IMG/VR virus record: IMGVR_UViG_3300035698_018317
Coordinates: 161,285-225,284 of that record
Length of the DNA: 64,000 bases
Strand: one strand, 5' to 3'
DNA from: a virus
The stretch's first letter is position 1, and every line of letters begins with the position of its first letter. The notes below the pieces were generated by a model. It saw only the letters and a program-made list of their open reading frames with translations, made no database searches and was not told where the DNA came from. Below are positions 1-64,000 of the stretch, piece by piece. The position numbers and the translations under genes are program-made.

Positions 1-171
1 AAGGACTAATTTGGGTCGATTCACAATTTCTTTTTTTAACTTGTAATGTTCGTGTGCTGTTGTTACAATTCTCTCAATGTTAGCAAGAGCTACATCTTCA
101 AGGCGTAATTGCTCTATTTGAGCAGCAATTTCTACTCGCTTATTTTGAATGTATTTTATATCATCAATCAT
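1..171 (-). CDS. Partial hypothetical protein (N-terminal 57 aa)
   Basis: An open frame runs from an ATG at 171 off the left edge of the window without a stop. The visible part is a charged, predicted helical sequence rich in Ile, Glu, Gln and Arg (MIDDIKYIQNKRVEIAAQ at the start), compatible with a short coiled coil. It lies just downstream of dut on the same strand, 35 bp away, so it probably belongs to the same transcript. The family is not recognised. Confidence 0.55.
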   Translation of the reverse strand, partial: MIDDIKYIQNKRVEIAAQIEQLRLEDVALANIERIVTTAHEHYKLKKEIVNRPKLVL

Positions 172-206
172 AAAAGCATTATAAGATAAATCGGGGAAAA
201 AATCAA

Positions 207-695
207 CTACTTTCCTGTGCTACCAAAACCACCTAAACCACGGTCGGTATCTGATAGTTCTCCAACTTCTTCGATTTCGCCATAAATGGTCTGTTCGATT
301 TTGAGTTGTCCTATTCTATCGCCTTTTTTGTAAATCTTAAGAGCTGGTACGAAACCGCTAGCGGAGAATGTTGCCCCATGTGCTCTTTTAATATATGAAT
401 ATATACACTTAAATCTAAATCTTATTGAATTTCTGTAAGAATTATCTATAAGTCCTTCGCCATTACAAAGAACTAAATCATATTTGCTCACACTAGACCG
501 AGCAGATATTTTGAGATGATACCCAATTGGCAATTCAACGGCAATGCCAGTATCATATTCTATATATCTTTTATCTTTAGACCATACGCCATCATCTATG
601 GCTACAACATCATAACCTGAATCGGTTGGAGTCCCTTGAGTGGGTATCTGTGCATCATCATGCGTTCTTTTTACTTTCATACTAATTTTATTCAT
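207..695 (-). CDS. dut: dUTP diphosphatase (trimeric dUTPase)
   Basis: Hydrolyses dUTP to dUMP and PPi, keeping uracil out of phage DNA and feeding thymidylate synthesis (thyA-like gene at 61249). All five trimeric dUTPase motifs are visible: DSGYDV, ARSSVSK (usually PRSG-like), NGEGLIDNSYR with the substrate-side Tyr, KKGDRIGQLKIEQ, and the C-terminal P-loop-like RGLGGFGSTGK. Length 162 aa is normal for the family. Its ATG overlaps the stop of the upstream small gene as ATGA, so the two are translationally coupled. Confidence 0.95.
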   Translation of the reverse strand: MNKISMKVKRTHDDAQIPTQGTPTDSGYDVVAIDDGVWSKDKRYIEYDTGIAVELPIGYHLKISARSSVSKYDLVLCNGEGLIDNSYRNSIRFRFKCIYSYIKRAHGATFSASGFVPALKIYKKGDRIGQLKIEQTIYGEIEEVGELSDTDRGLGGFGSTGK

Positions 696-892
696 ATTTC
701 TTTTCCTGCTGAAAATGTAGCAATAACTCTATATGTTTCCAAATTAACGACTCTCATCATGCCATAAAAAATAGAATCTTTTGATAATATTTTAGCTTCT
801 ATCCTAGCAGATTCTTCGTCGTCAAAATCTGTGTGCCTTACATCTTCCCATTGACTGTCTTGATATCTATTTTGTAATGTAAATCTATTCAT
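692..892 (-). CDS. Small hypothetical protein
   Basis: About 66 aa from the ATG at 892 (MNRFTLQNRYQDSQWED); longer starts at 907 and 919 would overlap the preceding gene. The start at 892 is chosen because it leaves a 4-bp gap after that gene's stop, although no strong Shine-Dalgarno is visible. The sequence is acidic with two predicted strands near the end. It overlaps dut by ATGA. Function unknown. Confidence 0.5.
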   Translation of the reverse strand: MNRFTLQNRYQDSQWEDVRHTDFDDEESARIEAKILSKDSIFYGMMRVVNLETYRVIATFSAGKEI

Positions 893-896
893 TATT

Positions 897-1517
897 TTAT
901 GCTTCATATAGCATTTCATATGTGACTAATTCTTTAGGGGGAACATATAAATTAAATTTACCATACTTTTCATTCCAATTCTTTTTCCACCATATATCAC
1001 ATTTTCCATCGGAGTACACCTTTTGGTTTCGTTTGTTTTTTATCCACTTTTTAGTAGTGAGTTCATCAAACTTTTCTGGCTTATCCCATTTTTCTTTTGT
1101 CCTATTCCAATTTGCTATAAGTCTGGTGCAAATACGACAAAGTTCTTTGCTCTCACATCTAGAAACAGATTGTAATTTATGATTCTTCGTGACTCCGACA
1201 TAGTAATATTCAGACATATGATTAAATAATGCCTTTATATCTCTTCCTTTTTTTGTCTTTTCGTGATTCCACCCATAAAACGGCTGGGCTATCACCACTG
1301 GGTAGTCGGGCCAGTTATATCTAATTTTAAACTGGATGGGGACATTCTTTTTATCGGCAAAATCTGCCCACAAATCTATCCCTGTTTTATCTTCGTCTAA
1401 CGTAACAGGTCTTACATCTTTAAAGTGTTTAATGTTAGTTAGAATTTCAATACATTCGTTCGTGTTTTTATCAGAAACATTCTTTCTGTTTACAAATGAC
1501 GTTTCGTTTACTGGCAT
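897..1517 (-). CDS. Hypothetical protein, possible PD-(D/E)XK-like fold
   Basis: A 206-aa protein between nrdJ and dut. A central stretch (GIDLWADF then VPIQFKIRY, about residues 47-66) resembles the D...(Q/E)xK core of restriction-endonuclease-like folds. A C-x-x-C pair (ELCRICTRL) and a Trp/Lys-rich region follow. The nuclease suggestion rests on pattern only. It starts 13 bp after nrdJ, so co-transcription is likely. Confidence 0.45.
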   Translation of the reverse strand: MPVNETSFVNRKNVSDKNTNECIEILTNIKHFKDVRPVTLDEDKTGIDLWADFADKKNVPIQFKIRYNWPDYPVVIAQPFYGWNHEKTKKGRDIKALFNHMSEYYYVGVTKNHKLQSVSRCESKELCRICTRLIANWNRTKEKWDKPEKFDELTTKKWIKNKRNQKVYSDGKCDIWWKKNWNEKYGKFNLYVPPKELVTYEMLYEA

Positions 1518-1529
1518 AATTTCCTTTCA

Positions 1530-4178
1530 TTAGCCGCATTTACTCCACCCACATGAGCAGCCTATGCAACCTTCATTTCTCATTAAATCATTTCCGCCAC
1601 ATTCTGGGCATTTTCCATTTACTTTTGTACCATTCTTGATATACTTCTTCAAAGCACGAGATATCGCCTTTGAAAGACAGCATAAATCACCTTCTGATTT
1701 TTCCAACTGTTCTACAACATAGAGGATGTCTGCTCCATGACGAAGGGATGTAGAGATAAGACGGGTAAAGATGTCTTCTTCTGGCGTTGCATCTTTTGTC
1801 ACATCATCAATTGTGAAACCATCTTCTTCAAATCGTAATGAATAAACACCGCTTTTTGTTTTTGTAATAGTTCCAACTACGTTTTTCTTGGGGACAAAAC
1901 CGTTTTCCATTACAAATATTTCATATGGGTCTCCACCCAACAGCCCAACCATAACCAGATAATCAAAAGTTCTTACTTTATCCAACTTCTTAGTTACTTT
2001 GATATGGTGAATATCACACTGAAGTACATTAGGTCTTATCGGTGCTTTCGTTTTAGAAATTTGCCCTATATCAGCGGCATGAGGGCTAATTCCAAAATAT
2101 TGCTCAAGCTCCCCATGCTCCTTCTTGGTAAAGTTTTGGTCATGAATATTCAAACCTTCCGATATCAACTTGGTTGCAAGAGATTTAAAAGGAACATAAG
2201 AAATAATTCCATACATCTTCTTGTCAGGGAAGGCAGCTATACTTTTAACTTCTTTTTTATGTGCAGCGAGAATAAAATTATAAATATCACGCCACTTAGC
2301 ACTTTCTGGGAGCATGTATGTAACAGAGATAGAAGAGTCTATATGTTTCATTACTTGCTCCATCAAGTCTAATTTATCCATTGGTTTTACAACAGTAGAG
2401 CGATGGAACTTGATTCCTAATTTTTTCAAATTATTATCTATGAATTCAGCTACAGGCTTCCCATGTTTACCGTCCCATGTGTCCTTAATAGTATCGCTTG
2501 CGATGGGGATTTCTAAACCATGTTCTTTAAAGGCTTGTCTAACAACAGCAGGCACACAGAAATAGTATTCATAATGACCAGCAATACGTGTTCTCTTCCA
2601 GAAATAAATACCAAAAGCAGGTTCAATTCCATAAGACAAAACTAAATCTCTAAACATAAGAGATAATGTACCTGTTGGTGCAATGCTGGAACAATTGCAA
2701 TTTCGCATGGTTTTGAAATCCAAACCAAGCTTCATCATTCTTTTTACAAATGGTGAAGCTTCAAATTTTTCTTTCTTGAACAAACCGAAGCTTCCTTTTT
2801 CCTTGCCTAATTCTATTGAATACTTATAAAGATGATAATTATATCTCTTTGTGAATTCTGCAATGGCTTTATTACCTTCAGGTGTACCGTATTCAAGACC
2901 TTGTTTGAATAACCATCCTGCGATGTTGGTATATCCAGCCCCAATACGTCTCAATTTTTCTATAGCCATTTTCTGGAATGGGGTAGCATAAGTTCCAATA
3001 CGGGCTTCCATGGTGTTTACGTTATCAAGGAACCTCACTAGGGATTCGCCTACCTTTTGAAGTTGTGCCTCGTATTCTTCTGGAATAACAGAAAACGTTC
3101 CTACATTAGCTGATGATAGAACACAAAGTGCATCTCTAGAAAGATATTGCTCTGAGCAAGCATTTGTAGAAATTATCCTGCTGTCGTATTCGTCCTTGGG
3201 GTCATAAACATAATCTGAATTAGAATATTTTCTAGCAATGTCTATATTTTGTATCCCCGGTTCGGCGAATTTAGACATATTTTTCGCTATAAGCTCAAGA
3301 AGTTGTCTAGCTTTAACTGTCTTGATAATTTTTTCTTCTTTTCGATTTTTCCTAGCAAGATAGTAGTGCTTTTTCTTTTTCTCATCATATAAAGAATCTT
3401 TGTCCGTACTATGGACATCTAAGAAAACTTTTTGTCCCTTTCTAATTTCTGGGATGGTAAAGGTGAGATTCCAATCTTTGTCCTTTTCTACCGCCTTATA
3501 AAATGCTTCTGTACAATGAACAGATATATTAGCATTTTGCATATGCGTAGTGTCTTCCTTCATCTTGATGAATTCTTCAACATCAGGATGGTCGCAAGAA
3601 AGAGAGAAAAGCATAGCAGGCACACGACCGAATTGACCAACATAATAACCAATTGAATCTATAAATTTCATCCAATGAGTAGCACCAGAAGATGTGCTTG
3701 CGGAATTTTTCACAGATGTCCCTACAGGGCGTAGTCGAGAAAAATCAACACCTATTCCTTGACGGAATGCGGCGGCTTTAGCAACTGTATAAGCTGTATT
3801 TTTGATAATGCTTTCTAAATTGTCCCATTCTTCATCATCTCTACCGTTTCCTAAAGAGATAGTGGTGCAATTACATAAAGAAACATTTTTACCTGATGCT
3901 GCACCTTGCATAATACTTCCTGCTGGGTGCCACCAATCTTTGTAAATTTCATCAAACCATCGCTTAGACCAATATTTTTTAAGTGCTGCTGTTTCTTCAG
4001 CAGAGGCAACAAAATCACATACTCTTTTTATTGCTTGGACATAAGTTTCGCCTTCAAATAGAATGTATTTTTTATTAAACGCATCTATGGCGAATTGGTT
4101 ACTTTTGAAATATTCGTCGGTGGTTTGGTCTTTGACAGACTCATAAGTTATAACGGTATCAACGCTCTTTTCCATCAT
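1530..4178 (-). CDS. nrdJ: Class II (adenosylcobalamin-type) ribonucleotide reductase
   Basis: Reduces ribonucleotides to deoxyribonucleotides. The 882-aa chain has the 10-stranded barrel signatures: redox Cys near residue 102, the N-x-C-x-E catalytic motif NACSEQ at about 339-344, and a glycyl-barrel APTGTLS motif. It ends in a Cys-rich zinc-ribbon-like tail (CPECGG ... NEGCIGCSCGWSKCG), typical of NrdJ. No small NrdB-like subunit is seen nearby, which fits a single-chain B12 enzyme. Start is the first of two adjacent ATGs. Class assignment is from motifs and context. Confidence 0.85.
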   Translation of the reverse strand: MMEKSVDTVITYESVKDQTTDEYFKSNQFAIDAFNKKYILFEGETYVQAIKRVCDFVASAEETAALKKYWSKRWFDEIYKDWWHPAGSIMQGAASGKNVSLCNCTTISLGNGRDDEEWDNLESIIKNTAYTVAKAAAFRQGIGVDFSRLRPVGTSVKNSASTSSGATHWMKFIDSIGYYVGQFGRVPAMLFSLSCDHPDVEEFIKMKEDTTHMQNANISVHCTEAFYKAVEKDKDWNLTFTIPEIRKGQKVFLDVHSTDKDSLYDEKKKKHYYLARKNRKEEKIIKTVKARQLLELIAKNMSKFAEPGIQNIDIARKYSNSDYVYDPKDEYDSRIISTNACSEQYLSRDALCVLSSANVGTFSVIPEEYEAQLQKVGESLVRFLDNVNTMEARIGTYATPFQKMAIEKLRRIGAGYTNIAGWLFKQGLEYGTPEGNKAIAEFTKRYNYHLYKYSIELGKEKGSFGLFKKEKFEASPFVKRMMKLGLDFKTMRNCNCSSIAPTGTLSLMFRDLVLSYGIEPAFGIYFWKRTRIAGHYEYYFCVPAVVRQAFKEHGLEIPIASDTIKDTWDGKHGKPVAEFIDNNLKKLGIKFHRSTVVKPMDKLDLMEQVMKHIDSSISVTYMLPESAKWRDIYNFILAAHKKEVKSIAAFPDKKMYGIISYVPFKSLATKLISEGLNIHDQNFTKKEHGELEQYFGISPHAADIGQISKTKAPIRPNVLQCDIHHIKVTKKLDKVRTFDYLVMVGLLGGDPYEIFVMENGFVPKKNVVGTITKTKSGVYSLRFEEDGFTIDDVTKDATPEEDIFTRLISTSLRHGADILYVVEQLEKSEGDLCCLSKAISRALKKYIKNGTKVNGKCPECGGNDLMRNEGCIGCSCGWSKCG

Positions 4179-4286
4179 TGTGTTTTCTTTCTTTTCTACG
4201 CTCAGGTCTTGAACTACTTTTCAAATCAAATTATCTAACAATATTATTCCTAAAAATAATATCTAATTTAATATTAAGTTTGTTCA

Positions 4287-6275
4287 TCAAACTAAAGTTG
4301 TAAATTCGTTTTTTCTTTCCAAGTTAATAGAATCACAATCGCCTAACGCCTCTAATAAATCACGGTCATGTGTAGTCACAAACACCTTTTTGTTCTTCGA
4401 TAACTGCATAATCATGTTGTATACGTTCTCTACACCTAGTGGGTCTATGTTCGTTGTAACTTCATCTAAAAACAAAATAGATGAAGCTGCTCCAGAATCT
4501 ATTGTCATTATGTGAGCAAATGCTTGAGACACAGCAAGGTTAAGTCGCCTTCGTTCGCCACCTGATAAATTATGGTAAACAAATGATTCGCTTTTACTCG
4601 GAACTCTGCTAATTATCTCATTAAATTCATTATCAAATTCTAATTTGATTTTTCCATCAATAAGGAATTGAAGCCAATAAGTAATACGAGAATTTAATGC
4701 TGGAATTATTCCATCAATAATAAATTTTCTTATTCCGTTATCTCCGAAAGCATTGACCCAAAAATTATAATAAGGCAAGTCTTGTTCGGTTTTTTCTAGT
4801 TCAGTTTTCTTATCTTTACATTCATTTTCCTTGTCCTCTTTTTCTTTAATAGATAATAATTTTATCTCTTTGTAAGGAGAAAGTCCATCAATTTCTTTTT
4901 TCTTTACTATTGCTTGTTTCTTAAGGCTTTCAATGTCGTTATTAAGAATCTTATCGTCTGCATCTGCATCTGGTTTATTAACTTTAGACAAACGAGACAT
5001 GTTAAAAGTGATACTGGTAATTATCTTAGAGTTATTTAAAGATTTCTTTGAGGCTAATTCAACAGCCTCATTTAATTTTTTTGTTTTTAAATTTATTGTT
5101 TCTAGAAGGGCTGATTTTTCTTTGGCAATTAATTTTTGAGCTTCTAGTTTTTCTTTCTCTTTGTCAATGATTTTTTCAGATTCTATTGTGAGATGTTCAT
5201 AATTTTCTTTTTTAACAATTCCAAGACACGTTGGGCATTTCTTACCTTTTTTATTTTCATAATCAGATATGGTCTTCTCATTTTTTCTAATTGTAGATGA
5301 GAAATCTGCCATGTTAGATTGTGCCTTATTTAAAGCAGAATCCAATTCATATTTCTTGGCAAGCTCTTCATCTAATTGCCCTTGAACCGTTTCTTTTATC
5401 TTGTTTATTTGCTCAATCTCAGATTGACGCAGAGACATCTTTTCTTCTAATTCTTTCAACTCTTCTTGTGCTTCGTTGTACTTAATAAGAGCAGCCCCAG
5501 AATTACTATTTCTGAGAGATATAGTTTTAGTTTTAATAAGATTGATTAATTCAGCAAGTTCTTCTTCTTTATTGTTTTTCCATTCTTCTTCTTGTTGTTT
5601 TATTTTCTCAATACGAGTTTCGCATGAATTTAATTGGGAAAGAAAACTGGAATATTGTTCAGAAATTAGTTTTATTTTTTCTTTGTATTTGCTCTTTATT
5701 TTCTTGGCTTTATCTGAATACTCCCGATAAGAACCTAAAGATAACAAGTTATCAATAATTTGTCTTTTCGTTGGGGTATCGCTCTCTAGGAAACACCCAC
5801 TGTTGTTATCCCTGAATATAACAGTATTTACAAACGTTTCATACGAGAGGCCGATAATGTCTTGAATCGCTTTCTGGGTATCGGTCATGCTCCCACGAGT
5901 CTTTTCATTATTTTCATCCCATATATGGTCTTTACTTTCCCACAACTTAAGCTTGTTGGGCTTTCTACTTCGAACTATTCGATAGTTATCCCATATAATT
6001 TCTACTTCTAAATCCTTACATATTGTAAGATTTATTATCTTATCATTTGTAAGTTTTTTAATAGTTTTTCCATACAAAGCATAAACAAGTATTTCAGGTA
6101 TGCTTGACTTTCCAACTCCATTTGAAGATGCGTGTCCTTCATCATCTAAAATATCTTTATTCTTACCACGAACAAGAATTATATTCCCGTATGATTTTAA
6201 ATCAATTTCGATTCCCTCTGGGCCGAAACATAAGAAATTCTTTGCCCGAATATATTGAAAGTCTAAATTCTTCAT
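4287..6275 (-). CDS. gp46/SbcC/Rad50-like recombination nuclease ATPase subunit
   Basis: The ATPase arm of the phage Mre11-Rad50 type complex that resects DNA ends for recombination-dependent replication. Walker A is at about residues 51-58 (SSNGVGKSS). Long coiled coils flank a zinc-hook CPTC near residue 350. The ABC signature LSGGERRRLNLAVSQ and Walker B ILFLDEV lie near the C-terminus. At 662 aa it is slightly longer than T4 gp46. The start codon overlaps the mazG stop (TAATG), and gp47 lies one gene upstream. Confidence 0.92.
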   Translation of the reverse strand: MKNLDFQYIRAKNFLCFGPEGIEIDLKSYGNIILVRGKNKDILDDEGHASSNGVGKSSIPEILVYALYGKTIKKLTNDKIINLTICKDLEVEIIWDNYRIVRSRKPNKLKLWESKDHIWDENNEKTRGSMTDTQKAIQDIIGLSYETFVNTVIFRDNNSGCFLESDTPTKRQIIDNLLSLGSYREYSDKAKKIKSKYKEKIKLISEQYSSFLSQLNSCETRIEKIKQQEEEWKNNKEEELAELINLIKTKTISLRNSNSGAALIKYNEAQEELKELEEKMSLRQSEIEQINKIKETVQGQLDEELAKKYELDSALNKAQSNMADFSSTIRKNEKTISDYENKKGKKCPTCLGIVKKENYEHLTIESEKIIDKEKEKLEAQKLIAKEKSALLETINLKTKKLNEAVELASKKSLNNSKIITSITFNMSRLSKVNKPDADADDKILNNDIESLKKQAIVKKKEIDGLSPYKEIKLLSIKEKEDKENECKDKKTELEKTEQDLPYYNFWVNAFGDNGIRKFIIDGIIPALNSRITYWLQFLIDGKIKLEFDNEFNEIISRVPSKSESFVYHNLSGGERRRLNLAVSQAFAHIMTIDSGAASSILFLDEVTTNIDPLGVENVYNMIMQLSKNKKVFVTTHDRDLLEALGDCDSINLERKNEFTTLV

Positions 6276-6688
6276 TAAAAAGCCTTATCGTGTTTATAGG
6301 GTCTGGTTTTATTGTAATTATGTTTGGCTAATATCGCCTCTGGAAGATTTAATTTCTTTTGAATTGAAAAATCCATAATTCGAATAACAGCATCAGCTAG
6401 TTCTGCTTCTAAGTTGGTAAATTCTGGAATCTTATCATCTGGGGGATTGCCATGTCTTATGGCCTCTAATGCTTCGCTTAATTCTGAATGCATAAGAGCT
6501 ATTTTTGTCCCGTCATCTGGGTCATCTTCCCAAAATCCATGGTCTATTGCGGTTTCATTAGTCAACTTGGCAACGTGGGAAAAACCCTGCATGAAGAATT
6601 GCAGTTGGCTTTTTTCCCGAATATCTGCGAGTTTCATTTCATCTTCAGGAGTATTGTGATGACCACAGCTACATTTTTTATTTTTCAT
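6275..6688 (-). CDS. MazG-like nucleotide pyrophosphohydrolase
   Basis: About 137 aa. The helical E-x-x-E ... E-x-x-D metal-binding pattern of MazG/all-alpha NTP pyrophosphatases is visible as HSELSEALEAIRHG and LEAELADAVIRIMD. The ATG at 6688 is preferred to an in-frame upstream ATG because GAGG sits at good spacing before it. The gene overlaps the end of the gp47-like gene by 11 bp and abuts gp46, so the three form one coupled unit. The role is probably nucleotide-pool cleansing; substrate unknown. Confidence 0.82.
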   Translation of the reverse strand: MKNKKCSCGHHNTPEDEMKLADIREKSQLQFFMQGFSHVAKLTNETAIDHGFWEDDPDDGTKIALMHSELSEALEAIRHGNPPDDKIPEFTNLEAELADAVIRIMDFSIQKKLNLPEAILAKHNYNKTRPYKHDKAF

Positions 6689-7748
6689 TTTTATCCTCGC
6701 ATATATTATGCCCAATTTTTAACAATTTTTCTTTATCGAGGCCATCAAGAGAGTCTGCCTCGTTTTTAACTTCGATATATTTTTCTAACATTTCTGATTC
6801 TTTGTAGAGAATAGCTTTAGCATTTATTACGAGGTCTTCTTCCTCTTCTTTGTCGGCTTGTTTAAACTCTAAAGTCCCTACACTATTTTTATTTAATATT
6901 TCACTTCTCAATTCAACGATATCAGAAGATGTTAAATCATCCATAATGACTTGAACAAAATTGCCATTTAAATCATATTTGTCTATGTCTTTCTGAGGAA
7001 TGATAAAGTGTTGGGGGCTAAAATCGTTTCTTACGTATTCTCTTTCTTGTGTTTCCAAGTCATATACAAGTAGCTCTTTATGAGTAAAAGCTTCTCCAAA
7101 ACTTAACTGAAGTGGGGAGCCAATATATTCAATATTTGGCTTGATAGTTTGTTTGGCATGATAATGACCAAGAAATACTTGGTCCCAATTTTTGAATATA
7201 TCCGGGGTCATTTTGTCCATGTATCCATCATGTTCGACAGAAACATTAGAATGAACGCCAGCCCTAACATTAAGTAATGCTCCATCTATAGCACAATGGC
7301 CACATAATATCTTATGTTTAGAGTCATTTTTAATTTCAGTGATATCTTCACCGGGATTAGATGTATAGGGAAGGAAGCTAATTGGATATTCACCTACTTG
7401 TAAGGTACAGGGACGGTTTATAACGACCGCATTAGGAAGGCTTTTAAGGGGATAGACACTACTCACATCCCATTTATTTAAATGCCATATATCATGATTG
7501 CCCAATAAAAAATAGACATGCACAGACCCATCCATATATTTTTCAAATATTTCGAAAGACTTTTGATAGGTGTATACGTCTATTTTTTGTTTTTCGTGAA
7601 ATAAATCACCAAGAAGCAAAATGTGTTTAATTTTCTTTTCTTTTGCTGTTTCAAATATCCAAGTAAGTGCATCTAAACAATTTTGAAGACGACTATAACT
7701 CTTTTTGTGTGGATATAGATGTAAGTCAGCAGATAACAATACTTTCAT
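6678..7748 (-). CDS. gp47/SbcD/Mre11-like recombination nuclease subunit
   Basis: Metallophosphoesterase partner of the gp46-like ATPase. Motifs in order: D-x-H (SADLHLYP), GDLFHE, GNHD (LLGNHDIWH), a GHCAID motif and GHYHAK, all metal ligands of Mre11 nucleases. Length 356 aa matches T4 gp47 (about 340). A perfect 8-bp hairpin (7757-7779) ends nine nt before the ATG, next to the likely GAGG ribosome-binding site. Confidence 0.93.
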   Translation of the reverse strand: MKVLLSADLHLYPHKKSYSRLQNCLDALTWIFETAKEKKIKHILLLGDLFHEKQKIDVYTYQKSFEIFEKYMDGSVHVYFLLGNHDIWHLNKWDVSSVYPLKSLPNAVVINRPCTLQVGEYPISFLPYTSNPGEDITEIKNDSKHKILCGHCAIDGALLNVRAGVHSNVSVEHDGYMDKMTPDIFKNWDQVFLGHYHAKQTIKPNIEYIGSPLQLSFGEAFTHKELLVYDLETQEREYVRNDFSPQHFIIPQKDIDKYDLNGNFVQVIMDDLTSSDIVELRSEILNKNSVGTLEFKQADKEEEEDLVINAKAILYKESEMLEKYIEVKNEADSLDGLDKEKLLKIGHNICEDKNEK

Positions 7749-7756
7749 AACAACCT

Positions 7757-7779
7757 CTATTGAGCGGATAACTCAATAG
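7757..7779 (-). promoter_or_regulatory. Hairpin next to the gp47 ribosome-binding site
   Basis: Perfect inverted repeat CTATTGAG / CTCAATAG with a 7-nt loop. On the minus strand it lies between the Pro/Gly-repeat gene and gp47, followed by AGGTTGTT and the gp47 ATG. There is no U-tract, so a translational or processing element is more likely than a terminator. Confidence 0.45.
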
Positions 7780-7789
7780 AGCCATCCGA

Positions 7790-8254
7790 CTACATCATTG
7801 GTGGGGGAGGGGCCGCAGCGGGGGGCATTCCCGGCTGTTGAGGCGGCTGTTGTTGTGGTTGAATTGGTGGTGGAGGTTGTTGTGGTTGTGGGGGTTGTTG
7901 TTGCTGTTGCATAGAATCTACCATATTTGGGTCGGCTTCGCCAGCTTTTTCTTCTGGATTTACAGGTTTCCCTGAAAGTATTTTTTCTATTACTTCCCAA
8001 ACGTTAGTAGCTTTGAATTCTGCGGCTGGTTCTGGTTGTCCCGGTTGTGGTTGACCACCCATCGGGTCCATGCCGCCCATTGGAGGAGCACCGCCACCCA
8101 TCGGGGGAGCACCACCACCCATTGGAGGAGCACCACCCATTGGAGGGGCACCACCCATTGGGTCCATTCCACCGCCGCCCATTGGAGGAGCACCGCCGCC
8201 CATTGGAGGAGCTTGCGGGTCTTGTTCTATGATAAAATCTTCGAAAGTTTTCAT
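7790..8254 (-). CDS. Pro/Gly/Met-repeat protein with capsid-targeting-like N-terminus
   Basis: 154 aa. Residues 1-11 are MKTFEDFIIEQ, closely resembling the T4 capsid-targeting sequence MKTYQEFIAE. Residues 16-70 are about nine tandem copies of a PPMGG(G) unit. A short ordered segment follows (FKATNVWEVIEKILSGK), then a Gln/Pro-rich tail ending in Pro/Met. The DNA shows the same in-register tandem repeat at 8070-8212. Inferred to be an internal head or core component; no enzymatic motif is visible. It reads away from the plus-strand gene at 8399. Confidence 0.75.
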   Translation of the reverse strand: MKTFEDFIIEQDPQAPPMGGGAPPMGGGGMDPMGGAPPMGGAPPMGGGAPPMGGGAPPMGGMDPMGGQPQPGQPEPAAEFKATNVWEVIEKILSGKPVNPEEKAGEADPNMVDSMQQQQQPPQPQQPPPPIQPQQQPPQQPGMPPAAAPPPPMM

Positions 8255-8302
8255 TACAATATATATAGTGATTCTAGTTCACAAAGAAAAACAAGTTTTT
8301 TC

Positions 8303-8331
8303 TTGTTTTTTCATTAAAAATATTCTATATT
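8303..8331 (+). promoter_or_regulatory. Sigma70-like promoter
   Basis: TTGTTT (8303-8308), a 17-nt spacer, then TATATT (8326-8331). The predicted transcript starts near 8338 and has a leader of about 60 nt containing a GCAGC/GCTGC hairpin before the AAGGA ribosome-binding site of the gene at 8399. Confidence 0.6.
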
Positions 8332-8398
8332 ACTTACAGTGGTAGATACGCTACCGAAGATTGCAGCAAAAGGCTGCGTAGAAGAAGGAAAACAAAAT

Positions 8399-9328
8399 AT
8401 GTACGAAGAAAAAATTGCTAGTGCTATTGCGCTCATAGCGGAACACAACGAAGCCATTGGAAAAGATGACGATGGCAATCCAAATCCGGGGTATATAGAC
8501 CCCACAGATTTCACAACATGCTTAAAGGCATCAGGTGGAACTTCCGAAGAAAGACTTAAAGGGTTCTCTTATGAGGATATTTTAACCTGTCTTCCAAAAG
8601 TCAAAACACCATCTGGTATAGAGGCATTTCCTCGTGTTGTGGCTAAAGAAATTGCAAAAATATTTCGAGGTGGCGAAAAAGTTGAAAATCGTCCTATTAG
8701 TCGCAGAAGAACAGAACGTATGACTTTAAGGGAATTAGTCGAGAGTTTCGACCCAGAAGAACACACATCTGCAATTGCCAAAAGACTTTATGAAATTTCC
8801 AACGGGCAAGCTTTTATTGTATTTGAAAATGGTCGTGTTGTAGATGTAGACACCACCATGAAGCTACTGTTGGAAATTAAACAAGGTCATAAAGGAAGGG
8901 CAAACATAAAGGTAAATGACAAAATAAAAAGAGTCCATAAAATAGGACAATTACCTGATAATTATGCTGTTGAAAACCCATTATACCCACGCCGTCCATT
9001 GCGACCCGACGGAACTTGTGACCAAACAGGACGCTCATGGGAAGGAGTTACTTTAGAAATAATGCAACTTGTTAGACTTGCAATAACAACAGGAGAATTA
9101 AAAGTAAACTTAGAAATGGCCCATAATACATTGGATATGGCTATGGGTGAAGGTGCCGAAGAAAAGCTTAGAGATAGATATAGAGATGCTTCTGTTCTGT
9201 TCGATGAAAAACCAGATGATAGACCTAAATTGAAAATTTCATTAAACGGAAACTCTAAAGGAAATCCTTTAAAAGAAGGTCGCCCCGTAAGATGGAAAAA
9301 AGAAGGCAATGCGTATCGTTCACTATAA
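8399..9328 (+). CDS. Hypothetical protein upstream of vWA gene
   Basis: About 309 aa from the ATG at 8399, preceded by AAGGA at good spacing. An upstream in-frame GTG at 8339 coincides with the predicted transcription start and lacks a ribosome-binding site. The middle holds a basic stretch (ISRRRTERMT) and a compact domain around FIVFENGRVVDVDTTMKLL. The C-terminal part is charged. Not recognised. It is 18 bp upstream of the vWA gene and surely co-transcribed with it, so the two may act together. Confidence 0.7.
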   Translation: MYEEKIASAIALIAEHNEAIGKDDDGNPNPGYIDPTDFTTCLKASGGTSEERLKGFSYEDILTCLPKVKTPSGIEAFPRVVAKEIAKIFRGGEKVENRPISRRRTERMTLRELVESFDPEEHTSAIAKRLYEISNGQAFIVFENGRVVDVDTTMKLLLEIKQGHKGRANIKVNDKIKRVHKIGQLPDNYAVENPLYPRRPLRPDGTCDQTGRSWEGVTLEIMQLVRLAITTGELKVNLEMAHNTLDMAMGEGAEEKLRDRYRDASVLFDEKPDDRPKLKISLNGNSKGNPLKEGRPVRWKKEGNAYRSL

Positions 9329-9346
9329 AACAATAAAGGATAAAAA

Positions 9347-10141
9347 ATGTCAAAAGAAAAAAAGAAATTATATGTAGCAATTGTGTTGGATAAGTCTGGT
9401 TCTATGTGGAAAACAAGAGAAGCTGCCATTATAGGATACAATGAACAAGTTCAACAGTTAAAAATAAATGAAGATGATTTAGAAACAGAAGTTTGTTTGG
9501 TAACGTTTAATGGACAAGTTTTTGAACATCTATGGTGCGTCCCTACTGATGACTTGACAGAAATAGGTGATGATGATTATAAACCATTGGGTGCCACGGC
9601 TCTGCGAGATGCCATGGGATATACAATCAAAAAACTCATGGACACTACAGACTACGAAGATGAAAATAATGCCTATCTCGTTATTGCCATTTCCGATGGT
9701 GATACCATGAGTGATAAACATTACAGTGTTGGTGCTTTAAAAGAATTAATCGAAGGCTGTCAAGCAACGAAACAATGGACGTTCACCCACATGGGATGTA
9801 ATGAGAATTATCTGAAAGAAATGGCAAAAGAAACCGGAATTCCAGTGGCTAATTATGCTGCATGGGATAATACATCTCTTGATTCTACGAGGGGTGGAAT
9901 GAAGAGAGCGACCGCAAGAACACAACTATATCGTAAAAGCATCGCTGGAGGGCAATGTTGTTCATCAAACTTTATGTCAGATGTGGACAACCAAGTTGCT
10001 GATTTCACGAAAGTAGATGATATAGATTTAATCGCAAAGAATGTTGATGTTGCATCAATCCCAAAACCCTCAACGACAACTAAAGCTAGAACAGTTTTCT
10101 GCGAAGCTAAAGCTGTTGAGTGGCCCCAAGAAGATAATTAA
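9347..10141 (+). CDS. von Willebrand factor A domain protein
   Basis: 264 aa. A vWA fold with an apparently intact MIDAS metal site: DKSGSM near residue 15, the Thr in GATALRDAM, and the SDGD loop (AISDGDTMSD). The N-terminus is cytosolic, with no signal peptide. The C-terminal 60 residues lack the fold and carry several Cys. Such proteins bind partner proteins through the metal; here the partner could be the product of the gene just upstream. Role in the phage unknown. Confidence 0.85.
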   Translation: MSKEKKKLYVAIVLDKSGSMWKTREAAIIGYNEQVQQLKINEDDLETEVCLVTFNGQVFEHLWCVPTDDLTEIGDDDYKPLGATALRDAMGYTIKKLMDTTDYEDENNAYLVIAISDGDTMSDKHYSVGALKELIEGCQATKQWTFTHMGCNENYLKEMAKETGIPVANYAAWDNTSLDSTRGGMKRATARTQLYRKSIAGGQCCSSNFMSDVDNQVADFTKVDDIDLIAKNVDVASIPKPSTTTKARTVFCEAKAVEWPQEDN

Positions 10142-10157
10142 GATGTATAGATAAAGA

Positions 10158-10361
10158 GTGGGTTACAATAATTACAAACAGACTGACCGCAGTAAGTGCG
10201 AAGGTTGTATGGTTCCGTGGGAAACTTATACGGGATTTGGGATGTGCGGAAATAGAAATGGCCAATGCCCTTCGGGGCTAAGCTATCTATCGAAAGAAGA
10301 TGAGGAATTGCGGCAAAAAGCCCTGTTTGAAAGTTACGCATATAAAAAAAATCCACTGTAA
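10158..10361 (+). CDS. Small Cys-containing protein
   Basis: 67 aa from a GTG at 10158, 17 bp after the vWA gene. The N-terminal half has four Cys in two pairs (CEGC ... CGNRNGQC), compatible with a small metal site. The C-terminal half is charged. The start is uncertain since only AAAGAG precedes it. Function unknown. Confidence 0.5.
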   Translation: MGYNNYKQTDRSKCEGCMVPWETYTGFGMCGNRNGQCPSGLSYLSKEDEELRQKALFESYAYKKNPL

Positions 10362-10374
10362 TCCGATTTTTATG

Positions 10375-10403
10375 TTTACAAACTAGAACGGATGCACTAT
10401 TAT
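10375..10403 (+). promoter_or_regulatory. Promoter for small RNA
   Basis: TTTACA (10375-10380), exactly 17 nt, then TATTAT (10398-10403), giving a predicted start near 10410. Confidence 0.5.
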
Positions 10404-10409
10404 ACGTTA

Positions 10410-10573
10410 GAAGTAGGAAAAGAAACATGAACACGAATACGTTTTATTTTAGTCTAAGCTTATTATCCTCATCGCTGCTCTTGAGCAACGATAAAGGAAC
10501 TGCTGTGGACTAAGGTACAAAACACCTAGAGACGGGCAAAAGCCCCGAACCACAACGGTTCGGGGCTTTTTTT
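10410..10573 (+). ncRNA. Candidate small RNA before the tRNA array
   Basis: About 165 nt between a good promoter and a strong terminator, with no credible reading frame. The centre folds as a long interrupted hairpin (TCCT..ATCG..GCTC / GAGC..CGAT..AGGA, about 10465-10500). The RNA ends in the terminator at 10541-10573. It does not match any RNA family I recognise. It lies directly upstream of the tRNA array and could also act as an attenuated leader for it. Confidence 0.5.
10541..10573 (+). terminator. Strong intrinsic terminator
   Basis: Perfect 11-bp stem AGCCCCGAACC / GGTTCGGGGCT with a 5-nt loop, followed by a run of seven T. It ends the small RNA and separates it from the tRNA genes. 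Confidence 0.92.
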
Positions 10574-10584
10574 GTTGTATTTTT

Positions 10585-10673
10585 GGAAAATAGGCAGATA
10601 TTGGCTTGCTGCGCTGGTTTGCTAAACCAGTTGGCCTGAAAGGGTCATGAGGGTTCGAATCCCTTGTTTTCCG
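10585..10673 (+). tRNA. tRNA-Ser (anticodon GCT)
   Basis: Acceptor GGAAAAT/GTTTTCC, anticodon arm CTGGT-TTGCTAA-ACCAG, long variable arm typical of Ser, T-arm with TTCGAAT. CCA is not encoded. Reads AGY codons, the only clear non-UNN tRNA in the window. Confidence 0.93.
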
Positions 10674-10676
10674 TTT

Positions 10677-10764
10677 GGAAAGTAGCCGAATATTGGTTTG
10701 TCGGGCTAGTTTCGAAAACTAGTTGGCCTTCGGGTCATAAGGGTTCGATTCCTCTTACTTTCCG
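10677..10764 (+). tRNA. tRNA-Ser (anticodon CGA)
   Basis: Acceptor GGAAAGT/ACTTTCC, anticodon arm CTAGT-TTCGAAA-ACTAG, long variable arm. Near-identical in its core to the Ser tRNAs at 12239 and 12330, so these arose by duplication. Reads UCG. Confidence 0.93.
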
Positions 10765-10833
10765 TGGTGACGATTGCCAATGCAACGCTAGGTTGCATTA
10801 GTTTAAATAAATTTAAAAGTGAATATTGCCATC

Positions 10834-10905
10834 GGGCGGTTAACACTGTGGTCAGTGTGCTGGATTGAAGTCCCAGAAAAGTTGGTTCGATACCATCACC
10901 GCCCA
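10834..10905 (+). tRNA. tRNA, Phe-like (anticodon GAA)
   Basis: Acceptor GGGCGGT/ACCGCCC is perfect. The anticodon arm is CTGGA-TTGAAGT-CCCAG with an A-C mismatch at the loop end, and the T-stem also has a mismatch. The loop position gives GAA. Because a regular tRNA-Phe follows at 11094, this may be divergent or non-functional. A separate 8-bp hairpin (10778-10799) lies before it. Confidence 0.6.
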
Positions 10906-10923
10906 TTTTATGTACACTCCAAC

Positions 10924-10997
10924 GGTGGTTAGAGTGTGACGGTAGCACGGGTGAGCCTGAAACTCATCAAGAATGGGTTCGATTCCCATAACCACCA
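10924..10997 (+). tRNA. tRNA, anticodon unresolved (TGA by position)
   Basis: Acceptor GGTGGTT/AACCACC and T-arm ATGGG-TTCGATT-CCCAT are good. The anticodon arm is GTGAG-CCTGAAA-CTCAT, which lacks the universal T33 and gives TGA by position but GAA one base on. The short variable loop argues against Ser. Identity therefore not assigned. Confidence 0.6.
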
Positions 10998-11003
10998 TTA
11001 GTC

Positions 11004-11078
11004 GGAGCTTTGGTACTGGTCTGGTGACAGTGTGCGCCTGAAGAGCGTAAAAGTTCGGTTCGATTCCGAAAGGCTCCA
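11004..11078 (+). tRNA. tRNA, Phe-like (anticodon GAA)
   Basis: Acceptor GGAGCTT/AGGCTCC is paired with one wobble. Anticodon arm TGCGC-CTGAAGA-GCGTA has T33 and anticodon GAA with G37. T-arm TTCGG-TTCGATT-CCGAA. Identity is tentative because other Phe-type genes lie beside it. Confidence 0.65.
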
Positions 11079-11093
11079 TTTAGTTGTAAAAAC

Positions 11094-11166
11094 GCTGCGG
11101 TAGCTCAGTTGGTAGAGCACTAGACTGAAAATCTAGGTGTCGCTGGTTCGATTCCAGTCCGTAGCA
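11094..11166 (+). tRNA. tRNA-Phe (anticodon GAA)
   Basis: Canonical cloverleaf: acceptor GCTGCGG/CCGTAGC, D-arm AGCTCAGTTGGTAGAGC, anticodon arm CTAGA-CTGAAAA-TCTAG, T-arm with TTCGATT. CCA is not encoded. Confidence 0.95.
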
Positions 11167-11168
11167 TT

Positions 11169-11316
11169 GGATATTCACATGGCGGAATATATTGTTTCAT
11201 TGACCCTTGTTCTTTATAGAAATGCAAATGGAACTACAAGGCACACGCAGCTTTCTTCGGGAAGTGTGACCTCCCAGCCGAGGTCTTGTCCGTTCAATTC
11301 GGACTGTGAATATCCT
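11169..11316 (+). ncRNA. tRNA-like structured RNA with 11-bp closing stem
   Basis: An 11-bp perfect closing helix (11169-11179 with 11305-11315) is followed by one unpaired T. Directly 5' of its 3' strand is a perfect T-arm (GTCCG-TTCAATT-CGGAC, 11288-11304). Inside are a UUCG-capped hairpin (CTTTC/GGAAG with an outer CACA/TGTG), an ACCTC/GAGGT hairpin and a CCTTG/CAAGG stem. It sits in line between tRNA-Phe and tRNA-Tyr. It is too short for tmRNA and has no normal anticodon arm. A 50-codon frame (11179-11331) overlaps it but runs into the next tRNA. Confidence 0.6.
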
Positions 11317-11320
11317 AAAC

Positions 11321-11402
11321 GGCAGTATTGAGCAATTGGCTGCTCCCCAGATTGTAAATCTGGCGTCGAAAGGCATTGAAGGTTCGAGTCCTTCTGCTGC
11401 CA
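11321..11402 (+). tRNA. tRNA-Tyr (anticodon GTA)
   Basis: Acceptor GGCAGTA/TGCTGCC, anticodon arm CCAGA-TTGTAAA-TCTGG, long variable arm (type II, as in bacterial Tyr). G34 makes it a potential queuosine substrate. Confidence 0.94.
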
Positions 11403-11405
11403 GTT

Positions 11406-11636
11406 ATGAGTAAGAAAGATGAAAATAAGCGTAGAGAATACCAAATGCAGAATTATTCCGTGTATTATTTTCCTATAACAGGAGAAGTAATGTGTTGCCC
11501 AAAAAAAAGAAGTGTATTTGGCGAGTTGCACGACCACCACTATTACATAAATTATTGTACTGATTGTGGGCAGCGAGTAAAACTTTTTGTTGCTAAAAGA
11601 AAACGTGTAGTTTGTGAACGTTGTAAAAAAGATTAG
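11406..11636 (+). CDS. Small zinc-ribbon-like protein inside the tRNA array
   Basis: 76 aa (MSKKDENKRREYQMQ at the start), with the ATG four nt after the tRNA-Tyr. C-terminal Cys pairs CTDCGQ and CERCKK suggest a zinc knuckle; a CC pair and several His lie in the middle. Basic overall, so nucleic-acid binding is plausible. It is flanked on both sides by tRNA-Tyr genes and is read from the same strand. Confidence 0.65.
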   Translation: MSKKDENKRREYQMQNYSVYYFPITGEVMCCPKKRSVFGELHDHHYYINYCTDCGQRVKLFVAKRKRVVCERCKKD

Positions 11637-11644
11637 TCTATTTC

Positions 11645-11726
11645 GGCAGTATTGAGCAATTGGCCGCTCAGCGGACTGTAAATCCGCCGCCTTCGGGCAT
11701 TGAAGGTTCGAGTCCTTCTGCTGCCA
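11645..11726 (+). tRNA. tRNA-Tyr (anticodon GTA), second copy
   Basis: Same acceptor, D- and T-arms as the copy at 11321. Anticodon arm GCGGA-CTGTAAA-TCCGC differs in the stem, so the two have diverged or recombined. Type II variable arm. Confidence 0.94.
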
Positions 11727-11732
11727 TTATTA

Positions 11733-11838
11733 GCCCCCGTGACGGAATTGGCAGACGTGCGAGTTTTAAGGGTTTAAGAACCCACTAAAAGAAACTCGTG
11801 TCCATACGGGCGTACAGGTTCGAGTCCTGTCGGGGGCA
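11733..11838 (+). tRNA. tRNA-Leu with 22-nt insertion in the anticodon loop
   Basis: Acceptor GCCCCCG/CGGGGGC, the Leu-type D-arm shared with the genes at 12074 and 18886, a long variable arm and a good T-arm. Between CGAGT and ACTCG the loop is 29 nt instead of 7. The extra 22 nt fold as a GGGTT/AACCC hairpin flanked by TTTTA/TAAAA. Removing them after position 36 or 37 leaves a normal TAA (Leu) loop. The gene at 18302 carries a homologous insertion. Confidence 0.75.
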
Positions 11839-12060
11839 TTAAGATTCAAATTCTTTTTGAATCATCTCCATTACTTTGTTAAAATCTTTTTCACTAGTTG
11901 TTTTGGTTTGAACGTATTCGGCAGCTTTATCTATAGTGAGACCGCCTGTGCGAATGCTATTTACCATCTTACTAGCTAATTTATTTAAATTTAATTCACC
12001 ATAACCCCCAACAAGTGGTGGCATTAATCTTGATTCTAACCATGTGTTAAAAGTTTTCAT
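11839..12060 (-). CDS. Small protein with capsid-targeting-like N-terminus
   Basis: 73 aa from the ATG at 12060 (MKTFNTWLESRLMPP); a longer frame would run into the tRNA on the other strand. The first ten residues match the F-x-x-W-L-E motif shared by many small proteins here. The rest is a predicted helical domain (LNLNKLASKMVNSIRTGG). Lying antisense within a tRNA array is unusual and suggests a recent insertion. Function unknown; head packaging is inferred. Confidence 0.65.
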   Translation of the reverse strand: MKTFNTWLESRLMPPLVGGYGELNLNKLASKMVNSIRTGGLTIDKAAEYVQTKTTSEKDFNKVMEMIQKEFES

Positions 12061-12073
12061 AATGTATCTATTC

Positions 12074-12158
12074 GCCCTAGTGACGGAATTGGCAGACGTG
12101 CTGGCCTTAAAAGCCGGTGTCAATATATGGCGTGCAGGTTCGAGTCCTGTCTAGGGTA
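12074..12158 (+). tRNA. tRNA-Leu (anticodon TAA)
   Basis: Acceptor GCCCTAG/CTAGGGT, anticodon arm CTGGC-CTTAAAA-GCCGG, long variable arm. Serves as the uninterrupted reference for the inserted Leu tRNAs. Confidence 0.94.
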
Positions 12159-12160
12159 TT

Positions 12161-12233
12161 TTCTGGGGACGTGGTGTGCAGAATGAAGTTAGGACTACAC
12201 AAGGCTTATAGGTTCGAGTCCTATCACGGAACA
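12161..12233 (+). pseudogene. Degenerate tRNA-like remnant
   Basis: A perfect T-arm (ATAGG-TTCGAGT-CCTAT) and an imperfect acceptor (TTCTGGG with CACGGAA, one mismatch) are present, but no D- or anticodon arm folds convincingly. Best read as a decayed tRNA. Confidence 0.4.
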
Positions 12234-12238
12234 TCTCT

Positions 12239-12326
12239 GGAAAGCAGCCGAATATTGGTTTGTCGGGCTAGTTTTGAAAACTAGTTGGCCTCCGGGTCAT
12301 AAGGGTTCGATTCCTCTTGCTTTCCT
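12239..12326 (+). tRNA. tRNA-Ser (anticodon TGA)
   Basis: Acceptor GGAAAGC/GCTTTCC, anticodon arm CTAGT-TTTGAAA-ACTAG, long variable arm. Reads UCA and related codons. Confidence 0.94.
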
Positions 12327-12329
12327 TTT

Positions 12330-12418
12330 GGATGGGAGCCGAATATTGGTTTGTCGGGCTAGTTTGGAAAACTAGTTGGCCTGAAAGGGTCATTAGGGTC
12401 CAATTCCCTACTCATCCG
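12330..12418 (+). tRNA. tRNA-Ser (anticodon GGA)
   Basis: Acceptor GGATGGG/CTCATCC, anticodon arm CTAGT-TTGGAAA-ACTAG, long variable arm. The T-loop reads TCCAATT rather than TTC, an unusual change at position 55. Confidence 0.9.
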
Positions 12419-12447
12419 TTCGAATAAAAATATAAAAATTATTCGAA
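12419..12447. repeat. Inverted repeat after the tRNA array
   Basis: Perfect 9-bp inverted repeat TTCGAATAA / TTATTCGAA with an 11-nt A/T loop. It could end tRNA-array transcription or be an operator for the HNH gene at 12477. Confidence 0.4.
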
Positions 12448-12476
12448 CCTTTACTATTATATAGTGGAGGTAAAAA

Positions 12477-13037
12477 ATGAAAGAAAATATTCTTAGATTA
12501 AGAAAAGAAGGAAAATCATATGGAGAAATACAAAAAGAGCTAGGTTGTTCTAAAAGCACAATCTCATATCACTGTGGAGAAGGGCAGAGGGAAAAACAGG
12601 TTGAGAGGCAAAGGCAATTCAGAAAAAACAATGTAATTACTAGAAGAATTGGTTCGTTTACACAAAACAGACCTAAAAAAAAGAACAAACAACCTAAATT
12701 TGAAAGAAGCGTAACTCAAAAAACACAAGAAAAAAGTTATGATTTCCAACGCAAACAAAAATGTTCTAAATTTAATTTCAAAGATGTATTAGAGCATTAT
12801 GGAGAACAAACAACATGTTACTTATCTGGAAGACTTATTGATTTATCAGAACCTAGAACTTATCATTTTGACCATATAATTCCGGTTTCAAAAGGAGGAG
12901 ATTGTAGTTTTGAAAACTTAGGAATTGTTCGTAAAGAAGCAAATAGGGCTAAAAGTGACCTATTAGTAGAAGAATTTATTGAGCTTTGTAAAGACATTCT
13001 CGAATACAATGGTTATACAGTAATTAAAAACGATTAA
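12477..13037 (+). CDS. HTH-HNH homing endonuclease
   Basis: 186 aa. The N-terminal 30 residues form a helix-turn-helix (LRKEGKSYGEIQKELGCS), followed by a basic linker. The C-terminal HNH/McrA-type nuclease carries FDHIIPVSKGG and ENLGIVRKEANRAKSD. GGAGG precedes the ATG. It lies right after the tRNA array, a typical place for free-standing phage homing genes; it probably cuts an intronless allele and drives its own spread. Confidence 0.88.
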   Translation: MKENILRLRKEGKSYGEIQKELGCSKSTISYHCGEGQREKQVERQRQFRKNNVITRRIGSFTQNRPKKKNKQPKFERSVTQKTQEKSYDFQRKQKCSKFNFKDVLEHYGEQTTCYLSGRLIDLSEPRTYHFDHIIPVSKGGDCSFENLGIVRKEANRAKSDLLVEEFIELCKDILEYNGYTVIKND

Positions 13038-13065
13038 TTATCAAACTAAAACAATATATAATGTT

Positions 13066-14052
13066 ATGGGTGCTCAAACTACAGAGGGAACAGGATTTGG
13101 TTCTGCTGAAGGTCCAATTAGAGGACTAGGCGATGTAACCAAGATTCTAAAAAAGAATGCTGATGGGTCAGCATTCTCAAGTGAAGATAGCGTCATTAGA
13201 GAAACTAGTGGCGGTGATGCTGTAGATATACCTATAGACCCAATAGATGGCTTAGATGCTGAAAATGTTCAAGAAGCTTTAGAAGAACTCCAAGAAGAAG
13301 TTGAGGCTGGTGGGATTCCACCATTAGCGGAAAACATCACTGTTATACCAGTTGGAGATTTAACATCAACAAATGTACAAGATGCGTTAGAAGAACATCA
13401 GGATGACATAGATAATATCGAATCAGATGTTGCTATAAATGCATTTGATATTTTTACTAATGCCACAAATATTGATGGAAAAATAGATAAGATTTCTGCT
13501 CCGGTTACTGGGAATTTCCCATTAATTACGGCGACTGGTGAGGTGTCTAATTCTACGGTGGGTCCAGATGATTATTATACTCAGGGAGAAATAGACGCTT
13601 TAGAATACAGTCACTCTAGCTTATTAGACCTTCAAGGTGGAAGTGCTTCAGAAAGATACCATTTAACAAATGCACAACATACCAATTTAACTGATGGCGA
13701 CCCCACATTTGATACGATTGTTTTAAATGATATTATCCTTAATGACAGCCAAGCCACAACAAAAGAATATGTAGATTCTATAGTAGCTGGTTCTGGTGCT
13801 TGGTTAGACCCTGTAATTGACTTCAGTACAGAAGCAGCAGCCACAGAAACTACTGGCTTTCGCTATATTGCCTCTGCGGATGGTTCGACTTGGACAAAAG
13901 ATAATATTTATGAATATAATGGTGCATCGTGGGATGAAACAGTAATAGCTTCAGGAAATACTACTTTTGTAGAAGATTTAGGATTAGTCTACTTATTCAC
14001 TGGAACTAGTTGGGTTGATACTGGTGGAGTGTTCCAAATCATAATGACTTAG
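13066..14052 (+). CDS. Tail fibre protein, N-terminal part (frameshifted)
   Basis: 328 aa. Begins MGAQTTEGTGFGSAEG and carries tail-fibre repeats of the type LDAENVQEALEELQEE / LTSTNVQDALEEHQDD, then a LQGGSASERYHLT motif. Near 14030 the reading continues in the -1 frame: the DNA from 14034 encodes NHNDLDGLQGGSGDDTEQYH, a clear second copy of that motif, and runs open into the frame at 14193. The natural product would be a fibre of about 1150 aa. TATAAT lies 3 nt before the ATG. Confidence 0.8.
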   Translation: MGAQTTEGTGFGSAEGPIRGLGDVTKILKKNADGSAFSSEDSVIRETSGGDAVDIPIDPIDGLDAENVQEALEELQEEVEAGGIPPLAENITVIPVGDLTSTNVQDALEEHQDDIDNIESDVAINAFDIFTNATNIDGKIDKISAPVTGNFPLITATGEVSNSTVGPDDYYTQGEIDALEYSHSSLLDLQGGSASERYHLTNAQHTNLTDGDPTFDTIVLNDIILNDSQATTKEYVDSIVAGSGAWLDPVIDFSTEAAATETTGFRYIASADGSTWTKDNIYEYNGASWDETVIASGNTTFVEDLGLVYLFTGTSWVDTGGVFQIIMT

Positions 14053-14192
14053 ATGGTCTTCAAGGAGGTTCTGGAGACGATACAGAACAGTATCACTTAA
14101 CACAAGCAGCACATGACATAGCAGAAACATTCAATGTAAGTACTCCATCTAATTTTGATAAATTAGTATACGATAGCGGGTCAAGCGAATGG

Positions 14193-16511
14193 GTGAATGA
14201 TAATCCAGACGAAATTTATCATAAATCTTCTGATGAAATATTGACAGAAACTCATGGTATTTTCTTTGTAAATGCCTCTGGAGGGGATGTCACACTGACT
14301 ATAGCTGACAGTGCTCTAAATAATAACAATTCTGGAATAATGAGATTTTATAAGTCATCGAATGATGAATTTGAAGTCATTATTGTAACTTCTGGTGGGC
14401 AAAACATTGGCACTGATACATCCCAAACCATTTGGAAAATTGATGAAGGATTTTCTTGCATTAGTGATTATAATGGAGGTGTAAATTCTGGATGGAGGAT
14501 TGTTCAAGATAGCAGAACATTCACAGGTCAAGTTTCTAAAATTTTCCAAGTAGCTACTCAAGGAGCCGAATACACATCTGTAGTCGATGCTATTGCTGAT
14601 ATTAACCTTATTGGGGATGCATCTGCTACTATTAAGTATGTTATTGATGTGGCACCCGGAATCTATACAGAAGACCCATTTGTTGTGCCTGATTATGTTT
14701 CTATAATGGGTAAAAACGATGAAGCTACATTTATAAAAACAAATGATAATACTGTAACGTTTATTGAATTAGGTCATAATTCTGTTCTTTACAACCTTAG
14801 AGTAGATGGTGACTCACCTGTTACAAATGCGGTAGTTAGCGTATATTGTACTGATGAATCTGAATTGGTTAGAGTTGTTTTTCAAAACTCAGGAACATGT
14901 GTAAAAACAGTAAGTGGATTTACAACTGTTGAGTCTTGTAAGTTTAAGGATAGTTGTAATATAGGAATTGAGGTCACTGGTGGTATTGTAGGGTCAACGA
15001 GCCTATTTTCAGAAGTTTCAGATATATTCCTCTATGCAAATGGCGGCCTTCTTGTTGCCAACAACATGTTTAGTTCCAATGCCACAACCCATTTATACGC
15101 AAATAATGGTGGAACTTTACAACCAAATTTAATTAATTGTGAATTTGGAACAAATGTGTTGAGAACTGGAACAACTGGTGTAAACACAATTACAGGCTCT
15201 AATATTCATGGCGAAAGCTCTCAAACATGGCATGTTTTGCAAGAAGCCGCATCTGGAGAGATGCATCTAACTGCAAATTTATTGTTAGCGACGAAAATTT
15301 CTATGGTAAGTCCTGAAAATATCACTATTGATTTCAATAGTGAGTTAGAAGGAGATGAAGGCCATGTGTTTTATGAAGAGCTTCAAGTAGGGGCACCAGA
15401 AAAAGGCAGAGAATCTGTATTTGGTGAGGGAGATAGTTACACTCGTGGAATGTTGGTATATACCGAAACGGCAGGCGGTGTATTTGTCGATGAATCTGAA
15501 GCCGCAGCGAGTGCTTCTGGCTCAACTTTTGAATTCACGGGTGTTGCTGCCGACAACGCAATCTATGTTTCTTCAGATTTGCAAGACGTAACAGACTACA
15601 AACAATTTTTAGGAATTAAAGCTAGTATTATTGTTGCAGCAACAGGAACGGGAGAAATAGTAACCGAATATTGGGATGGTTCAAGTTGGACGGAATTTAA
15701 TAATATGTCAGCGGAAGCTGATGTCCCTTACACTCAACATGCAAATAACATATTTGAGCGTACAGGTTCAGAGCAAATTAGATTTCAAGATATATCTTTA
15801 TCTTCGGCAACATGGACAAAAAATGACCCATTAACACTTGGCGACCCCAATCAGGGAACTAATAGATTTTGGGTTAGGTTCAGAATAGATTCACTGCTAA
15901 TTACAGCTCCAATATTTCAGCAATTCAAAGTCCATAGCAATAGAACCGAAATTAATGCTGATGGATTTGTTGAATATATGGGAGGGGCAAGAAAAAGAAT
16001 CAGCATTGAAGGAATTAATTTAGGAAACACATTTGAAATTGATGGGTTTGCTCCTAAAGACAATACTGTTGATTTCGGTCCCACAATCAATCTTAAAGTT
16101 AAGAAAAATAAATTTGAAGATACCAAACTAGACGGTTTTGGACAAGCGATTGCAGTGCCAGATGGTTTGGATACTTCTATGCCATTAAGATATGTAGTTC
16201 GATGGTCGCTAAATTCCGATGAACCGTCTGGTGATGTTGCATTGGATTTTGTATACGGACAAGCACAAGTAGGCACGATATTAGATGGCACTAATACAGA
16301 AGTTATAATCACCGACATTACCACTACTGTAGCAAATACAGCCGATGAAATTTATGAGACTGTATACTCATTCTCTATCACAAGCTCGCTGCCTGAAGAC
16401 GGATTATTTATAGTTCTTAAAAGAGATGCAGATGGAGGTGCTACTGGAGATACTTATGGTGGTGATGTATATATTGTAAATACTGAGTTGCTTGGGTATT
16501 TTTGGCATTAA
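14193..16511 (+). CDS. Tail fibre protein, C-terminal part with beta-helix
   Basis: 772 aa counted from an in-frame GTG at 14193, but the open frame begins at 14034 and joins the upstream gene by a -1 shift. Residues about 100-330 look like a pectin-lyase-type right-handed beta-helix (IMGKNDEATFIKTNDNTVTF and following turns). The later part is beta-rich with a terminal jelly-roll-like region. Probably the receptor-binding or depolymerase part of a fibre. No ribosome-binding site supports separate translation from 14193. Confidence 0.75.
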   Translation: MNDNPDEIYHKSSDEILTETHGIFFVNASGGDVTLTIADSALNNNNSGIMRFYKSSNDEFEVIIVTSGGQNIGTDTSQTIWKIDEGFSCISDYNGGVNSGWRIVQDSRTFTGQVSKIFQVATQGAEYTSVVDAIADINLIGDASATIKYVIDVAPGIYTEDPFVVPDYVSIMGKNDEATFIKTNDNTVTFIELGHNSVLYNLRVDGDSPVTNAVVSVYCTDESELVRVVFQNSGTCVKTVSGFTTVESCKFKDSCNIGIEVTGGIVGSTSLFSEVSDIFLYANGGLLVANNMFSSNATTHLYANNGGTLQPNLINCEFGTNVLRTGTTGVNTITGSNIHGESSQTWHVLQEAASGEMHLTANLLLATKISMVSPENITIDFNSELEGDEGHVFYEELQVGAPEKGRESVFGEGDSYTRGMLVYTETAGGVFVDESEAAASASGSTFEFTGVAADNAIYVSSDLQDVTDYKQFLGIKASIIVAATGTGEIVTEYWDGSSWTEFNNMSAEADVPYTQHANNIFERTGSEQIRFQDISLSSATWTKNDPLTLGDPNQGTNRFWVRFRIDSLLITAPIFQQFKVHSNRTEINADGFVEYMGGARKRISIEGINLGNTFEIDGFAPKDNTVDFGPTINLKVKKNKFEDTKLDGFGQAIAVPDGLDTSMPLRYVVRWSLNSDEPSGDVALDFVYGQAQVGTILDGTNTEVIITDITTTVANTADEIYETVYSFSITSSLPEDGLFIVLKRDADGGATGDTYGGDVYIVNTELLGYFWH

Positions 16512-16534
16512 AATTATTTTACTATATTAAATAC

Positions 16535-17080
16535 ATGAAATACAAGTGTTCAATATATAAAGAAGAGCCGGAACACTGCCGAGATTACCCATGGAACGAG
16601 GCAAATGACCTTTTTCCTAGTTGTATTTTCTACAATGCAGAAACAGACACAATAATTACAGAAGAAACAGTCTTGGAAACAAAAACAAAAGAAGAGCTTC
16701 AAGAATACTGCATTAGTTGTGGAAAATGTTGTTTTTATTGGGAAGATGGTAAACCAGTAATTCCTTGTTCGGCATTAGAAATCACAGAAGATGTAATAAG
16801 TGAGGAAGTGATAAGAGCCGAAATAAAGTCACAAAACTTGTCAGATGGGTCATTTATACAATGGAAATATGCAGATACAAAAATGTTAGTCGGTTATTTT
16901 GATGGCTTGCATTCTTTTCGTGCGACGTTTAACCCAGCCACTTTAGAGTGGGATGCGATGCGACGAATTACGGCTGACTTTGCAAAAATGAGTGGACATA
17001 AGATTCTTGCAGAAGCGATGGTTGCATGTGAGGTTGAAGCTTATCATAGGCAAAAAAGACGCTGTTTTATAATGAGCTAG
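16535..17080 (+). CDS. Cys-rich protein resembling a permuted YkgJ (CxxCxxCC) family member
   Basis: 181 aa from the ATG at 16535, with TATATT ending 6 nt upstream. The N-terminus has CSIYKEEPEHCRDYPW, like the C-terminal C-x-Y-x-x-x-P-x-x-C-R-x-P block of YkgJ/UPF0153 metal-binding proteins. The block CISCGKCCFYW, normally first in that family, comes after it, followed by CSAL. The order is thus reversed. A C-terminal helical domain follows. Iron or zinc binding is inferred. Confidence 0.6.
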   Translation: MKYKCSIYKEEPEHCRDYPWNEANDLFPSCIFYNAETDTIITEETVLETKTKEELQEYCISCGKCCFYWEDGKPVIPCSALEITEDVISEEVIRAEIKSQNLSDGSFIQWKYADTKMLVGYFDGLHSFRATFNPATLEWDAMRRITADFAKMSGHKILAEAMVACEVEAYHRQKRRCFIMS

Positions 17081-17624
17081 TTATCTCATCGACCATATGG
17101 CCTAGTTTTTCAACTGACATTTTAAGTGATTCATTTCGGAAAGCATTTGTCATGTTTGGGAAATCTTGGACACTTTCTTCCATGGCAAGTGTCAACATAA
17201 TTACAGCATCATAAGTGGCAATCGCAATGCTTCGAATTGGCTCTTCTTTTGTTTCTATGTTAGATTTTTTTTGTATTGCCGTGTCTCTTAGCTTCTTGGA
17301 TGTCTGCCTGATACTTTCAACAGATTTTTCTTTATAAGGATGGTTTTCCCAAACTCGTGTTGTGTATAGTTCTTTAGAGTATTCTCGGATTACCTTTCGA
17401 ATAATACCCATCTCTTCAGATATGTGCCCTAATTCGTATCGCAAACCATTATCACCTAATGCTTTTCCAAGAGACCCTAAAATACAATGAGCAGCTTCAG
17501 CAAAACTCTGAGCACCTATTTCGTATTCTGTATTTGACTCATAACCACCTGCGTCGGGTAAGCCGCCATATGCTTGCGTGGCGATAGGACATGCTTCTTG
17601 AATTAACCAATTTTTGAAGTTCAT
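17067..17624 (-). CDS. Hypothetical protein with capsid-targeting-like N-terminus
   Basis: 185 aa from the ATG at 17624 (MNFKNWLIQEACPIATQAYGG). The start matches the F-K-x-W-L-x-x-E motif found in many genes here; an upstream ATG at 17657 is less likely because it would bury the motif. The remainder is mostly helical and charged with no recognised domain. Converges with the gene at 16535, overlapping its end by 14 bp. Confidence 0.65.
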   Translation of the reverse strand: MNFKNWLIQEACPIATQAYGGLPDAGGYESNTEYEIGAQSFAEAAHCILGSLGKALGDNGLRYELGHISEEMGIIRKVIREYSKELYTTRVWENHPYKEKSVESIRQTSKKLRDTAIQKKSNIETKEEPIRSIAIATYDAVIMLTLAMEESVQDFPNMTNAFRNESLKMSVEKLGHMVDEITSSL

Positions 17625-17658
17625 AAAATTATATATACAGTTTGTGCTCAAAAACAAG

Positions 17659-17682
17659 CGAGAGTGGTGGAATTGGCAGACA
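17659..17682 (+). pseudogene. Truncated tRNA-Leu relic
   Basis: GCGAGAGTGGTGGAATTGGC and the next few bases match the acceptor and D-arm start of a Leu tRNA (compare GTGACGGAATTGGCAGACG at 11740), but the anticodon, variable and T-arms are missing. The HNH gene starts 43 bp later, so the tRNA was probably broken by its arrival. Confidence 0.5.
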
Positions 17683-17725
17683 ATATTTTATAAAAAAAAT
17701 TACACCACGCTAACTATTATATTAT

Positions 17726-18235
17726 ATGCCAATATGTAAAAAATGTAATAAAGAATTTCCAAGTAGGATAGGTAATAAAACTTATCATAAAAGAAGTTAT
17801 TGTTTAAAATGTTCTCCTCCGGGTTCCGGTATGGGGTATGAAATAAGAAAGGCCACTAGAAAAAAAGAAAAAGTAAAAGGAAAAAAAGAATGCCCTATTT
17901 GCGGGAAATTTTCGACTTGGACTAAAAATAATGTTTGTTCAACATGTCGGATGATGTGGCAGAGATGGAAAACAAAAAAAAGAGCGGTAGATATGAAAGG
18001 CGGCAAATGCTGCAAGTGTGGAGAAACAGATATGCGGGTTTTAACCTTCCACCATCTTAATGTGGAGGACAAAGAATATAATATTTCCAATTTCTACTCA
18101 AGAATTTGTTGGGAGAAAATAGTTTTAGAAATAGAAAAATGTGATTTAATGTGTTTTAATTGTCATGTGAGATTACATTCCGAAATCAATAGAGCCAAGT
18201 ATTCTTGCATAGAACAATACTATGCTATGACCTAA
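17726..18235 (+). CDS. Zinc-finger HNH endonuclease
   Basis: 169 aa. Two Cys-pair zinc modules (CKKCNKEF ... CLKC and CPICGKFS ... CSTC) precede an HNH-type core with CCKCGE, LTFHHLN and CDLMCFNCHVRLHSE. TATTAT ends 5 nt before the ATG, so it is probably leaderless. It sits between a tRNA relic and an intact tRNA, typical of a mobile homing gene. Confidence 0.85.
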   Translation: MPICKKCNKEFPSRIGNKTYHKRSYCLKCSPPGSGMGYEIRKATRKKEKVKGKKECPICGKFSTWTKNNVCSTCRMMWQRWKTKKRAVDMKGGKCCKCGETDMRVLTFHHLNVEDKEYNISNFYSRICWEKIVLEIEKCDLMCFNCHVRLHSEINRAKYSCIEQYYAMT

Positions 18236-18301
18236 TCTATCTTCACTTTCTCTCAGAAAAAGACTTTCATTTTTGGGTTTATGCCCTATAATGACAGTTC
18301 A

Positions 18302-18407
18302 GGCTGAATGACGGAATTGGCAGACGTGCGAGCTTTTAGGGTTTGAAAACCCATTAAAAGGTGCTCGTGTCCTTCGGGGCGTGTGGGTTCGAATCCCTCT
18401 TTGGCCA
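18302..18407 (+). tRNA. tRNA-Leu-like with 22-nt anticodon-loop insertion (second case)
   Basis: Acceptor GGCTGAA/TTTGGCC, Leu-type D-arm and long variable arm. The anticodon stem CGAGC/GCTCG encloses a 29-nt loop with a GGGTTT/AAACCC hairpin and TTTTA/TAAAA flanks, homologous to the insertion at 11733. Reading the loop by position gives TTA after removing 22 nt, which would pair with UAA; a Leu anticodon would require a one-base offset. Identity is open. Confidence 0.65.
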
Positions 18408-18421
18408 GTAAGGAAATTGTT

Positions 18422-18880
18422 ATGTGGCGTGAAGAATACGACGAATACGATGATGATGGCTATCCTTATTATTATCATGATGGCCTTGGTTGTCGTTGTT
18501 ATAAATATGACAGACCTCCTTATAATAAAAATTATAACGTGCCGTCTCATATTCATATAATGAACAAGAATGAGGCGAAAGTAATGCGTCGTCTCAAAAA
18601 TGAAACTGGTTTATCTGAAGAGGGTATTCGAAAGATTAAGAAATATCGAATTATGCTTTCTGAAGCTCAAAAAGAAGGGCAAAAAGCCAAACGGACAAGG
18701 GTGCAAAAAGCTAGAGATGAAGTAATGAAATGCGTTTGTCGTAAGCTTAAATTAGCCAAAGAACATCCTGTTACACAGAAAGCATATCGTGAAGAATGGG
18801 AACGGCGGCGAAAGGAATATGATAATCGTCCTTGTTGTAATAGTAGTATTTATCTAGAATCACCAAAGGATGATAGATAA
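18422..18880 (+). CDS. Hypothetical charged protein
   Basis: 152 aa from the ATG at 18422, 14 bp after the tRNA. The N-terminus is Tyr/Asp-rich (YDEYDDDGYPYYYHDG), followed by a long basic helical region with Cys pairs (CVCRKLK, CC near the end). Expressed within the tRNA cluster on the same strand. Family not recognised. Confidence 0.6.
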   Translation: MWREEYDEYDDDGYPYYYHDGLGCRCYKYDRPPYNKNYNVPSHIHIMNKNEAKVMRRLKNETGLSEEGIRKIKKYRIMLSEAQKEGQKAKRTRVQKARDEVMKCVCRKLKLAKEHPVTQKAYREEWERRRKEYDNRPCCNSSIYLESPKDDR

Positions 18881-18885
18881 AATCC

Positions 18886-18969
18886 AGCCTCGTGACGGAA
18901 TTGGCAGACGTTCGGGACTTAAAATCCCGTGCCCTTCGGGGCGTGTGGGTTCGAGTCCCACCGAGGCTA
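18886..18969 (+). tRNA. tRNA-Leu (anticodon TAA)
   Basis: Acceptor AGCCTCG/CGAGGCT, anticodon arm CGGGA-CTTAAAA-TCCCG, long variable arm, T-arm GTGGG-TTCGAGT-CCCAC. Confidence 0.94.
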
Positions 18970-18983
18970 TTTAGAAATAATCA

Positions 18984-19067
18984 GGCCGAGTGACGGAACT
19001 GGCAGACGTGCGGGGTTCAAATTCCCGTGTCCGAAAGGGCGTGTGGGTTCGAGTCCCACCTCGGCCA
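18984..19067 (+). tRNA. tRNA-Leu (anticodon CAA)
   Basis: Acceptor GGCCGAG/CTCGGCC, anticodon arm CGGGG-TTCAAAT-TCCCG, long variable arm. Reads UUG. Confidence 0.94.
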
Positions 19068-19084
19068 GTATAAAGGTGATTAAA

Positions 19085-19363
19085 ATGACCTTACGAAGTG
19101 GAATAAAAATTATACATCCTTCTATAAACGCTCCTGAGTTAGAAGAGACAACTTGTATCAAGTGTGGGGAAAATTTTCTTTCAGAAGACCGACGAAGAAT
19201 TAGATATTGTTCAAAATGCAGAAAGATTGTTAATTCTCCGTCACACAAATTAGGTATAGCATCAGAACATATAGATTATCGTAAAATTTTTAACCATCTG
19301 GAACCTCGCCAGATACGACAAATGAAAATAAAAAGTCGTACAATTAGGCAATATCACTCATAG
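19085..19363 (+). CDS. Small zinc-ribbon protein
   Basis: 92 aa from the ATG at 19085, preceded by AAGGTGA. A treble-clef-like pair CIKCGENF ... CSKCRK lies at about residues 25-45; the C-terminus is basic. It follows the last tRNA by 18 bp and overlaps the opposing gene's end by 20 bp. Possible nucleic-acid binding; function unknown. Confidence 0.65.
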   Translation: MTLRSGIKIIHPSINAPELEETTCIKCGENFLSEDRRRIRYCSKCRKIVNSPSHKLGIASEHIDYRKIFNHLEPRQIRQMKIKSRTIRQYHS

Positions 19364-19757
19364 ACTTATGTTTGAAAAGGAATCTATGCACATGTCTCAT
19401 GAACTCTGGAAGTGTTGCTACTTTATCTACACGCAATGCTTCTGGAGTGAATGGTTGTGGTTTTCCCGGCATATCAGAAGAACGTCTGATAAACCCTGTA
19501 ATCACAGAAGGAACTCCCTTATTGTTAGGTCTAATTACTACCACAACAATATTACCATTAGACCCATCTAAAGGGTCTGTTTGAGCATATTCTGGTAATT
19601 CTGCCACTTGGAGTGCCCATGAATTTTTATCATCATAAACATCTTTTGCGACATCTGCTAGTTGTTCAACTTGTTTGAGAATATCGGGCCAACGGGCTAA
19701 TCGACTTCTTAATTGTTCAAGTGCGTGTTGTTTGACGTAACCTTTAAAAGTCTCCAT
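19344..19757 (-). CDS. Hypothetical protein, weak capsid-targeting-like start
   Basis: 137 aa. Starts METFKGYVKQHALEQ, a looser match to the shared head-targeting-like motif. The middle holds a beta-rich segment (GNIVVVVIRPNNKGVPSVI), reminiscent of small toxin/RNase folds (RelE/BrnT-type) but without a firm match. AGGAGG sits just before the ATG. Confidence 0.6.
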   Translation of the reverse strand: METFKGYVKQHALEQLRSRLARWPDILKQVEQLADVAKDVYDDKNSWALQVAELPEYAQTDPLDGSNGNIVVVVIRPNNKGVPSVITGFIRRSSDMPGKPQPFTPEALRVDKVATLPEFMRHVHRFLFKHKSMSDIA

Positions 19758-19952
19758 GGTCCTCCTTTAATTTATTTATTCATTATAACTAATTATTTTA
19801 TAAAAGCAAGTATGGTTTTTGTTAGGCGAATATACAGTTCTTGGGATTAAACTAATGGAATTTTCTAGTAAACCCCTTGAATTGTTGGTGGAGTAAAGTA
19901 GAATAGGTGCAGAGAAACCAGTATTTTGAAAAGACACACCAAGGAAATTAGT

Positions 19953-21935
19953 ATGATTACGTGGAGAGATTTGCTTAAATTTTCAGAGACTCTTGATGAG
20001 ACAGAGAAGAAAAAAGAGATTTTGATTTCAAATCCATCAAGAAAGCTGCATTATGTTTCGTACACTTGTGATGTCCAGACAGAGACAGGTGCGTTCTCAG
20101 TAGGCACTAAATACATTAGGGCTGGGGCGAAACCAGCAGCTAGAATAAACTCTTTGTATCCCACTTGGGAAAAAATGGACGTGTTTATAGGTGAGCTTAA
20201 AGAGGAAGATTTAGACGAGCCAGTTCTTATTTCTAGTCCTAAGTCGGAACTACATGAGGCCACCTTGTGTAAGAAATCCACCAAAGGAACTGTTTTCATA
20301 CAGGCAGGTAAGAAGATATACACATATTGGTCTTCACACTTCGAAGAACATAAAATATGTTTGTGTCGTGGTTTTAAGAATATATTTGAATACAAATTCT
20401 TAGAATTCAAGTCTCCAGTAGGGTTGATTACAAAAGACAAGAAATGGGTTCTTGAAAAGATTTGGCATGAATGGGAGAGTACCACCGCTGGCCCTTACAC
20501 AGAATTAATGAAACAGAAGATAAAAAATCATCTTCAAAAAGCTACAGAGAGCGAAATACAGAAGTTAATGGAAGCAGACGGGACTACTGAAGAGTTTGAG
20601 AAGAAGTTTGAAGAGCCAAAAGAAGATGAATATTCATATTGGTATGAATTACATAGAAAATCTAGCCCTGTATCTTTTAGTTCAAAAGTACATTTGTATC
20701 GAGGTATAAACTGTATAGAAGAAGAATGTCTTTTAGATATGTCAACAGGCATATGGACAATTGAGGCAAATTGGTTGCCAAAGAAAAAGGTGCTTCCTCT
20801 TCCTAAGACTATTTTCCAAATTTCTTCCGGTGACGTTGATGGCCTTTTCGCCTTGATAGGAACCAAAAACTTGTTTGATTGGGATATAACCCCTAAAACA
20901 AGTAAAAAATATTGGTACATACATATTTGTCATCCTAAAGCTGAAGAAATATATTTGTGCCGAGGTGAAAAAAGTCCAGAAGAATTTATCGTAATGAAAA
21001 AGTGGTCATTGAATGCGAGTATGTGGTATAAGCTAGAAGATTGGTCAAAATGGCCAACCGACTCAAAAAGACCGTTCTGGGGCAAAGTAGAAAAAAACCT
21101 CATAGAAGTTTCTCAAGAGCAGATGTGTGAGATTTTGTTTTGCGTAGGCAAAACTGTATTAGTGGGCACTGATAAAATCAAAATAGAAGACATGTTAAGC
21201 GATAAAAAATTAGTGCCGCCCGAATACAAATATTGGTATCTTCATATTAAGAATGAAGATAAAAAAACAGAGGCAATATATGTGTATCGTGGTTTAAAAA
21301 AGCTAGAAACATTTAAGAAGATTAGTTTACTAGGTGATACATGGAAACTACAAAACTTCAATTGGACTCATGTAATGCCATGGGGTTCAAAAAGGCCAAT
21401 GGACCCCTCAGACGTGACTAAAAATGTTATAGAAATTGACAAAATAGAAGCAGAAAAATTGTTGTCTATTGATAGCAAACCAAAAACGTTTGACTGCAAT
21501 ACACATGTTACTCGTTATCAGGTATGGAATAAAAAAAAAGATGACCTGAATGGTAAAGGATACAAGTATCAAAATGCGAAAGGCGACGATACAAAGGACG
21601 ATGATAAAAATTACAAGTATTGTTGTTGGGCAGAACAAACCACCAATGGGTTGATGATTGATAGGCGTATATGTTTGAAGCGTAGTTTTGGTGACGAAAG
21701 CTCTTACAAAATAATGACGATAAATCAGAGGGGTGTTTTATCAACATGGAAATGCAGTGGAGCTTGGAGAGATTGCATGGGGTTTAGTTTGGCTCACCTT
21801 GTTGGCAAAGATGTAATATCTAAGCAAATCTCTAAATATTACGCAAACCAAATTTTGAATTTGGTTGGCAAAACAAACTTGTATTGTGTTAGGAATGTAG
21901 TTAATTGGGAAAAAGATGCTGAAATAATATGCTGA
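19953..21935 (+). CDS. Large repeat protein with YWY...YRG modules
   Basis: 660 aa from the ATG at 19953 (preceded by AAGGA); a TTG at 19926 is less likely. The protein is built of about five diverged modules of 90-110 aa. Each begins with a strand like KYWYIHI or SYWYELH, followed by (I/V)YLYRG (for example EIYLCRGEKS, AIYVYRGLKK, VHLYRGINC, RICLKRSFGD), then a Trp-rich stretch and a helix. No catalytic motif is evident. A structural or binding role is inferred. The family is unknown to me. Confidence 0.75.
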   Translation: MITWRDLLKFSETLDETEKKKEILISNPSRKLHYVSYTCDVQTETGAFSVGTKYIRAGAKPAARINSLYPTWEKMDVFIGELKEEDLDEPVLISSPKSELHEATLCKKSTKGTVFIQAGKKIYTYWSSHFEEHKICLCRGFKNIFEYKFLEFKSPVGLITKDKKWVLEKIWHEWESTTAGPYTELMKQKIKNHLQKATESEIQKLMEADGTTEEFEKKFEEPKEDEYSYWYELHRKSSPVSFSSKVHLYRGINCIEEECLLDMSTGIWTIEANWLPKKKVLPLPKTIFQISSGDVDGLFALIGTKNLFDWDITPKTSKKYWYIHICHPKAEEIYLCRGEKSPEEFIVMKKWSLNASMWYKLEDWSKWPTDSKRPFWGKVEKNLIEVSQEQMCEILFCVGKTVLVGTDKIKIEDMLSDKKLVPPEYKYWYLHIKNEDKKTEAIYVYRGLKKLETFKKISLLGDTWKLQNFNWTHVMPWGSKRPMDPSDVTKNVIEIDKIEAEKLLSIDSKPKTFDCNTHVTRYQVWNKKKDDLNGKGYKYQNAKGDDTKDDDKNYKYCCWAEQTTNGLMIDRRICLKRSFGDESSYKIMTINQRGVLSTWKCSGAWRDCMGFSLAHLVGKDVISKQISKYYANQILNLVGKTNLYCVRNVVNWEKDAEIIC

Positions 21936-21989
21936 AATAATACTGGCAATATTCTCTCTTTTTAGTTAGTATGTACATGAGGAAGAGAT

Positions 21990-22643
21990 ATGTATTTTAT
22001 AGGTGACATTCACGGTGCTTTTAATTGGTACTTAGCTAAAGGAATCAAAGCTGCTAGTAGCTCTATTCAGCTTGGCGACTTTGGTTGGGGATTTCCTCCA
22101 GAAAAAAATAAGCGAGGGAAAGTTCTAGCCGAATCTTTAATGAGTAAAGATTTAGAGTCTATCCCCGCTATGCCGCAACATAAATTTTTATGTGGTAATC
22201 ACGATGATAGGAAGTTTGTCGCAAATCATCCCAACTACATAGGAGATTGTGGGTATGATAAAAATTCAGAAATATTCTATATTAGTGGTGCTTTTTCAAT
22301 TGATTTTGAGTGGAGAACGATTGGTATAGATATGTGGGAGTATGAAGAGCTTGATTATAAAGTCCTTCTTGAAATGATTGAAATGTTTGCAGACATCAAG
22401 CCCCGAATTGTGGTCTCTCATAGTTGTCCTGCTGCTGCTCAATTTGCTATGTTCCCACATACCACAAAAAGGCACTGGCATCCTCGAACTCAATTTGCCA
22501 TGGATGAAGCTTTTGATAAATGGCAACCAGAGCGATGGTATTTCGGACATTACCACTTCAGTAAACATGTCGATATTGGTAAAACGAGGTTTCAGTGTGT
22601 TGGAATCAATCAAAGAGTAGAGTTAAAAGGTGTAGATTGGTAA
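21990..22643 (+). CDS. Calcineurin-like metallophosphoesterase
   Basis: 217 aa. All metal-binding motifs are present: GDIHG (residue 5), GDFGWG, GNHDD, VSHSCP and FGHYHF. GAGGAAGAG precedes the ATG. It is distinct from the gp47-like nuclease, being much shorter and lacking the C-terminal domain. Substrate unknown; members of this fold act on phosphoproteins, nucleotides or RNA ends. Ends before a strong terminator. Confidence 0.88.
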   Translation: MYFIGDIHGAFNWYLAKGIKAASSSIQLGDFGWGFPPEKNKRGKVLAESLMSKDLESIPAMPQHKFLCGNHDDRKFVANHPNYIGDCGYDKNSEIFYISGAFSIDFEWRTIGIDMWEYEELDYKVLLEMIEMFADIKPRIVVSHSCPAAAQFAMFPHTTKRHWHPRTQFAMDEAFDKWQPERWYFGHYHFSKHVDIGKTRFQCVGINQRVELKGVDW

Positions 22644-22659
22644 TAAATTAATTGCTTAG

Positions 22660-22690
22660 AAAAAGGTGTCACAATTTGTGGCACCTTTTT
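22660..22690 (+). terminator. Intrinsic terminator
   Basis: 14-bp stem AAAAAGGTGTCACA / TGTGGCACCTTTTT with one G-U pair and a 3-nt loop, ending in T. Closes the phosphoesterase transcript. Confidence 0.9.
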
Positions 22691-22705
22691 CTATATTATA
22701 GTAAC

Positions 22706-24040
22706 ATGTTTATTCCAGATAAATTTCACTTCATATACCTTAATGAAGGAGCGGGAGCAAAACCGTTTAGTCTAGTTCATTATGTTTCTATTAAATCAGC
22801 AATAGAGGTCAACAATCCTGATTCTGTAACCTTATATTATTCTAAAGAGCCTGATTCTTTCTGGTGGGATAAAATCAAAGGTCAAGTAAATTTAGAAAAA
22901 GTAGTACCGCCTAATAGTGTTTTTGGTAGACCAATAACTCATGTGGCTCACAAAGCTGATGTATTAAGACTTGAAAAACTAATTAAGCATGGGGGGATTT
23001 ATTTAGATATAGATATAGTTTGTTTAAAACCATTTAAAGATTTATTGAATAACAAAGTAGTTCTTGGTAGAGAAAAAAAGCAACAGATTTGTAATGGCGT
23101 CATTATGGCCAAAAAAAACTCCGCATTTCTTAAGGAATGGTATCAACTTTACAGGAGTTTTGATGACACACAATGGTCAACACATTCAGGTTATCTTTCA
23201 ACTCGATTAGCTCAATTCAACCCCTCAGTACGGTTAGAACCACCAGAGTCATTCTTTATTCCAAGTTATCGTAGACTTCCTGCCTTATTCAAAAGAAATC
23301 AAAACTTTCCACAAGCATACTGTTATCATCTATGGGAAAAATTGTCTTGGAATTTCATAAAACAATTAACAGTCTCAAAGATTAGAAAAGAAGATACAAC
23401 ATTTAATGTGGTGGCAAGAAAATATTTATCTGATATAGTAATTCCACCATCGGAGGATAAGTCTAAGCATAAACATAAAGTAATATGGAGAAAATATCCT
23501 ATATTTATACATACGCCGAAAACAGCAGGCACTTCTATGGCGAAGATTTTGAAGAATAATAAGATTCGTCATTTCTGGCACAAGCCTGCTAAAGAATTAT
23601 TAAGAGGCAATCCTTTTTCTTTCGCATTCGTAAGAAATCCTTACGATAGATTTGTAAGTGCTTATCAATTTGTAAAAGATGGAATAGTTGACCCTGTACA
23701 GAATAAAAGTGTTTTTAAAATCATAAAGAAATGTGGTGATTTTGAAACGTTCTGTATGGATTTTAAAAATTATCCAGTTTGTACAAACCATGTAATTTTT
23801 GAACCACAATACAAATTCCTATGTGATAAAGAAAAAATTATAGTTGATTTTATAGGCCGATATGAGAATCTACATGAAGATTGGTTTAAGTTGCTTAAAA
23901 AGCTTAAAATAAAAGATACTCCACTTCCTATGTTAAGAAAGAGTAAAAGAACCTCAGATTATATGTCGTACTATACAGAAGATGCCAAACAAGCTATAGG
24001 TGAATATTATAAAAAGGATTTCGAAATATTTGGATATTAA
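22706..24040 (+). CDS. Fused glycosyltransferase-sulfotransferase
   Basis: 444 aa. Residues 1-210 are a DXD-type glycosyltransferase (GT32-like): HKADVLRLEKLIKHGGIYL followed by DID at 101-103. Residues about 260-444 are a Golgi-type sulfotransferase: the 5'-PSB loop HTPKTAGTS (269-277) and 3'-phosphate motif FVRNPYDRFVSAY (308-320). The product may add a sugar and sulfate it. TATTAT ends 6 nt before the ATG, implying a leaderless mRNA. First gene of a surface-glycan cassette. Confidence 0.85.
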   Translation: MFIPDKFHFIYLNEGAGAKPFSLVHYVSIKSAIEVNNPDSVTLYYSKEPDSFWWDKIKGQVNLEKVVPPNSVFGRPITHVAHKADVLRLEKLIKHGGIYLDIDIVCLKPFKDLLNNKVVLGREKKQQICNGVIMAKKNSAFLKEWYQLYRSFDDTQWSTHSGYLSTRLAQFNPSVRLEPPESFFIPSYRRLPALFKRNQNFPQAYCYHLWEKLSWNFIKQLTVSKIRKEDTTFNVVARKYLSDIVIPPSEDKSKHKHKVIWRKYPIFIHTPKTAGTSMAKILKNNKIRHFWHKPAKELLRGNPFSFAFVRNPYDRFVSAYQFVKDGIVDPVQNKSVFKIIKKCGDFETFCMDFKNYPVCTNHVIFEPQYKFLCDKEKIIVDFIGRYENLHEDWFKLLKKLKIKDTPLPMLRKSKRTSDYMSYYTEDAKQAIGEYYKKDFEIFGY

Positions 24041-24701
24041 AATAATACATCTTCTTTCGTATCCTAAAGAGGAAAGAGAAATTAATTCTATTTCCTCAAT
24101 AAGTAAATTGGATATTCCTTATACTCAACACGTAAACACTGTGTTCACAGGTAAACCTCCTGAGAGTAAATGGCCGTGTGAAAATTCCATAAGGGAGACA
24201 TCATACGGATGTTACGATTCTCATAAAAAAGCTCTTGGTGAATTTAATACAGATTATCTTTTAGTCTGTGAGTGTGATTGTATTATCTCAATTCCTCCTA
24301 GCCAATTTCTTGAAATATTACCATTTTATATCAAAGATATGGAAGAGAATAATATTGCTTGTTTAGGGATTGGCTCTTTTTGTAATACGATAAAAAAAGA
24401 AACTAAAGAATTGTATATTTGTGAGAAAATGGCCTGTACTCAATGTTTGCTATACTCGTCTGAATATAAAGAAATGATAAACCAAGATGAAGATTGGCAA
24501 CCATATGACAGTTGGTTGAGTCGAATTTTAGGAGAAAAAGGAAAATTAGCTGTTGTAAAACAACGTACAACGCATCAACATATTGGTCGTTCATTGATAG
24601 ATGGATTAGATAAAAGAATGGCGAAAAGAGTAGATTCTAATGGCACAGAAGATATATTTACCATATGGTCAGATGGCATGATATACAATGCTACTTTTTA
24701 A
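24030..24701 (+). CDS. Putative glycosyltransferase
   Basis: About 223 aa; the start is taken as TTG at 24030 with AAGGA upstream (a GTG at 24000 is the alternative). It overlaps the preceding gene by a few bases. The protein begins like a nucleotide-sugar enzyme (IKIIHLLSYPKEEREIN) and has an acidic CECDCI segment that could play the DXD role, followed by a GIGSF loop. The C-terminal half has a conserved-looking HQHIGRS. Exact family is uncertain. Confidence 0.6.
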   Translation: MDIKIIHLLSYPKEEREINSISSISKLDIPYTQHVNTVFTGKPPESKWPCENSIRETSYGCYDSHKKALGEFNTDYLLVCECDCIISIPPSQFLEILPFYIKDMEENNIACLGIGSFCNTIKKETKELYICEKMACTQCLLYSSEYKEMINQDEDWQPYDSWLSRILGEKGKLAVVKQRTTHQHIGRSLIDGLDKRMAKRVDSNGTEDIFTIWSDGMIYNATF

Positions 24702-24708
24702 GTTTCAT

Positions 24709-25854
24709 TTATTGTATTGTAATGGGCAGTTTTTTTGATTGGTAAAAAGGAATGGGAGGTGTTCTACGGTATTCAAACCTATTCTGTTGGCTTTTTCTTA
24801 CACACATATCAAATAACTCCAAGTCGATATCTTGTAAGACAGCACAATATTTTTTTGTTCCCTTTGGGCATTTATCTAAAGGAAGTGGAGAAACGATACC
24901 ACATGGCTTATGTTGACAAAATCCACTACCAAACATGAAGGTGGGAATTTTATATTTATGAGCGATATATTTAGGAGGAAGAGTGGACATAATACCTACA
25001 GAAGGAATTCTAAATGCTTCTCCAAGATGTACTCCAGCAGAATCAGGAGACACAATAAATTCTGCATTAAACGCTAAAGAGAATACGTCTATTGCTTCTG
25101 TTTTTCCAGAAAGATTTTTTACCCCTTCTATTTCTTCCAGTCTATCTAAACAATTATAACGTCCGTAAACATAAACCTTTACACCATATTGTTTTAATAT
25201 ATGTTTAATTAATTTTATGTTTGTTTTAGGAGGAAGATTTTTGCAATTCCCACTTGAATGCCACTGTAGTAGGACATATTTATCGTTTTTATCTATACCA
25301 AGTCTTTCGTAATAATCTTTATTTGGATATAATATTTCTTCATTTGTGAAAGCCCCAAAATCAGGAAGACCTTCATATTCCATACCCACAGTATTATACA
25401 GACGTTGTATAATACTTTGATTATCTACCCATGACCTATCCGCTCTGTCTTTTTCCGTCCAAAAAAACATAGCAGGTATTTTGTGTGTAAATGTGTCAAA
25501 TTCTTCTTTTGTGATATATGGTTCTCTAAGATTTATACTTGAAGGAAGAAAATTAGAATAGAATTTATTTATAGGAGGAGTAGAACACACATCTAATCTA
25601 CATCTCATTCTACTTTTAATCCTATATATATCTCTTAAATAAGTGATAAGCCAGATTGAATCACCCATGCCAAGAGTGGCATCGCCTTGCATCATATACA
25701 CAGCCGATTCTTCTGGGCTTATACGGTTTCCGCTGTATACTTCGATATCATAATCAGGAGCTACTTCACTAACTGCGTTTTGGGGTAATGAGCGAGGCTT
25801 ACCCCAAGTTACGTATTTTTTTTTGTCTTGTTTTCTTGTCCATGTCCAAAACAT
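24709..25854 (-). CDS. GT9-like (heptosyltransferase-type) glycosyltransferase
   Basis: 381 aa with a GT-B architecture. The C-terminal half has VLLQWHSSGNCKNLPP and the nucleotide-sugar site VSPDSAGVHLGEAFRIPSVGI, typical of ADP-heptose:LPS heptosyltransferases. The N-terminal domain has GDSIWLITYLRDI. A Cys-rich C-terminal segment (CQHKPCG ... CPKGTKKYC) is unusual. Adjacent to two sulfotransferase domains, so a role in a sulfated glycan is plausible. Confidence 0.75.
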   Translation of the reverse strand: MFWTWTRKQDKKKYVTWGKPRSLPQNAVSEVAPDYDIEVYSGNRISPEESAVYMMQGDATLGMGDSIWLITYLRDIYRIKSRMRCRLDVCSTPPINKFYSNFLPSSINLREPYITKEEFDTFTHKIPAMFFWTEKDRADRSWVDNQSIIQRLYNTVGMEYEGLPDFGAFTNEEILYPNKDYYERLGIDKNDKYVLLQWHSSGNCKNLPPKTNIKLIKHILKQYGVKVYVYGRYNCLDRLEEIEGVKNLSGKTEAIDVFSLAFNAEFIVSPDSAGVHLGEAFRIPSVGIMSTLPPKYIAHKYKIPTFMFGSGFCQHKPCGIVSPLPLDKCPKGTKKYCAVLQDIDLELFDMCVRKSQQNRFEYRRTPPIPFYQSKKLPITIQ

Positions 25855-25857
25855 AAA

Positions 25858-26862
25858 TTACTTTGCTTTCTTTTTAGAAGTTTTCTTTTTGGGAGTTTTC
25901 TTTTTATTTTCTAAGACATTATCGCTTATACACTTCTCTTTTGCAACAGATTCCTCTATACTATTAGAAAGTTCATCAATAATTTCGTTCTCAATTTCAT
26001 TTTCATCAGGTCGTGTTGGTGCATCCGCTGTGAAAGAACGTGCAGTAAATGAAATTTCTGGATAGTAAGCTTCGTAATACCATTTATTTCGATTCACAAT
26101 GGAGGTTATAATGCGTGGAGAAAGTTTTCTGAGTTCTGGCTTCTCCAATTTAGATTTGATTTTATGCATGTACTTCATACGATAGAATGAGTCGGCTTCT
26201 GGAATCGTTGTTTGTTCAATGTTATCAAAGTCTATCTTTTGAGTTTTAACTCCTATCCATGTGAACAACTCATCCATAGTTTTTTGCGGGTCGCTTAGGA
26301 AATCTTCATATCTCCAAAAATATATGTTTCGCATTATATCAGGAATATCACCAAGATTATAAATGGCCTTTAATGGACCACCTATAACTCCATTATCATC
26401 AAACATTGCCCCAGCCCTCTTATCTACTATATGCTGTTCACAATGGTCTGGGAAATCTAGAAGAAGTGTTTCTTTATGTCTTTTTTCTATACTAGAAAAT
26501 ACACCTCTTAAATCTCTGAGACATACTATCATTTTAAAATTAGGATAAAGGTGTTGTAATGTGGGAGCACTATGACACCATCCTCTATTTTTATCTATAG
26601 TAATAGGAGTATTTGTATCTGAAGACCATTCTCCCATAAACGCTTTAAGAGACCGCTTTAGACGTTTGTAGACAACTTCAAAATTAGAATCTAATTGGGT
26701 TAAAAGAAAAGGGTCATCACTCCAAATTCTTCTTAGTTGATTAATTAATCCACATAAAGGAGAAGATGGAGTAGATGAAATTTCCGAATGTTTATCCAGT
26801 AAATTGCAAAGTAGTGTTGAGCCGCTTCGTGGAAGGCCCGATAAATATATTATTTCTTTCAT
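25858..26862 (-). CDS. Sulfotransferase with Lys-rich tail
   Basis: 334 aa. PAPS 5'-phosphosulfate loop GLPRSGSTLLCNLLDKH at residues 9-25 and a 3'-phosphate-type motif (CLRDLRGVFSSIEKR). The last 75 residues are low-complexity: acidic, then Lys-rich (KKKTPKKKTSKKKAK), not part of the fold. Its GAGG ribosome-binding site lies inside the arm of the hairpin at 26865-26904. Transfers sulfate from PAPS to an unknown acceptor. Confidence 0.85.
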   Translation of the reverse strand: MKEIIYLSGLPRSGSTLLCNLLDKHSEISSTPSSPLCGLINQLRRIWSDDPFLLTQLDSNFEVVYKRLKRSLKAFMGEWSSDTNTPITIDKNRGWCHSAPTLQHLYPNFKMIVCLRDLRGVFSSIEKRHKETLLLDFPDHCEQHIVDKRAGAMFDDNGVIGGPLKAIYNLGDIPDIMRNIYFWRYEDFLSDPQKTMDELFTWIGVKTQKIDFDNIEQTTIPEADSFYRMKYMHKIKSKLEKPELRKLSPRIITSIVNRNKWYYEAYYPEISFTARSFTADAPTRPDENEIENEIIDELSNSIEESVAKEKCISDNVLENKKKTPKKKTSKKKAK

Positions 26863-26864
26863 AA

Positions 26865-26904
26865 AAAAAACCTCATTGTAATTTAGTTACTAATGAGGTT
26901 TTTT
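26865..26904 (-). terminator. Terminator hairpin that also holds a ribosome-binding site
   Basis: Perfect stem AAAAAACCTCATT / AATGAGGTTTTTT with a 14-nt loop, usable on both strands. On the minus strand it ends the fibre gene at 26921, and its 3' arm contains the GAGG of the sulfotransferase start at 26862. Confidence 0.8.
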
Positions 26905-26920
26905 TATTATCTTTTTATTT

Positions 26921-27922
26921 TTAAGAGACACTCATTACGATTCCATTGACTACTGTGATGGAGGTAACCGCTCCGTTGAAATAACCATACCCACTTGTGC
27001 CAGACGCCGCAAAGAAGGTCGCAGCTACAGTTCCATTGTTAGTAGCATCGACGGTTCCTCCATAGGATTGCATAATCATATTTCCTTGTGCCGCTATACT
27101 TCCAGCAGACGTACCATAAGCCATGAAAACGGTGCCCGCCCCGACATCGCAATTACCGTATTGTGAATAAAAACCGCCAGCAGTAAAATCACTGTTACAT
27201 GAACCATAGGACATAGTCATACTACCATTAGCAGTAAAATCACCGGATGATGAACCTTGGCCCATATAAACCGAGCTTGCATATGCATAACCCGCATACA
27301 TCGAGCCGCAAGTGAACACGTTATTGCATGAACCATCGCTCATATACACAGTGCCAGAGTTACAATATATATTGTTGGTAGCATAGATGTCGGCCCCAGT
27401 TATCGCACCGTAAGCCGAAAAACTGGTCCCCGCTGCGTTAGCGTAAATTGTGCCTTCAGTATACATAATTCCATCAGCACGAACATCTTGGCATTGTAAC
27501 GTACCTAACCCAGCACCAACCCCGTATTCGCCAAGTTGTAAGGAATTAGACGAGTTGTTTACACCTTGACCAATTTGCCAACAGTTAGCTTGAGCAGCAG
27601 TCGCACCATCACCAAAAGCAAAAGAATTAGCCCCCACTGCTGTTGTGTTACCTCCTAGAGCAAAAGAAGCGTTCCCTAATGCTGTAGCTGAGCTTCCTTG
27701 AGCAAAAGACGGTCCCCCTGATGCTGTAGTTGAGCTTCCTTGAGCAAAAGAACTTGGCCCTGATGCTGTAACGCTGCTTCCTTGAGCAAAAGAGCCAATG
27801 ACTCCCGAAGCAGTAACAGCACTTCCTTGAGCGAAGGACTGAGTATCGGCACTGTTTTCACTTGCAATTTTGTCTAACGTAACAAAATCAATATTATTTT
27901 CTACATACGCATTATCAGGCAT
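26921..27922 (-). CDS. YadA-like repeat fibre or adhesin protein
   Basis: 333 aa. Residues about 28-105 are five to six head repeats of the SFAQGSSxTASG type, as in trimeric autotransporter adhesin heads (YadA/Hep_Hag). Residues 140-310 are a second, different Gly/Ser/Tyr/Asn-rich repeat (VYMSDGSCNN, SMTMSYGSCNSDF). There is no signal peptide or membrane anchor, so it is probably a virion fibre rather than a cell adhesin. Flanked by terminators on both sides. Confidence 0.78.
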   Translation of the reverse strand: MPDNAYVENNIDFVTLDKIASENSADTQSFAQGSAVTASGVIGSFAQGSSVTASGPSSFAQGSSTTASGGPSFAQGSSATALGNASFALGGNTTAVGANSFAFGDGATAAQANCWQIGQGVNNSSNSLQLGEYGVGAGLGTLQCQDVRADGIMYTEGTIYANAAGTSFSAYGAITGADIYATNNIYCNSGTVYMSDGSCNNVFTCGSMYAGYAYASSVYMGQGSSSGDFTANGSMTMSYGSCNSDFTAGGFYSQYGNCDVGAGTVFMAYGTSAGSIAAQGNMIMQSYGGTVDATNNGTVAATFFAASGTSGYGYFNGAVTSITVVNGIVMSVS

Positions 27923-28000
27923 ATTTCCCTCACTTATTTATTTAACTAACTACTGAGAGTATGTATGCCGCCAAGAGGAAAATCTTTATAAGAGTATATT

Positions 28001-28038
28001 AGAAAACCTCATGATAATTGCTTATCATGAGGTTTTCT
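28001..28038. terminator. Bidirectional terminator
   Basis: 17-bp perfect stem with arms AGAAAACCTCATGATAA and its complement, loop TTGC. On the minus strand it ends the gene at 28065. Confidence 0.85.
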
Positions 28039-28064
28039 AGTTGTTGTTGTTGTTTTTTTTTTAT

Positions 28065-28352
28065 TTATTCAACTTCTTCCATAGGCAGCACAACTGCTTC
28101 TGTAGCTGTTGCTTCTATGAAAGCAACGGCTCTAAGATATAAAGCCTGCATTTCTGCTGCTGCTGGTGTTCCCAAAGCTGCTATTAGCTCAGGTTTGCCA
28201 TAGGTAGAAACAGTAGTTCTTACCTGTTGCAGATAATTTTGCATATTTCGTACCATCCTATTTGACGCTTTAATGAGACGATTTGCTCCTACAACACCAG
28301 CTTCTTCGGTGCCTATTTCAAAATCTAATAAAACATTTCCTTGGTCTGCCAT
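28065..28352 (-). CDS. Small acidic helical protein
   Basis: 95 aa, Ala-rich and mostly helical (ANRLIKASNRMVRNMQNYL), ending in a short acidic tail. GGAGAG precedes the ATG. It is a single-gene unit with a terminator after it, which fits an abundant structural protein. No family recognised. Confidence 0.65.
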   Translation of the reverse strand: MADQGNVLLDFEIGTEEAGVVGANRLIKASNRMVRNMQNYLQQVRTTVSTYGKPELIAALGTPAAAEMQALYLRAVAFIEATATEAVVLPMEEVE

Positions 28353-28451
28353 AATTTTCTCTCCTATATTATTCGCTTAAAATAATAACTACTTTATATA
28401 TGGATTATCATTATTTTTTTTTAAATCTTCTTTTATTATATGTAAATTGAG

Positions 28452-28480
28452 TTGTATTTAAGAAGATATTGGTGTATATA
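28452..28480 (+). promoter_or_regulatory. Promoter for small RNA
   Basis: TTGTAT (28452-28457), 17-nt spacer, TATATA (28475-28480); predicted start near 28487. Confidence 0.55.
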
Positions 28481-28486
28481 AAGATA

Positions 28487-28634
28487 ACAGTCAAGATGCT
28501 CAGCCGTGTAATAAATAAAGCGTTTTCTTTTAGAAGACCAAAAGAGGCCCAACACGAACGGGCATGGGTGACTGAAAATTAAAACGGGCCTCTTATGCAG
28601 CAGATGAGTTAAATCCTTATCTGCTGCACTTTTT
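28487..28634 (+). ncRNA. Candidate small RNA
   Basis: About 150 nt with its own promoter and a terminator (10-bp stem TGCAGCAGAT / ATCTGCTGCA at 28596-28628, then CTTTTT). Upstream an 8-bp stem AGAGGCCC/GGGCCTCT encloses a 35-nt loop containing AACACGAACGGG. No reading frame is apparent. Antisense overlap with the gene at 28633 is only a few bases. Confidence 0.6.
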
Positions 28635-29631
28635 AAGCTACTTGGGTTTTTTCTGGGTTTCCAAAAAACCCAATATCCCAATAAATAGCATGAAGAATAT
28701 CTAGAAGGGTGAAATCTTTAAAGCAATCAATAAATACTTTAGAGTTTTTAGCGAATTTAATAGAGAATTGATGATTTACAATAATGGGGATATGAACTAA
28801 TTCATTCATAGGTGTCATTGTAACACTGTGTTGTTCTGTGTTGGGTATTTCCGTCGAGGAGACCTCTCCTACACCGAAAAATTTACTTAAGATATAGAAT
28901 TTTTTATTATCAAGTTCTCCCTGTGAACTTACTTGTAGATATTCGATATCAGTAGAAAGTTTTTTAGGTCTTATTTTGGCTGCTTTATGAAAAGCTGAAA
29001 TATCGCAAGATGAATATTTACTCATGAAATCTTTTAGTATTTCATTACTGTTGACAAATCTGAAGATATCTCCCAGAGTGGTGCCTCCAATAATTTTACA
29101 TTTGGACATCAGGCACTTAATCACATCGTCAGATGGAACCATATGGTATTTTTCATCTATAAAACCATTTCTTGTAAGATAGCCACAAGAAAAATCAGAT
29201 TTAGCGTCGGCAAACAAAATATCAATAATTTCAAGGAGGGTCCATCTCATAGAAGCAGGAAGTGGAGTTTTATCTTTGTTTTTTATTTTTATTTCATTTT
29301 TTAATATAAGTGGTTTATCTGTTAGGTCTTTTGAAGTGGAGGAAGCGGGGCTTATATTAAGATTGTCATGTTTTAAAGTTATATTTCTTGAAATAAGAAT
29401 AGGTGGTAAAATAAACAGATGGTGTGGGTAGCAGGCTTCTACAAAACACTTAAGAGAATCATTTTTTGAAATGATTCTCAATAAGTCTTCCCATGTTACC
29501 CCACTGTCAATCGTACAAGATGCACGAAGATAGGGCCACACATCTTCTATTTTTGTTCGTAAAAAGCTATTAGTTCCTTGAATCGGTTTCTTACAACGAA
29601 TATCTGTCTTTGTTATTTCAATGTGATTCAT
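28633..29631 (-). CDS. Hypothetical protein with internal T-L-x-D-I repeats
   Basis: 332 aa. Four diverged copies of a helical motif can be seen: TWEDLLRIISKNDSLKCF, TLLEIIDILFAD, TLGDIFRFVNSNEILKDF and TLLDILHAIYWDIGF. This looks like a repeated ligand- or DNA-binding domain. The ATG overlaps the last bases of the RNase P RNA P1 helix, so the mRNA and RNA come from the same transcript or compete. Function unknown. Confidence 0.7.
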   Translation of the reverse strand: MNHIEITKTDIRCKKPIQGTNSFLRTKIEDVWPYLRASCTIDSGVTWEDLLRIISKNDSLKCFVEACYPHHLFILPPILISRNITLKHDNLNISPASSTSKDLTDKPLILKNEIKIKNKDKTPLPASMRWTLLEIIDILFADAKSDFSCGYLTRNGFIDEKYHMVPSDDVIKCLMSKCKIIGGTTLGDIFRFVNSNEILKDFMSKYSSCDISAFHKAAKIRPKKLSTDIEYLQVSSQGELDNKKFYILSKFFGVGEVSSTEIPNTEQHSVTMTPMNELVHIPIIVNHQFSIKFAKNSKVFIDCFKDFTLLDILHAIYWDIGFFGNPEKTQVA

Positions 29632-29858
29632 AGTATTCCAGTAAGCGGGATTCTGTTTTATGACTGCATTTATCTCACCTTACGGTGGCGGCTCATGCCG
29701 CTGCCACTACCCGACCATTATAGTGCTGCTCACCCACTAGGTCTGTACGTGTTGCATTCTCGGTGGTGCAAATGGACATAAGCCCTCCCACCTTAAGCAG
29801 AAATGTCCTGACTTTCCTCTGTTTTAAAAATCAAAACAGCGCAGTCTCAGAACACTAT
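29630..29858 (-). ncRNA. rnpB: RNase P RNA (phage-encoded)
   Basis: Catalytic RNA of RNase P, which trims tRNA 5' ends. Conserved core elements are visible on the minus strand: GAGGAAAGTC (29810-29819, P4 5' side and J3/4), AGATAAATG, and ACAGAATCCCGCTTA (29642-29656, CR-V and P4 3' side). P1 pairs 29848-29858 with 29630-29640 (11 bp). P3 is a CTGTTTT/AAAACAG hairpin (29819-29839), and P5 pairs GGACAT with ATGTCC. At about 230 nt it is much shorter than bacterial RNAs, so it is a minimal form. It sits between YqeY and an unknown gene. Confidence 0.88.
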
Positions 29859-29861
29859 AAA

Positions 29862-30299
29862 TCACATTCTAATTTCTTTAACAATATCAGTAACTATTTT
29901 GCCATCAGCTTTTTTGCCAGTACTTTTTAGAGCCTTCATAGCAAGTCCTGTTGCTTGACCATCTGAGCGGCAATCTTTTATATCTGTCATATGTGGATAA
30001 AGAAAGTGTATTATTTCTTCTTTTTCCATCATAGCTGGAAGGAAGGTAGTGAGAATTTCATTTTCTCTTTTTATAGCGTCTAGTTTCTCTTGAGCATGAG
30101 TATGTTCGATATTAGCTTCATTTAAAACGATTATTTTCCGAATAATTCTTTGTTCGTCTTCTTCGGAAATCCCATTTTTAGCCCTACTCTGAGCCGCCTG
30201 TATTTCACTGGCTGCATATTTCAGGACATCCCTAGCAAACGTATCTCCCGACTTCATTGCTTGGGTAATTTGTTCTCGTATTGTATTAGATAAACTCAT
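29862..30299 (-). CDS. YqeY/GatB-C-terminal-domain-like protein
   Basis: 145 aa, the full length of bacterial YqeY. Features in order: helical N-terminus (SNTIREQITQAMKSGD), SEIQAAQSR, ISEEDEQRIIRKII, FLPAMMEKEEI and a C-terminal MKALKSTGKKADGKIVTDIV block. YqeY is related to the tRNA-binding tail of the GatB amidotransferase subunit, so tRNA binding is plausible. Its stop lies four bases from the RNase P RNA P1 helix, a telling RNA-related neighbourhood. Confidence 0.85.
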   Translation of the reverse strand: MSLSNTIREQITQAMKSGDTFARDVLKYAASEIQAAQSRAKNGISEEDEQRIIRKIIVLNEANIEHTHAQEKLDAIKRENEILTTFLPAMMEKEEIIHFLYPHMTDIKDCRSDGQATGLAMKALKSTGKKADGKIVTDIVKEIRM

Positions 30300-31015
30300 G
30301 CCTTCTTCCTCGGTCTTTTTGGTTTTTTATGTTTTTTCTTAATGACCTTCTTCAAGGTTTTTCGTCTTGCGGGGTTACTTGGGATTGGTGGCCCTTTTTC
30401 GGGGTCAAAAGAATATCCCATCGAACTCGGTTTCTTTTTCTTAATCTTAACTATAGGTTTGTCCTCACGAACAGTACCCGCTGGATACCACGGCGGTGAT
30501 TCATCAAGCGACATTTCAGTGGAGACATATAAATTTTTTGAGTTTTTTGAGTGTTGTTTTGCGTATGCACTAATGCCAACATTGACACCACTTCCTGCCG
30601 TATCAATACTGCCAACCGAAACGCCGCCATGTGTTTTCAACTCTGATACTTCAGGTTCTTTCTTCTTTTTCTTAGATTCGCTATTTTTGTTGACCCATCC
30701 ATCTTCTGTGAAGTCTAACGTGCCGTTTTTGAAACCTTCAAGCTCTTTTTTGTTTAAATTTCTTCCACAGCAACATGTAGTCAGTTCTTCTTTTGGTAAT
30801 CCACATTGAGTACAAACCGTTTCTATTTCTTTAGAACAAACTCGACAATGTTCTTTACCACAAGAGCATTTAAGAAAATTATGCTCACGATTATTCCTTC
30901 CTAATGGTGATTTATACTTCCATCTACCGGGGGCAGAGTTATAGCTATATTGCGGTTCAACACCTTCACTTACTGCTGGTGCGGCACTTATTCTTCCTGT
31001 TTGTATCTTAGCCAT
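30296..31015 (-). CDS. Zinc-ribbon protein with basic tail
   Basis: 239 aa. Residues about 45-90 hold many Cys in CxC/CxxC pairs (CSCGKEHCRVC, CTQCG, CCCGR), suggesting two zinc sites. A disordered middle precedes a very basic C-terminus (KKKHKKPKRPRKK). Overlaps yqeY by ATGA. Probable nucleic-acid-binding protein; no family assigned. Confidence 0.65.
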   Translation of the reverse strand: MAKIQTGRISAAPAVSEGVEPQYSYNSAPGRWKYKSPLGRNNREHNFLKCSCGKEHCRVCSKEIETVCTQCGLPKEELTTCCCGRNLNKKELEGFKNGTLDFTEDGWVNKNSESKKKKKEPEVSELKTHGGVSVGSIDTAGSGVNVGISAYAKQHSKNSKNLYVSTEMSLDESPPWYPAGTVREDKPIVKIKKKKPSSMGYSFDPEKGPPIPSNPARRKTLKKVIKKKHKKPKRPRKKA

Positions 31016-31070
31016 GTGTGATAGTATACCTGTTTCTAGGGGAAATTTCTTGGGAAAACCTACAGTTTTC

Positions 31071-31541
31071 TCAATTTTTTTTCGAGAGAACTGATTTCAT
31101 TCCAGTTCGATTTTTGAATTCGGATATTTTTTCCCAGAGTTTAGGAATCCCTAAAACTTGAATATAGGTAAATTCCGGCATTCCGCTTCTCTGAGCGATA
31201 AATCCTATTGTGGGGTCCATAACATAAACCTTACCTTTAAGATTCAACTCTACCCACGCATGAAATCTTTTAGATTTGTTATGGGTTATACCAAAAACAA
31301 CATTCGCATTATACCCATTTTGACGTAATAAATAAAGCAAAAGTAGAGAAATGTCTTCACAATCTCCTTTTTTTATTCTCAATGTCTTTTCTGGGGCTTG
31401 CCATTCGTCTTTTTTAAAGTCTTCTTTTTCATATTTAATCTCCGTACATTCTTGGAATATATTCAAGACAGACCTAGGCGGCGTATATAAAAATGTTAAG
31501 AAAAGAGTCGCTAAAAGACTAATTATTATGAATCTCCCCAT
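31071..31541 (-). CDS. Transglutaminase-like cysteine peptidase, exported or membrane-anchored
   Basis: 156 aa. An N-terminal hydrophobic segment (residues 4-19) looks like a signal peptide or anchor. The papain/transglutaminase triad is visible: Cys61 (KKGDCEDISLLLLYLL), His94 (RFHAWVELN) and Asp109 (MDPT), matching bacterial transglutaminase-like (BTLCP) proteins. Substrate unknown; an envelope role is inferred from the signal. Confidence 0.78.
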   Translation of the reverse strand: MGRFIIISLLATLFLTFLYTPPRSVLNIFQECTEIKYEKEDFKKDEWQAPEKTLRIKKGDCEDISLLLLYLLRQNGYNANVVFGITHNKSKRFHAWVELNLKGKVYVMDPTIGFIAQRSGMPEFTYIQVLGIPKLWEKISEFKNRTGMKSVLSKKN

Positions 31542-31553
31542 ACAAATATATAC

Positions 31554-31582
31554 TTGCTATTTTACAGTAAATAATTTATAAT
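31554..31582 (+). promoter_or_regulatory. Sigma70-like promoter giving a leaderless mRNA
   Basis: TTGCTA (31554-31559), 17-nt spacer, TATAAT (31577-31582). The start codon is at 31590, where transcription should begin. Confidence 0.7.
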
Positions 31583-31589
31583 ATACGAC

Positions 31590-31865
31590 ATGGTAGTACA
31601 TTGCAAAAAAAGTAAATATGATGTGTATATTGGTCGGCCTTCAAAGTGGGGCAATCCATTTAATATTGGTGAAGACGGCACAAGAGATGAAGTTTGTGAT
31701 AAGTTTGAGGAATGGTTTCTCAAACAACCAGAATTAGTTGAAGAATGTAAAAAAGAATTACGTGGAAAAACTCTCGGTTGTTGGTGTGCCCCATTGCGAT
31801 GCCATGGAGATTTTCTTTCTAAAATAGCTAATGATGATTCAGAAAATAAACAATTTAGTATATAA
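31590..31865 (+). CDS. DUF4326 family protein
   Basis: 91 aa. The whole protein matches the DUF4326 pattern: VVHCKKSKYDVYIGRPSKWG, GNPF, then LRGKTLGCWCAPLRCHGD. The conserved Cys and His suggest a metal or nucleotide site, but the role is unknown. Common in phages. Six bases before the next gene. Confidence 0.85.
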   Translation: MVVHCKKSKYDVYIGRPSKWGNPFNIGEDGTRDEVCDKFEEWFLKQPELVEECKKELRGKTLGCWCAPLRCHGDFLSKIANDDSENKQFSI

Positions 31866-31871
31866 TAACTT

Positions 31872-33308
31872 GTGAAAAAAGCTTTTATAAAAACTCAAAA
31901 CACCTATTCATGGTTAACCACTAATAGTGATGAAGTAAGTACTGTCCTTTGGAAAGCATTACGATTCAGAGCTAAGAACTATTTCCATAGTAGATTGTAC
32001 AAACAAAGAATCTGGGATGGCTACACTGAATTCTATAAGAAAATTAGTGGTAGATTTCTTACAGGTTTACTTCCAGAAGTAAAAGCAGCGTTAAGATATT
32101 TGAATGTTTCATATCAAATTTCAGATGAGCGAAACACCATATCTCTATTACACAATGAAATAGATAAAAACTTTTTAAGTAATTTTGAGAAGGGTGGACG
32201 CCCCATTGAGCTTGAAGATTACCAAGTAGATTATACCAATCAAATTCTTAAACATAAACGTGGAATCATATTAGCACCAACTGCTAGTGGAAAGACTCTG
32301 GTGATGATGTGTATTCTTAAGTGCCTTAATGAAAAAACTCCTGCTTTGGTTTTGACCAATAGAAAAGGTCTCGCTCAACAAAACTATGAAGAAATGCAAG
32401 AGCTTGGAATCAAACGGGCTGGTGTATTACATTCAGACTGTAAAGAGCCAAATATTATTACGTGTGCCACATGGCAATCATTACACAGATTAGAGAAGTT
32501 ACTTCCTCATATACGAGTTGTTATTGTAGATGAAATCCATGAGATGATGTCAGATGGTCCTAAAAAGTTTTACAATAAGCTCAAAGGAACATGTGTGAGA
32601 GTAGCTGTTAGTGCAACTCCGTTTAAATTCGGTGGAAAAGATAAACCACAAAAATATTCCGTAAAGGGCTATTTTGGTCCCATTATGAAAACTAAATCAG
32701 CCTCGGCTGAAAAGGGCGTCTTAACTACAAAGAAATTGCAAGAACACGGAAGGCTATCAAAAACAAAATGCACCTTCTTCCCAGTTACAGAACCTCAATT
32801 GCCATATGCGATTTATTTGGATGCGGTTGAAAAGGGCATTTCCCAGAATTTATCTTTCAATAATATGGTCGCTAAACTTGCAAAAAGTTTAAAAGGAAGA
32901 ACTCTTGTAATAGTTGAGCGATTGGCCCATGGCGATTTGTTACATAATCTTCTACCTAATTCCTTATGGGTTCAAGGAAAAGATGATTTAAAAACCAGAA
33001 AGATAGTTGTTGATAGATTGCAAGAATTTCAAAATGATGTTGTTGCAATTGCTACTCAAGGAATCTTTAACACTGGTCTTAATGTTAAAGCTCACAATCT
33101 TATTAATGCCGCAGGTGGTCAGGCTGAACACGTTATTATCCAACGCTTTGGTAGAGGGTTGAGAACTGCTGACGATAAGGACTATTTAGACTATTATGAT
33201 TTTGTTTTTAAAATTAATGATTACTTAGAAGAACACAGTAAAAACAGGATTAAAATTCTCAAGAAGGAAGGTCACGAAATAAACATAAAAGATTCGTTTA
33301 TGCTCTAA
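31872..33308 (+). CDS. UvsW-like SF2 DNA helicase
   Basis: 478 aa. Motif I APTASGKT (135-142), motif II DEIH, motif III SATPF, and C-terminal motifs LNVKAHNLINAAGG and QRFGRGLRT. The first 110 residues match the UvsW N-terminal DNA-binding domain (KQRIWDGYTEFY). In T4, UvsW remodels replication forks and R-loops, aiding the switch to recombination-dependent replication. GTG start; TATAAT ends 5 nt upstream. Confidence 0.92.
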   Translation: MKKAFIKTQNTYSWLTTNSDEVSTVLWKALRFRAKNYFHSRLYKQRIWDGYTEFYKKISGRFLTGLLPEVKAALRYLNVSYQISDERNTISLLHNEIDKNFLSNFEKGGRPIELEDYQVDYTNQILKHKRGIILAPTASGKTLVMMCILKCLNEKTPALVLTNRKGLAQQNYEEMQELGIKRAGVLHSDCKEPNIITCATWQSLHRLEKLLPHIRVVIVDEIHEMMSDGPKKFYNKLKGTCVRVAVSATPFKFGGKDKPQKYSVKGYFGPIMKTKSASAEKGVLTTKKLQEHGRLSKTKCTFFPVTEPQLPYAIYLDAVEKGISQNLSFNNMVAKLAKSLKGRTLVIVERLAHGDLLHNLLPNSLWVQGKDDLKTRKIVVDRLQEFQNDVVAIATQGIFNTGLNVKAHNLINAAGGQAEHVIIQRFGRGLRTADDKDYLDYYDFVFKINDYLEEHSKNRIKILKKEGHEINIKDSFML

Positions 33309-33344
33309 GGCACCATTTCTAAGTTTCCATGCCTAAATACTGTA

Positions 33345-34538
33345 ATGGCGGTTGAATTCAAAATATGGTTAGAGAATAGTGACGTTGTTTCTTTTCTAGA
33401 AGGAATCAAGCGTTCTGTGTTAAGTTCTCTTAAAGCAGAAGATGGTAAAGTATCATTTAGTTTTCCTTCTTTTGAGTCACAACCATTAACTCTCGCTGCC
33501 CATCGTAAATTAAAAGGAAACATTCTTTCTGAAGGATACGGGCAACAAGGCAAATATGGCAAAGGAACTTTAGCTTTTAAAGCTGTTCAAAATCAAGTAT
33601 TTCCAGATTTAAATCAACAACAAGCTGATGTGTTCCAAAAAAGAATGCAACGTGGTCCCAAGGAAGTTGGAAAAGAAATGGGCCTTATGTTTGAGTTAGA
33701 AGTTTATTTATACTTACTCGAAGTAGCTAACCTCCAACCTAGAGGGGAAAGAGGTCCGGGTTGGGTAAGAACACAAAATATAGTTCAATACGAAACAATA
33801 AAAAAGAAAACAAGTAAAACTCTTGCTGACCAACTTGTGATGCTAGTAAGGTATCACGCTAAAGAATTAGCCACAAGTATGCTTAAACGCACACAACAGA
33901 TGCTTAAGGATTGTAAGGTAAGTTATATTGTGTTTAGTGGCGGTGAGTTCTTTAAAACACATGGAACGCATAGACAAACTGCTGATATGGTTTTAGGATG
34001 CAGTGAAAAAAGTGTGGGTCACTCTCTCAAATTCACAAGTGAAACAATGCCAACAATCGCTAATCTGTGGAATAAACAATCTTTCATTATGTTTGGTGGA
34101 AAAAAGATAGCCACGTTTTCAGACGAATTAGGGAAATATGAAGAAGGCAGTAAAGAAGAATCAAAATTTGTATTAGATAATCTGGAAGAATTAATTAAGG
34201 ATTTAGTTAATAAACCAGTTAAGTTAAATTATGTAATTAACAAACTTCTTCTTGGTGCCGAGGAAACAGGAGAAATTTCCAATACTGTTCCTGCATTTAG
34301 AAATTATATTAAAGGAAGAGGTGAAGCTGGTTTCGCCCCTGCAATTAGAAAAAACTTTAGAGTTTCTTATCAAGATGGTAACAAAATTCTCATTAAGCCA
34401 AATTCTGAAATTGGAGTAAGAAGAACAAAAAGTTATATAAACATATACATAACAGCACCCGACTCAAACACTCCTACCATAATCAAAGTTGAAGCAAAAA
34501 GAGGGCAAATTATAGTAAAAATGAGCGGGTTGATTTAA
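33345..34538 (+). CDS. Capsid-targeting-like N-terminus plus PD-(D/E)XK-like domain
   Basis: 397 aa. Starts MAVEFKIWLENSD, matching the shared motif. The central part has MGLMFELEVYLYLL (Glu117/119), then TADMVLGCSEKS (Asp214) and HSLKF (Lys229), the E...D...xxK layout of restriction-endonuclease-like folds. The C-terminal 150 residues are helical then beta-rich. Inferred: a nuclease-like protein packaged in the head. Ends inside a terminator. Confidence 0.6.
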   Translation: MAVEFKIWLENSDVVSFLEGIKRSVLSSLKAEDGKVSFSFPSFESQPLTLAAHRKLKGNILSEGYGQQGKYGKGTLAFKAVQNQVFPDLNQQQADVFQKRMQRGPKEVGKEMGLMFELEVYLYLLEVANLQPRGERGPGWVRTQNIVQYETIKKKTSKTLADQLVMLVRYHAKELATSMLKRTQQMLKDCKVSYIVFSGGEFFKTHGTHRQTADMVLGCSEKSVGHSLKFTSETMPTIANLWNKQSFIMFGGKKIATFSDELGKYEEGSKEESKFVLDNLEELIKDLVNKPVKLNYVINKLLLGAEETGEISNTVPAFRNYIKGRGEAGFAPAIRKNFRVSYQDGNKILIKPNSEIGVRRTKSYINIYITAPDSNTPTIIKVEAKRGQIIVKMSGLI

Positions 34539-34552
34539 ACCCGCTCATTTTT
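34517..34552. terminator. Bidirectional terminator overlapping two gene ends
   Basis: 15-bp stem AAAAATGAGCGGGTT / AACCCGCTCATTTTT, 6-nt loop. The left arm and loop lie in the stop region of the gene at 33345; the right arm reaches the end of the gene at 34551. Confidence 0.88.
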
Positions 34553-35231
34553 ACTTTTTCCTTTCCAAAATCTCTTCTGGAGTAAGATTAGGTTGCCATT
34601 GTCTGATTTTTTTTCTGAGAACTGACAGAGGGACACCATGTTCGTTGCCACTAACTCCATACTTATCAGCCATACCTTGATGATGCCCAGCTAAGAACCT
34701 TGCAAAATCTTCTAATTGTGTTCCATATTGTCCTTTATCAGACAACATATGAGCATGGTCTTGCCACCAAGGAGAAGTTGGTTCTTGTATGTAAGTCACA
34801 TATCCAGCTTTTTGAGCAGCAATAACGTAATTTTCCATTTCCCATGCTTGGACATTAGTGTTGTCAATAATGATAGGATGGACATTTTCAGATAGAGCCT
34901 TTTTAAATCTCCTGAAGTTCCAATCATGAGCGGCCCGTAATTTATCTCCACTCCAATTTTCTCTATAAGTTTCTGGCTCTAATTCTGCATAGTATGCTTC
35001 GTCAATTTCTTCACCACGTTCAAGTTTATCTTGTTTTTCTTTGATAATCTCTAATATGAAAAAATCATCCGAGCCAAAGATATGACTTGCAGGGTCTAAA
35101 TTTTCTCCGTATTGTTTTAAAACTTCTTTAGCGGTATAACTTTTACCACTTCCTGAAATACCTCTCATGATAACACAGGTTTTTTGTTCTTTACGGTCTA
35201 CGTAATTTACGAATCTCATTCCATCACTCAT
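34551..35231 (-). CDS. N4BP2/AAA_33-type polynucleotide kinase-like protein
   Basis: 226 aa from the ATG at 35231, overlapping the previous stop as ATGA. Walker A GISGSGKSYTAK, then IIDNTNVQAWEMENYV, GY.TYIQEP and PWW, the signature of N4BP2-like P-loop kinases that phosphorylate 5'-OH ends or other small substrates. A basic helical C-terminus follows. Paired with a histidine phosphatase; an RNA or nucleotide repair role is plausible. Confidence 0.78.
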   Translation of the reverse strand: MSDGMRFVNYVDRKEQKTCVIMRGISGSGKSYTAKEVLKQYGENLDPASHIFGSDDFFILEIIKEKQDKLERGEEIDEAYYAELEPETYRENWSGDKLRAAHDWNFRRFKKALSENVHPIIIDNTNVQAWEMENYVIAAQKAGYVTYIQEPTSPWWQDHAHMLSDKGQYGTQLEDFARFLAGHHQGMADKYGVSGNEHGVPLSVLRKKIRQWQPNLTPEEILERKK

Positions 35232-35899
35232 TTGTATACCACCTTTGAAAACCATATAGGTTCTTCATCCACAATCCAAGTCATTCCGCAATTTTTCATG
35301 CCGCTAATGAATGCACTGCTATGTTTTGCTACTTCTTCTGAAAAATCTTCATTGTTAGATTCTAATATTTTACTAGCTTTTTCACATTCTTTCTTTATTT
35401 CCTCACGGGTATTTCCGATTGCAAGTTTAGAAAACATTACAGACGGAGCACCGTGTGTGACTAATACGTATTTATCATGTCCAGATTTTTTTAGGTCCAG
35501 AAGTAGTTCAAGAGAACGGTCTATCCAAACATCAATAGACTCTGGATTAAATTTTCTACTGTCATCGTCTAACCAATCATTAGGCCAACCAATATTCTGA
35601 AAAAGTAAAGACCTATTTGGAATATCAATTATTTCAGGGTTATGAAATCTATACTCACCCAATCTGTCATCTACATGAAATTCAGTCTCCAATATTTCAG
35701 ACAAAACAGATGCGGTCTGTAGAGTTCTATTATAGGGGCTAACAAGCCCTTTGTAATCCTCAAATTTAAAATTTTCGTACAACCAAGTAGCTGTTCTACA
35801 AACTTGAGTCATCCCTGCATCTGTCAAGGTGCTATCTAAGTTATAAGTAACCCCCATATTACGACGACTTTCTGCATGTCTAATTATCAATAATTCCAT
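35228..35899 (-). CDS. Histidine phosphatase (phosphoglycerate-mutase-like)
   Basis: 223 aa. RHAESRRN at residues 7-14 (catalytic His), LVSPYNRTLQTA (second Arg), and LVTHGAPSV (second His) give a complete active site. Substrate unknown. Coupled by ATGA to the kinase that follows, so the pair may act on the same phosphate group. Confidence 0.85.
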   Translation of the reverse strand: MELLIIRHAESRRNMGVTYNLDSTLTDAGMTQVCRTATWLYENFKFEDYKGLVSPYNRTLQTASVLSEILETEFHVDDRLGEYRFHNPEIIDIPNRSLLFQNIGWPNDWLDDDSRKFNPESIDVWIDRSLELLLDLKKSGHDKYVLVTHGAPSVMFSKLAIGNTREEIKKECEKASKILESNNEDFSEEVAKHSSAFISGMKNCGMTWIVDEEPIWFSKVVYK

Positions 35900-35939
35900 A
35901 CTGTTATTTTACAATAAAAGGCAATAAATTTCCAATGAT

Positions 35940-36752
35940 TTATACGAAACGTAAAGGTAATGGTAGTTTTTTCCCATATGGCATAAAAATGGCATCTATT
36001 ACATGGGTGGGTGATAATGTTTTAATTAAACTATTAAAATCTATTTCGGTCCAAACACATCCGCCTTTAAATGTACGAGCATAATAAATGACTTCATAAC
36101 CAAATGACATGATTTGATATAAAGTTCTTTTGATGTTTTCACCCGTATTGGTGCGACATGCATTACAATTTAATTCGATAAATAGAATTGGGCATTCATC
36201 AAAAATTTTCATACCACCTCTTAAGACGAATTTTTCCACACCTTCTACATCCATTTTTACAACATCTATATGAGGAAGTTTTAGGTTGTCTAGCTTTTTT
36301 ACTTCGATATCGGTTTTTATAGCATCAGATTCATGATGATTAACAGTAGTAAAATGGCTTTGTCCGGGGTGTGAGGGAAGATGACAAAATACTCTAGTTT
36401 CATCTTGGTCCCACAAACCTATGTTGTGACAAGTGATGTTATCACATTTATTTAATTCAATAGTTTTCAATAAATGTTTAAAGTTTTCTTTACTGGGTTC
36501 GATTGCAATAACTTCTTTGGCTAATTTAGATGCGAATACACTGTGTATTCCAACATTAGCTCCGATATCTAAAAACACATCATCTGAACTAAGAATTTTT
36601 TCTAAAGCACCTTGGACATGAGGTTCCCACTGCTGGTGCATGTCTAATGCTTGTTCTATATAACCGTCATTTTCGTCAAATCCTGAGATAGAAAGACAAT
36701 CCACACCCATTCTTTCTCTTAATTTTTTTGGGATTTGTAGTTTCCTAATCAT
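35940..36752 (-). CDS. FkbM-family methyltransferase
   Basis: 270 aa. SAM motif I FLDIGANVGIHSVFASKLA, acidic motif VIAIEPSKEN, then VVKMDVEGVEKFVLRGG and LFIELN, all classic for FkbM enzymes. These usually O-methylate sugars of surface glycans, fitting the nearby glycan genes. The C-terminal region with Cys may be a lid. Confidence 0.87.
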   Translation of the reverse strand: MIRKLQIPKKLRERMGVDCLSISGFDENDGYIEQALDMHQQWEPHVQGALEKILSSDDVFLDIGANVGIHSVFASKLAKEVIAIEPSKENFKHLLKTIELNKCDNITCHNIGLWDQDETRVFCHLPSHPGQSHFTTVNHHESDAIKTDIEVKKLDNLKLPHIDVVKMDVEGVEKFVLRGGMKIFDECPILFIELNCNACRTNTGENIKRTLYQIMSFGYEVIYYARTFKGGCVWTEIDFNSLIKTLSPTHVIDAIFMPYGKKLPLPLRFV

Positions 36753-36820
36753 GTAAATAAAAGAGTAAATTTAAGAAAAAACAACTATTTTTTAACCCAT
36801 TTTATGATATAATACATGTT

Positions 36821-37243
36821 ATGAAAGTATTATCATTAATATTAACTATTTTAAGTCTTTGTTCAGTATTAAATGCTGATGTGGTTTCAAACACCCATTT
36901 TCGACCTAGAAAAGAATATGTTGTTCCATGGCAAGCAGACGGAAATACAGAGATAAATTATAATTTAGATTCACCACTCCATGTGCAAATTTCACCCACA
37001 CACACATACAAGAGATTCGATTTGATATCTATTTTGCCAGATGAATATTATGGCATATCAGAATTATATACTTTGAGTTTTTATGAAGATATGGATTTAG
37101 GGATAGAAAATGGGTTAAGTGCCAATTGGTATAGAATAAGATTTAAAGCGTATTATACTGAAAGCCCGGAATATGAGAATATTCCAGAACCATCTACTTT
37201 GATTCTGCTTTCCGTTTTAGGTTTTATTTTTATTAAAATATAA
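36821..37243 (+). CDS. PEP-CTERM (exosortase-sorted) secreted protein
   Basis: 140 aa. An N-terminal signal peptide (MKVLSLILTILSLCSVLNA) and a C-terminal IPEPSTLILLSVLGFIFIKI tail: the PEP motif, a hydrophobic segment and a Lys, just as in exosortase substrates. The middle is beta-rich. The tail should be cleaved by the host's exosortase and anchored at the surface. TATAAT ends 7 nt before the ATG. Unusual in a phage. Confidence 0.82.
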   Translation: MKVLSLILTILSLCSVLNADVVSNTHFRPRKEYVVPWQADGNTEINYNLDSPLHVQISPTHTYKRFDLISILPDEYYGISELYTLSFYEDMDLGIENGLSANWYRIRFKAYYTESPEYENIPEPSTLILLSVLGFIFIKI

Positions 37244-37266
37244 GGGAAGACAATAAATATGTTGAC

Positions 37267-37662
37267 ATGAAAACATTTACAAAATTTATATTAGAACAAG
37301 ACGAGCAAATTGCTATTGATGAATTCCCGTTTGAACTGGAAGATATTATATCTTGTGAAACACAGCATTTAGGCCCATGTACTACTCCAGAAGCAATTGC
37401 CCATATAAAACTGGCACAAAAGACAGCTAAAATTTTAGGAGTTGTCAAAGCTTTTGGATACGGTAGTGATTTTAAAAAATCTACTCCTGATGATTTCATT
37501 TATGAGGTGACAGTGGAATATATGGAAAAGGCTCTTGACGAAATTCCAAATTCAAGATTAATACAAAGACCATATTTTGCCAATCCGGGTGAGCGTACTT
37601 ATAAAAACAGAATGTTAATTGGTGTTAATCAAGAAGGTAAATCCTCAGTGTTTATGAATTAA
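37267..37662 (+). CDS. Hypothetical protein with capsid-targeting-like N-terminus
   Basis: 131 aa starting MKTFTKFILEQDEQ, the closest match in the window to the T4 targeting sequence (MKTYQEFIAE), with an I-L-E cleavage-type site. The remainder has a helical middle (ALDEIPNSRLIQRPYF) and no known domain. It converges on the ART-like gene; their stops overlap by four bases. Confidence 0.75.
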   Translation: MKTFTKFILEQDEQIAIDEFPFELEDIISCETQHLGPCTTPEAIAHIKLAQKTAKILGVVKAFGYGSDFKKSTPDDFIYEVTVEYMEKALDEIPNSRLIQRPYFANPGERTYKNRMLIGVNQEGKSSVFMN

Positions 37663-38012
37663 ACTTTGCTTCTGCCAATTATTTCTACTTGAGAGGGATT
37701 AAAGACAAAACCATCGAAGTGGTCCCCTCTAGGAAGAATCGCTCCATCATAACCTTGTTGTTCAAGTTGGTCGAGTACAAGTTGATTATATTCTTTCCAA
37801 CCAGCAGGATTTTGTAAATTAACTTTTAGTTCAAGAATATATCCTGACCCTTGTGCCCCTGCTTCTCCAGATTCAATAGATGTTTTATCAGATGTAAACC
37901 AAATTAAACCTTGAGTTGCTTTTTTTAAATTAAATGTCTTAAACCTTTTATCTGTACCGTGATATACGGTCTGTGTGATGACAGATGATTCAAGGTATTG
38001 TTTGAACTCCAT
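37659..38012 (-). CDS. ADP-ribosyltransferase-like protein with capsid-targeting-like N-terminus
   Basis: 117 aa. Residues 1-10 MEFKQYLESS fit the shared head motif. Residues 15-115 match the small ART fold seen in phage and mobile-element polyvalent proteins: VYHGTDKRFKTF (His18), GLIWFTSDK, a YIL.LKVNLQNPA strand, QQGYDGAIL and FVFNPSQVEIIG. T4 Alt is likewise a head-packaged ADP-ribosyltransferase. Activity is inferred. Confidence 0.75.
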   Translation of the reverse strand: MEFKQYLESSVITQTVYHGTDKRFKTFNLKKATQGLIWFTSDKTSIESGEAGAQGSGYILELKVNLQNPAGWKEYNQLVLDQLEQQGYDGAILPRGDHFDGFVFNPSQVEIIGRSKV

Positions 38013-38014
38013 GT

Positions 38015-38290
38015 TTAAATACCATTAATTCCACTTAAAGCATCGGCTAATTCTTTAATCTCAATGCCGTTCTTAATTCTATCGTGTATCTCTGGGTCAG
38101 CAGCAGAATTCACTGGTCCCCATTGAAGTAAATCCCCTATTAATTCAGGCGTAAATTCATTTGTATTCATAGATAGAAGTTGCTCATCATCGTCAATTCC
38201 CGTCTTTGATTTCAAAAATTCTAGCAGCCCAGTCTGTATTGCAGCCTGCTCTGAATTACCCTGTTCTAACCATGTCTTAAATTTCATCAT
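38015..38290 (-). CDS. Hypothetical protein with capsid-targeting-like N-terminus
   Basis: 91 aa (two adjacent ATGs, 38290 and 38287). MKFKTWLEQGNSEQ fits the motif, with an L-E-Q-G cleavage-like site. The rest is helical and acidic (IKELADALSGI). Two bases upstream of the ART-like gene on the same strand, so the two are coupled. Confidence 0.7.
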   Translation of the reverse strand: MMKFKTWLEQGNSEQAAIQTGLLEFLKSKTGIDDDEQLLSMNTNEFTPELIGDLLQWGPVNSAADPEIHDRIKNGIEIKELADALSGINGI

Positions 38291-38322
38291 AACAATTCTA
38301 TTTAGTGAGCCTAAATAAGATA

Positions 38323-39105
38323 ATGAATAAAAGTTTTAAATCTTGGATATTCAATGAGAAAGCTGATATATTTGGTTTTGATAAGAAAATAGAACCAATC
38401 AAATGGAAAAAGCTTCAAGACCCCTCTGACAACTTACGAGTAGACGAGGTTCTCAAAGAAATCACAAAAAGTGATTTAGGAATAAAGTGTGGTCGTCAAC
38501 TATGGTCTAACATTGTTGAATGGGGTTATTTTACAGGTGCTATCAAAGTAGAATCTCATCCTGCTTCCTTTTCTTTAGAAGTAAAAAGAAAAGTTGAAGA
38601 TTTAGAAGGTAAAACTGTATGGGTCACTAAGCGAGTTGTGTCTATTCTTGAAACTAAAAAAGGACAAGAAGCAGAAATAGCAAGCGGGATGATAGATGAA
38701 TGCCGAAAAATTGATGAAGAAATGGTTGATATGCCATCAAGAGATTTCACCAAAATTGAAAATCTAGTATCAAAGATATCCTATCATATGAGGCTTAAAG
38801 CCCAAGAAAAGTTCATCTTCAAAGGTGTAAAGAAGATGAAAGAAAATAGTTATATAACAAATTGGCAAATGGCTGGAATGGGTGTAGAAGCACCATCCCA
38901 AAGAAGAGTAGAACAATTCACATTAAATACGACATATTATCCTGAAAGGGGTGTGATTCGATGTTGGGCCTCTGATATAGGTTCAGAATCAGGTGGTGAC
39001 TTTGCGTGGAAAATACGACCAAGTGAATGGGATTTATATTTTGTTCCAACACAGTCTATTGATGAAATTGTTAAAGCAAATGTAGTAATGTTCGAGATGT
39101 ATTAA
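38323..39105 (+). CDS. Hypothetical protein with capsid-targeting-like N-terminus
   Basis: 260 aa from the ATG at 38323 (MNKSFKSWIFNEKADIF). The first 13 residues carry F-K-S-W-I. The middle has beta strands (GAIKVESHPASFSLEVKRK) and a helical segment. No known domain. Confidence 0.7.
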   Translation: MNKSFKSWIFNEKADIFGFDKKIEPIKWKKLQDPSDNLRVDEVLKEITKSDLGIKCGRQLWSNIVEWGYFTGAIKVESHPASFSLEVKRKVEDLEGKTVWVTKRVVSILETKKGQEAEIASGMIDECRKIDEEMVDMPSRDFTKIENLVSKISYHMRLKAQEKFIFKGVKKMKENSYITNWQMAGMGVEAPSQRRVEQFTLNTTYYPERGVIRCWASDIGSESGGDFAWKIRPSEWDLYFVPTQSIDEIVKANVVMFEMY

Positions 39106-39116
39106 GAGAGGAAACT

Positions 39117-39326
39117 ATGGCAACAGCTAAAAAAGCAGCACATGATATGGTAAAAGCATTAACTACTGTTTTTAAAAAGTATCCTCTTGCAACTAGAAAA
39201 AGAGCTTGGCATGGGTTAATGACAGATAAAGGTCATAAGACAATGGAAGATTTACTACTTCATCCTAATAAACCATTAAATAGAATAAAATCATTCTCAT
39301 TCAAAGAATGGGTAGAAAATAATTAG
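39117..39326 (+). CDS. Small basic protein with the motif at its C-terminus
   Basis: 69 aa, start preceded by GAGAGG. Basic and helical (MVKALTTVFKKYPLATRKRAW). The last ten residues IKSFSFKEWVENN contain the same F-K-x-W-V-E pattern that other local proteins have at the N-terminus, which may be coincidence or a C-terminal targeting variant. Its stop overlaps the opposing gene's stop. Confidence 0.6.
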   Translation: MATAKKAAHDMVKALTTVFKKYPLATRKRAWHGLMTDKGHKTMEDLLLHPNKPLNRIKSFSFKEWVENN

Positions 39327-39829
39327 CCACCCCAACCACGGGTTGAACCCCTCCGAATTTTGTGGCCAAAGCCTGCAAATTCTTTATCAAGTTCGTGTAA
39401 TCTTTTTAAATATGCTTTTTCTTCTTTTAATGCCAATGTCATTTCTACAATGCAATCCGCAATATTACGCCGAGATTGCATGAGATTTTTTAAAGTCATA
39501 AATACAGCCATGTCTGTCCGTGGTGATATTACTAGTTTTGCAGAGGAACGATGCATAACCACCCTAATTTTACTCCCATTAGGTATTTTTGTTTTCAAAT
39601 TCTTCAAACGTGGACGTAATGATGCAATGGCTGATGACAACCATTTTTTGATTTTGCACAAGTCAGATAATTTGAAAGTTAAATCAGGTGCCTCAAACCT
39701 AACTATAGCCCGACACTTCCCACGACCAAGGCTGGCGGTTAGGCGTTGATTCTTCAAATCAGTAATATCTAAATAATAATTTGCATCAATATTAGAATGC
39801 CGGTCATTATAAGTAGGGTAATTCTTCAT
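39323..39829 (-). CDS. Hypothetical protein
   Basis: 168 aa. N-terminal beta-rich part (KCRAIVRFEAPDLTFKLSDL), then long basic helices with coiled-coil character (ALKEEKAYLKRLHELDKEF). Ends with a Gly/Arg-rich tail. Two bases after the duplicated protein at 39832; co-transcribed. Not recognised. Confidence 0.6.
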   Translation of the reverse strand: MKNYPTYNDRHSNIDANYYLDITDLKNQRLTASLGRGKCRAIVRFEAPDLTFKLSDLCKIKKWLSSAIASLRPRLKNLKTKIPNGSKIRVVMHRSSAKLVISPRTDMAVFMTLKNLMQSRRNIADCIVEMTLALKEEKAYLKRLHELDKEFAGFGHKIRRGSTRGWGG

Positions 39830-39831
39830 TC

Positions 39832-41070
39832 TTAAACCTGCTTCAACATTTTTTCAATTTCTTCTTTATGGTCACCATATCTTTTTCGCCTATTGGAAAA
39901 TTCATTAACCCAACCCGAAAATTGTTTGGGGTATCGACGCAATCGACCTGTCCAACTATCTCTCTGAGGGGATGTTTTACCATTCCATTTAGTTTTGCCT
40001 TGTAAAAATAATTTGACTGCAAGTGAGGTTGGTTTGAAATATTTAGATTCAGTTAATGCTTTTGTGTATGAGCCAGATTTATTTGGGTTATACATCAAAG
40101 AAGCACGTAGCATAGCGGTAAAAAACGATTTCCGCATCTGTGTGCTATGCCAGAATCGAGATACTTTAATCCACATCACACCCTTGCGATTAGTTGGACC
40201 GCATTCAGAGAATTTTGTGAATTCCAATCTTCTTTCTATACGTCTAATAAATGCTGCGACATGTTTTCCTTGAGATTTTTTGTGACAAAATACAATGGAT
40301 GTCCATTTACGCCCATCCATTTTTTCCCTACAATAGGACCAATATTCCGTTTTATATTTGTGTTTCGAGGACTTCTTTTTGATAGGAATAAGCGGAGCAT
40401 AATTACCTGTTTCTGCATTGTTAAAAGAACGAAAAGATATATCCAATTTTTCCCCAAAAATAGGTATTCTTATTCTTTTTTCAGCGGACTCTGGTAATAA
40501 TCTTTTATTTATTTTAACTTTGCCAGCTTGAGAAAATACATTTACCCAACCCCCACTACTCCCTCGATAGTATGTATTACCTTCCAAAAATCGGCTTAAC
40601 GCCGTAGCGGTTTCCCTAAAATAACTTTGCGACTTTATCGCTGCATTAAAACTACCTTTATATGATTTCCCGGCTCGGAGGAAAATAGTAAAAATAGAAC
40701 GTCTCATTGCTGACCGAAGCCACCATTTAGATGGAGCTATTATCAAACCATTTGAATTCCCAGAAATACTATGAAAAACAGTTCTTTCTTTTAGTCCTAA
40801 TTTATCTTCTAATTTTTTGATGAAGGCAGCTATTTTGAAGCGAGTCTCTGAATCTGCATCATAGCTAATTAACCCAGAGCCAGTCCTTGCTTGTCGGCCC
40901 CATGCTGTTGCGAAGGTCTCTCTACAATTATGGGTATTTGACACTATGTATCGGTTTGTATTTTTTTCCGGTTTTTTAGAAACAACACCAAATTCTCCAC
41001 CTCGGTTCCATTCGCAAAATCTAACTTTCATCGGCTTGCCATCAAGTCGTTTACTTATACTCATAATCAA
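39832..41070 (-). CDS. Hypothetical protein with tandem-duplicated domain
   Basis: Up to 412 aa (an alternative ATG at 41064 is as good). Two repeats of about 100-120 aa are clear: one with AAFIKKLEDKLGLKE ... SAMRRSIFTIFLRAG ... FLEGNTYYRGS ... GGWVNVFS, the other with AAFIRRIERRLEFTK ... TQMRKSFFTAMLRAS ... FLQGKTKW ... SGWVNEFS. Strongly basic. Possibly nucleic-acid-binding. Family unknown. Confidence 0.65.
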   Translation of the reverse strand: MIMSISKRLDGKPMKVRFCEWNRGGEFGVVSKKPEKNTNRYIVSNTHNCRETFATAWGRQARTGSGLISYDADSETRFKIAAFIKKLEDKLGLKERTVFHSISGNSNGLIIAPSKWWLRSAMRRSIFTIFLRAGKSYKGSFNAAIKSQSYFRETATALSRFLEGNTYYRGSSGGWVNVFSQAGKVKINKRLLPESAEKRIRIPIFGEKLDISFRSFNNAETGNYAPLIPIKKKSSKHKYKTEYWSYCREKMDGRKWTSIVFCHKKSQGKHVAAFIRRIERRLEFTKFSECGPTNRKGVMWIKVSRFWHSTQMRKSFFTAMLRASLMYNPNKSGSYTKALTESKYFKPTSLAVKLFLQGKTKWNGKTSPQRDSWTGRLRRYPKQFSGWVNEFSNRRKRYGDHKEEIEKMLKQV

Positions 41071-41749
41071 ATTCTTTCAAAAACAAATTATTCACTTCAT
41101 CCGTTATAGAAGACTTGTAAATATCAAGGTCGAACATAAAATACTCTTCGAAGCCCTTTTTGTCAATAGCGCTAGCTATAAAGGGAGATAACAAAACATA
41201 GTAAGGTGTTATCTTACCTAAAGTTAGCCATTTAACTACCAAATATTCTTGCACTGCCGCTTGAATTTGTTCGAAACTAGGATGTCCCTCAAATTTATCG
41301 AACAAAAACTTCTTTGTACGCTTAAGTGCAGATTGAATTTGGATAAATGACGACTTTCCTCCGTCAGATTCAATTTTTTGCTGTTTCTTAACTTTATCGT
41401 ACTTCCGTTGCCATAACTTCCATCTACGCCACGCCTTATCTCCGGTCAAACATGCTGGAGTTATTAGGGCATGTACATCTCCATCGCTAATATTCGTTAA
41501 AACATGTATTTGTGCGGTCACATACAGCCTATAATCCTTGTAGTCTATCAACCCACGAGTTTCTTTAATGAGCTTGTAACAATAGCGGAATAAGAGAGAT
41601 TTACGAGGGTCGCCAGTTTGTTTGGATTTCGTGTATTGATATTTAGGAATTTCCTTTTCACACACTGAATCCCACATAATACAGAGTTTGTACGCAGAAA
41701 TCTCGTCTTGGTTCATTTTGTATTTGACTATTTGTTCCGCTGGCGACAT
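41051..41749 (-). CDS. Hypothetical protein
   Basis: 232 aa, basic, with a Trp/Arg-rich block (AWRRWKLWQRKYDKV) and a helical C-terminus. Overlaps the next gene by 20 bp. No family recognised; may be a DNA-binding or structural partner of the duplicated protein. Confidence 0.6.
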   Translation of the reverse strand: MSPAEQIVKYKMNQDEISAYKLCIMWDSVCEKEIPKYQYTKSKQTGDPRKSLLFRYCYKLIKETRGLIDYKDYRLYVTAQIHVLTNISDGDVHALITPACLTGDKAWRRWKLWQRKYDKVKKQQKIESDGGKSSFIQIQSALKRTKKFLFDKFEGHPSFEQIQAAVQEYLVVKWLTLGKITPYYVLLSPFIASAIDKKGFEEYFMFDLDIYKSSITDEVNNLFLKEFDYEYK

Positions 41750-41770
41750 TTGAACATGATACCATAAAGT

Positions 41771-42292
41771 CTAGTGTAAACCTAGCTTTTTCATTGTTAA
41801 CTCGGCGACAAGCTCTTTAGCTTCTACCATTGTTCGGATTATTCGTGTTGGAAGTCTATGTTGGATAGGGACTTCACCTTCTCGTAGAATATTGATAATC
41901 ATCAATGGTACGTTACTATCGAATATTACAAGGTCAAGAGTATCAAAACCAGAATAAATTTCACCTCTAATATCAGAAATCGGTTTTAAAGAAGAGTGGA
42001 GGAATGATTGGATTTCGAATTTAGAATCTTGTTCAGGGTATTTTATAGAAAACTCACCGGACAGCTTTGGTGGTTGATATAAGACATCATCAGAAACTAC
42101 AGGTATTGAGTTCCTTTCGGCTAGCGCTAGAAGTTTGGAATCTATCGTAGTGCCAACTAATTTCTTTTTCCATTTTTTGTATGGAGGCCAACCAACGCCT
42201 ATGAGCATTAATGTGTTTCTACTGTATCCACCAGATGGTGTTCTTAGACTCTCAAGAATTGCTTGAGTGAGAGTTATTTGTGGCATTTTCAA
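41771..42292 (-). CDS. Hypothetical protein
   Basis: 173 aa. Starts with a helix (TLTQAILESLRTPSG), has a loop GVGWPPYKKWKKKLVG, and a beta-rich C-terminus (TLDLVIFDSNVPLMI). No domain recognised. Just before a long intergenic stretch. Confidence 0.6.
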   Translation of the reverse strand: MKMPQITLTQAILESLRTPSGGYSRNTLMLIGVGWPPYKKWKKKLVGTTIDSKLLALAERNSIPVVSDDVLYQPPKLSGEFSIKYPEQDSKFEIQSFLHSSLKPISDIRGEIYSGFDTLDLVIFDSNVPLMIINILREGEVPIQHRLPTRIIRTMVEAKELVAELTMKKLGLH

Positions 42293-42737
42293 TTCCTCTA
42301 GTATTTACTTATATCTACTTAGTACTTATTAATTTGAGTATGATTAAATCCCCGGAGACTCCCCTTGTATCCTCGCTTTAAACGAAGAAATAACAAGAGG
42401 GGAATCTTCGGAATAAGTTTCTCTTTATCCCTTTTTACTCGATGTTTATTTTTTTTAGACGAATAAACTATACAAGTGGCCTTGTATCTCCCACGTCTAT
42501 ACCACAAAATGTTATGCAATGTGTCGGGGAGTCAATCTTATCCCATTGCTTTGTGATTTAGTTGTTAGTAATGATTAGTGGGAGTTAGTAGGTATGTTCT
42601 GGAGTCTTTCATCTTTTGCATACCCAGTTAGTTAATTAGTTAATTAGTGTTAGAGAAGTTATATCAAAAACAGTAGAGTATTTCAAGCGCTTTTTTTTGC
42701 GCTTTCTTAATTTACTTGAAAATTAATTTCTTAGCGT
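42293..42737. other. Intergenic region with inverted and low-complexity repeats
   Basis: No convincing gene. It holds an imperfect inverted repeat (CCCCTTGT ... ACAAGAGGGG, about 42362-42402), a TAGTTAATTAGTTAATTAG direct repeat (about 42628-42650) and a hairpin AAGCGC/GCGCTT with a T-rich loop (42684-42706). A minus-strand frame (42319-42519) starts at TTG without a ribosome-binding site and was not accepted. Confidence 0.45.
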
Positions 42738-42743
42738 TATTAT
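42716..42743 (+). promoter_or_regulatory. Promoter giving a leaderless mRNA
   Basis: TTGAAA (42716-42721), 16-nt spacer, TATTAT (42738-42743); ATG at 42750. Confidence 0.6.
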
Positions 42744-42749
42744 AAGTTC

Positions 42750-43388
42750 ATGGAAATTGAAAGAAAAGGCAGAATCATCTATGTTTCCTGTGATTCAAGG
42801 TATGAAGTTACTTCTACATTTATGAGATTACAAGAGTTTCATGAGTCTCCTTCTAAAAAGATACGAGGTAAATATTTTACTTTAGAACAATTCATGGATG
42901 AGTATGCGAACATGATGGGCAATTTTACTTATTGTTCTGATTGGTCTGGTTTTAATGTACCCGGAAAAGTATATTATAAATTTATAAATATGTTTTCTTC
43001 GGATTTGCTTAAAAAAGAAGAAAAGATGATGGACCTTATAGAAAAGGCCACATTTGGCCTTGATGACACAGAAGATGATTTTTATATAATAGGTACATGG
43101 GATGATGAAGATATCATTCATGAAGAAGCACATGCGTTTTTTGCTCTTTCTCCGGTATACCGTAAAACAATGGAGAAATTGGTGAATGATTATAAAAGAA
43201 AAAATGAAGTAGGAAAGTGGATACGGGATATGGGATATGACAAAAGTGTTGTTGTAGACGAAACACAGGCATACTTAGCGACATCAGATGATGAATACCT
43301 TTTAGAATCTGGTTTTAAGAAGAGTTGGTGTGTACCCAAAGCATTTTCTAATTATTTTAATGAATTTAAGGAACAATATGAAACCTAG
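42750..43388 (+). CDS. Putative HExxH metallopeptidase-like protein
   Basis: 212 aa. IIHEEAHAFF (HEEAH) is a zinc-binding HExxH motif, and a downstream DETQAYL could supply the third ligand (gluzincin-like). Otherwise helical; no signal peptide, so cytosolic. A phage function is not known. Overlaps the RNase H gene start by 11 bp. Confidence 0.6.
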   Translation: MEIERKGRIIYVSCDSRYEVTSTFMRLQEFHESPSKKIRGKYFTLEQFMDEYANMMGNFTYCSDWSGFNVPGKVYYKFINMFSSDLLKKEEKMMDLIEKATFGLDDTEDDFYIIGTWDDEDIIHEEAHAFFALSPVYRKTMEKLVNDYKRKNEVGKWIRDMGYDKSVVVDETQAYLATSDDEYLLESGFKKSWCVPKAFSNYFNEFKEQYET

Positions 43389-43869
43389 AGTTAAAATTTA
43401 TACAGATGGCTCATGTCCCATTCCAAATGGTCCCGGTGGATGGGCTTATATCATGCGAATCACTGGGTCCGAAGGGTTTGAGAAAAAGAAGGCTGGAGGG
43501 GAACGCAGCACTACAAATAACAGAATGGAATTAATGGGGCCAATAAAAGCCTTAGAAGACTTGTCTTTTGTGGGGAAATCGCTTAATATCATTCTAACAT
43601 CTGACAGCCAGTATGTGACTAAGGGTATATCTGAGTGGTTGCCTAAATGGGTGCGTGCTGGTTGGAAGAAGAGAAACTTCAAAACTAAAGAAGTAGAAGA
43701 CGTTGCTAATAAGGATTTATGGAAAAGATTGTATGCTCTGATATCGAAACATGATATTGAAACATGTTGGGTTAGAGGTCACAATGGTCATACAGAGAAC
43801 GAAGAATGTGACGTTATGGCTGGAAATGAGACAAAGAGAGTTATAGCTGAAATCAGAAGCGAAAAATAG
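43378..43869 (+). CDS. rnhA: Ribonuclease HI
   Basis: 163 aa from the ATG at 43378. The four-acid active site is present: DGSCPIPN (Asp), NRMELMGPI (Glu), TSDSQYV (Asp) and ECDVMAGNE (Asp). Removes RNA primers from lagging-strand fragments. Ends 10 bp before the next gene. Confidence 0.92.
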   Translation: MKPRVKIYTDGSCPIPNGPGGWAYIMRITGSEGFEKKKAGGERSTTNNRMELMGPIKALEDLSFVGKSLNIILTSDSQYVTKGISEWLPKWVRAGWKKRNFKTKEVEDVANKDLWKRLYALISKHDIETCWVRGHNGHTENEECDVMAGNETKRVIAEIRSEK

Positions 43870-43879
43870 GTTTTTCAAG

Positions 43880-44524
43880 ATGGGCAAAAACAAGCACAAA
43901 AAGAAAAAGAAAAATAAACCAGTTATCATAGTCACTTATCCAAATACAGTGGCACAGTGCATTGATGACAAGTTGAAATTTCGCAAAGATACTATTAATG
44001 CTATTAATGAGTTTAGAACCTTTCGTCCTTGGAAGGGGACTTTGTGGCAGAGAAAGAATAAGATTGTATATTTACATCTTCATTTGTGTGAAATATATGG
44101 CAACGAGGTTGGTATAACATTTAATCCTTCATTAAAGTCGAGCGTGTACATTCCCGATGAAAACATAATTGTACTAAGGGATTGTTCTGTGGTTACATTT
44201 TTACACGAGTTTGCTCATTCTTTAGGGAAGGATGAAAACGATGCTTGTCGTTGGAGTTTAAATCTGTTCAAAAGATGTTTCCCTAAAGCTTTTGCAAACA
44301 ATAAACAAATGGGGCATATGTTGGTTAGAAAGAAAAATAAACCAAAAAAGGCTCGGAAGGGCACGGTTGTTGACACCACTATCCAAACTACCCCCAAAAC
44401 TACTCAGATTTTTGAAAACATTAAAAAAACCCAAGTTTTTGAAGACATTAAAAACTCTGAACTTTTTGGAGATGTGGTAGAGGCCGCTAAAGCTCTCGTT
44501 AGAAAAGCTAAAGCTCTTAAATAG
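43880..44524 (+). CDS. Second HExxH-type protein with basic ends
   Basis: 214 aa. An extremely basic N-terminus (GKNKHKKKKKNK) precedes a small metal-protease-like core with LHEFAHSLGKDENDA (HEFAH). A Lys/Thr-rich linker and a helical tail follow (EDIKNSELFGDVV). The motif context (H-E-x-A-H-S-L-G) resembles SprT/ImmA-type domains. Catalysis unproven. Confidence 0.6.
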   Translation: MGKNKHKKKKKNKPVIIVTYPNTVAQCIDDKLKFRKDTINAINEFRTFRPWKGTLWQRKNKIVYLHLHLCEIYGNEVGITFNPSLKSSVYIPDENIIVLRDCSVVTFLHEFAHSLGKDENDACRWSLNLFKRCFPKAFANNKQMGHMLVRKKNKPKKARKGTVVDTTIQTTPKTTQIFENIKKTQVFEDIKNSELFGDVVEAAKALVRKAKALK

Positions 44525-44549
44525 ATTTATTTTCAATTTTTACAAGGGG

Positions 44550-44578
44550 TTGTTTCTTCATCTTGATTTTGTTATAAT
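44550..44578 (+). promoter_or_regulatory. Sigma70-like promoter giving a leaderless mRNA
   Basis: TTGTTT (44550-44555), 17-nt spacer, TATAAT (44573-44578). The polymerase ATG is at 44585, so transcription should begin at the start codon. Confidence 0.75.
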
Positions 44579-44584
44579 TTTTGT

Positions 44585-45892
44585 ATGTTCGAATTTGAAT
44601 CCGCTTTAAATAAAATTTGGGGCCAAACGCTCTTTGCTGAGTTCCAACCAGATGTCGGAGATTTCACAGGTGATAAACCTACATATCTCAATATACATTC
44701 GGATACTCTTAATTTGCGGATTCCATTTCCATCTGACCCTAAAAGGCTTAAGAAGCGTCGAGCACAAATCTTAACTTATATTTCTGGCAAAGATAAGCCA
44801 AATGTAATTATTGGGTGGAATCTTAAAGAATTATTCAGTTACATACTGGGAAAAACAACAGTCCCGCTTCAACTCAATTCTAAAATATATGATTTAAAGA
44901 TTCTGGAATGGTATTTGGGAATTGAAAAGAGTGTTCCAACATCCTTAAAAGAAGCACAAAATAGACTTGCTAAAGTAGTACAACATTCTTCTTGGGAAAA
45001 GCTTCAAAAAGTGTACGAAGGTATATATATACCTTTGATAACACGAGTCGTCCCGGCTATGGAGACTATCGGTGTTAACCACCGGGGACTCAAAAAACGG
45101 CTTCATAGTCATTATGAAATAAACGGCCAAGTCAATGGCCGAATGAAATGTTCAAAAATTCTTCAAGATGGTTTCAATCCACATTCAATAGGTCTTGAAG
45201 ATAGACGAGCGTTACGAGCGGTAGGTTTTGACCGAACGTTTATGTATTTGGATTATAAGCACATGGAGGTTTCAGTTCTCCAATGGTTGAGTGGCGATGA
45301 TGTTTTGGGAAATATATTAGATTCGGGGAAAGATATTTATGAGGCAGTATGGACTATTCTTACAACATTAGAAAGCACACCTAAGTTTCGTGAAAAATGT
45401 AAAGGATTGTTTCTTCCCGTAGTTTATGGACAAGGTGTTGCTTCTGTGGCTAAAGCTAGTCAAATACCAGAAGAAACAGCAAGAAGATTGGTGAGCAGAA
45501 TCTATAATCGTTTACCAATGGCAATGAATTGGGTTCAAGGACAACAAAATTTATTAATAGACGGAATAGGAACTGATGTACACGGAAGATGTAGAGAATT
45601 TGACCAAGCGTATAAGGTGCGGAATTTTATTGTCCAATCCCCCGCAGCATTGTTATGTTTGCACAAGCTGGTCGAACTGTATGACGCAATGAAAGGATTG
45701 GCACAGGTTGCCTTTCATATTCATGATGGTTATGTTTTATATGTGCCGAAAGAAGATAGCATGAAAGTAGCAAAACGAGCTAAAGAAGTTTTGGAATCAG
45801 AGGACAGCTTTTTCCAAGGTCTGAGGTTAAAGGTTTCATGCAAAATAGGTGATAATTTAGACGAATTAAAAGAAATGAGGATAGATGAATGA
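44585..45892 (+). CDS. Compact family-A DNA polymerase
   Basis: 435 aa. Motif A: YLDYKHMEVSVLQWLSGD (Asp223). O-helix motif B: Arg269, Lys273 and Tyr281-Gly282 in R-x3-K-x7-YG spacing. Motif C: HIHDGY (His380-Asp381), with Gly where most polymerases have Glu. The first 120 residues look like a shrunken 3'-5' exonuclease (IIGWNLKELFSYI, DLKILEWYL) lacking key acids. It is half the usual size. Role may be repair or main replication. Confidence 0.85.
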   Translation: MFEFESALNKIWGQTLFAEFQPDVGDFTGDKPTYLNIHSDTLNLRIPFPSDPKRLKKRRAQILTYISGKDKPNVIIGWNLKELFSYILGKTTVPLQLNSKIYDLKILEWYLGIEKSVPTSLKEAQNRLAKVVQHSSWEKLQKVYEGIYIPLITRVVPAMETIGVNHRGLKKRLHSHYEINGQVNGRMKCSKILQDGFNPHSIGLEDRRALRAVGFDRTFMYLDYKHMEVSVLQWLSGDDVLGNILDSGKDIYEAVWTILTTLESTPKFREKCKGLFLPVVYGQGVASVAKASQIPEETARRLVSRIYNRLPMAMNWVQGQQNLLIDGIGTDVHGRCREFDQAYKVRNFIVQSPAALLCLHKLVELYDAMKGLAQVAFHIHDGYVLYVPKEDSMKVAKRAKEVLESEDSFFQGLRLKVSCKIGDNLDELKEMRIDE

Positions 45893-46448
45893 AATATGTA
45901 AATCCTTCCCAATAGGAGAAGAAGAGTATGCGTCGTTGCACAAAAAGTTCGGTGATTTGAATCATTATATTGCTTGGCAACTCTATAAAAAGAATAGCAG
46001 GAATAATCACACGGATGAACAGGAGGACATCGCTCAGGAATTAACAATAGCGTTAATCAGAGCGGGTTCATATTACAAAAGACAAATTTATATTGAGACA
46101 TCCCTTGATTTATGTGCCAAATTTGTAAAAGATAAATTTTTGAATTTAATTGTTTTAGAATTAAAAAATCTTTGGGACAATAAGACACGTCATGGTGCCA
46201 GTCGTCAGAAATTTGGCCCATATCAAGAAAAGATTCTGAATAAAATTCTCAGGAAGGTGGTCCCACAGAATAAAAGACCATCTAAAAAAGCTCCCTTGGA
46301 GATTGATGGGAAATTTACCACATATTGTAAAGCAATTACGTGGAATGCTCAAAAATCTATGGGGAAAAAGATAACAAGGGAAAAAGGGATTAGAGCCTCC
46401 ATGGTTTCTCTCTCAGAGTTTGATTATTTAGGTTCTTCAAAATTGTAA
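45885..46448 (+). CDS. Putative sigma-factor-like protein
   Basis: 187 aa; the ATG overlaps the polymerase stop by 8 bp. The region DEQEDIAQELTIALIRAGSYYKRQ resembles sigma region 2 (DLxQExxxAL), and a basic C-terminal half could act as region 4. A late-transcription factor akin in role to T4 gp55 is possible. The resemblance is weak. Confidence 0.45.
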   Translation: MNEICKSFPIGEEEYASLHKKFGDLNHYIAWQLYKKNSRNNHTDEQEDIAQELTIALIRAGSYYKRQIYIETSLDLCAKFVKDKFLNLIVLELKNLWDNKTRHGASRQKFGPYQEKILNKILRKVVPQNKRPSKKAPLEIDGKFTTYCKAITWNAQKSMGKKITREKGIRASMVSLSEFDYLGSSKL

Positions 46449-46477
46449 TTGATTATTTAATTATAATAAGGTAAAAT
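46449..46477 (+). promoter_or_regulatory. Promoter giving a leaderless mRNA
   Basis: TTGATT (46449-46454), 17-nt spacer, TAAAAT (46472-46477); helicase ATG at 46484. A TATAAT also lies at 46462-46467. Confidence 0.6.
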
Positions 46478-46483
46478 AATAGC

Positions 46484-48079
46484 ATGACAAACGAATTCCC
46501 GATAGATTTAACAAAAGAAGAGGCTGAAGAATTAGCCAAGCTGGTCCCCGTAGGTGCAGCAGATGAAGCTAATTCTTATAAATGGGATGAAGATTTCCAG
46601 AGAGAATTATTAGGTCTTCTTTTACATGACCGATATTTCTTATTGGAAAGTTTAGCAATTATAAAACCTAATTATTTTGTGAATGAAACTCATCGTCATA
46701 TTTGCGACATTCTTTTTAAGCATTTCGACAAGTATAAAACGCTTCCTAGTAGAGTTCAAATGACGAATGAGCTTAGTGTGTTACTTGAAGGAAAGGCTGA
46801 TGAGGTTAAAGTCCTTCATATTGGGGAATATAATGAAATTATTTTAGATTATCTTCCCGGCATGGAGTCGAGAGATTACTATCGAGATAAGATTGTTAAT
46901 TTCGCAAAAACTCAATCTTTAAAACAGGCGTTCCATCAATGTTTACAAGCTATCAAAGAAGACCCTGAATCGGAAAAGACATGGGAGATTGTTCATGAAG
47001 TTCTTAGAGATGCGTTAACAGTTGAACATAATTTTGACCTTGGTTTAGATTATTTCCAAACGATAGAAGCACGTTACGAAAGAATGAATAATGAAATAGA
47101 AATAGGCGACCGATTTACGTCTGGTTTCCATGCTATAGATACAGCTTTAGCTGGCGAAGGTTTGAAGCGTGGAGAAATTGGTTCTTGGGTAGGATTAAGT
47201 GGAACTGGCAAATCTTTGGCTTTAAAAGTGGCTTCGATTGCCAACATCACTAATGGTAAAAAGGTATTATATATTTCGCTCGAAATAGACCAAGACGGAG
47301 TAGCAGAAAGGTTTGATGCCGAATTCGCCAGTATGATGGAAAATCCCGATGTGTTGGAAGCAGATAAGATTACGATAAAAAATCTGCTTGAGAAAAAACA
47401 GCTTGTTTTTGATTTTATTAAAGAATACAAAGATGAAAATGTTTGTAAAGACGACCAATTATTGGTTATTAAGCAGTTCCCCGGTGGCCAGATGGATATG
47501 GCTGCGTTTCGTGCATATCACTCACAATTAGCATTGCGTGGTTTCCATCCTGATTTAGTCGTGATTGATTACATTGGGGAAATGAAAGATTATGCTGGAA
47601 TACCCACTCATGAATCTCGATATAGAATGACAAGAGATTTAAGAGGATTTGCTGTAGAACAAAATGTTTTAGTTTTAACAGCAATGCAGCCGAATCGTTC
47701 TGCCAAGGAAGTTATCAGAAGTGGAGAATTAATTGATGATGAAAATCTTGGTGATTCTTATGCACAAATAAAACCACTTGATGCTATGTGGACTATAAAC
47801 CAATTGCAGGAAGAAAAAGATTGTGGTCTTGCTCGAATATATGTGGCCAAACATAGGTCGGGAAAGAGTAGGTTCTCTTTCCATGTTACGTTTAATTATG
47901 AAACATTAGCAATTAGACAAATTAGTTATGAGCAGTATTCTGAGACGTTGAAGGAATATCGTAATACCAAAGAAAAAACTACAACAGATACGATGAAAGA
48001 TGTAATTAAAGACCGTGAAGTAAGAGGCATTATAGATGGAAATCAGAGGGAAGCTAACTTTAGAATGGAAAGAGGATAA
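46484..48079 (+). CDS. Replicative DNA helicase (DnaB/gp41-like)
   Basis: 531 aa. N-terminal DnaB-type domain (ELLGLLLHDRYFLLE ... ETHRHICDILFKHF). RecA-like core with Walker A GLSGTGKS (237-244), Walker B LVVIDYIGEM and the AMQPNRSA sensor region. Unwinds DNA 5' to 3' ahead of the polymerase. Followed 2 bp later by the UvsY-like gene. Confidence 0.92.
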   Translation: MTNEFPIDLTKEEAEELAKLVPVGAADEANSYKWDEDFQRELLGLLLHDRYFLLESLAIIKPNYFVNETHRHICDILFKHFDKYKTLPSRVQMTNELSVLLEGKADEVKVLHIGEYNEIILDYLPGMESRDYYRDKIVNFAKTQSLKQAFHQCLQAIKEDPESEKTWEIVHEVLRDALTVEHNFDLGLDYFQTIEARYERMNNEIEIGDRFTSGFHAIDTALAGEGLKRGEIGSWVGLSGTGKSLALKVASIANITNGKKVLYISLEIDQDGVAERFDAEFASMMENPDVLEADKITIKNLLEKKQLVFDFIKEYKDENVCKDDQLLVIKQFPGGQMDMAAFRAYHSQLALRGFHPDLVVIDYIGEMKDYAGIPTHESRYRMTRDLRGFAVEQNVLVLTAMQPNRSAKEVIRSGELIDDENLGDSYAQIKPLDAMWTINQLQEEKDCGLARIYVAKHRSGKSRFSFHVTFNYETLAIRQISYEQYSETLKEYRNTKEKTTTDTMKDVIKDREVRGIIDGNQREANFRMERG

Positions 48080-48081
48080 AC

Positions 48082-48597
48082 ATGGCAACATTAGATGAAA
48101 TTTTAGACGGAGTAAGAACAATAAAAGTAGCTGGTCAGGATATAGTTATAGACCCTAAGAAGCTTACGTTTTCAGAAGTAACTCTTACCAAATATACAGA
48201 AGAAGAAGGTGTGTGGTATAACTATTTCGGCCAACGGCTTGCAGACGCAGATGCAGAATGGCAGCTTTTTTCCTCTAAGCATGACAATCTGAGTGCGGAA
48301 AAATTTGTTCAATTTAAATCAGAAGGTGGTTCAGATAAATATAATGAAGCACGAGTAAAAAGTGATTGTGACGTACAAGCTGCCAAGGAAAGCGAAATCG
48401 CTGCTCGACATAAAGTAAAGGTGTTACAAGGTCATTTGCGTGCATGGGATAAATGCCATGAAAACGCACAGAGTAGAGGGCATATGCTTCGAAAAGAAAT
48501 TGACAAGTTGAATCGTGATACCTTTGCGAAGCATCAGATGGATGGTGGTATGGAAGAAGAAGTAGATAAGATTATAGCTTCTTCAAAAGATGATTAA
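48082..48597 (+). CDS. UvsY-like recombination mediator
   Basis: 171 aa, helical and highly charged. The pattern resembles T4 UvsY: a beta/helical start (IVIDPKKLTFSEVTLTKYTEEE), a Trp/Tyr segment (WYNYFGQRL), and a long C-terminal helical part ending in RKEIDKLNRDTF. Lies between the helicase and gp32/UvsX genes, as expected for a mediator that loads UvsX on SSB-coated DNA. No sharp catalytic motif to confirm it. Confidence 0.6.
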   Translation: MATLDEILDGVRTIKVAGQDIVIDPKKLTFSEVTLTKYTEEEGVWYNYFGQRLADADAEWQLFSSKHDNLSAEKFVQFKSEGGSDKYNEARVKSDCDVQAAKESEIAARHKVKVLQGHLRAWDKCHENAQSRGHMLRKEIDKLNRDTFAKHQMDGGMEEEVDKIIASSKDD

Positions 48598-48599
48598 AA

Positions 48600-48838
48600 A
48601 TTATAATATGAAGGGTATATAATATGCCTTAGTTAGTTTCGTCTTCAGCTTTGACAAGGAGGGCGAATGTACTTGTTCGTGTGGATAGTACATCGTTTTG
48701 TCGGGGCAGTGAGGAGCCAACACGAGAACTGATGCCTCTGCGTAGAGTCACAGTTCAGCAGAATCACAAAGAGATAAACAAAATCTCAGGCTAAGGTAGG
48801 GGGTTCAAAAGATTGTTTCTTTTGGGTTCCCTTTTTTT
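48600..48838 (+). ncRNA. Candidate structured RNA or regulatory leader
   Basis: About 200 nt with two TATAAT boxes at its start (48602-48607, 48618-48623) and a 14-bp G-U-containing terminator stem (GGGGGTTCAAAAGA / TCTTTTGGGTTCCC) followed by eight T. Internally a hairpin CGAATGTAC/GTACATCG and a GGGGCA/TGCCTC stem. The T-run abuts the ATG at 48840, which has no ribosome-binding site. It may be a stand-alone RNA or a switch on that gene. Confidence 0.6.
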
Positions 48839-48839
48839 T

Positions 48840-49421
48840 ATGGATATACAATCTCTACAACTCGATTTAAAAATAAGTGCTAGAGCGTTGCTTGCTAGTT
48901 TTCGTTTTCTTACAGAAGAGTCTAGACTGACCGGAGCTTATCAAGACCCTTTATATTTCCCTTTTTATTATTATTTAGGACAAAAGGTAGATGCCAAGAA
49001 CTTAATTGAATGGAATTTCAATTTGGGGCTTTATGGCGGTTGTTTTTTAAAAGGAAATGATACAGTTGAGAATATGTTTTCTTTTCATGAGAAGACAGAA
49101 GAATTTTATTCTTCACGGATAGGGATTTCCAATATAAAGAATCATTATCATAAGAATTTTGAAATTTGTGAAGGAACTATTGATGAAGCTCAAGAACGGT
49201 TGGCTCAAGATTCTTGGGATGTTGCTATTGTAAATGGTGAGGTTTCTCGTAAAGAGCAAATATCGAGATTAGAGATTTTGTGGGAACACATAAAGTTAGA
49301 TGGACTAATAGTAGTTGATTATATAAGTTCTAATTGTGGGTTCGAAGATTTTTGTCATATAAAGAATCGTGTACCTGTAATTTTCGATACAAGATATGGA
49401 ATTGGAATAATTCAAAAATAA
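48840..49421 (+). CDS. Methyltransferase-fold-like hypothetical protein
   Basis: 193 aa from the ATG at 48840. Mixed alpha/beta sequence with a central DVAIVNGEVSRKEQIS and LDGLIVVDYISS, reminiscent of class I SAM methyltransferases, but the Gly-rich SAM loop is weak. The start codon directly follows the U-tract of the upstream terminator. Function not assigned. Confidence 0.55.
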   Translation: MDIQSLQLDLKISARALLASFRFLTEESRLTGAYQDPLYFPFYYYLGQKVDAKNLIEWNFNLGLYGGCFLKGNDTVENMFSFHEKTEEFYSSRIGISNIKNHYHKNFEICEGTIDEAQERLAQDSWDVAIVNGEVSRKEQISRLEILWEHIKLDGLIVVDYISSNCGFEDFCHIKNRVPVIFDTRYGIGIIQK

Positions 49422-49460
49422 AAACTTGTTTTTATACTAAGTTATTTTGAGGTAAATAAA

Positions 49461-50222
49461 ATGGGATATGAAGTAAAATACCAATATCACACCAAAGATG
49501 AAAATGGTGAATACGATACAGACAATACTGAAGAAGGAAGTATCAAAGTAGGTTCTCCTTATGAGGATTTACCTTTAGATAATTTGGCCGGGAAGGTTAT
49601 GTCTCTTCTCGCTCGAAGAAACATCTTAGTGACAGAAATAGAGACTTTCGAATATACAAAGAAAAAAATAAGTTTTTCGGAAGAGGAAAGCGGAATTAAG
49701 ATTAAGAATAAAAAGTTTAAGTTTGATGATGGACCGCCTGTTCAATGTTTTGATGAGAGTAGTGCGAAAGACCAGATTCAAGCCCTTATTTCTGCACATC
49801 CAGAGTTACTAGAAGGGGCTGCACAAGCCCCTACAGCAGCCACCACAACCCCTCCAGCAGTCCCGGCTGAGAAAGCGGTCACAGTACCTCATAAATCTCC
49901 TGAACAGATTATGCGACGTGAATATTTCTGGCCAGATGATGAGAGATGGGTAGACTTTGCCAGAAAATCTACTCCAAATATGTCATTTACTTTAAAAAAG
50001 GCATATCCGATATATGCTGAAAAAAATGAGTCTGGAACTCGAAATATTTTATATAAAATTAGGGATGACAATGGTAGTTTGATGTGGTGTGTTGATAAAT
50101 TGTTTTCTATGTCAGTACCGCAAGGAGATTTAACAGGAAAGACAGACACCGGAGGATTATCTGATGCAGGATTAATTTGGTCTGGAACTCAACAGGATAA
50201 TATCCCAGCTTTAAGAAAGTAA
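49461..50222 (+). CDS. Hypothetical protein with Ala/Pro/Thr linker
   Basis: 253 aa. An acidic N-terminal domain (residues 1-110), a low-complexity linker (APTAATTTPPAVPAE, about 122-137) and a C-terminal domain with WPDDERWVDFARKS. GAGG precedes the ATG. Between the UvsY-like and SSB genes; could be a structural or replication accessory. Confidence 0.65.
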   Translation: MGYEVKYQYHTKDENGEYDTDNTEEGSIKVGSPYEDLPLDNLAGKVMSLLARRNILVTEIETFEYTKKKISFSEEESGIKIKNKKFKFDDGPPVQCFDESSAKDQIQALISAHPELLEGAAQAPTAATTTPPAVPAEKAVTVPHKSPEQIMRREYFWPDDERWVDFARKSTPNMSFTLKKAYPIYAEKNESGTRNILYKIRDDNGSLMWCVDKLFSMSVPQGDLTGKTDTGGLSDAGLIWSGTQQDNIPALRK

Positions 50223-50226
50223 TAAA

Positions 50227-50643
50227 ATGAATAAACAAAGAAAAAAAGATAAAAAGAAGAAAGAAAGAACAAAGAAGGATAAGGCTTCATTTCTTCGAAA
50301 GAGGACTAAAGACCGTGCCGAAAAAAGAAAGGAACGGGATATAGAGAAGAGGGTAAGAGATGCCTCGCCTAAAAGGGAACCATTCCGTAATCCTTTAACA
50401 CCGGAAAAACAAGCAGAGCATGATGAAAAAGTCAAAGCTAAGTTACAACACAATCTTGAAGTCCTTCAAGCTCTTGAAGATGAGTATGATATAGAACAAG
50501 CTAAAAGAGAAGTACTAAACAAAGAACTTGAAGATGAAGGAAATATGACCGTACAAGAGAAGATGAAAGCAATAAATGATAAAAGTATTGCTGAAGGTCA
50601 AAAAGCTGAAGCAGAAGTTATTGCTGAAGAAGTTGAAGCATAG
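50227..50643 (+). CDS. Highly charged coiled-coil protein
   Basis: 138 aa, with a Lys/Arg-rich N-terminus (KKDKKKKERTKKDK) and an acidic coiled-coil C-terminal half (ALEDEYDIEQAKREVL). No known domain. A terminator follows. Confidence 0.65.
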   Translation: MNKQRKKDKKKKERTKKDKASFLRKRTKDRAEKRKERDIEKRVRDASPKREPFRNPLTPEKQAEHDEKVKAKLQHNLEVLQALEDEYDIEQAKREVLNKELEDEGNMTVQEKMKAINDKSIAEGQKAEAEVIAEEVEA

Positions 50644-50659
50644 AATAATTTTATTTTTC

Positions 50660-50692
50660 AAAAAGAGCTATTTAAAAAATATAGCTCTTTTT
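50660..50692 (+). terminator. Intrinsic terminator
   Basis: 12-bp stem AAAAAGAGCTAT / ATAGCTCTTTTT, 9-nt loop, followed by T. Confidence 0.85.
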
Positions 50693-50826
50693 TTAATTAA
50701 TTTTTATTTTTCGCTAAACTAACTTGCATGTTGGAACGATTATAGATATAGTAAACAAACGTAAAACGTAAACAACGTAAAACGTAAAACCATTAACCAT
50801 TAACTTATTAACAGGAGAAAACAAAA

Positions 50827-51807
50827 ATGGGACTAAATTTAGCAGAAATGCAGAGTGAAAAAGAGAGATTGGCACAAGGAAACAAGAGCGAATTTCTAGA
50901 GAATTTCGTAAGAATGCCGGATGGCAATGGGCATTTGACACTTCGCCTACTTCCCCCGGCTGAAGACGGGATGTTTGAGAAAGAAGTTAATCCTTTCGTT
51001 GTAAGAACAAGAATCCACCGTGTAAACAATAAGAGTATGCACTGTCCAAAAGAACTGGATAAGGATAACGGTAGACGTTGGGTTGGCGAATGCCCAATTT
51101 GCAACTATTACCATTGGCTTTGGAATGAGTCAAAGAAGAAAGACCCAACCGAGGCAGAGGCAATGCAGGCAAAAGCTCGGGAAATTAAACCTATCGAGCG
51201 TTATTACTACAACGTATTAGTACGTTCGCAGTTTAATGAAGATAAACAGGCAGTAGAGAAAAATGTTGGCCCTAAGATTTTCAGTTGTGGTAAGACTCTT
51301 TACGGAATGATTGTGCGTGCAATTTGCGGCGACAAAGAGCTTGAAGAGAAGCCTCTGGGCGACGTTACGGATGTAAAGGGTGGTCGTGACTTTAAGTTGA
51401 TGAAGACGATGCGACAATCAGGACAGAATAGTTATCCAAATTATAGTGACTCTAAATTCCTTGATGAATCTCCATTAGGAGAGGGCGAGGATGTCACAAA
51501 ATGGTTGACTGGACTTCATGATTTATCAACTCTTCGTGTTATTAAGTCGGAAGAAGAATTGAAGCATGAACTTAAGGTTCATTTGGGTGTTGCAAAGGAT
51601 GTTAACGATGGTGGTTTTGACCCTTCTGAGTTCCAGAAAGGCGGCACAGACGCCGTTGCAGAAGAAACCCCCTCAGTATCGGAAGCAAAGGCAGAAGAGG
51701 CTCCAGCAGCCACTCCTGACGCTCCTGAAGCACCTGCTACCCCTGTAGTTGAAGAAGATGATGCATTAGACGGAGATGATTTCATTAACAAATTGAAATC
51801 AATGTAA
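50827..51807 (+). CDS. gp32-like single-stranded DNA-binding protein
   Basis: 326 aa. An OB-fold core with a zinc site: MHCPKEL (Cys73) and ECPICNYYH (Cys89, Cys92), like T4 gp32. The basic N-terminal arm is short, and an acidic tail (DDALDGDDFINKLKSM) should bind partner proteins. An Ala/Pro/Glu linker joins them. Coats ssDNA at the fork. AGGAG before the start. Confidence 0.9.
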   Translation: MGLNLAEMQSEKERLAQGNKSEFLENFVRMPDGNGHLTLRLLPPAEDGMFEKEVNPFVVRTRIHRVNNKSMHCPKELDKDNGRRWVGECPICNYYHWLWNESKKKDPTEAEAMQAKAREIKPIERYYYNVLVRSQFNEDKQAVEKNVGPKIFSCGKTLYGMIVRAICGDKELEEKPLGDVTDVKGGRDFKLMKTMRQSGQNSYPNYSDSKFLDESPLGEGEDVTKWLTGLHDLSTLRVIKSEEELKHELKVHLGVAKDVNDGGFDPSEFQKGGTDAVAEETPSVSEAKAEEAPAATPDAPEAPATPVVEEDDALDGDDFINKLKSM

Positions 51808-51821
51808 AAGGTCCGGTTGGT

Positions 51822-51855
51822 AAAGGGGCCATGGGTATTTCCCCATGGCCCCTTT
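51822..51855 (+). terminator. Intrinsic terminator
   Basis: 14-bp perfect stem AAAGGGGCCATGGG / CCCATGGCCCCTTT with a 6-nt loop and T tail. Separates SSB from uvsX. Confidence 0.92.
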
Positions 51856-51877
51856 TTTTAAGAAATAAGGATAAATT

Positions 51878-53077
51878 ATGGCGAAGAAGAAAAAAGAAGA
51901 AGTAAAGTCAGATTTTTTTGCTGATTTAGCAGAACATACAGGCGGTCGTATTTTGAAAGGCTTGGGCGATAGTCGATATTTTGTGGATAGTGGTAACTTA
52001 GCTTTGAATTATATAAATTCAGGGAAATTTATGGGTGGTGGTTGGCCAACCGGGATTATAGAAATTTTTGGGCCTCCCGCATCTGCAAAGAGTTTATTTG
52101 CCTATTCAGCGTTAGGAGCTTGTCAAAGAATGGGAGGAATAGCTATTCTCTTGGACTGTGAACGTGCAGCGAATGAAAAGTTTGCTGTTAGTGCTGGTCA
52201 TGTAAATGAAAATGAATTGATTATTCAGACACCAATTTCTATTGAAGAAGTAGAAAGAAAGATTATCAGCATGACGAAGCTCATTAGGGAAAAAAAGGGT
52301 GAAGACATTCCGATATTTTTTGCATGGGATTCAATTGGAGTAGCTTCTTGTGAACGAGAAGTGAAAGAGACACATCTTCCTGAAGAATATACACAAAAGC
52401 AGTTCAAGGATATTGTTGGTGGAAAAGAACAACCCGGAGAACGTGCGAAAGCGGCTGGTCGTATGTTAAGAAAAGTTAATCCGTTCCTTGATGAGCATAA
52501 TGCTACTTTGTTTGTTATCAATCAAACTAGGATGGCAATAGGTGCATATGGTGACCCTGAAGTTACGGCTGGTGGTGGTAAATCACTTCCTTTCTATGCC
52601 AACTGTCGTGTTCGAACTTGGCCCAGAAAACAGATTGAAGATGCAAAAAGAAAAATACCAATTGGAGTTAATATAAACTTAAGAAATAAAAAGAGTCGTT
52701 CATTTGTTCCATTCTTGGGAACAACTAATGTCCAACTATATTTTGCAAGCGGAATTAATCCTGTTGGTGGTCTTCTAGAGGTTTTAGTCGGTGCAGGCCG
52801 AGTAGAAGGAAAAGGAACCTATATAGTAAATGAGCCTTGGGCTGGAGGAGAGGAAATTAAATTTAAAGCATCAAAAGAAAGAAATGATGTGCCAATAGAA
52901 TTAATTTTAGAATGCCCAGCTTTGATAGACGCTACATCTAAAAAAGAAGTAGAAGATTATTTAAGAGTTTATTCAGAGGCATACAATTTATCTATATCAG
53001 ACCTAGTTGAAACAGATATAGAAGGTTCTGATGATTATGAAGATGATACTGATGATACTGATGTATTAGAGATATAA
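51878..53077 (+). CDS. UvsX/RecA-like recombinase
   Basis: 399 aa. Walker A GPPASAKS (65-72), Walker B region IFFAWDSIG, and the TLFVINQTR/TAGGGKSLPFY loop that forms the L1/L2 DNA-binding region. Catalyses strand exchange for recombination-dependent replication with the gp32- and UvsY-like proteins. Acidic tail (DDYEDDTDDTD) at the end. AAGGA precedes the ATG. Confidence 0.93.
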   Translation: MAKKKKEEVKSDFFADLAEHTGGRILKGLGDSRYFVDSGNLALNYINSGKFMGGGWPTGIIEIFGPPASAKSLFAYSALGACQRMGGIAILLDCERAANEKFAVSAGHVNENELIIQTPISIEEVERKIISMTKLIREKKGEDIPIFFAWDSIGVASCEREVKETHLPEEYTQKQFKDIVGGKEQPGERAKAAGRMLRKVNPFLDEHNATLFVINQTRMAIGAYGDPEVTAGGGKSLPFYANCRVRTWPRKQIEDAKRKIPIGVNINLRNKKSRSFVPFLGTTNVQLYFASGINPVGGLLEVLVGAGRVEGKGTYIVNEPWAGGEEIKFKASKERNDVPIELILECPALIDATSKKEVEDYLRVYSEAYNLSISDLVETDIEGSDDYEDDTDDTDVLEI

Positions 53078-53088
53078 TCTCCACTACG

Positions 53089-53128
53089 AAAAATAACCCA
53101 ACTAGTTTTAGCTAGTTGGGTTATTTTT
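53089..53128. terminator. Bidirectional terminator
   Basis: 17-bp stem AAAAATAACCCAACTAG with its complement, 6-nt loop and T run; lies between convergent genes uvsX and 53143. Confidence 0.88.
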
Positions 53129-53142
53129 TTTATTGTTTTTAT

Positions 53143-53781
53143 TTAGTAGGGATTGTCGCTGAACGGCGTGCGGCGGCTTCGATATTCATCAGGACGTTGC
53201 TTGTCCTTGTGACTATTGAGTTTACGACCGAGCTTCTTTTTTTCTCTTAAAGATTCCATCACGGATAATGGTCTCTTTTTTGGTTTATTAACTATCGACC
53301 AGCATCCCGGCGTAGTTTTAACTACGTTATAACCTTTGGTTGTGAGTTCTTTTCTTACCGCTAGTATATGGCTTTTATAGGTTGCGAGACCAAAGCCATA
53401 TGTTTTAAAATTGTAAGCGACATCATTTGCAGAAACCTGTTTTTGGCCAAGGAACTGTTCTCTAACGTAGTTCCTAATGGTTGCTGCTTTCCGTGCTTTA
53501 CTATTTACGGCGGTTTCGGGTTTAGCCTTACGGTTACTCTTTTTAATTTTTGTTTCGATTACCGTATAAGCAACATCAGCCTTATAATCTTGGTTCGTTA
53601 AAGCCTTCGCCAGATTAACAAGGTCAAGCAGTGGTGGCAAGTTCGCTTCGTCTATTGTTACCACATAGATACCAGCGTTAAGCTTGTTTGCGTATTCTAT
53701 AAGCTGTCGGTAATGTTTCATCAGCGTAAAATACTTGTGTCCATCGGCGTCTTCAATCATCATGCATTTTTTCGTTTTCAA
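53143..53781 (-). CDS. Hypothetical basic protein, TTG start
   Basis: 212 aa from a TTG at 53781 with AAGGAG six nt upstream, so the start is well supported. A small alpha/beta N-terminus (YVVTIDEANLPPLLDL), a central helical part that may be a winged-helix, and a basic tail. Probably DNA- or RNA-binding. Confidence 0.6.
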   Translation of the reverse strand: MKTKKCMMIEDADGHKYFTLMKHYRQLIEYANKLNAGIYVVTIDEANLPPLLDLVNLAKALTNQDYKADVAYTVIETKIKKSNRKAKPETAVNSKARKAATIRNYVREQFLGQKQVSANDVAYNFKTYGFGLATYKSHILAVRKELTTKGYNVVKTTPGCWSIVNKPKKRPLSVMESLREKKKLGRKLNSHKDKQRPDEYRSRRTPFSDNPY

Positions 53782-53856
53782 GTTAAGCTCCTTATTCTGT
53801 ATTGCATTCTACAGATTTTCGGGTAGAATAAAAGCTCAAAGTTAGGAAATACAAAA

Positions 53857-54891
53857 ATGGATTCACAAGAAGTATTAACGTTTGATTCGTGTCGCAGGTT
53901 TGGTGCGGAGATTGAAATCTGTTCCTTTGACCATCGTGACTTCAAAAACAACCCCTTAGAGGGTAACGAAATGCCTCAAGGCATTGAAGAAGTGGCCCAT
54001 ACCTTGATGGAGGGCTTAAATGCCCAAGTCATTGTCAATAAATGGCACCATACGCATAATAATGAATCGTGGGTGGTTAAACCTGATTCATCTGCGGGTA
54101 TTGAGGTTTGCTCTCCAGTCATTAAAGGGTGGCGAGGCATCAGGGATGTATGTACTGCTGTCGAGTTGATGAAAACAAATCCTGAAGTGGCTGTAGATGG
54201 AAAATGTGGTTTTCATATTCATGTTGAAGTGGAAGATTTTGACACCAGACTTTTAGGCAAAGCTCTTGCTTGGTGGGTAAAATGTGAATCTGTGTTTATG
54301 GATTCTGTTCCATCTTGCAGGAAAAGAAATAAATATTGCGAACAAGTGGGATTGAGTCCAGTATTCCAACATGACACAAGAATTGATGGAGAGTGGCTTG
54401 TTAATTTACTGGGTGAGATGAAGTATTATACAATTAATACTTATCACCTATGTAAAGGTAAAAGAAAGACTATTGAGTTCCGAATCATCGAAGGCAAAGG
54501 TTGTCTTGATTCATATCTTATAAAAAATTGGATGAGGTTACTCATTCATTTTGTAGAGATGGCTAAAAAAGCACCGTGGCCTAAGAGATATAAAGAAGAC
54601 AATCCTTGGACTGGATATTTGTGGTTAGATTTTCGTGATGTGATGAAATTTCTAGGATTTGACGGGCCGTTGTCTAAAGGGTTGGAAGAAACAAGAAACT
54701 GGTTTATAGCTAGAATACAGAAAAATATACGTGAGAATTTATCTGGTTGTTTGTCTGAATCTGCCCGAGGCATTTGTGCCCAACAGGTTGAAGAATTCAT
54801 AGCTCAACACGGACTTGGTGATGACCTTTCAAATTGGTTGGTGCCGGAGAATTTGGAAGAGGCGTTATATTCAAAAGAAACAGCTTTATAA
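53857..54891 (+). CDS. Amidoligase family enzyme (ATP-grasp-related COOH-NH2 ligase)
   Basis: 344 aa. Motifs of the amidoligase family: RRFGAEIEIC at the start, VVKPDSSAGIEVCSP, KCGFHIHVEVEDFD, KTIEFRIIEGKG. The fold resembles glutamine synthetase/GCS. Such enzymes join amino acids or peptides by amide bonds, sometimes for cell-wall or protein tagging. Substrate here is unknown. Start follows a GTTAGGA region. Confidence 0.85.
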   Translation: MDSQEVLTFDSCRRFGAEIEICSFDHRDFKNNPLEGNEMPQGIEEVAHTLMEGLNAQVIVNKWHHTHNNESWVVKPDSSAGIEVCSPVIKGWRGIRDVCTAVELMKTNPEVAVDGKCGFHIHVEVEDFDTRLLGKALAWWVKCESVFMDSVPSCRKRNKYCEQVGLSPVFQHDTRIDGEWLVNLLGEMKYYTINTYHLCKGKRKTIEFRIIEGKGCLDSYLIKNWMRLLIHFVEMAKKAPWPKRYKEDNPWTGYLWLDFRDVMKFLGFDGPLSKGLEETRNWFIARIQKNIRENLSGCLSESARGICAQQVEEFIAQHGLGDDLSNWLVPENLEEALYSKETAL

Positions 54892-54919
54892 AGGGCGTTC
54901 GTAATCGTATATAATTATT

Positions 54920-55375
54920 GTGACAGAGTATAAAGAATTAAGTACTGCAATAGCACACATAAGGAATGTAGGGGAACAATTAGTCCCGTATAATTTTCCT
55001 CAAGCAGACCCTCAACTTGAAGATGAGATGGGTGTGTTAAAAACACGGGAATTATGTGTAGATGGATATCATGTCATCATACACTTCAGTAAAGCTTTTC
55101 ATAATGAATATTATTTGGAAACGTTACAAATATTAGGGAAGAAGGTTCCTTTTCTTCCTTTCAACTTAGTTGTTAAATTAGCTAAAAAGTTTCTGGGGTC
55201 TCACCATTTGTCTTTATCCGAGTTATTAAGGGATAATAGGAAAATTTATTGCTGGACCATATGCGTAGATGCGGAAGGTCACCCACTTCCTTCGGTTCAT
55301 GAAGAGGCAAAACTCCTTGAATTTGAGGGATTTGAATACGCCTACGTAGACGCTCAATTTATAAATTTTTATTAA
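54920..55375 (+). CDS. Hypothetical protein after amidoligase
   Basis: 151 aa from a GTG at 54920; TATAAT ends 4 nt upstream. Mixed alpha/beta with VDGYHVIIHFSKAF and YCWTICVDAEGHPLP. Could be a substrate or partner of the amidoligase; not recognised. Confidence 0.6.
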   Translation: MTEYKELSTAIAHIRNVGEQLVPYNFPQADPQLEDEMGVLKTRELCVDGYHVIIHFSKAFHNEYYLETLQILGKKVPFLPFNLVVKLAKKFLGSHHLSLSELLRDNRKIYCWTICVDAEGHPLPSVHEEAKLLEFEGFEYAYVDAQFINFY

Positions 55376-55446
55376 TATTTTTTATCTGTTTTAACTGATT
55401 ATTTGACGTAGATATCTTTAGTTCAACCTATCATTAGGAGGAAATT

Positions 55447-55746
55447 ATGGATAAGGCTACGAAGATACAACAGCTTTTAATCGCCCATCTGCTGAAAGAA
55501 GGACAAATATCTCTATTACTGCCGGGAGGAATGTCTGTAGAAGTGGGGATGCTTCAAGAGGGAAAACATGGACCGCAAATTGCCGACGATTATTGCTGGG
55601 TTACAGCTAATCAAAACGATAATTCAGTAAATATAGACTCATATAATAATTTATATTTGCAATATCCTGAAGTAAGTGGTAAAATGCTTATTGAAGATAA
55701 GTTTGAAAAAGAAGGTAAATCAATAACGGTCCTACAAGCTTGTTAA
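55447..55746 (+). CDS. Small hypothetical protein
   Basis: 99 aa with AGGAGG before the ATG. N-terminal helix (ATKIQQLLIAHLLKEG) then a beta-rich domain ending in a Cys. Function unknown. Confidence 0.65.
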   Translation: MDKATKIQQLLIAHLLKEGQISLLLPGGMSVEVGMLQEGKHGPQIADDYCWVTANQNDNSVNIDSYNNLYLQYPEVSGKMLIEDKFEKEGKSITVLQAC

Positions 55747-56015
55747 ATTTCTTTAGTTTGTAGGTGAATAATTTCTGAATTAGATAGCATAAATTCGCTA
55801 GTTATGTTACTATTATCTATAGAATATTCAGCCCATATTATAAACCCTTTGGATATGAGTTCAAACCTTGTCATCTTAAGATTATGTATTGTTCCTTGTA
55901 TATCAAGGTGTTTATGAGAATACTCAGCACAAAGAGAAAGTAATTCACGATAGTTCGTGAACTGAGTCCAAGAAGTTAATAATAAGTTTTCAATTTTATC
56001 TAGGTTAAGTATCAA
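55743..56015 (-). CDS. Small hypothetical protein
   Basis: 90 aa, alpha/beta, no motif. Its stop overlaps the convergent gene by four bases. Start has no clear ribosome-binding site. Confidence 0.5.
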   Translation of the reverse strand: MILNLDKIENLLLTSWTQFTNYRELLSLCAEYSHKHLDIQGTIHNLKMTRFELISKGFIIWAEYSIDNSNITSEFMLSNSEIIHLQTKEI

Positions 56016-56027
56016 GAGGATTTACCT

Positions 56028-56273
56028 ATGAATGATTCGAATTTAAGAGAGTATACAAAAACTTTATCTGATACGGATGTTTCTTTTTTATACATTCGTT
56101 TTCAACAGCGTTTAGGCGGTGACACAGAAGAAATTTGTCAAGTTTTAGCTAGAAGTAGAGAAGTAGATAGATGGTTAACTTCAGCAAAAAATCATGATGA
56201 ATGGGATGTGATGTTTGAACAGGTGGCACGAATAATTTCAGAATCACACAAAAGCAGGAAATTAGACCGTTAG
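56028..56273 (+). CDS. Small hypothetical protein
   Basis: 81 aa, acidic and helical (TKTLSDTDVSFLYIRFQQR). AGAGG before the ATG. No domain recognised. Ends against the carbohydrate-binding-like gene. Confidence 0.55.
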   Translation: MNDSNLREYTKTLSDTDVSFLYIRFQQRLGGDTEEICQVLARSREVDRWLTSAKNHDEWDVMFEQVARIISESHKSRKLDR

Positions 56274-57379
56274 ACGAAGATGTTATTTGGTGAGCTTATT
56301 AAGTTCACATCTTCAAGTTTTTCTTCATTGGCTAGATTTTCAAGCGTGAAGTCGGACGCCTTATAAATTCCATCTTTTACAACGAGAGCAAATCCACTGG
56401 GTTTGCTCTCGTTTGTTTTTCTAGTATTTAATACGTATTCGTAAGTGAGAACCGGACATGGTATTGGCTCTAGGTTGATAAGTAATAAAGCAATCCATTT
56501 GTCTTTGTATTGAAAAATATGTTTGTCTTTTTTGAATACTATAGGATTTTTAGTGCTTGTAAATATAAAATGGTCTATATCGTTACTTTCCCAGTTTATT
56601 AAGTTTTCATTTCTTTGGATGGTGTCTTTTGGGTCGATGACACTTACATCTGCTTTGGCTTTAAATACATCATTCCCTATTTTAATAGGAATATAATGAT
56701 TTTCTATTGGTAAAGAAAGAGCAAGCATATGTTCTTCTGGTTCTGGAGGTGGCCCATTTTCACAGCATTGGCCTGTCAAAGAAACAGCATCTAAAAAACA
56801 TCCTTGGTCCGAGGGATTCGTAGGTTTAATTGTTACCATAACTGTAGATGCATTTGGCGTAAATACTATTTCTTTAGTCTTCCATGAGCCAGTTATAGAG
56901 TCGGTTATATAAGTTGTCAATGTTCCAGTAGTTGTATTGGTAATTTCGACTTCAAAATCTTCATAATCTGTTGGGCTTTGATGTTCGTTTCTAGCTTGAT
57001 AAGCGAAGCTTAAAGTATGTTGTGTGCCACCATCGGAGATGGTAACAGTCTGGGTGACACCCCAACCTTCGGATGCTTGGGCTTGTAGTTCTACGAAGTA
57101 AGTGCCTTCATAAGCAGGAGTGCTCATGCCTGCTCCATTCCAAAACTCTATGTTCCAATTACCAGTTGGAGTGGTTGACTCTATCGCACAATCCCAACCA
57201 TCAACACTTCCTTGGTCTACCCATTCAAAATTCCCAGTTATTGACCCTTGTTCAAAACCCCCGTTTATTAACAATTCCCCACAGTCGCAGCATTCACATA
57301 GCATGGTCCAGCATGGGTCTTGAAGTAAACATGCTTTGATATCGTCTGCAATTCCTTGTCCATCGGTAATAAGTGGCAT
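56270..57379 (-). CDS. DUF642-like/CBM-type virion protein
   Basis: 369 aa. Residues about 37-205 have the NGGFEQG ... GW ... VELQAQ ... VTQTVTISDGG ... LDAVSLTG layout of DUF642/CBM-like galactose-binding beta-sandwiches. A Cys cluster (CWTMLCECCDCG) lies just before it. A Pro/Glu hinge leads to a second beta-rich domain. Probable surface or receptor-binding protein. Confidence 0.7.
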   Translation of the reverse strand: MPLITDGQGIADDIKACLLQDPCWTMLCECCDCGELLINGGFEQGSITGNFEWVDQGSVDGWDCAIESTTPTGNWNIEFWNGAGMSTPAYEGTYFVELQAQASEGWGVTQTVTISDGGTQHTLSFAYQARNEHQSPTDYEDFEVEITNTTTGTLTTYITDSITGSWKTKEIVFTPNASTVMVTIKPTNPSDQGCFLDAVSLTGQCCENGPPPEPEEHMLALSLPIENHYIPIKIGNDVFKAKADVSVIDPKDTIQRNENLINWESNDIDHFIFTSTKNPIVFKKDKHIFQYKDKWIALLLINLEPIPCPVLTYEYVLNTRKTNESKPSGFALVVKDGIYKASDFTLENLANEEKLEDVNLISSPNNIFV

Positions 57380-57386
57380 ACCTTAT

Positions 57387-57737
57387 TTATGCCTGATTAC
57401 TCTCATCTCCAAAAAAACCATCTGGGTATTCTATTTTAACGCTTCCGTCCCCTTTTGTTTTTTTACCTTTTTCATCTTCTACCCACCATTTTACTTGCTG
57501 AACTTCAGGTTTAAATGATTCATTTTTTCCTTCTTCATTCATGGCGGTAAATTGGTCTTCAAAGAAACAGGTATCGTTTTTGTCTACGGGGATATGAATT
57601 TTTTCTCCATCGTGTAGAACAATAACCCCACATAGATTTTCTTTTGGATTAAATAATCTGCACTTCCCACATAGAGGTTTTACTTTTTCTTTATCTTTAC
57701 TGAAGATTTCTTTTATTTTTATTATTTTCTTTTGCAT
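57387..57737 (-). CDS. Small Cys-containing hypothetical protein
   Basis: 116 aa. CGKC with two later Cys (LCG, TCFF) may bind a metal. Acidic C-terminal half. Seven bases upstream of the DUF642-like gene on the same strand. Confidence 0.6.
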   Translation of the reverse strand: MQKKIIKIKEIFSKDKEKVKPLCGKCRLFNPKENLCGVIVLHDGEKIHIPVDKNDTCFFEDQFTAMNEEGKNESFKPEVQQVKWWVEDEKGKKTKGDGSVKIEYPDGFFGDESNQA

Positions 57738-57807
57738 TTTTTTATAGAAACATGATTTAATTTATGTTAAACTAATTGAGTAATATATAAAAGATTTTAG
57801 GAGAAAT

Positions 57808-58251
57808 ATGAAACTTAAACAATCAGGTGGTGAAGAACAATTTAAAACAGGTGCGGTCAGAGATGTGGCCGATGACAAACCAAGACCTGATTTGATATCC
57901 CCGTTTGCCGAAGAACGGTTGGGGGTGTGGATGAGATTAGGTGCTGTCCGATACGCTGAGAGGAATTGGGAACAAGGGATGCCTATGTCTCGTACTCTTG
58001 CCTCTTTAAATAGGCATTTAATGTGGTACAAACAAGGAAAGAAGGATGAAGACCATCTTTCGGCAATTATGTTTAATGCCATGGCTTTGATTCACCATGA
58101 AGAGATGATAAAAAGAGGGGTGTTGCCCAAAGAGTTAGGAGATTTGCAAACATATTCTATTGAAAGTCAAAATGATAATGAAGCAAAAAAGATTTCGCCC
58201 TCTAAAAAGAAAGCCAACAAGAAAACGCACAATAAGACGAAGAAAGGATAA
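57808..58251 (+). CDS. dATP/dGTP diphosphohydrolase-like (DUF5664-type) protein
   Basis: 147 aa. The start GAVRDVADDKPRPDLISP, then RLGAVRYAERNWEQG, SLNRHLMWYKQG and DEDHLSAIMFNAMALIHHEE form a compact helical His/Asp domain I recognise as the phage DUF5664/dGTP-diphosphohydrolase N-terminal type. The tail is Lys-rich. Adjacent to dCMP deaminase, so a nucleotide-pool role is likely. Confidence 0.7.
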   Translation: MKLKQSGGEEQFKTGAVRDVADDKPRPDLISPFAEERLGVWMRLGAVRYAERNWEQGMPMSRTLASLNRHLMWYKQGKKDEDHLSAIMFNAMALIHHEEMIKRGVLPKELGDLQTYSIESQNDNEAKKISPSKKKANKKTHNKTKKG

Positions 58252-58252
58252 T

Positions 58253-58741
58253 ATGAGAAGTAGCTGGAAAGAATTATTGAAGGTAGCATATGAGGAAGCT
58301 GTTAACAGTCCAGACCCATCAACTCAAAATGCGGCTTTGTTGGTGAATGATGGGGCTGTTGTTTTAAAGGCGGTTAACGAGTTCCCAATTGGCGTGGAGT
58401 ACACAGAGGAAAGATGGGAAAGACCTTTAAAATATAAAATTATTGAACACGCAGAAAGAAATGTAATTTATAAGGCCGCAAGACAAGGAATCGCTACTGA
58501 TGGGTTAACAATGGTTTCTCCATGGTCGTGTTGTTCCGATTGTGCCCGTGCGATTATCCAAGCTGGAATAAAATGTTTAGTTAGACATAAAGATGCGGGT
58601 GATAGGTCGCCGGAATTTTGGGCAGAGGAAATAGCTATTGCGGACCAAATGCTCAAGGAAGCTGGTTTGGAAGTATTAGATTATCATGGTAAAATAGGTG
58701 CGCCGGAAGTACGTCATTCTGGTCAGATTTGGAGTCCATAA
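58253..58741 (+). CDS. Deoxycytidylate deaminase-like protein
   Basis: 162 aa from the ATG at 58253. Zinc site: EHAERNVIY (His and catalytic Glu) and PWSCCSDCARAI (two Cys). Converts dCMP to dUMP for the thymidylate synthase at 61249. Confidence 0.88.
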   Translation: MRSSWKELLKVAYEEAVNSPDPSTQNAALLVNDGAVVLKAVNEFPIGVEYTEERWERPLKYKIIEHAERNVIYKAARQGIATDGLTMVSPWSCCSDCARAIIQAGIKCLVRHKDAGDRSPEFWAEEIAIADQMLKEAGLEVLDYHGKIGAPEVRHSGQIWSP

Positions 58742-58742
58742 T

Positions 58743-58925
58743 ATGCCAACATATTCATATCGTTGCAAAGCCTGTAAGAAAGATTTTGATATTTTTCATT
58801 CGATGAAAGATAAACCAAAAAAGAAATGTCCTAAATGCGGCAAGATGAAATTGGCTCGTGTTATCACAGCGCCGCCAGCCGTTATCTTTAAAGGACAAGG
58901 ATGGACACCTAAATATCATGATTAA
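58743..58925 (+). CDS. FmdB-type zinc-ribbon protein
   Basis: 60 aa from the ATG at 58743 (MPTYSYRCKACKKDFD), with two Cys pairs (CKAC, CPKCG) and a typical C-terminal FKGQGW. Matches the FmdB family of small putative regulators. Overlaps the next gene by 8 bp. Confidence 0.85.
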   Translation: MPTYSYRCKACKKDFDIFHSMKDKPKKKCPKCGKMKLARVITAPPAVIFKGQGWTPKYHD

Positions 58926-59334
58926 AGGATGGAACACAGCTATCGTTCGTAAAAAGCCTAGTTTGCCTATGCAATGGCTTGATAATAATGGTTATTTAAA
59001 AGGTAGACAATTAGATTATGGATGTGGCCGTGGGTTTGATGCGGAGTACTATGAGATAGACCGATATGACCCACACTGGTTCCCAGACAGTCCTGTTGGG
59101 CTTTACGACACTATTACATGTAATTATGTTTTAAATGTGGTCACGAAAAAAAAAGAAAGAGCCATTATAGAACATATAAAAACCTTACTTACTGGGACAG
59201 CATTTTTTACTGTTCGTCGTGATATAAAGAAGAGTCAAAAAGGAAGAGGGGTAATTCAGAGGTTAGTGAAATTAGATTTACCTTTGGTATATGAAAAAAA
59301 AGGAGCGTTTGCTATCTATTCTTTTGATTCCTGA
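58918..59334 (+). CDS. SAM-dependent methyltransferase-like protein
   Basis: 138 aa from the ATG at 58918. Motif I LDYGCGRGFDAEYY, acidic DRYDPHW and TITCNYVLNVV. A compact methyltransferase without a target-recognition domain; substrate unknown. Overlaps the end of the opposing gene. Confidence 0.8.
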   Translation: MIKGWNTAIVRKKPSLPMQWLDNNGYLKGRQLDYGCGRGFDAEYYEIDRYDPHWFPDSPVGLYDTITCNYVLNVVTKKKERAIIEHIKTLLTGTAFFTVRRDIKKSQKGRGVIQRLVKLDLPLVYEKKGAFAIYSFDS

Positions 59335-59980
59335 CTTTTTTCTTAAGTAGGTCGATTCCTTTTTCGGTTATGACAACAAATTTCCACCCTCTATGCTTAC
59401 AAGCTTTGTTAGCTGCACGCCATTTATTTTGGTTCACTTCTAAGAAAGTTTGGTTGGCTGGTTTGATTTCCCAAACTTCAGTCTTGCCATCTATAAATTT
59501 CACAATTAAATCTGGAATATATTTGTGTTCTTTTCCTTTGTGTAAATAGGCAATTTTGAAAGGTTCGACACTAAAAGCATTGACTTCAACATCTACATCT
59601 AAACATTCATAAATTGTTTGTTCATATCCTGAACGATAATGAAGAGGTTTTTTCATTTTTTGGGATTGAAAATATCCTTCTCTAAATTTTGGTTTACGAG
59701 TTTTTTTCTTTTTCTTTGGTGCTATATCACGCCACACAATAGATTTCATCATCCCTGTTTTAGGAATGTTTTCGCTAGGGTGTTTAACTTTGAAATGTGC
59801 CCTCATATCTCTTACAGGGGCACCACAACGGCTTAACGGACATATAAGGTAGTCTCTACCCTCTTCATGTTCTTCAAAGATATGTTCTTTGAATTCTTTA
59901 AATGTTTCAAATTTCACACCACACACGAAGCATTGGTATTTGCGTTTATCTTTATTTGGAATGTCGAATGGGAGGGCCAT
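59312..59980 (-). CDS. C2H2-finger plus TnsA-like endonuclease
   Basis: 222 aa. Two N-terminal zinc fingers (CFVCGVKF ... HIFEEH; CPLSRCG ... HFKVKH), a basic stretch, then a TnsA/PD-(D/E)XK core: RSGYEQTIYECLD, YIPDLIVKF (Asp) and VWEIKPANQ (E-x-K). Possibly a structure- or sequence-specific nuclease used in packaging or repair. Confidence 0.78.
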   Translation of the reverse strand: MALPFDIPNKDKRKYQCFVCGVKFETFKEFKEHIFEEHEEGRDYLICPLSRCGAPVRDMRAHFKVKHPSENIPKTGMMKSIVWRDIAPKKKKKTRKPKFREGYFQSQKMKKPLHYRSGYEQTIYECLDVDVEVNAFSVEPFKIAYLHKGKEHKYIPDLIVKFIDGKTEVWEIKPANQTFLEVNQNKWRAANKACKHRGWKFVVITEKGIDLLKKKVRNQKNR

Positions 59981-60327
59981 TACATATCTTTAAATGCATC
60001 TTCTCTAGAAATAGGTTTTATTTTTTCTAAATTAGATTGAGAAAATATCTTTTGTTCTTTATGGTTTTTTGATAATTTTTTAATATTAACGCCAACGAAT
60101 GTGGATTGTTTAGCCCATGCAATATCTTCATCTTCAGGTGATTTCATTCGTGCAAAAGCTAATCTGGTATCTTCTGTGCCACCGTATGGCTCTCCATCGA
60201 AGGTAAAGAAGAAAGAAATATTCTCTTCATCGGCCAACTTTTCTAATTCGTCTTTTTCAACGTTCTCGTCCCATATATCCAATAGTTCACGGAAGGATGA
60301 GAAATATGGTGATGTTTTCTTACTCAT
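59980..60327 (-). CDS. Hypothetical protein
   Basis: 115 aa, acidic. Begins with a helix containing SSFRELLDIWDE, a loose form of the shared N-terminal motif. Central strands around FFFTFDGEPYGG. Its last stop base overlaps the next ATG on the same strand. Confidence 0.6.
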   Translation of the reverse strand: MSKKTSPYFSSFRELLDIWDENVEKDELEKLADEENISFFFTFDGEPYGGTEDTRLAFARMKSPEDEDIAWAKQSTFVGVNIKKLSKNHKEQKIFSQSNLEKIKPISREDAFKDM

Positions 60328-60356
60328 ACAGGTATATACTATGGAAAAGGGATTAT

Positions 60357-60782
60357 ATGCAATTATCGTTTAAAAAATTTATAGAATTAGAGAAAGTTGA
60401 ACCAGATTTTCTGGGTAAAACCGCAGATGAATTGGCTATAGACCCTAAGAGTTTTAAAGCGGCACCACAATGGCTCGGAGCAGCACAGTTTGGTAGTTAT
60501 TACTATAATGGGATGACATATACCATTAAAAACTTCCTTCCTGAAGACCCACAATCTGAGGATGAAATAACTGGCGCTGTGTTAACAGCGATGCCAGCGG
60601 TAGATACTCAACGTGCGTATTATGCAGATAAAAAAGGTCGTACTATTCGTTCTCCGAATAATGACCCAGAAGAAGGTAGAGAAGTCACTGTAGATAGAAA
60701 AACCTTAAACGACATGATGACACAAGGGATGAACCAGCCACAACAACAGCAAGCGGGTGGTATGCCCGGAGGAATGATGTAA
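60357..60782 (+). CDS. Protein with capsid-targeting-like N-terminus and Gln/Met/Gly tail
   Basis: 141 aa from the ATG at 60357. MQLSFKKFIELEK fits the motif with I-E-L-E cleavage-like ends. The C-terminus is low complexity (QQQQAGGMPGGMM), reminiscent of the PMGG repeats at 7790. Stop and next start overlap as TAATG. Confidence 0.7.
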   Translation: MQLSFKKFIELEKVEPDFLGKTADELAIDPKSFKAAPQWLGAAQFGSYYYNGMTYTIKNFLPEDPQSEDEITGAVLTAMPAVDTQRAYYADKKGRTIRSPNNDPEEGREVTVDRKTLNDMMTQGMNQPQQQQAGGMPGGMM

Positions 60783-60973
60783 TGGAAACACCTAAAGAAA
60801 ATACATTTACAAGTTTTAAGCAATTTATAAAATTGCAGGAAGTAGGAACTAGTACAGGCGATGTAGCAGCTTTTAAGAGGATGACCATACCGGGACAGAT
60901 TAAGAGACAATTTCCTCCTTGGGGAGATGAAGACCCATTCTTCAAGAAGAAAAAAAAGAAATTGCTTGGATAG
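60782..60973 (+). CDS. Small protein with capsid-targeting-like N-terminus and Lys tail
   Basis: 63 aa. TSFKQFIKLQEVG at residues 10-22 fits the motif with an L-Q-E end, and the C-terminus is FFKKKKKKLLG. Translationally coupled to the preceding gene. Confidence 0.65.
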   Translation: METPKENTFTSFKQFIKLQEVGTSTGDVAAFKRMTIPGQIKRQFPPWGDEDPFFKKKKKKLLG

Positions 60974-60994
60974 TTGAATAAAATAAACTATTAT
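60966..60994 (+). promoter_or_regulatory. Promoter for small RNA
   Basis: TTGGAT (60966-60971), exactly 17 nt, TATTAT (60989-60994); predicted start near 61001. Confidence 0.6.
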
Positions 60995-61000
60995 AAGAGC

Positions 61001-61212
61001 AGTGTTCGGACAACAGCACCAACACTAAACTTGGCATACCCGTGCCAGCGGTTAGGAAGCCGACCTTTTGTTGCAATAGTGTTTTACAAGTGAAATAGAG
61101 AATTAGATATAATAATGGAAATTTGAAGTTGATGCTGAATAAGTTGTTGCAGCAAAGATGAAATTCCAAAAAAATAAAAAACCCACTTAAATAATTTTAA
61201 GTGGGTTTTTGT
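61001..61212 (+). ncRNA. Candidate structured small RNA upstream of thyA
   Basis: About 210 nt with a clear promoter and terminator. Hairpins: TGGCA/TGCCA and CGGTT/AGCCG. AGTGTT (near 61003) can pair with AACACT downstream, while CAACA pairs with TGTTG, giving an interleaved, pseudoknot-type arrangement. A later TAGTGTT can compete for AACACTA. It lies between the small-protein pair and thyA, which has its own promoter after the terminator. Confidence 0.6.
61177..61210 (+). terminator. Intrinsic terminator
   Basis: 14-bp perfect stem AAAAACCCACTTAA / TTAAGTGGGTTTTT, 6-nt loop. Confidence 0.9.
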
Positions 61213-61213
61213 T

Positions 61214-61242
61214 TTGTAATTGAATTTGATTTAAGATATAAT
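61214..61242 (+). promoter_or_regulatory. Promoter of the thyA-like gene
   Basis: TTGTAA (61214-61219), 17-nt spacer, TATAAT (61237-61242). The ATG at 61249 coincides with the predicted start, so the mRNA is leaderless. Confidence 0.75.
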
Positions 61243-61248
61243 CTTTTT

Positions 61249-62145
61249 ATGAAATCAATACACATTGTAGAAGATACATTACCTGTTGCATGGGAAAAGG
61301 CTGTTTTAGCTTGTTGGGAAGAGGGTGAGAATTTTCCTACTGAATATGATAAAGAAAGTGACCCAAATAGCCGGGACGTTACCGCACTTATCCATGTCAA
61401 AAACCCAATGGCAGAACCTAGAATTCATCGTGCGTTTCCCGGTGGTCTACATGATTTAGAAAAATATCGTTCAGAAGTTATGTACGGAGTCCACAACCAT
61501 TGGATAGACCCTAAAGCTGGTAAATGGGAATACACATATCATGAAAGATTGTTTGAATACGATGTGGCAGAAGTTGTAACAACAACTCCGAAGAGTGGTA
61601 TTACCTATCCGTTTACACATATATGTACGCAGTATGACCAAATACAAAAATGTATTGAAATGATTAAGGCTTGTCCCTTCACCAGACGTGCTCAGGCCGT
61701 GACATGGAAAGTGTGGGAAGATTTAGGCATTTCCGACCCAACTTGTTTACAGAGAATTTGGGTTCGCTGTCAAGATGGTAAAATGCATATGAATGTTCAT
61801 ATGAGAAGCAACGATGCATTCAAAGCGGCTTTCATGAATATGCACGCCTTCACAGAATTACAGGCATATATGGCAGCAGAAGCCGGATATGAAATGGGGG
61901 AGTATATTCACATAGCAGATTCGTTCCACATCTACGGAAGTTATTTCGAAGATTTCAAAGGGTTCTTAAATATTGTTGACAAGCGAGAGCCTGAAGATAG
62001 AGTTTTCACAACCGAAGAAGCTAACTTTTTCTTTATTGATGGGTGTAATGAACTTTTAGCAGAAGAAGATATGCCAGAAAAGAAAAAAGAAATAGTTAGA
62101 GAAAGAAAAGCATATTTGGAAATGGGACTGGATGATGACAAATAA
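61249..62145 (+). CDS. Thymidylate synthase (ThyA superfamily)
   Basis: 298 aa. ThyA-type motifs: the active-site Cys in SDPTCLQRIWV (counterpart of PPCH), NVHMRSNDAFKAAFMNMHAF (counterpart of QRSCD..GVPFN) and YIHIADSFHIYGSY. The conserved Asn that prefers dUMP appears kept, which favours thymidylate synthase over dCMP hydroxymethylase. It completes the dUTPase / deaminase / synthase route. Confidence 0.82.
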   Translation: MKSIHIVEDTLPVAWEKAVLACWEEGENFPTEYDKESDPNSRDVTALIHVKNPMAEPRIHRAFPGGLHDLEKYRSEVMYGVHNHWIDPKAGKWEYTYHERLFEYDVAEVVTTTPKSGITYPFTHICTQYDQIQKCIEMIKACPFTRRAQAVTWKVWEDLGISDPTCLQRIWVRCQDGKMHMNVHMRSNDAFKAAFMNMHAFTELQAYMAAEAGYEMGEYIHIADSFHIYGSYFEDFKGFLNIVDKREPEDRVFTTEEANFFFIDGCNELLAEEDMPEKKKEIVRERKAYLEMGLDDDK

Positions 62146-62398
62146 AAAAGAAATAGAAGTTTCAGAACAAAATCTACGTGATGTTTTAAAAATAAAAGAA
62201 ATGAGCAAAATACCAACACAGACACTTTGTGAAATTTTAGGAACGGTAGAGCGGTCAAAAAAAAGTTTAATAGAACGTATAATAGCAGGCTCATGGTTTA
62301 AAAAACGGGCTAAAAAACGGACTGAAAAATTGGTTAATGATTTAGATATTCTTATTCTTCGAAAAAATGGAGTTAATTTCCGAGTTCATTTAGGATAA
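62132..62398 (+). CDS. Small basic hypothetical protein
   Basis: 88 aa starting at ATGATG overlapping the thyA stop. Contains a possible HTH (PTQTLCEILGTVERSKKSLI) and a basic patch. Function unknown. Confidence 0.6.
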   Translation: MMTNKKEIEVSEQNLRDVLKIKEMSKIPTQTLCEILGTVERSKKSLIERIIAGSWFKKRAKKRTEKLVNDLDILILRKNGVNFRVHLG

Positions 62399-62408
62399 AG
62401 GCACAAAT

Positions 62409-63245
62409 ATGAAAGCATTAGAAAACGTCTGGGATTTGGTTGGTAAATTTACTAAGAACCCAAAATATGTAGAAATTAGTAATTTGGCAATTGAATCTTG
62501 GATTGACAAGTTAAAGGAAGTAAAATTAGAAGATGAGGTTCGTCCTCCAAAAGTGACTAACGATGCTGAGTTATTGGAATACGAACTTATAGCTGGTGCA
62601 GTTAATTATTGCTATTGGTACGGGTCTCCAAAAGTAAGGCCGTGTGGAGCTAACGCATGGGCTATGTATAGTGTTTTAAATGAAGTGTATGACCCAAGAA
62701 GTTGTGATGTTATACCAGACTTTATTTCAGCTTTATCTTTAAATCGGTTCCCTCTTATGAATGAACGCTCATCTCATTTGATGGAGTTAGTTAATACTGA
62801 TTACAAAGCGATGGCAATGGAACTATACCGATGCAGAGATAATTTGGAGAGTTGTTTAGAAAAAATTCTTGTCTATCCGGGTTATGCAAATGATATGTTT
62901 TTGAAACGAGCATCTTTGTTTTTTATGCAAGTTGCAAGACAATCTGATATGTTTGAATCACAAATAAATATGTTGCCAGTTCCCGCTGATTATCAAGTTC
63001 CTAAGATGTTAGAACACATGGGAATATTGCAATATAGTGCCGAATTGAAAAAGACTATAGATGAAGGGATACTAATTCCTTCTGGTTCTCTTATGGAGTG
63101 TGAGATTCGAGCGTCTATGATTGCTGCGTGTCATACACTTTGTGTGAAATCTAAACAGAATTCAAGCGTTGTAGACTATTGGCTGTGGCTGAACAGGAAA
63201 TCATGTGATAATAATTTCCATTTGACGATTACTACTGATTACTAG
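62409..63245 (+). CDS. Queuosine salvage protein (DUF2419/QNG1-like)
   Basis: 278 aa. Matches the DUF2419 pattern in order: VNYCYWYGSPK, a Trp-centred segment, PLMNERSSHLMELV, FLKRASLFFMQVA, PADYQVPKMLEHMGILQYS, GSLMECEIRAS, SSVVDYWLW. Family members release queuine from queuosine nucleosides. The queuine would modify G34 of tRNA-Tyr, -His, -Asn and -Asp; two tRNA-Tyr(GTA) genes lie in the window. Biochemistry here is unproven. Confidence 0.82.
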   Translation: MKALENVWDLVGKFTKNPKYVEISNLAIESWIDKLKEVKLEDEVRPPKVTNDAELLEYELIAGAVNYCYWYGSPKVRPCGANAWAMYSVLNEVYDPRSCDVIPDFISALSLNRFPLMNERSSHLMELVNTDYKAMAMELYRCRDNLESCLEKILVYPGYANDMFLKRASLFFMQVARQSDMFESQINMLPVPADYQVPKMLEHMGILQYSAELKKTIDEGILIPSGSLMECEIRASMIAACHTLCVKSKQNSSVVDYWLWLNRKSCDNNFHLTITTDY

Positions 63246-63291
63246 GAATATATTAGTATAGATATTGAGACTTAGTTAGCATACATAGTAT

Positions 63292-64000
63292 ATGAAATTA
63301 AAACTATCAGAAAAACAACATGAAGAGATAATTAAAAAATATTTAGATGGCGTGGCATCAAAGGCATTAGCCGTAGAGTATAACGTCAGTCAATCAACAA
63401 TAAATAGAGTTATTTTAAAAAGATTAGGGAGACAAGTTTATAGGCTTTCTAATAGCGATAAAAATGACATTATTGAAAAATTTAAACTTATATGTATCGG
63501 TGAATTAGCTAAAGAATATAATGTTCATGAGAACACTATACGTCGTATATTGTTTAATGCTGGTGTTAGAGAAAAGAAATATGAATTTACTACTAATGGT
63601 GGGTTTTCAGAGAAACAAAAAAAAGAAATGATTCGATTATATACAAAAGAAAATAGAGGGAAAGATTATATAGCCGGATTATTTAATTGTTCTGACTATA
63701 CAATAAAATATTGGTTTGAGAAATGGGGAGTTAAAACTATCTCAAGGTCATCTATTTCGAAGAAAATACGTGAAATTTATGGTTCCACAAATGGTTTTAC
63801 AGGAAAGAAACATACAAACATAAGTAAGTCAAAAATACGTGAATCATTAAAAAAATCTTGGAAAACTGGAAATAGAAAACCAACAATAGGAAAATCTAGG
63901 ACATATACGACTATTGTTGGAAAAGTATTAGGAAAGTATGAAGTTGCTTTTTTGCAAAAATTTTATGAAAATGGAGAGTCTCTTCCGCAACCTTGTCGAA
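63292..64000 (+). CDS. Partial homing endonuclease-like protein
   Basis: Open from an ATG at 63292 to the right edge (236 codons). Two HTH-like repeats at the N-terminus (ALAVEYNVSQSTINRVI, ELAKEYNVHENTIRRIL) and a third divergent one. Then a NUMOD-like SKSKIRESLKKSWKTG and GKVLGKYEVAFLQKFYENG, which recalls Vsr-like (EDxHD) homing endonucleases. The catalytic end is outside the window. Confidence 0.65.
   Translation, partial: MKLKLSEKQHEEIIKKYLDGVASKALAVEYNVSQSTINRVILKRLGRQVYRLSNSDKNDIIEKFKLICIGELAKEYNVHENTIRRILFNAGVREKKYEFTTNGGFSEKQKKEMIRLYTKENRGKDYIAGLFNCSDYTIKYWFEKWGVKTISRSSISKKIREIYGSTNGFTGKKHTNISKSKIRESLKKSWKTGNRKPTIGKSRTYTTIVGKVLGKYEVAFLQKFYENGESLPQPCR

Follow-up and report, generated by a model that had tools for sequence, protein, structure and literature searches.

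A bacterial-type RNase P RNA stripped of most of its specificity domain in a phage record, and its relatives in viral contigs

RNase P RNA is regarded as a cellular housekeeping ribozyme, and every cell finishes its tRNAs with RNase P. Here, we describe an RNase P RNA of the bacterial type encoded in a phage record, on the minus strand at positions 29866-29622 of the window (the whole stretch of 64,000 nt analysed, positions 161,285 to 225,284 of IMG/VR record IMGVR_UViG_3300035698_018317). The RNA is about 245 nt long from P1 to P1 and has kept the catalytic (C) domain, namely P1-P7 including the P6 pseudoknot, P15-P17, CR-I, CR-IV and CR-V, the bulged U of P4 and the GGU of L15, while the specificity domain (P8-P14 with CR-II and CR-III) has shrunk to a P7 stub and a short hairpin. 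More than 25 contigs in IMG/VR carry related, reduced RNAs.

A preliminary description of this DNA had placed a minimal RNase P RNA of about 230 nt, with a P1 of 11 bp, between YqeY and an unknown gene, and the three core motifs it named on the minus strand, GAGGAAAGTC (29819-29810), AGATAAATG (29675-29667) and ACAGAATCCCGCTTA (29656-29642), are all present. The search with bacterial covariance models that it proposed gave a match, with RF00010 aligning to 29858-29626 (minus strand) at E=9.5e-19 (701 bases searched) or 7.2e-20 when the whole 225-kb record was searched. The alignment takes in the full model (positions 1-367), with about 110 model positions replaced by approximately 12 nt between the P7 strands. 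However, the score of 62.9 bits is under the Rfam gathering score for RF00010 of 100 bits and a default Rfam scan therefore misses this RNA; tRNAs were the sole entries when the window was scanned in this way. The best clan model was the bacterial and not the archaeal one, and the folding energy of the RNA gave a z of -4.96 relative to 200 shuffles. A covariance model (R1) trained on 15 sequences, 14 viral and one from a MAG contig, scored 158.5 bits, though the window RNA is one of the training members. Because P1 can be extended to 17 bp (including two G-U pairs), the RNA spans 29866-29622; hence, the RNA and its P1 helix stand as first described, but the length of the helix and the extent of the RNA have been corrected. 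Class B RNase P RNA, tmRNA and a chance match to the motifs were also considered and rejected. The loss of the specificity domain and the wide viral spread of the RNA class go beyond the original claims. The relevant features, in window coordinates, are as follows.

29862-30299, minus strand: YqeY-like protein, upstream neighbour (PF09424, E 8.1e-14)
29850-29866, minus strand: P1 5′ strand, 17 bp with 29622-29638, two of them G-U; overlaps the YqeY stop codon (sequence and MFE)
29841-29846, minus strand: P2 5′ strand, partner 29667-29662 (sequence, RF00010 alignment)
29819-29839, minus strand: P3 hairpin, 29839-29833 with 29825-29819 (RF00010 alignment and fold)
29810-29819, minus strand: CR-I, GAGGAAAGUC; the bulged U of P4 is 29811
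29806-29814, minus strand: P4 5′ strand, partner 29650-29643 (covariation in relatives)
29802-29805, minus strand: P5 5′ strand, partner 29758-29755 (covariation)
29794-29800, minus strand: P6 pseudoknot 5′ strand, CUGCUUA (covariation)
29762-29792, minus strand: P7 (29792-29788 with 29766-29762) around a short hairpin, the remnant of the specificity domain
29726-29732, minus strand: P6 pseudoknot 3′ strand, UGAGCAG (covariation and out-of-sample check)
29705-29751, minus strand: P15, P16 and P17, with the L15 GGU at 29711-29709 (alignment of relatives)
29676-29701, minus strand: two hairpins at the P18 position, missing from many relatives
29667-29675, minus strand: AGAUAAAUG, conserved single strand 5′ of the P2 3′ strand (RF00010 alignment, relatives)
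29643-29656, minus strand: CR-V ACAGAA and P4 3′ strand (29650-29643) (RF00010 alignment, covariation)
29622-29638, minus strand: P1 3′ strand, which holds the ATG (29631-29629) of the 332-aa ORF (sequence and ORF list)
28633-29631, minus strand: 332-aa ORF, downstream neighbour, function not assigned (ORF list)
10584-12419, plus strand: tRNA cluster 1, candidate substrates, CCA not encoded
18302-19067, plus strand: tRNA cluster 2, containing two Leu tRNAs plus another Rfam match

In bacterial RNase P, the GGU of L15 is the motif that binds the 3′ CCA of the tRNA. This GGU and the GCAA of CR-IV/J5-15 are invariant or nearly invariant columns in alignment A1. The missing CR-II and CR-III are the contacts to the D- and T-loops of the tRNA (PMC4919922) and, as they have gone together with P8-P14, the window RNA is without the domain that contacts these loops.

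The window record (225,284 bp) is that of a phage, as it includes a large terminase together with UvsX, SbcCD, a DnaB-like helicase, the large ribonucleotide reductase, gp32 and a family A DNA polymerase (PolA). Its terminase shares 51 % identity over 92 % coverage with that of the 595-kb metagenomic phage LR756511. The presence of these genes and the RF00010 match support the earlier claim of a minimal RNase P RNA in a phage. The location was also correctly described, as the RNA lies between these two genes, with the stop codon of the YqeY-like gene inside one strand of P1 and the ATG of the 332-aa ORF inside the opposite strand. No protein relatives of the 332-aa ORF product were found in IMG/VR and the phage collection, and tblastn of the YqeY-like protein against phages gave no match. 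A scan for promoters and terminators gave no more matches than expected by chance, and none was assignable to the gene for the RNA. Elsewhere in the window are sulfotransferase-like proteins (22652-26862) and an FkbM methyltransferase (35940-36752).

A search of IMG/VR with a pattern based on CR-V and P4 returned 41 loci and, when these were examined with RF00010, many were of normal size and above the threshold and about an equal number were short (approximately 155-280 nt) and below it. A pattern based on the P6 strand was found in 15 IMG/VR contigs versus one contig among 84,980 prokaryote species. This lone cellular occurrence (L051) comes from a Planctomycetia MAG, where it is on a contig of 6.8 kb that has three tRNAs. 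A search of this MAG with RF00010 gave no further match, and the ORFs in L051 had no match in PHROG. The pattern occurs in only one of the 149 genomes of the class and, as the other 148 have no match, a planctomycete origin is unsupported and L051 is probably a stray phage contig. A terminase was found in 13 of 32 relatives, most of which are metagenomic contigs. The preliminary description had also called for a search for a phage homologue of RnpA; none (PF00825) was found in the window record (G000) or in the 32 viral relatives, many of them fragments, using a search that detected PF00825 in ten of 14 control genomes. This fits with the use of the host protein. When five of the viral RNAs were used in blastn searches of phages, only short chance matches were seen, and the match in Atu_ph04 was without RNase P features on inspection. 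Viral contigs L005, L006, L016, L032 and L036 have RNase P RNAs of full size that score above the Rfam cut-off, some of them adjoining tRNAs, and these could be unreduced ancestors or host contamination. In addition, two phages with an RNA of this class have a tRNA called as Pyl, its anticodon being CUA (L023, 3246-3318, and L044, 11986-12057), and UAG recoding in these phages is possible.

The pairings were examined across relatives using 18 distinct RNAs of the window class (17 viral and the one from the Planctomycetia MAG contig), segmented by anchors, in a swap test where each strand was matched with its own or with foreign partners. Pairing with own versus foreign partners was 0.993 versus 0.897 for P4, 1.00 versus 0.76 for P5, 0.98 versus 0.92 for P6, 0.96 versus 0.75 for P7 and 1.00 versus 0.67 for P15, with a permutation p of ~5e-5 for each. 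In an alignment of 15 sequences, 95.5 % of cells are paired and both sides have changed in 20 of the 36 pairs; the covariation score was 0.491, compared to 0.163 for shuffled alignments (none of 500 reached it) and to no more than 0.087 when the partners were slid. All four P5 pairs in this alignment have changed on both sides and are 100 % paired, and P6 is 99 % paired with changes on both sides in three pairs. RNAalifold, when no structure was given, recovered P4, P5, P7, P15, P16 and P17 but not P6. In several members, the pair adjoining the bulged U of P4 has changed from G-C to C-G, and one member has U-G there; at the next variable P4 pair, A-U and G-C alternate. Formation of P4, the failure of which in relatives had been named as one of the refuting outcomes, is thus seen with compensatory changes, and the catalytic core (P4, the bulged U and GGU) is under visible selection in the relatives. 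P4 is nearly invariant in cellular RNAs whereas in this viral class it varies with compensation.

The smallest relatives are reduced still further, with the whole RNA approximately 150-165 nt. In L007, L021, L025, L038 and L042, the distance from CR-I to CR-V is just 80-82 nt, P7 has also been lost and the loop of P5 is itself the P6 strand, and the P6 pairings in these smallest forms include GUUGAG/CUCAAC, GGUAG/CUACC and GGCAG/CUGCC.

R1 also found the RNA in five of six huge-phage records (484-735 kb), none in the training set, with E values from 1e-15 to 1e-26. The scores were 132.6 bits for LR756501 (735 kb), 121.8 bits for both LR756511 (595 kb) and LR756502 (642 kb), 98.6 bits for LR745206 (634 kb) and 79.5 bits for LR756508 (484 kb). 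There was no match in LR756504 (636 kb) nor in ten other large phage records, mostly of cultured phages and including G, Atu_ph07, KVP40, CcrColossus and SCTP-2. RF00010 alone had no match in 16 large phage records but, because R1 matches three of the 16, this negative result is a matter of sensitivity. Likewise, L082 and L083 matched none of the RNase P families at E<0.1 with cmscan, and the archaeal model was matched, weakly, by L084 only. With curated thresholds, RNAs of this kind go unseen in huge-phage genomes that have been published. In the huge phages P4 has been rewritten yet pairs around the bulged U, e.g. AGU(U)CGCGA opposite UCGCGGCU. P6 pairs in these RNAs as well, although R1 did not include it. 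P5 as first assigned in the 595-kb phage is incompletely paired. In the 735-kb phage (L082), the gene immediately upstream of this RNA, at 1717-2745, encodes an RNA ligase (PF09414 with PF21189), which is a possible tRNA repair partner. In the 484-kb phage (L090), a TnpB/Cas12f-like protein (8-1099) is upstream and a tRNA-Ser lies 18 nt past the RNA core.

Among the relatives, 196 of 197 tRNAs found within 3 kb are on the same strand as the RNase P RNA (a few near-duplicate contigs included). With the nearest duplicates removed, the conserved GCUUA is followed at 14-36 nt by the start of a tRNA in 14 of 31 loci, whereas an abutting tRNA is expected from the tRNA density in 0.81 loci, and none of 200,000 simulations reached 14. 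This gap is mostly taken up by the 3′ strand of P1 and, as the tRNA follows directly, an RNase P cut at the tRNA would define the 3′ end of the ribozyme itself. Short distances to a tRNA are also seen for a few of the full-size RNAs in viral contigs (23 nt in L016 and 369 nt in L005), which suggests that the viral RNAs arose by capture followed by reduction.

The window copy does not have the abutting arrangement; the nearest tRNA is 10 kb away, on the opposite strand. The tRNAs are confined to the window part of the record (the rest was searched with ARAGORN only) and consist of 11 ARAGORN calls and 11 Rfam tRNA matches in two clusters (10.6-12.4 and 18.3-19.1 kb). As none has an encoded CCA, the conserved GGU would act only once CCA has been added. 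The 11 ARAGORN calls (10584-19067) are for Ser (5), Leu (3), Tyr (2) and Phe (1). Rfam matches without an ARAGORN call are at 10834, 11004, 11733 and 18302, and two of these (11733-11838 and 18302-18407) are both 106 nt long. A queuosine salvage protein (PF10343), related to tRNA modification, is at 62409-63245.

The preliminary description had suggested that the phage either brings its own tRNA processing or redirects the protein subunit of the host, and the tight linkage to tRNA arrays in the relatives leads us to favour the first. On the evidence of sequence and structure, it is likely that the viral RNAs are C-domain-only RNase P RNAs of type A ancestry that mature phage tRNAs, probably with the RnpA protein of the host. 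The RNA would be co-transcribed with phage genes, usually inside a tRNA polycistron, would bind host RnpA and would remove the 5′ leaders from phage pre-tRNAs, recognizing mainly the acceptor end via P15/L15, J5/15 and P4 and not the T-loop. Where a tRNA directly follows, cleavage of its leader would free the 3′ end of the ribozyme just past P1. The benefit to the phage may be a tRNA maturation that is independent of, or outlasts, the host RNase P RNA. A catalytic domain alone is able to cleave pre-tRNA with or without RnpA, at a lower rate and affinity (PMC4919922). A bolder version, which we put forward only tentatively, is that phages have evolved a distinct C-domain-only class of RNase P RNA, down to approximately 155 nt, which lies immediately upstream of a pre-tRNA and, by cleaving at the 5′ end of the tRNA, matures both itself and the array. 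It would act in cis at first and in trans afterwards, and might have no protein of its own; if true, this would be a natural ribozyme-substrate tandem in phages.

Other roles for the RNA appear unlikely. One is that it is a decoy that ties up host RnpA, starving the host RNase P and stopping host tRNA production without cleaving anything. Retention of the protein-binding C-domain, loss of the substrate-recognition domain and the lack of a phage RnpA would suit a decoy, but it would have no need of P4, the bulged U and the substrate motif GGU, all under visible selection, and the placement inside tRNA arrays also argues against it. It is similarly improbable that an active RNase P of altered specificity acts mainly on phage RNAs other than tRNAs, be they mRNAs, small RNAs or its own precursor. 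Loss of the specificity domain does take away the T-loop contact, the window copy is in an mRNA-type operon running from YqeY to the 332-aa ORF, and L011, L018 and L028 have no tRNA in the flanking DNA examined; however, most loci with enough flank have tRNA neighbours on the same strand.

For the window copy, there is also a small chance that it is the decaying relic of a functional ancestral gene, as tRNA adjacency has been lost and the sole P4 mismatch among the 18 window-class RNAs (A29809-C29647) is found in it. Against this, all of the other helices pair, P1 is 17 bp, the R1 score is like those of intact relatives (with the window RNA in the training set), a wobble pair is possible between A and C and a single metagenomic record may contain an error. 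Finally, though the contigs are mostly metagenomic and the one Planctomycetia MAG has no other RF00010 match, it is hardly credible that these are RNase P genes of an unsampled bacterial lineage on contigs mis-assigned as viral, given the terminases in the relatives, the RNAs in 484-735 kb phage records, the absence of RnpA from every record and of the RNA from the 148 other genomes of the MAG's class, and for the window record itself this origin is contradicted by its phage hallmarks. We retain tRNA maturation by a reduced RNase P RNA as the preferred reading, and for phages with large tRNA arrays the class points to a possible means of processing these tRNAs.

Searches of an open-access library gave no earlier report of an RNase P RNA encoded by a phage, and the papers on jumbo phages in it, including the Al-Shayeb study, do not mention RNase P, though priority is unproven. 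We regard the RNA as a known ribozyme in a new structural form, encoded by genomes of a type for which no report was found, and the domain-stripped viral class provides natural answers to what a catalytic core needs. With bacterial class A RNA (RF00010) the window RNA shares the C-domain topology of P1-P7 and P15-P17, the P6 pseudoknot, CR-I, CR-IV, CR-V, the bulged U and the L15 GGU, but the viral RNAs lack P8-P14 and CR-II/III, are smaller (about 245 nt in the window and about 155 nt in the smallest), fall below the Rfam threshold and are phage-encoded in tRNA arrays; no RnpA was found in the window record and a host protein could serve. The diverged RNase P RNAs of CPR bacteria also have below-threshold scores and missing helices, P12 being among those missing in two genomes, but they are cellular and have mostly lost the UGG motif that the viral RNAs keep, and a C-domain-only form is not described in the portion of that source drawn on here (PMC8172020). 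The yeast mitochondrial RPM1 likewise lies between tRNAs in one transcription unit (fMet-RPM1-Pro) but is mitochondrial, belongs to an unrelated sequence class and is in pieces in its mature form (PMC3797045). The theta ribozymes of gut phages are phage ribozymes that are associated with tRNAs and have been proposed to process them, but they are HDV-like, self-cleaving and proposed to act on 3′ trailers, and are not RNase P (PMC10879173). The archaeal minimal RNase P RNA of Pyrobaculum and the Thermoproteaceae, named type T (PMC7191817) or type P (PMC4919922), has, like the window RNA, kept the C-domain and lost nearly all of the specificity domain. However, the window RNA is viral, matches the bacterial model and keeps P6, P15-P17 and GGU of the bacterial type and, judged by these features, its reduction is separate from the archaeal one. 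The archaeal C-domain-only RNAs are nonetheless the nearest known RNAs and, for the association of a phage ribozyme with tRNAs, the theta ribozymes are the nearest.
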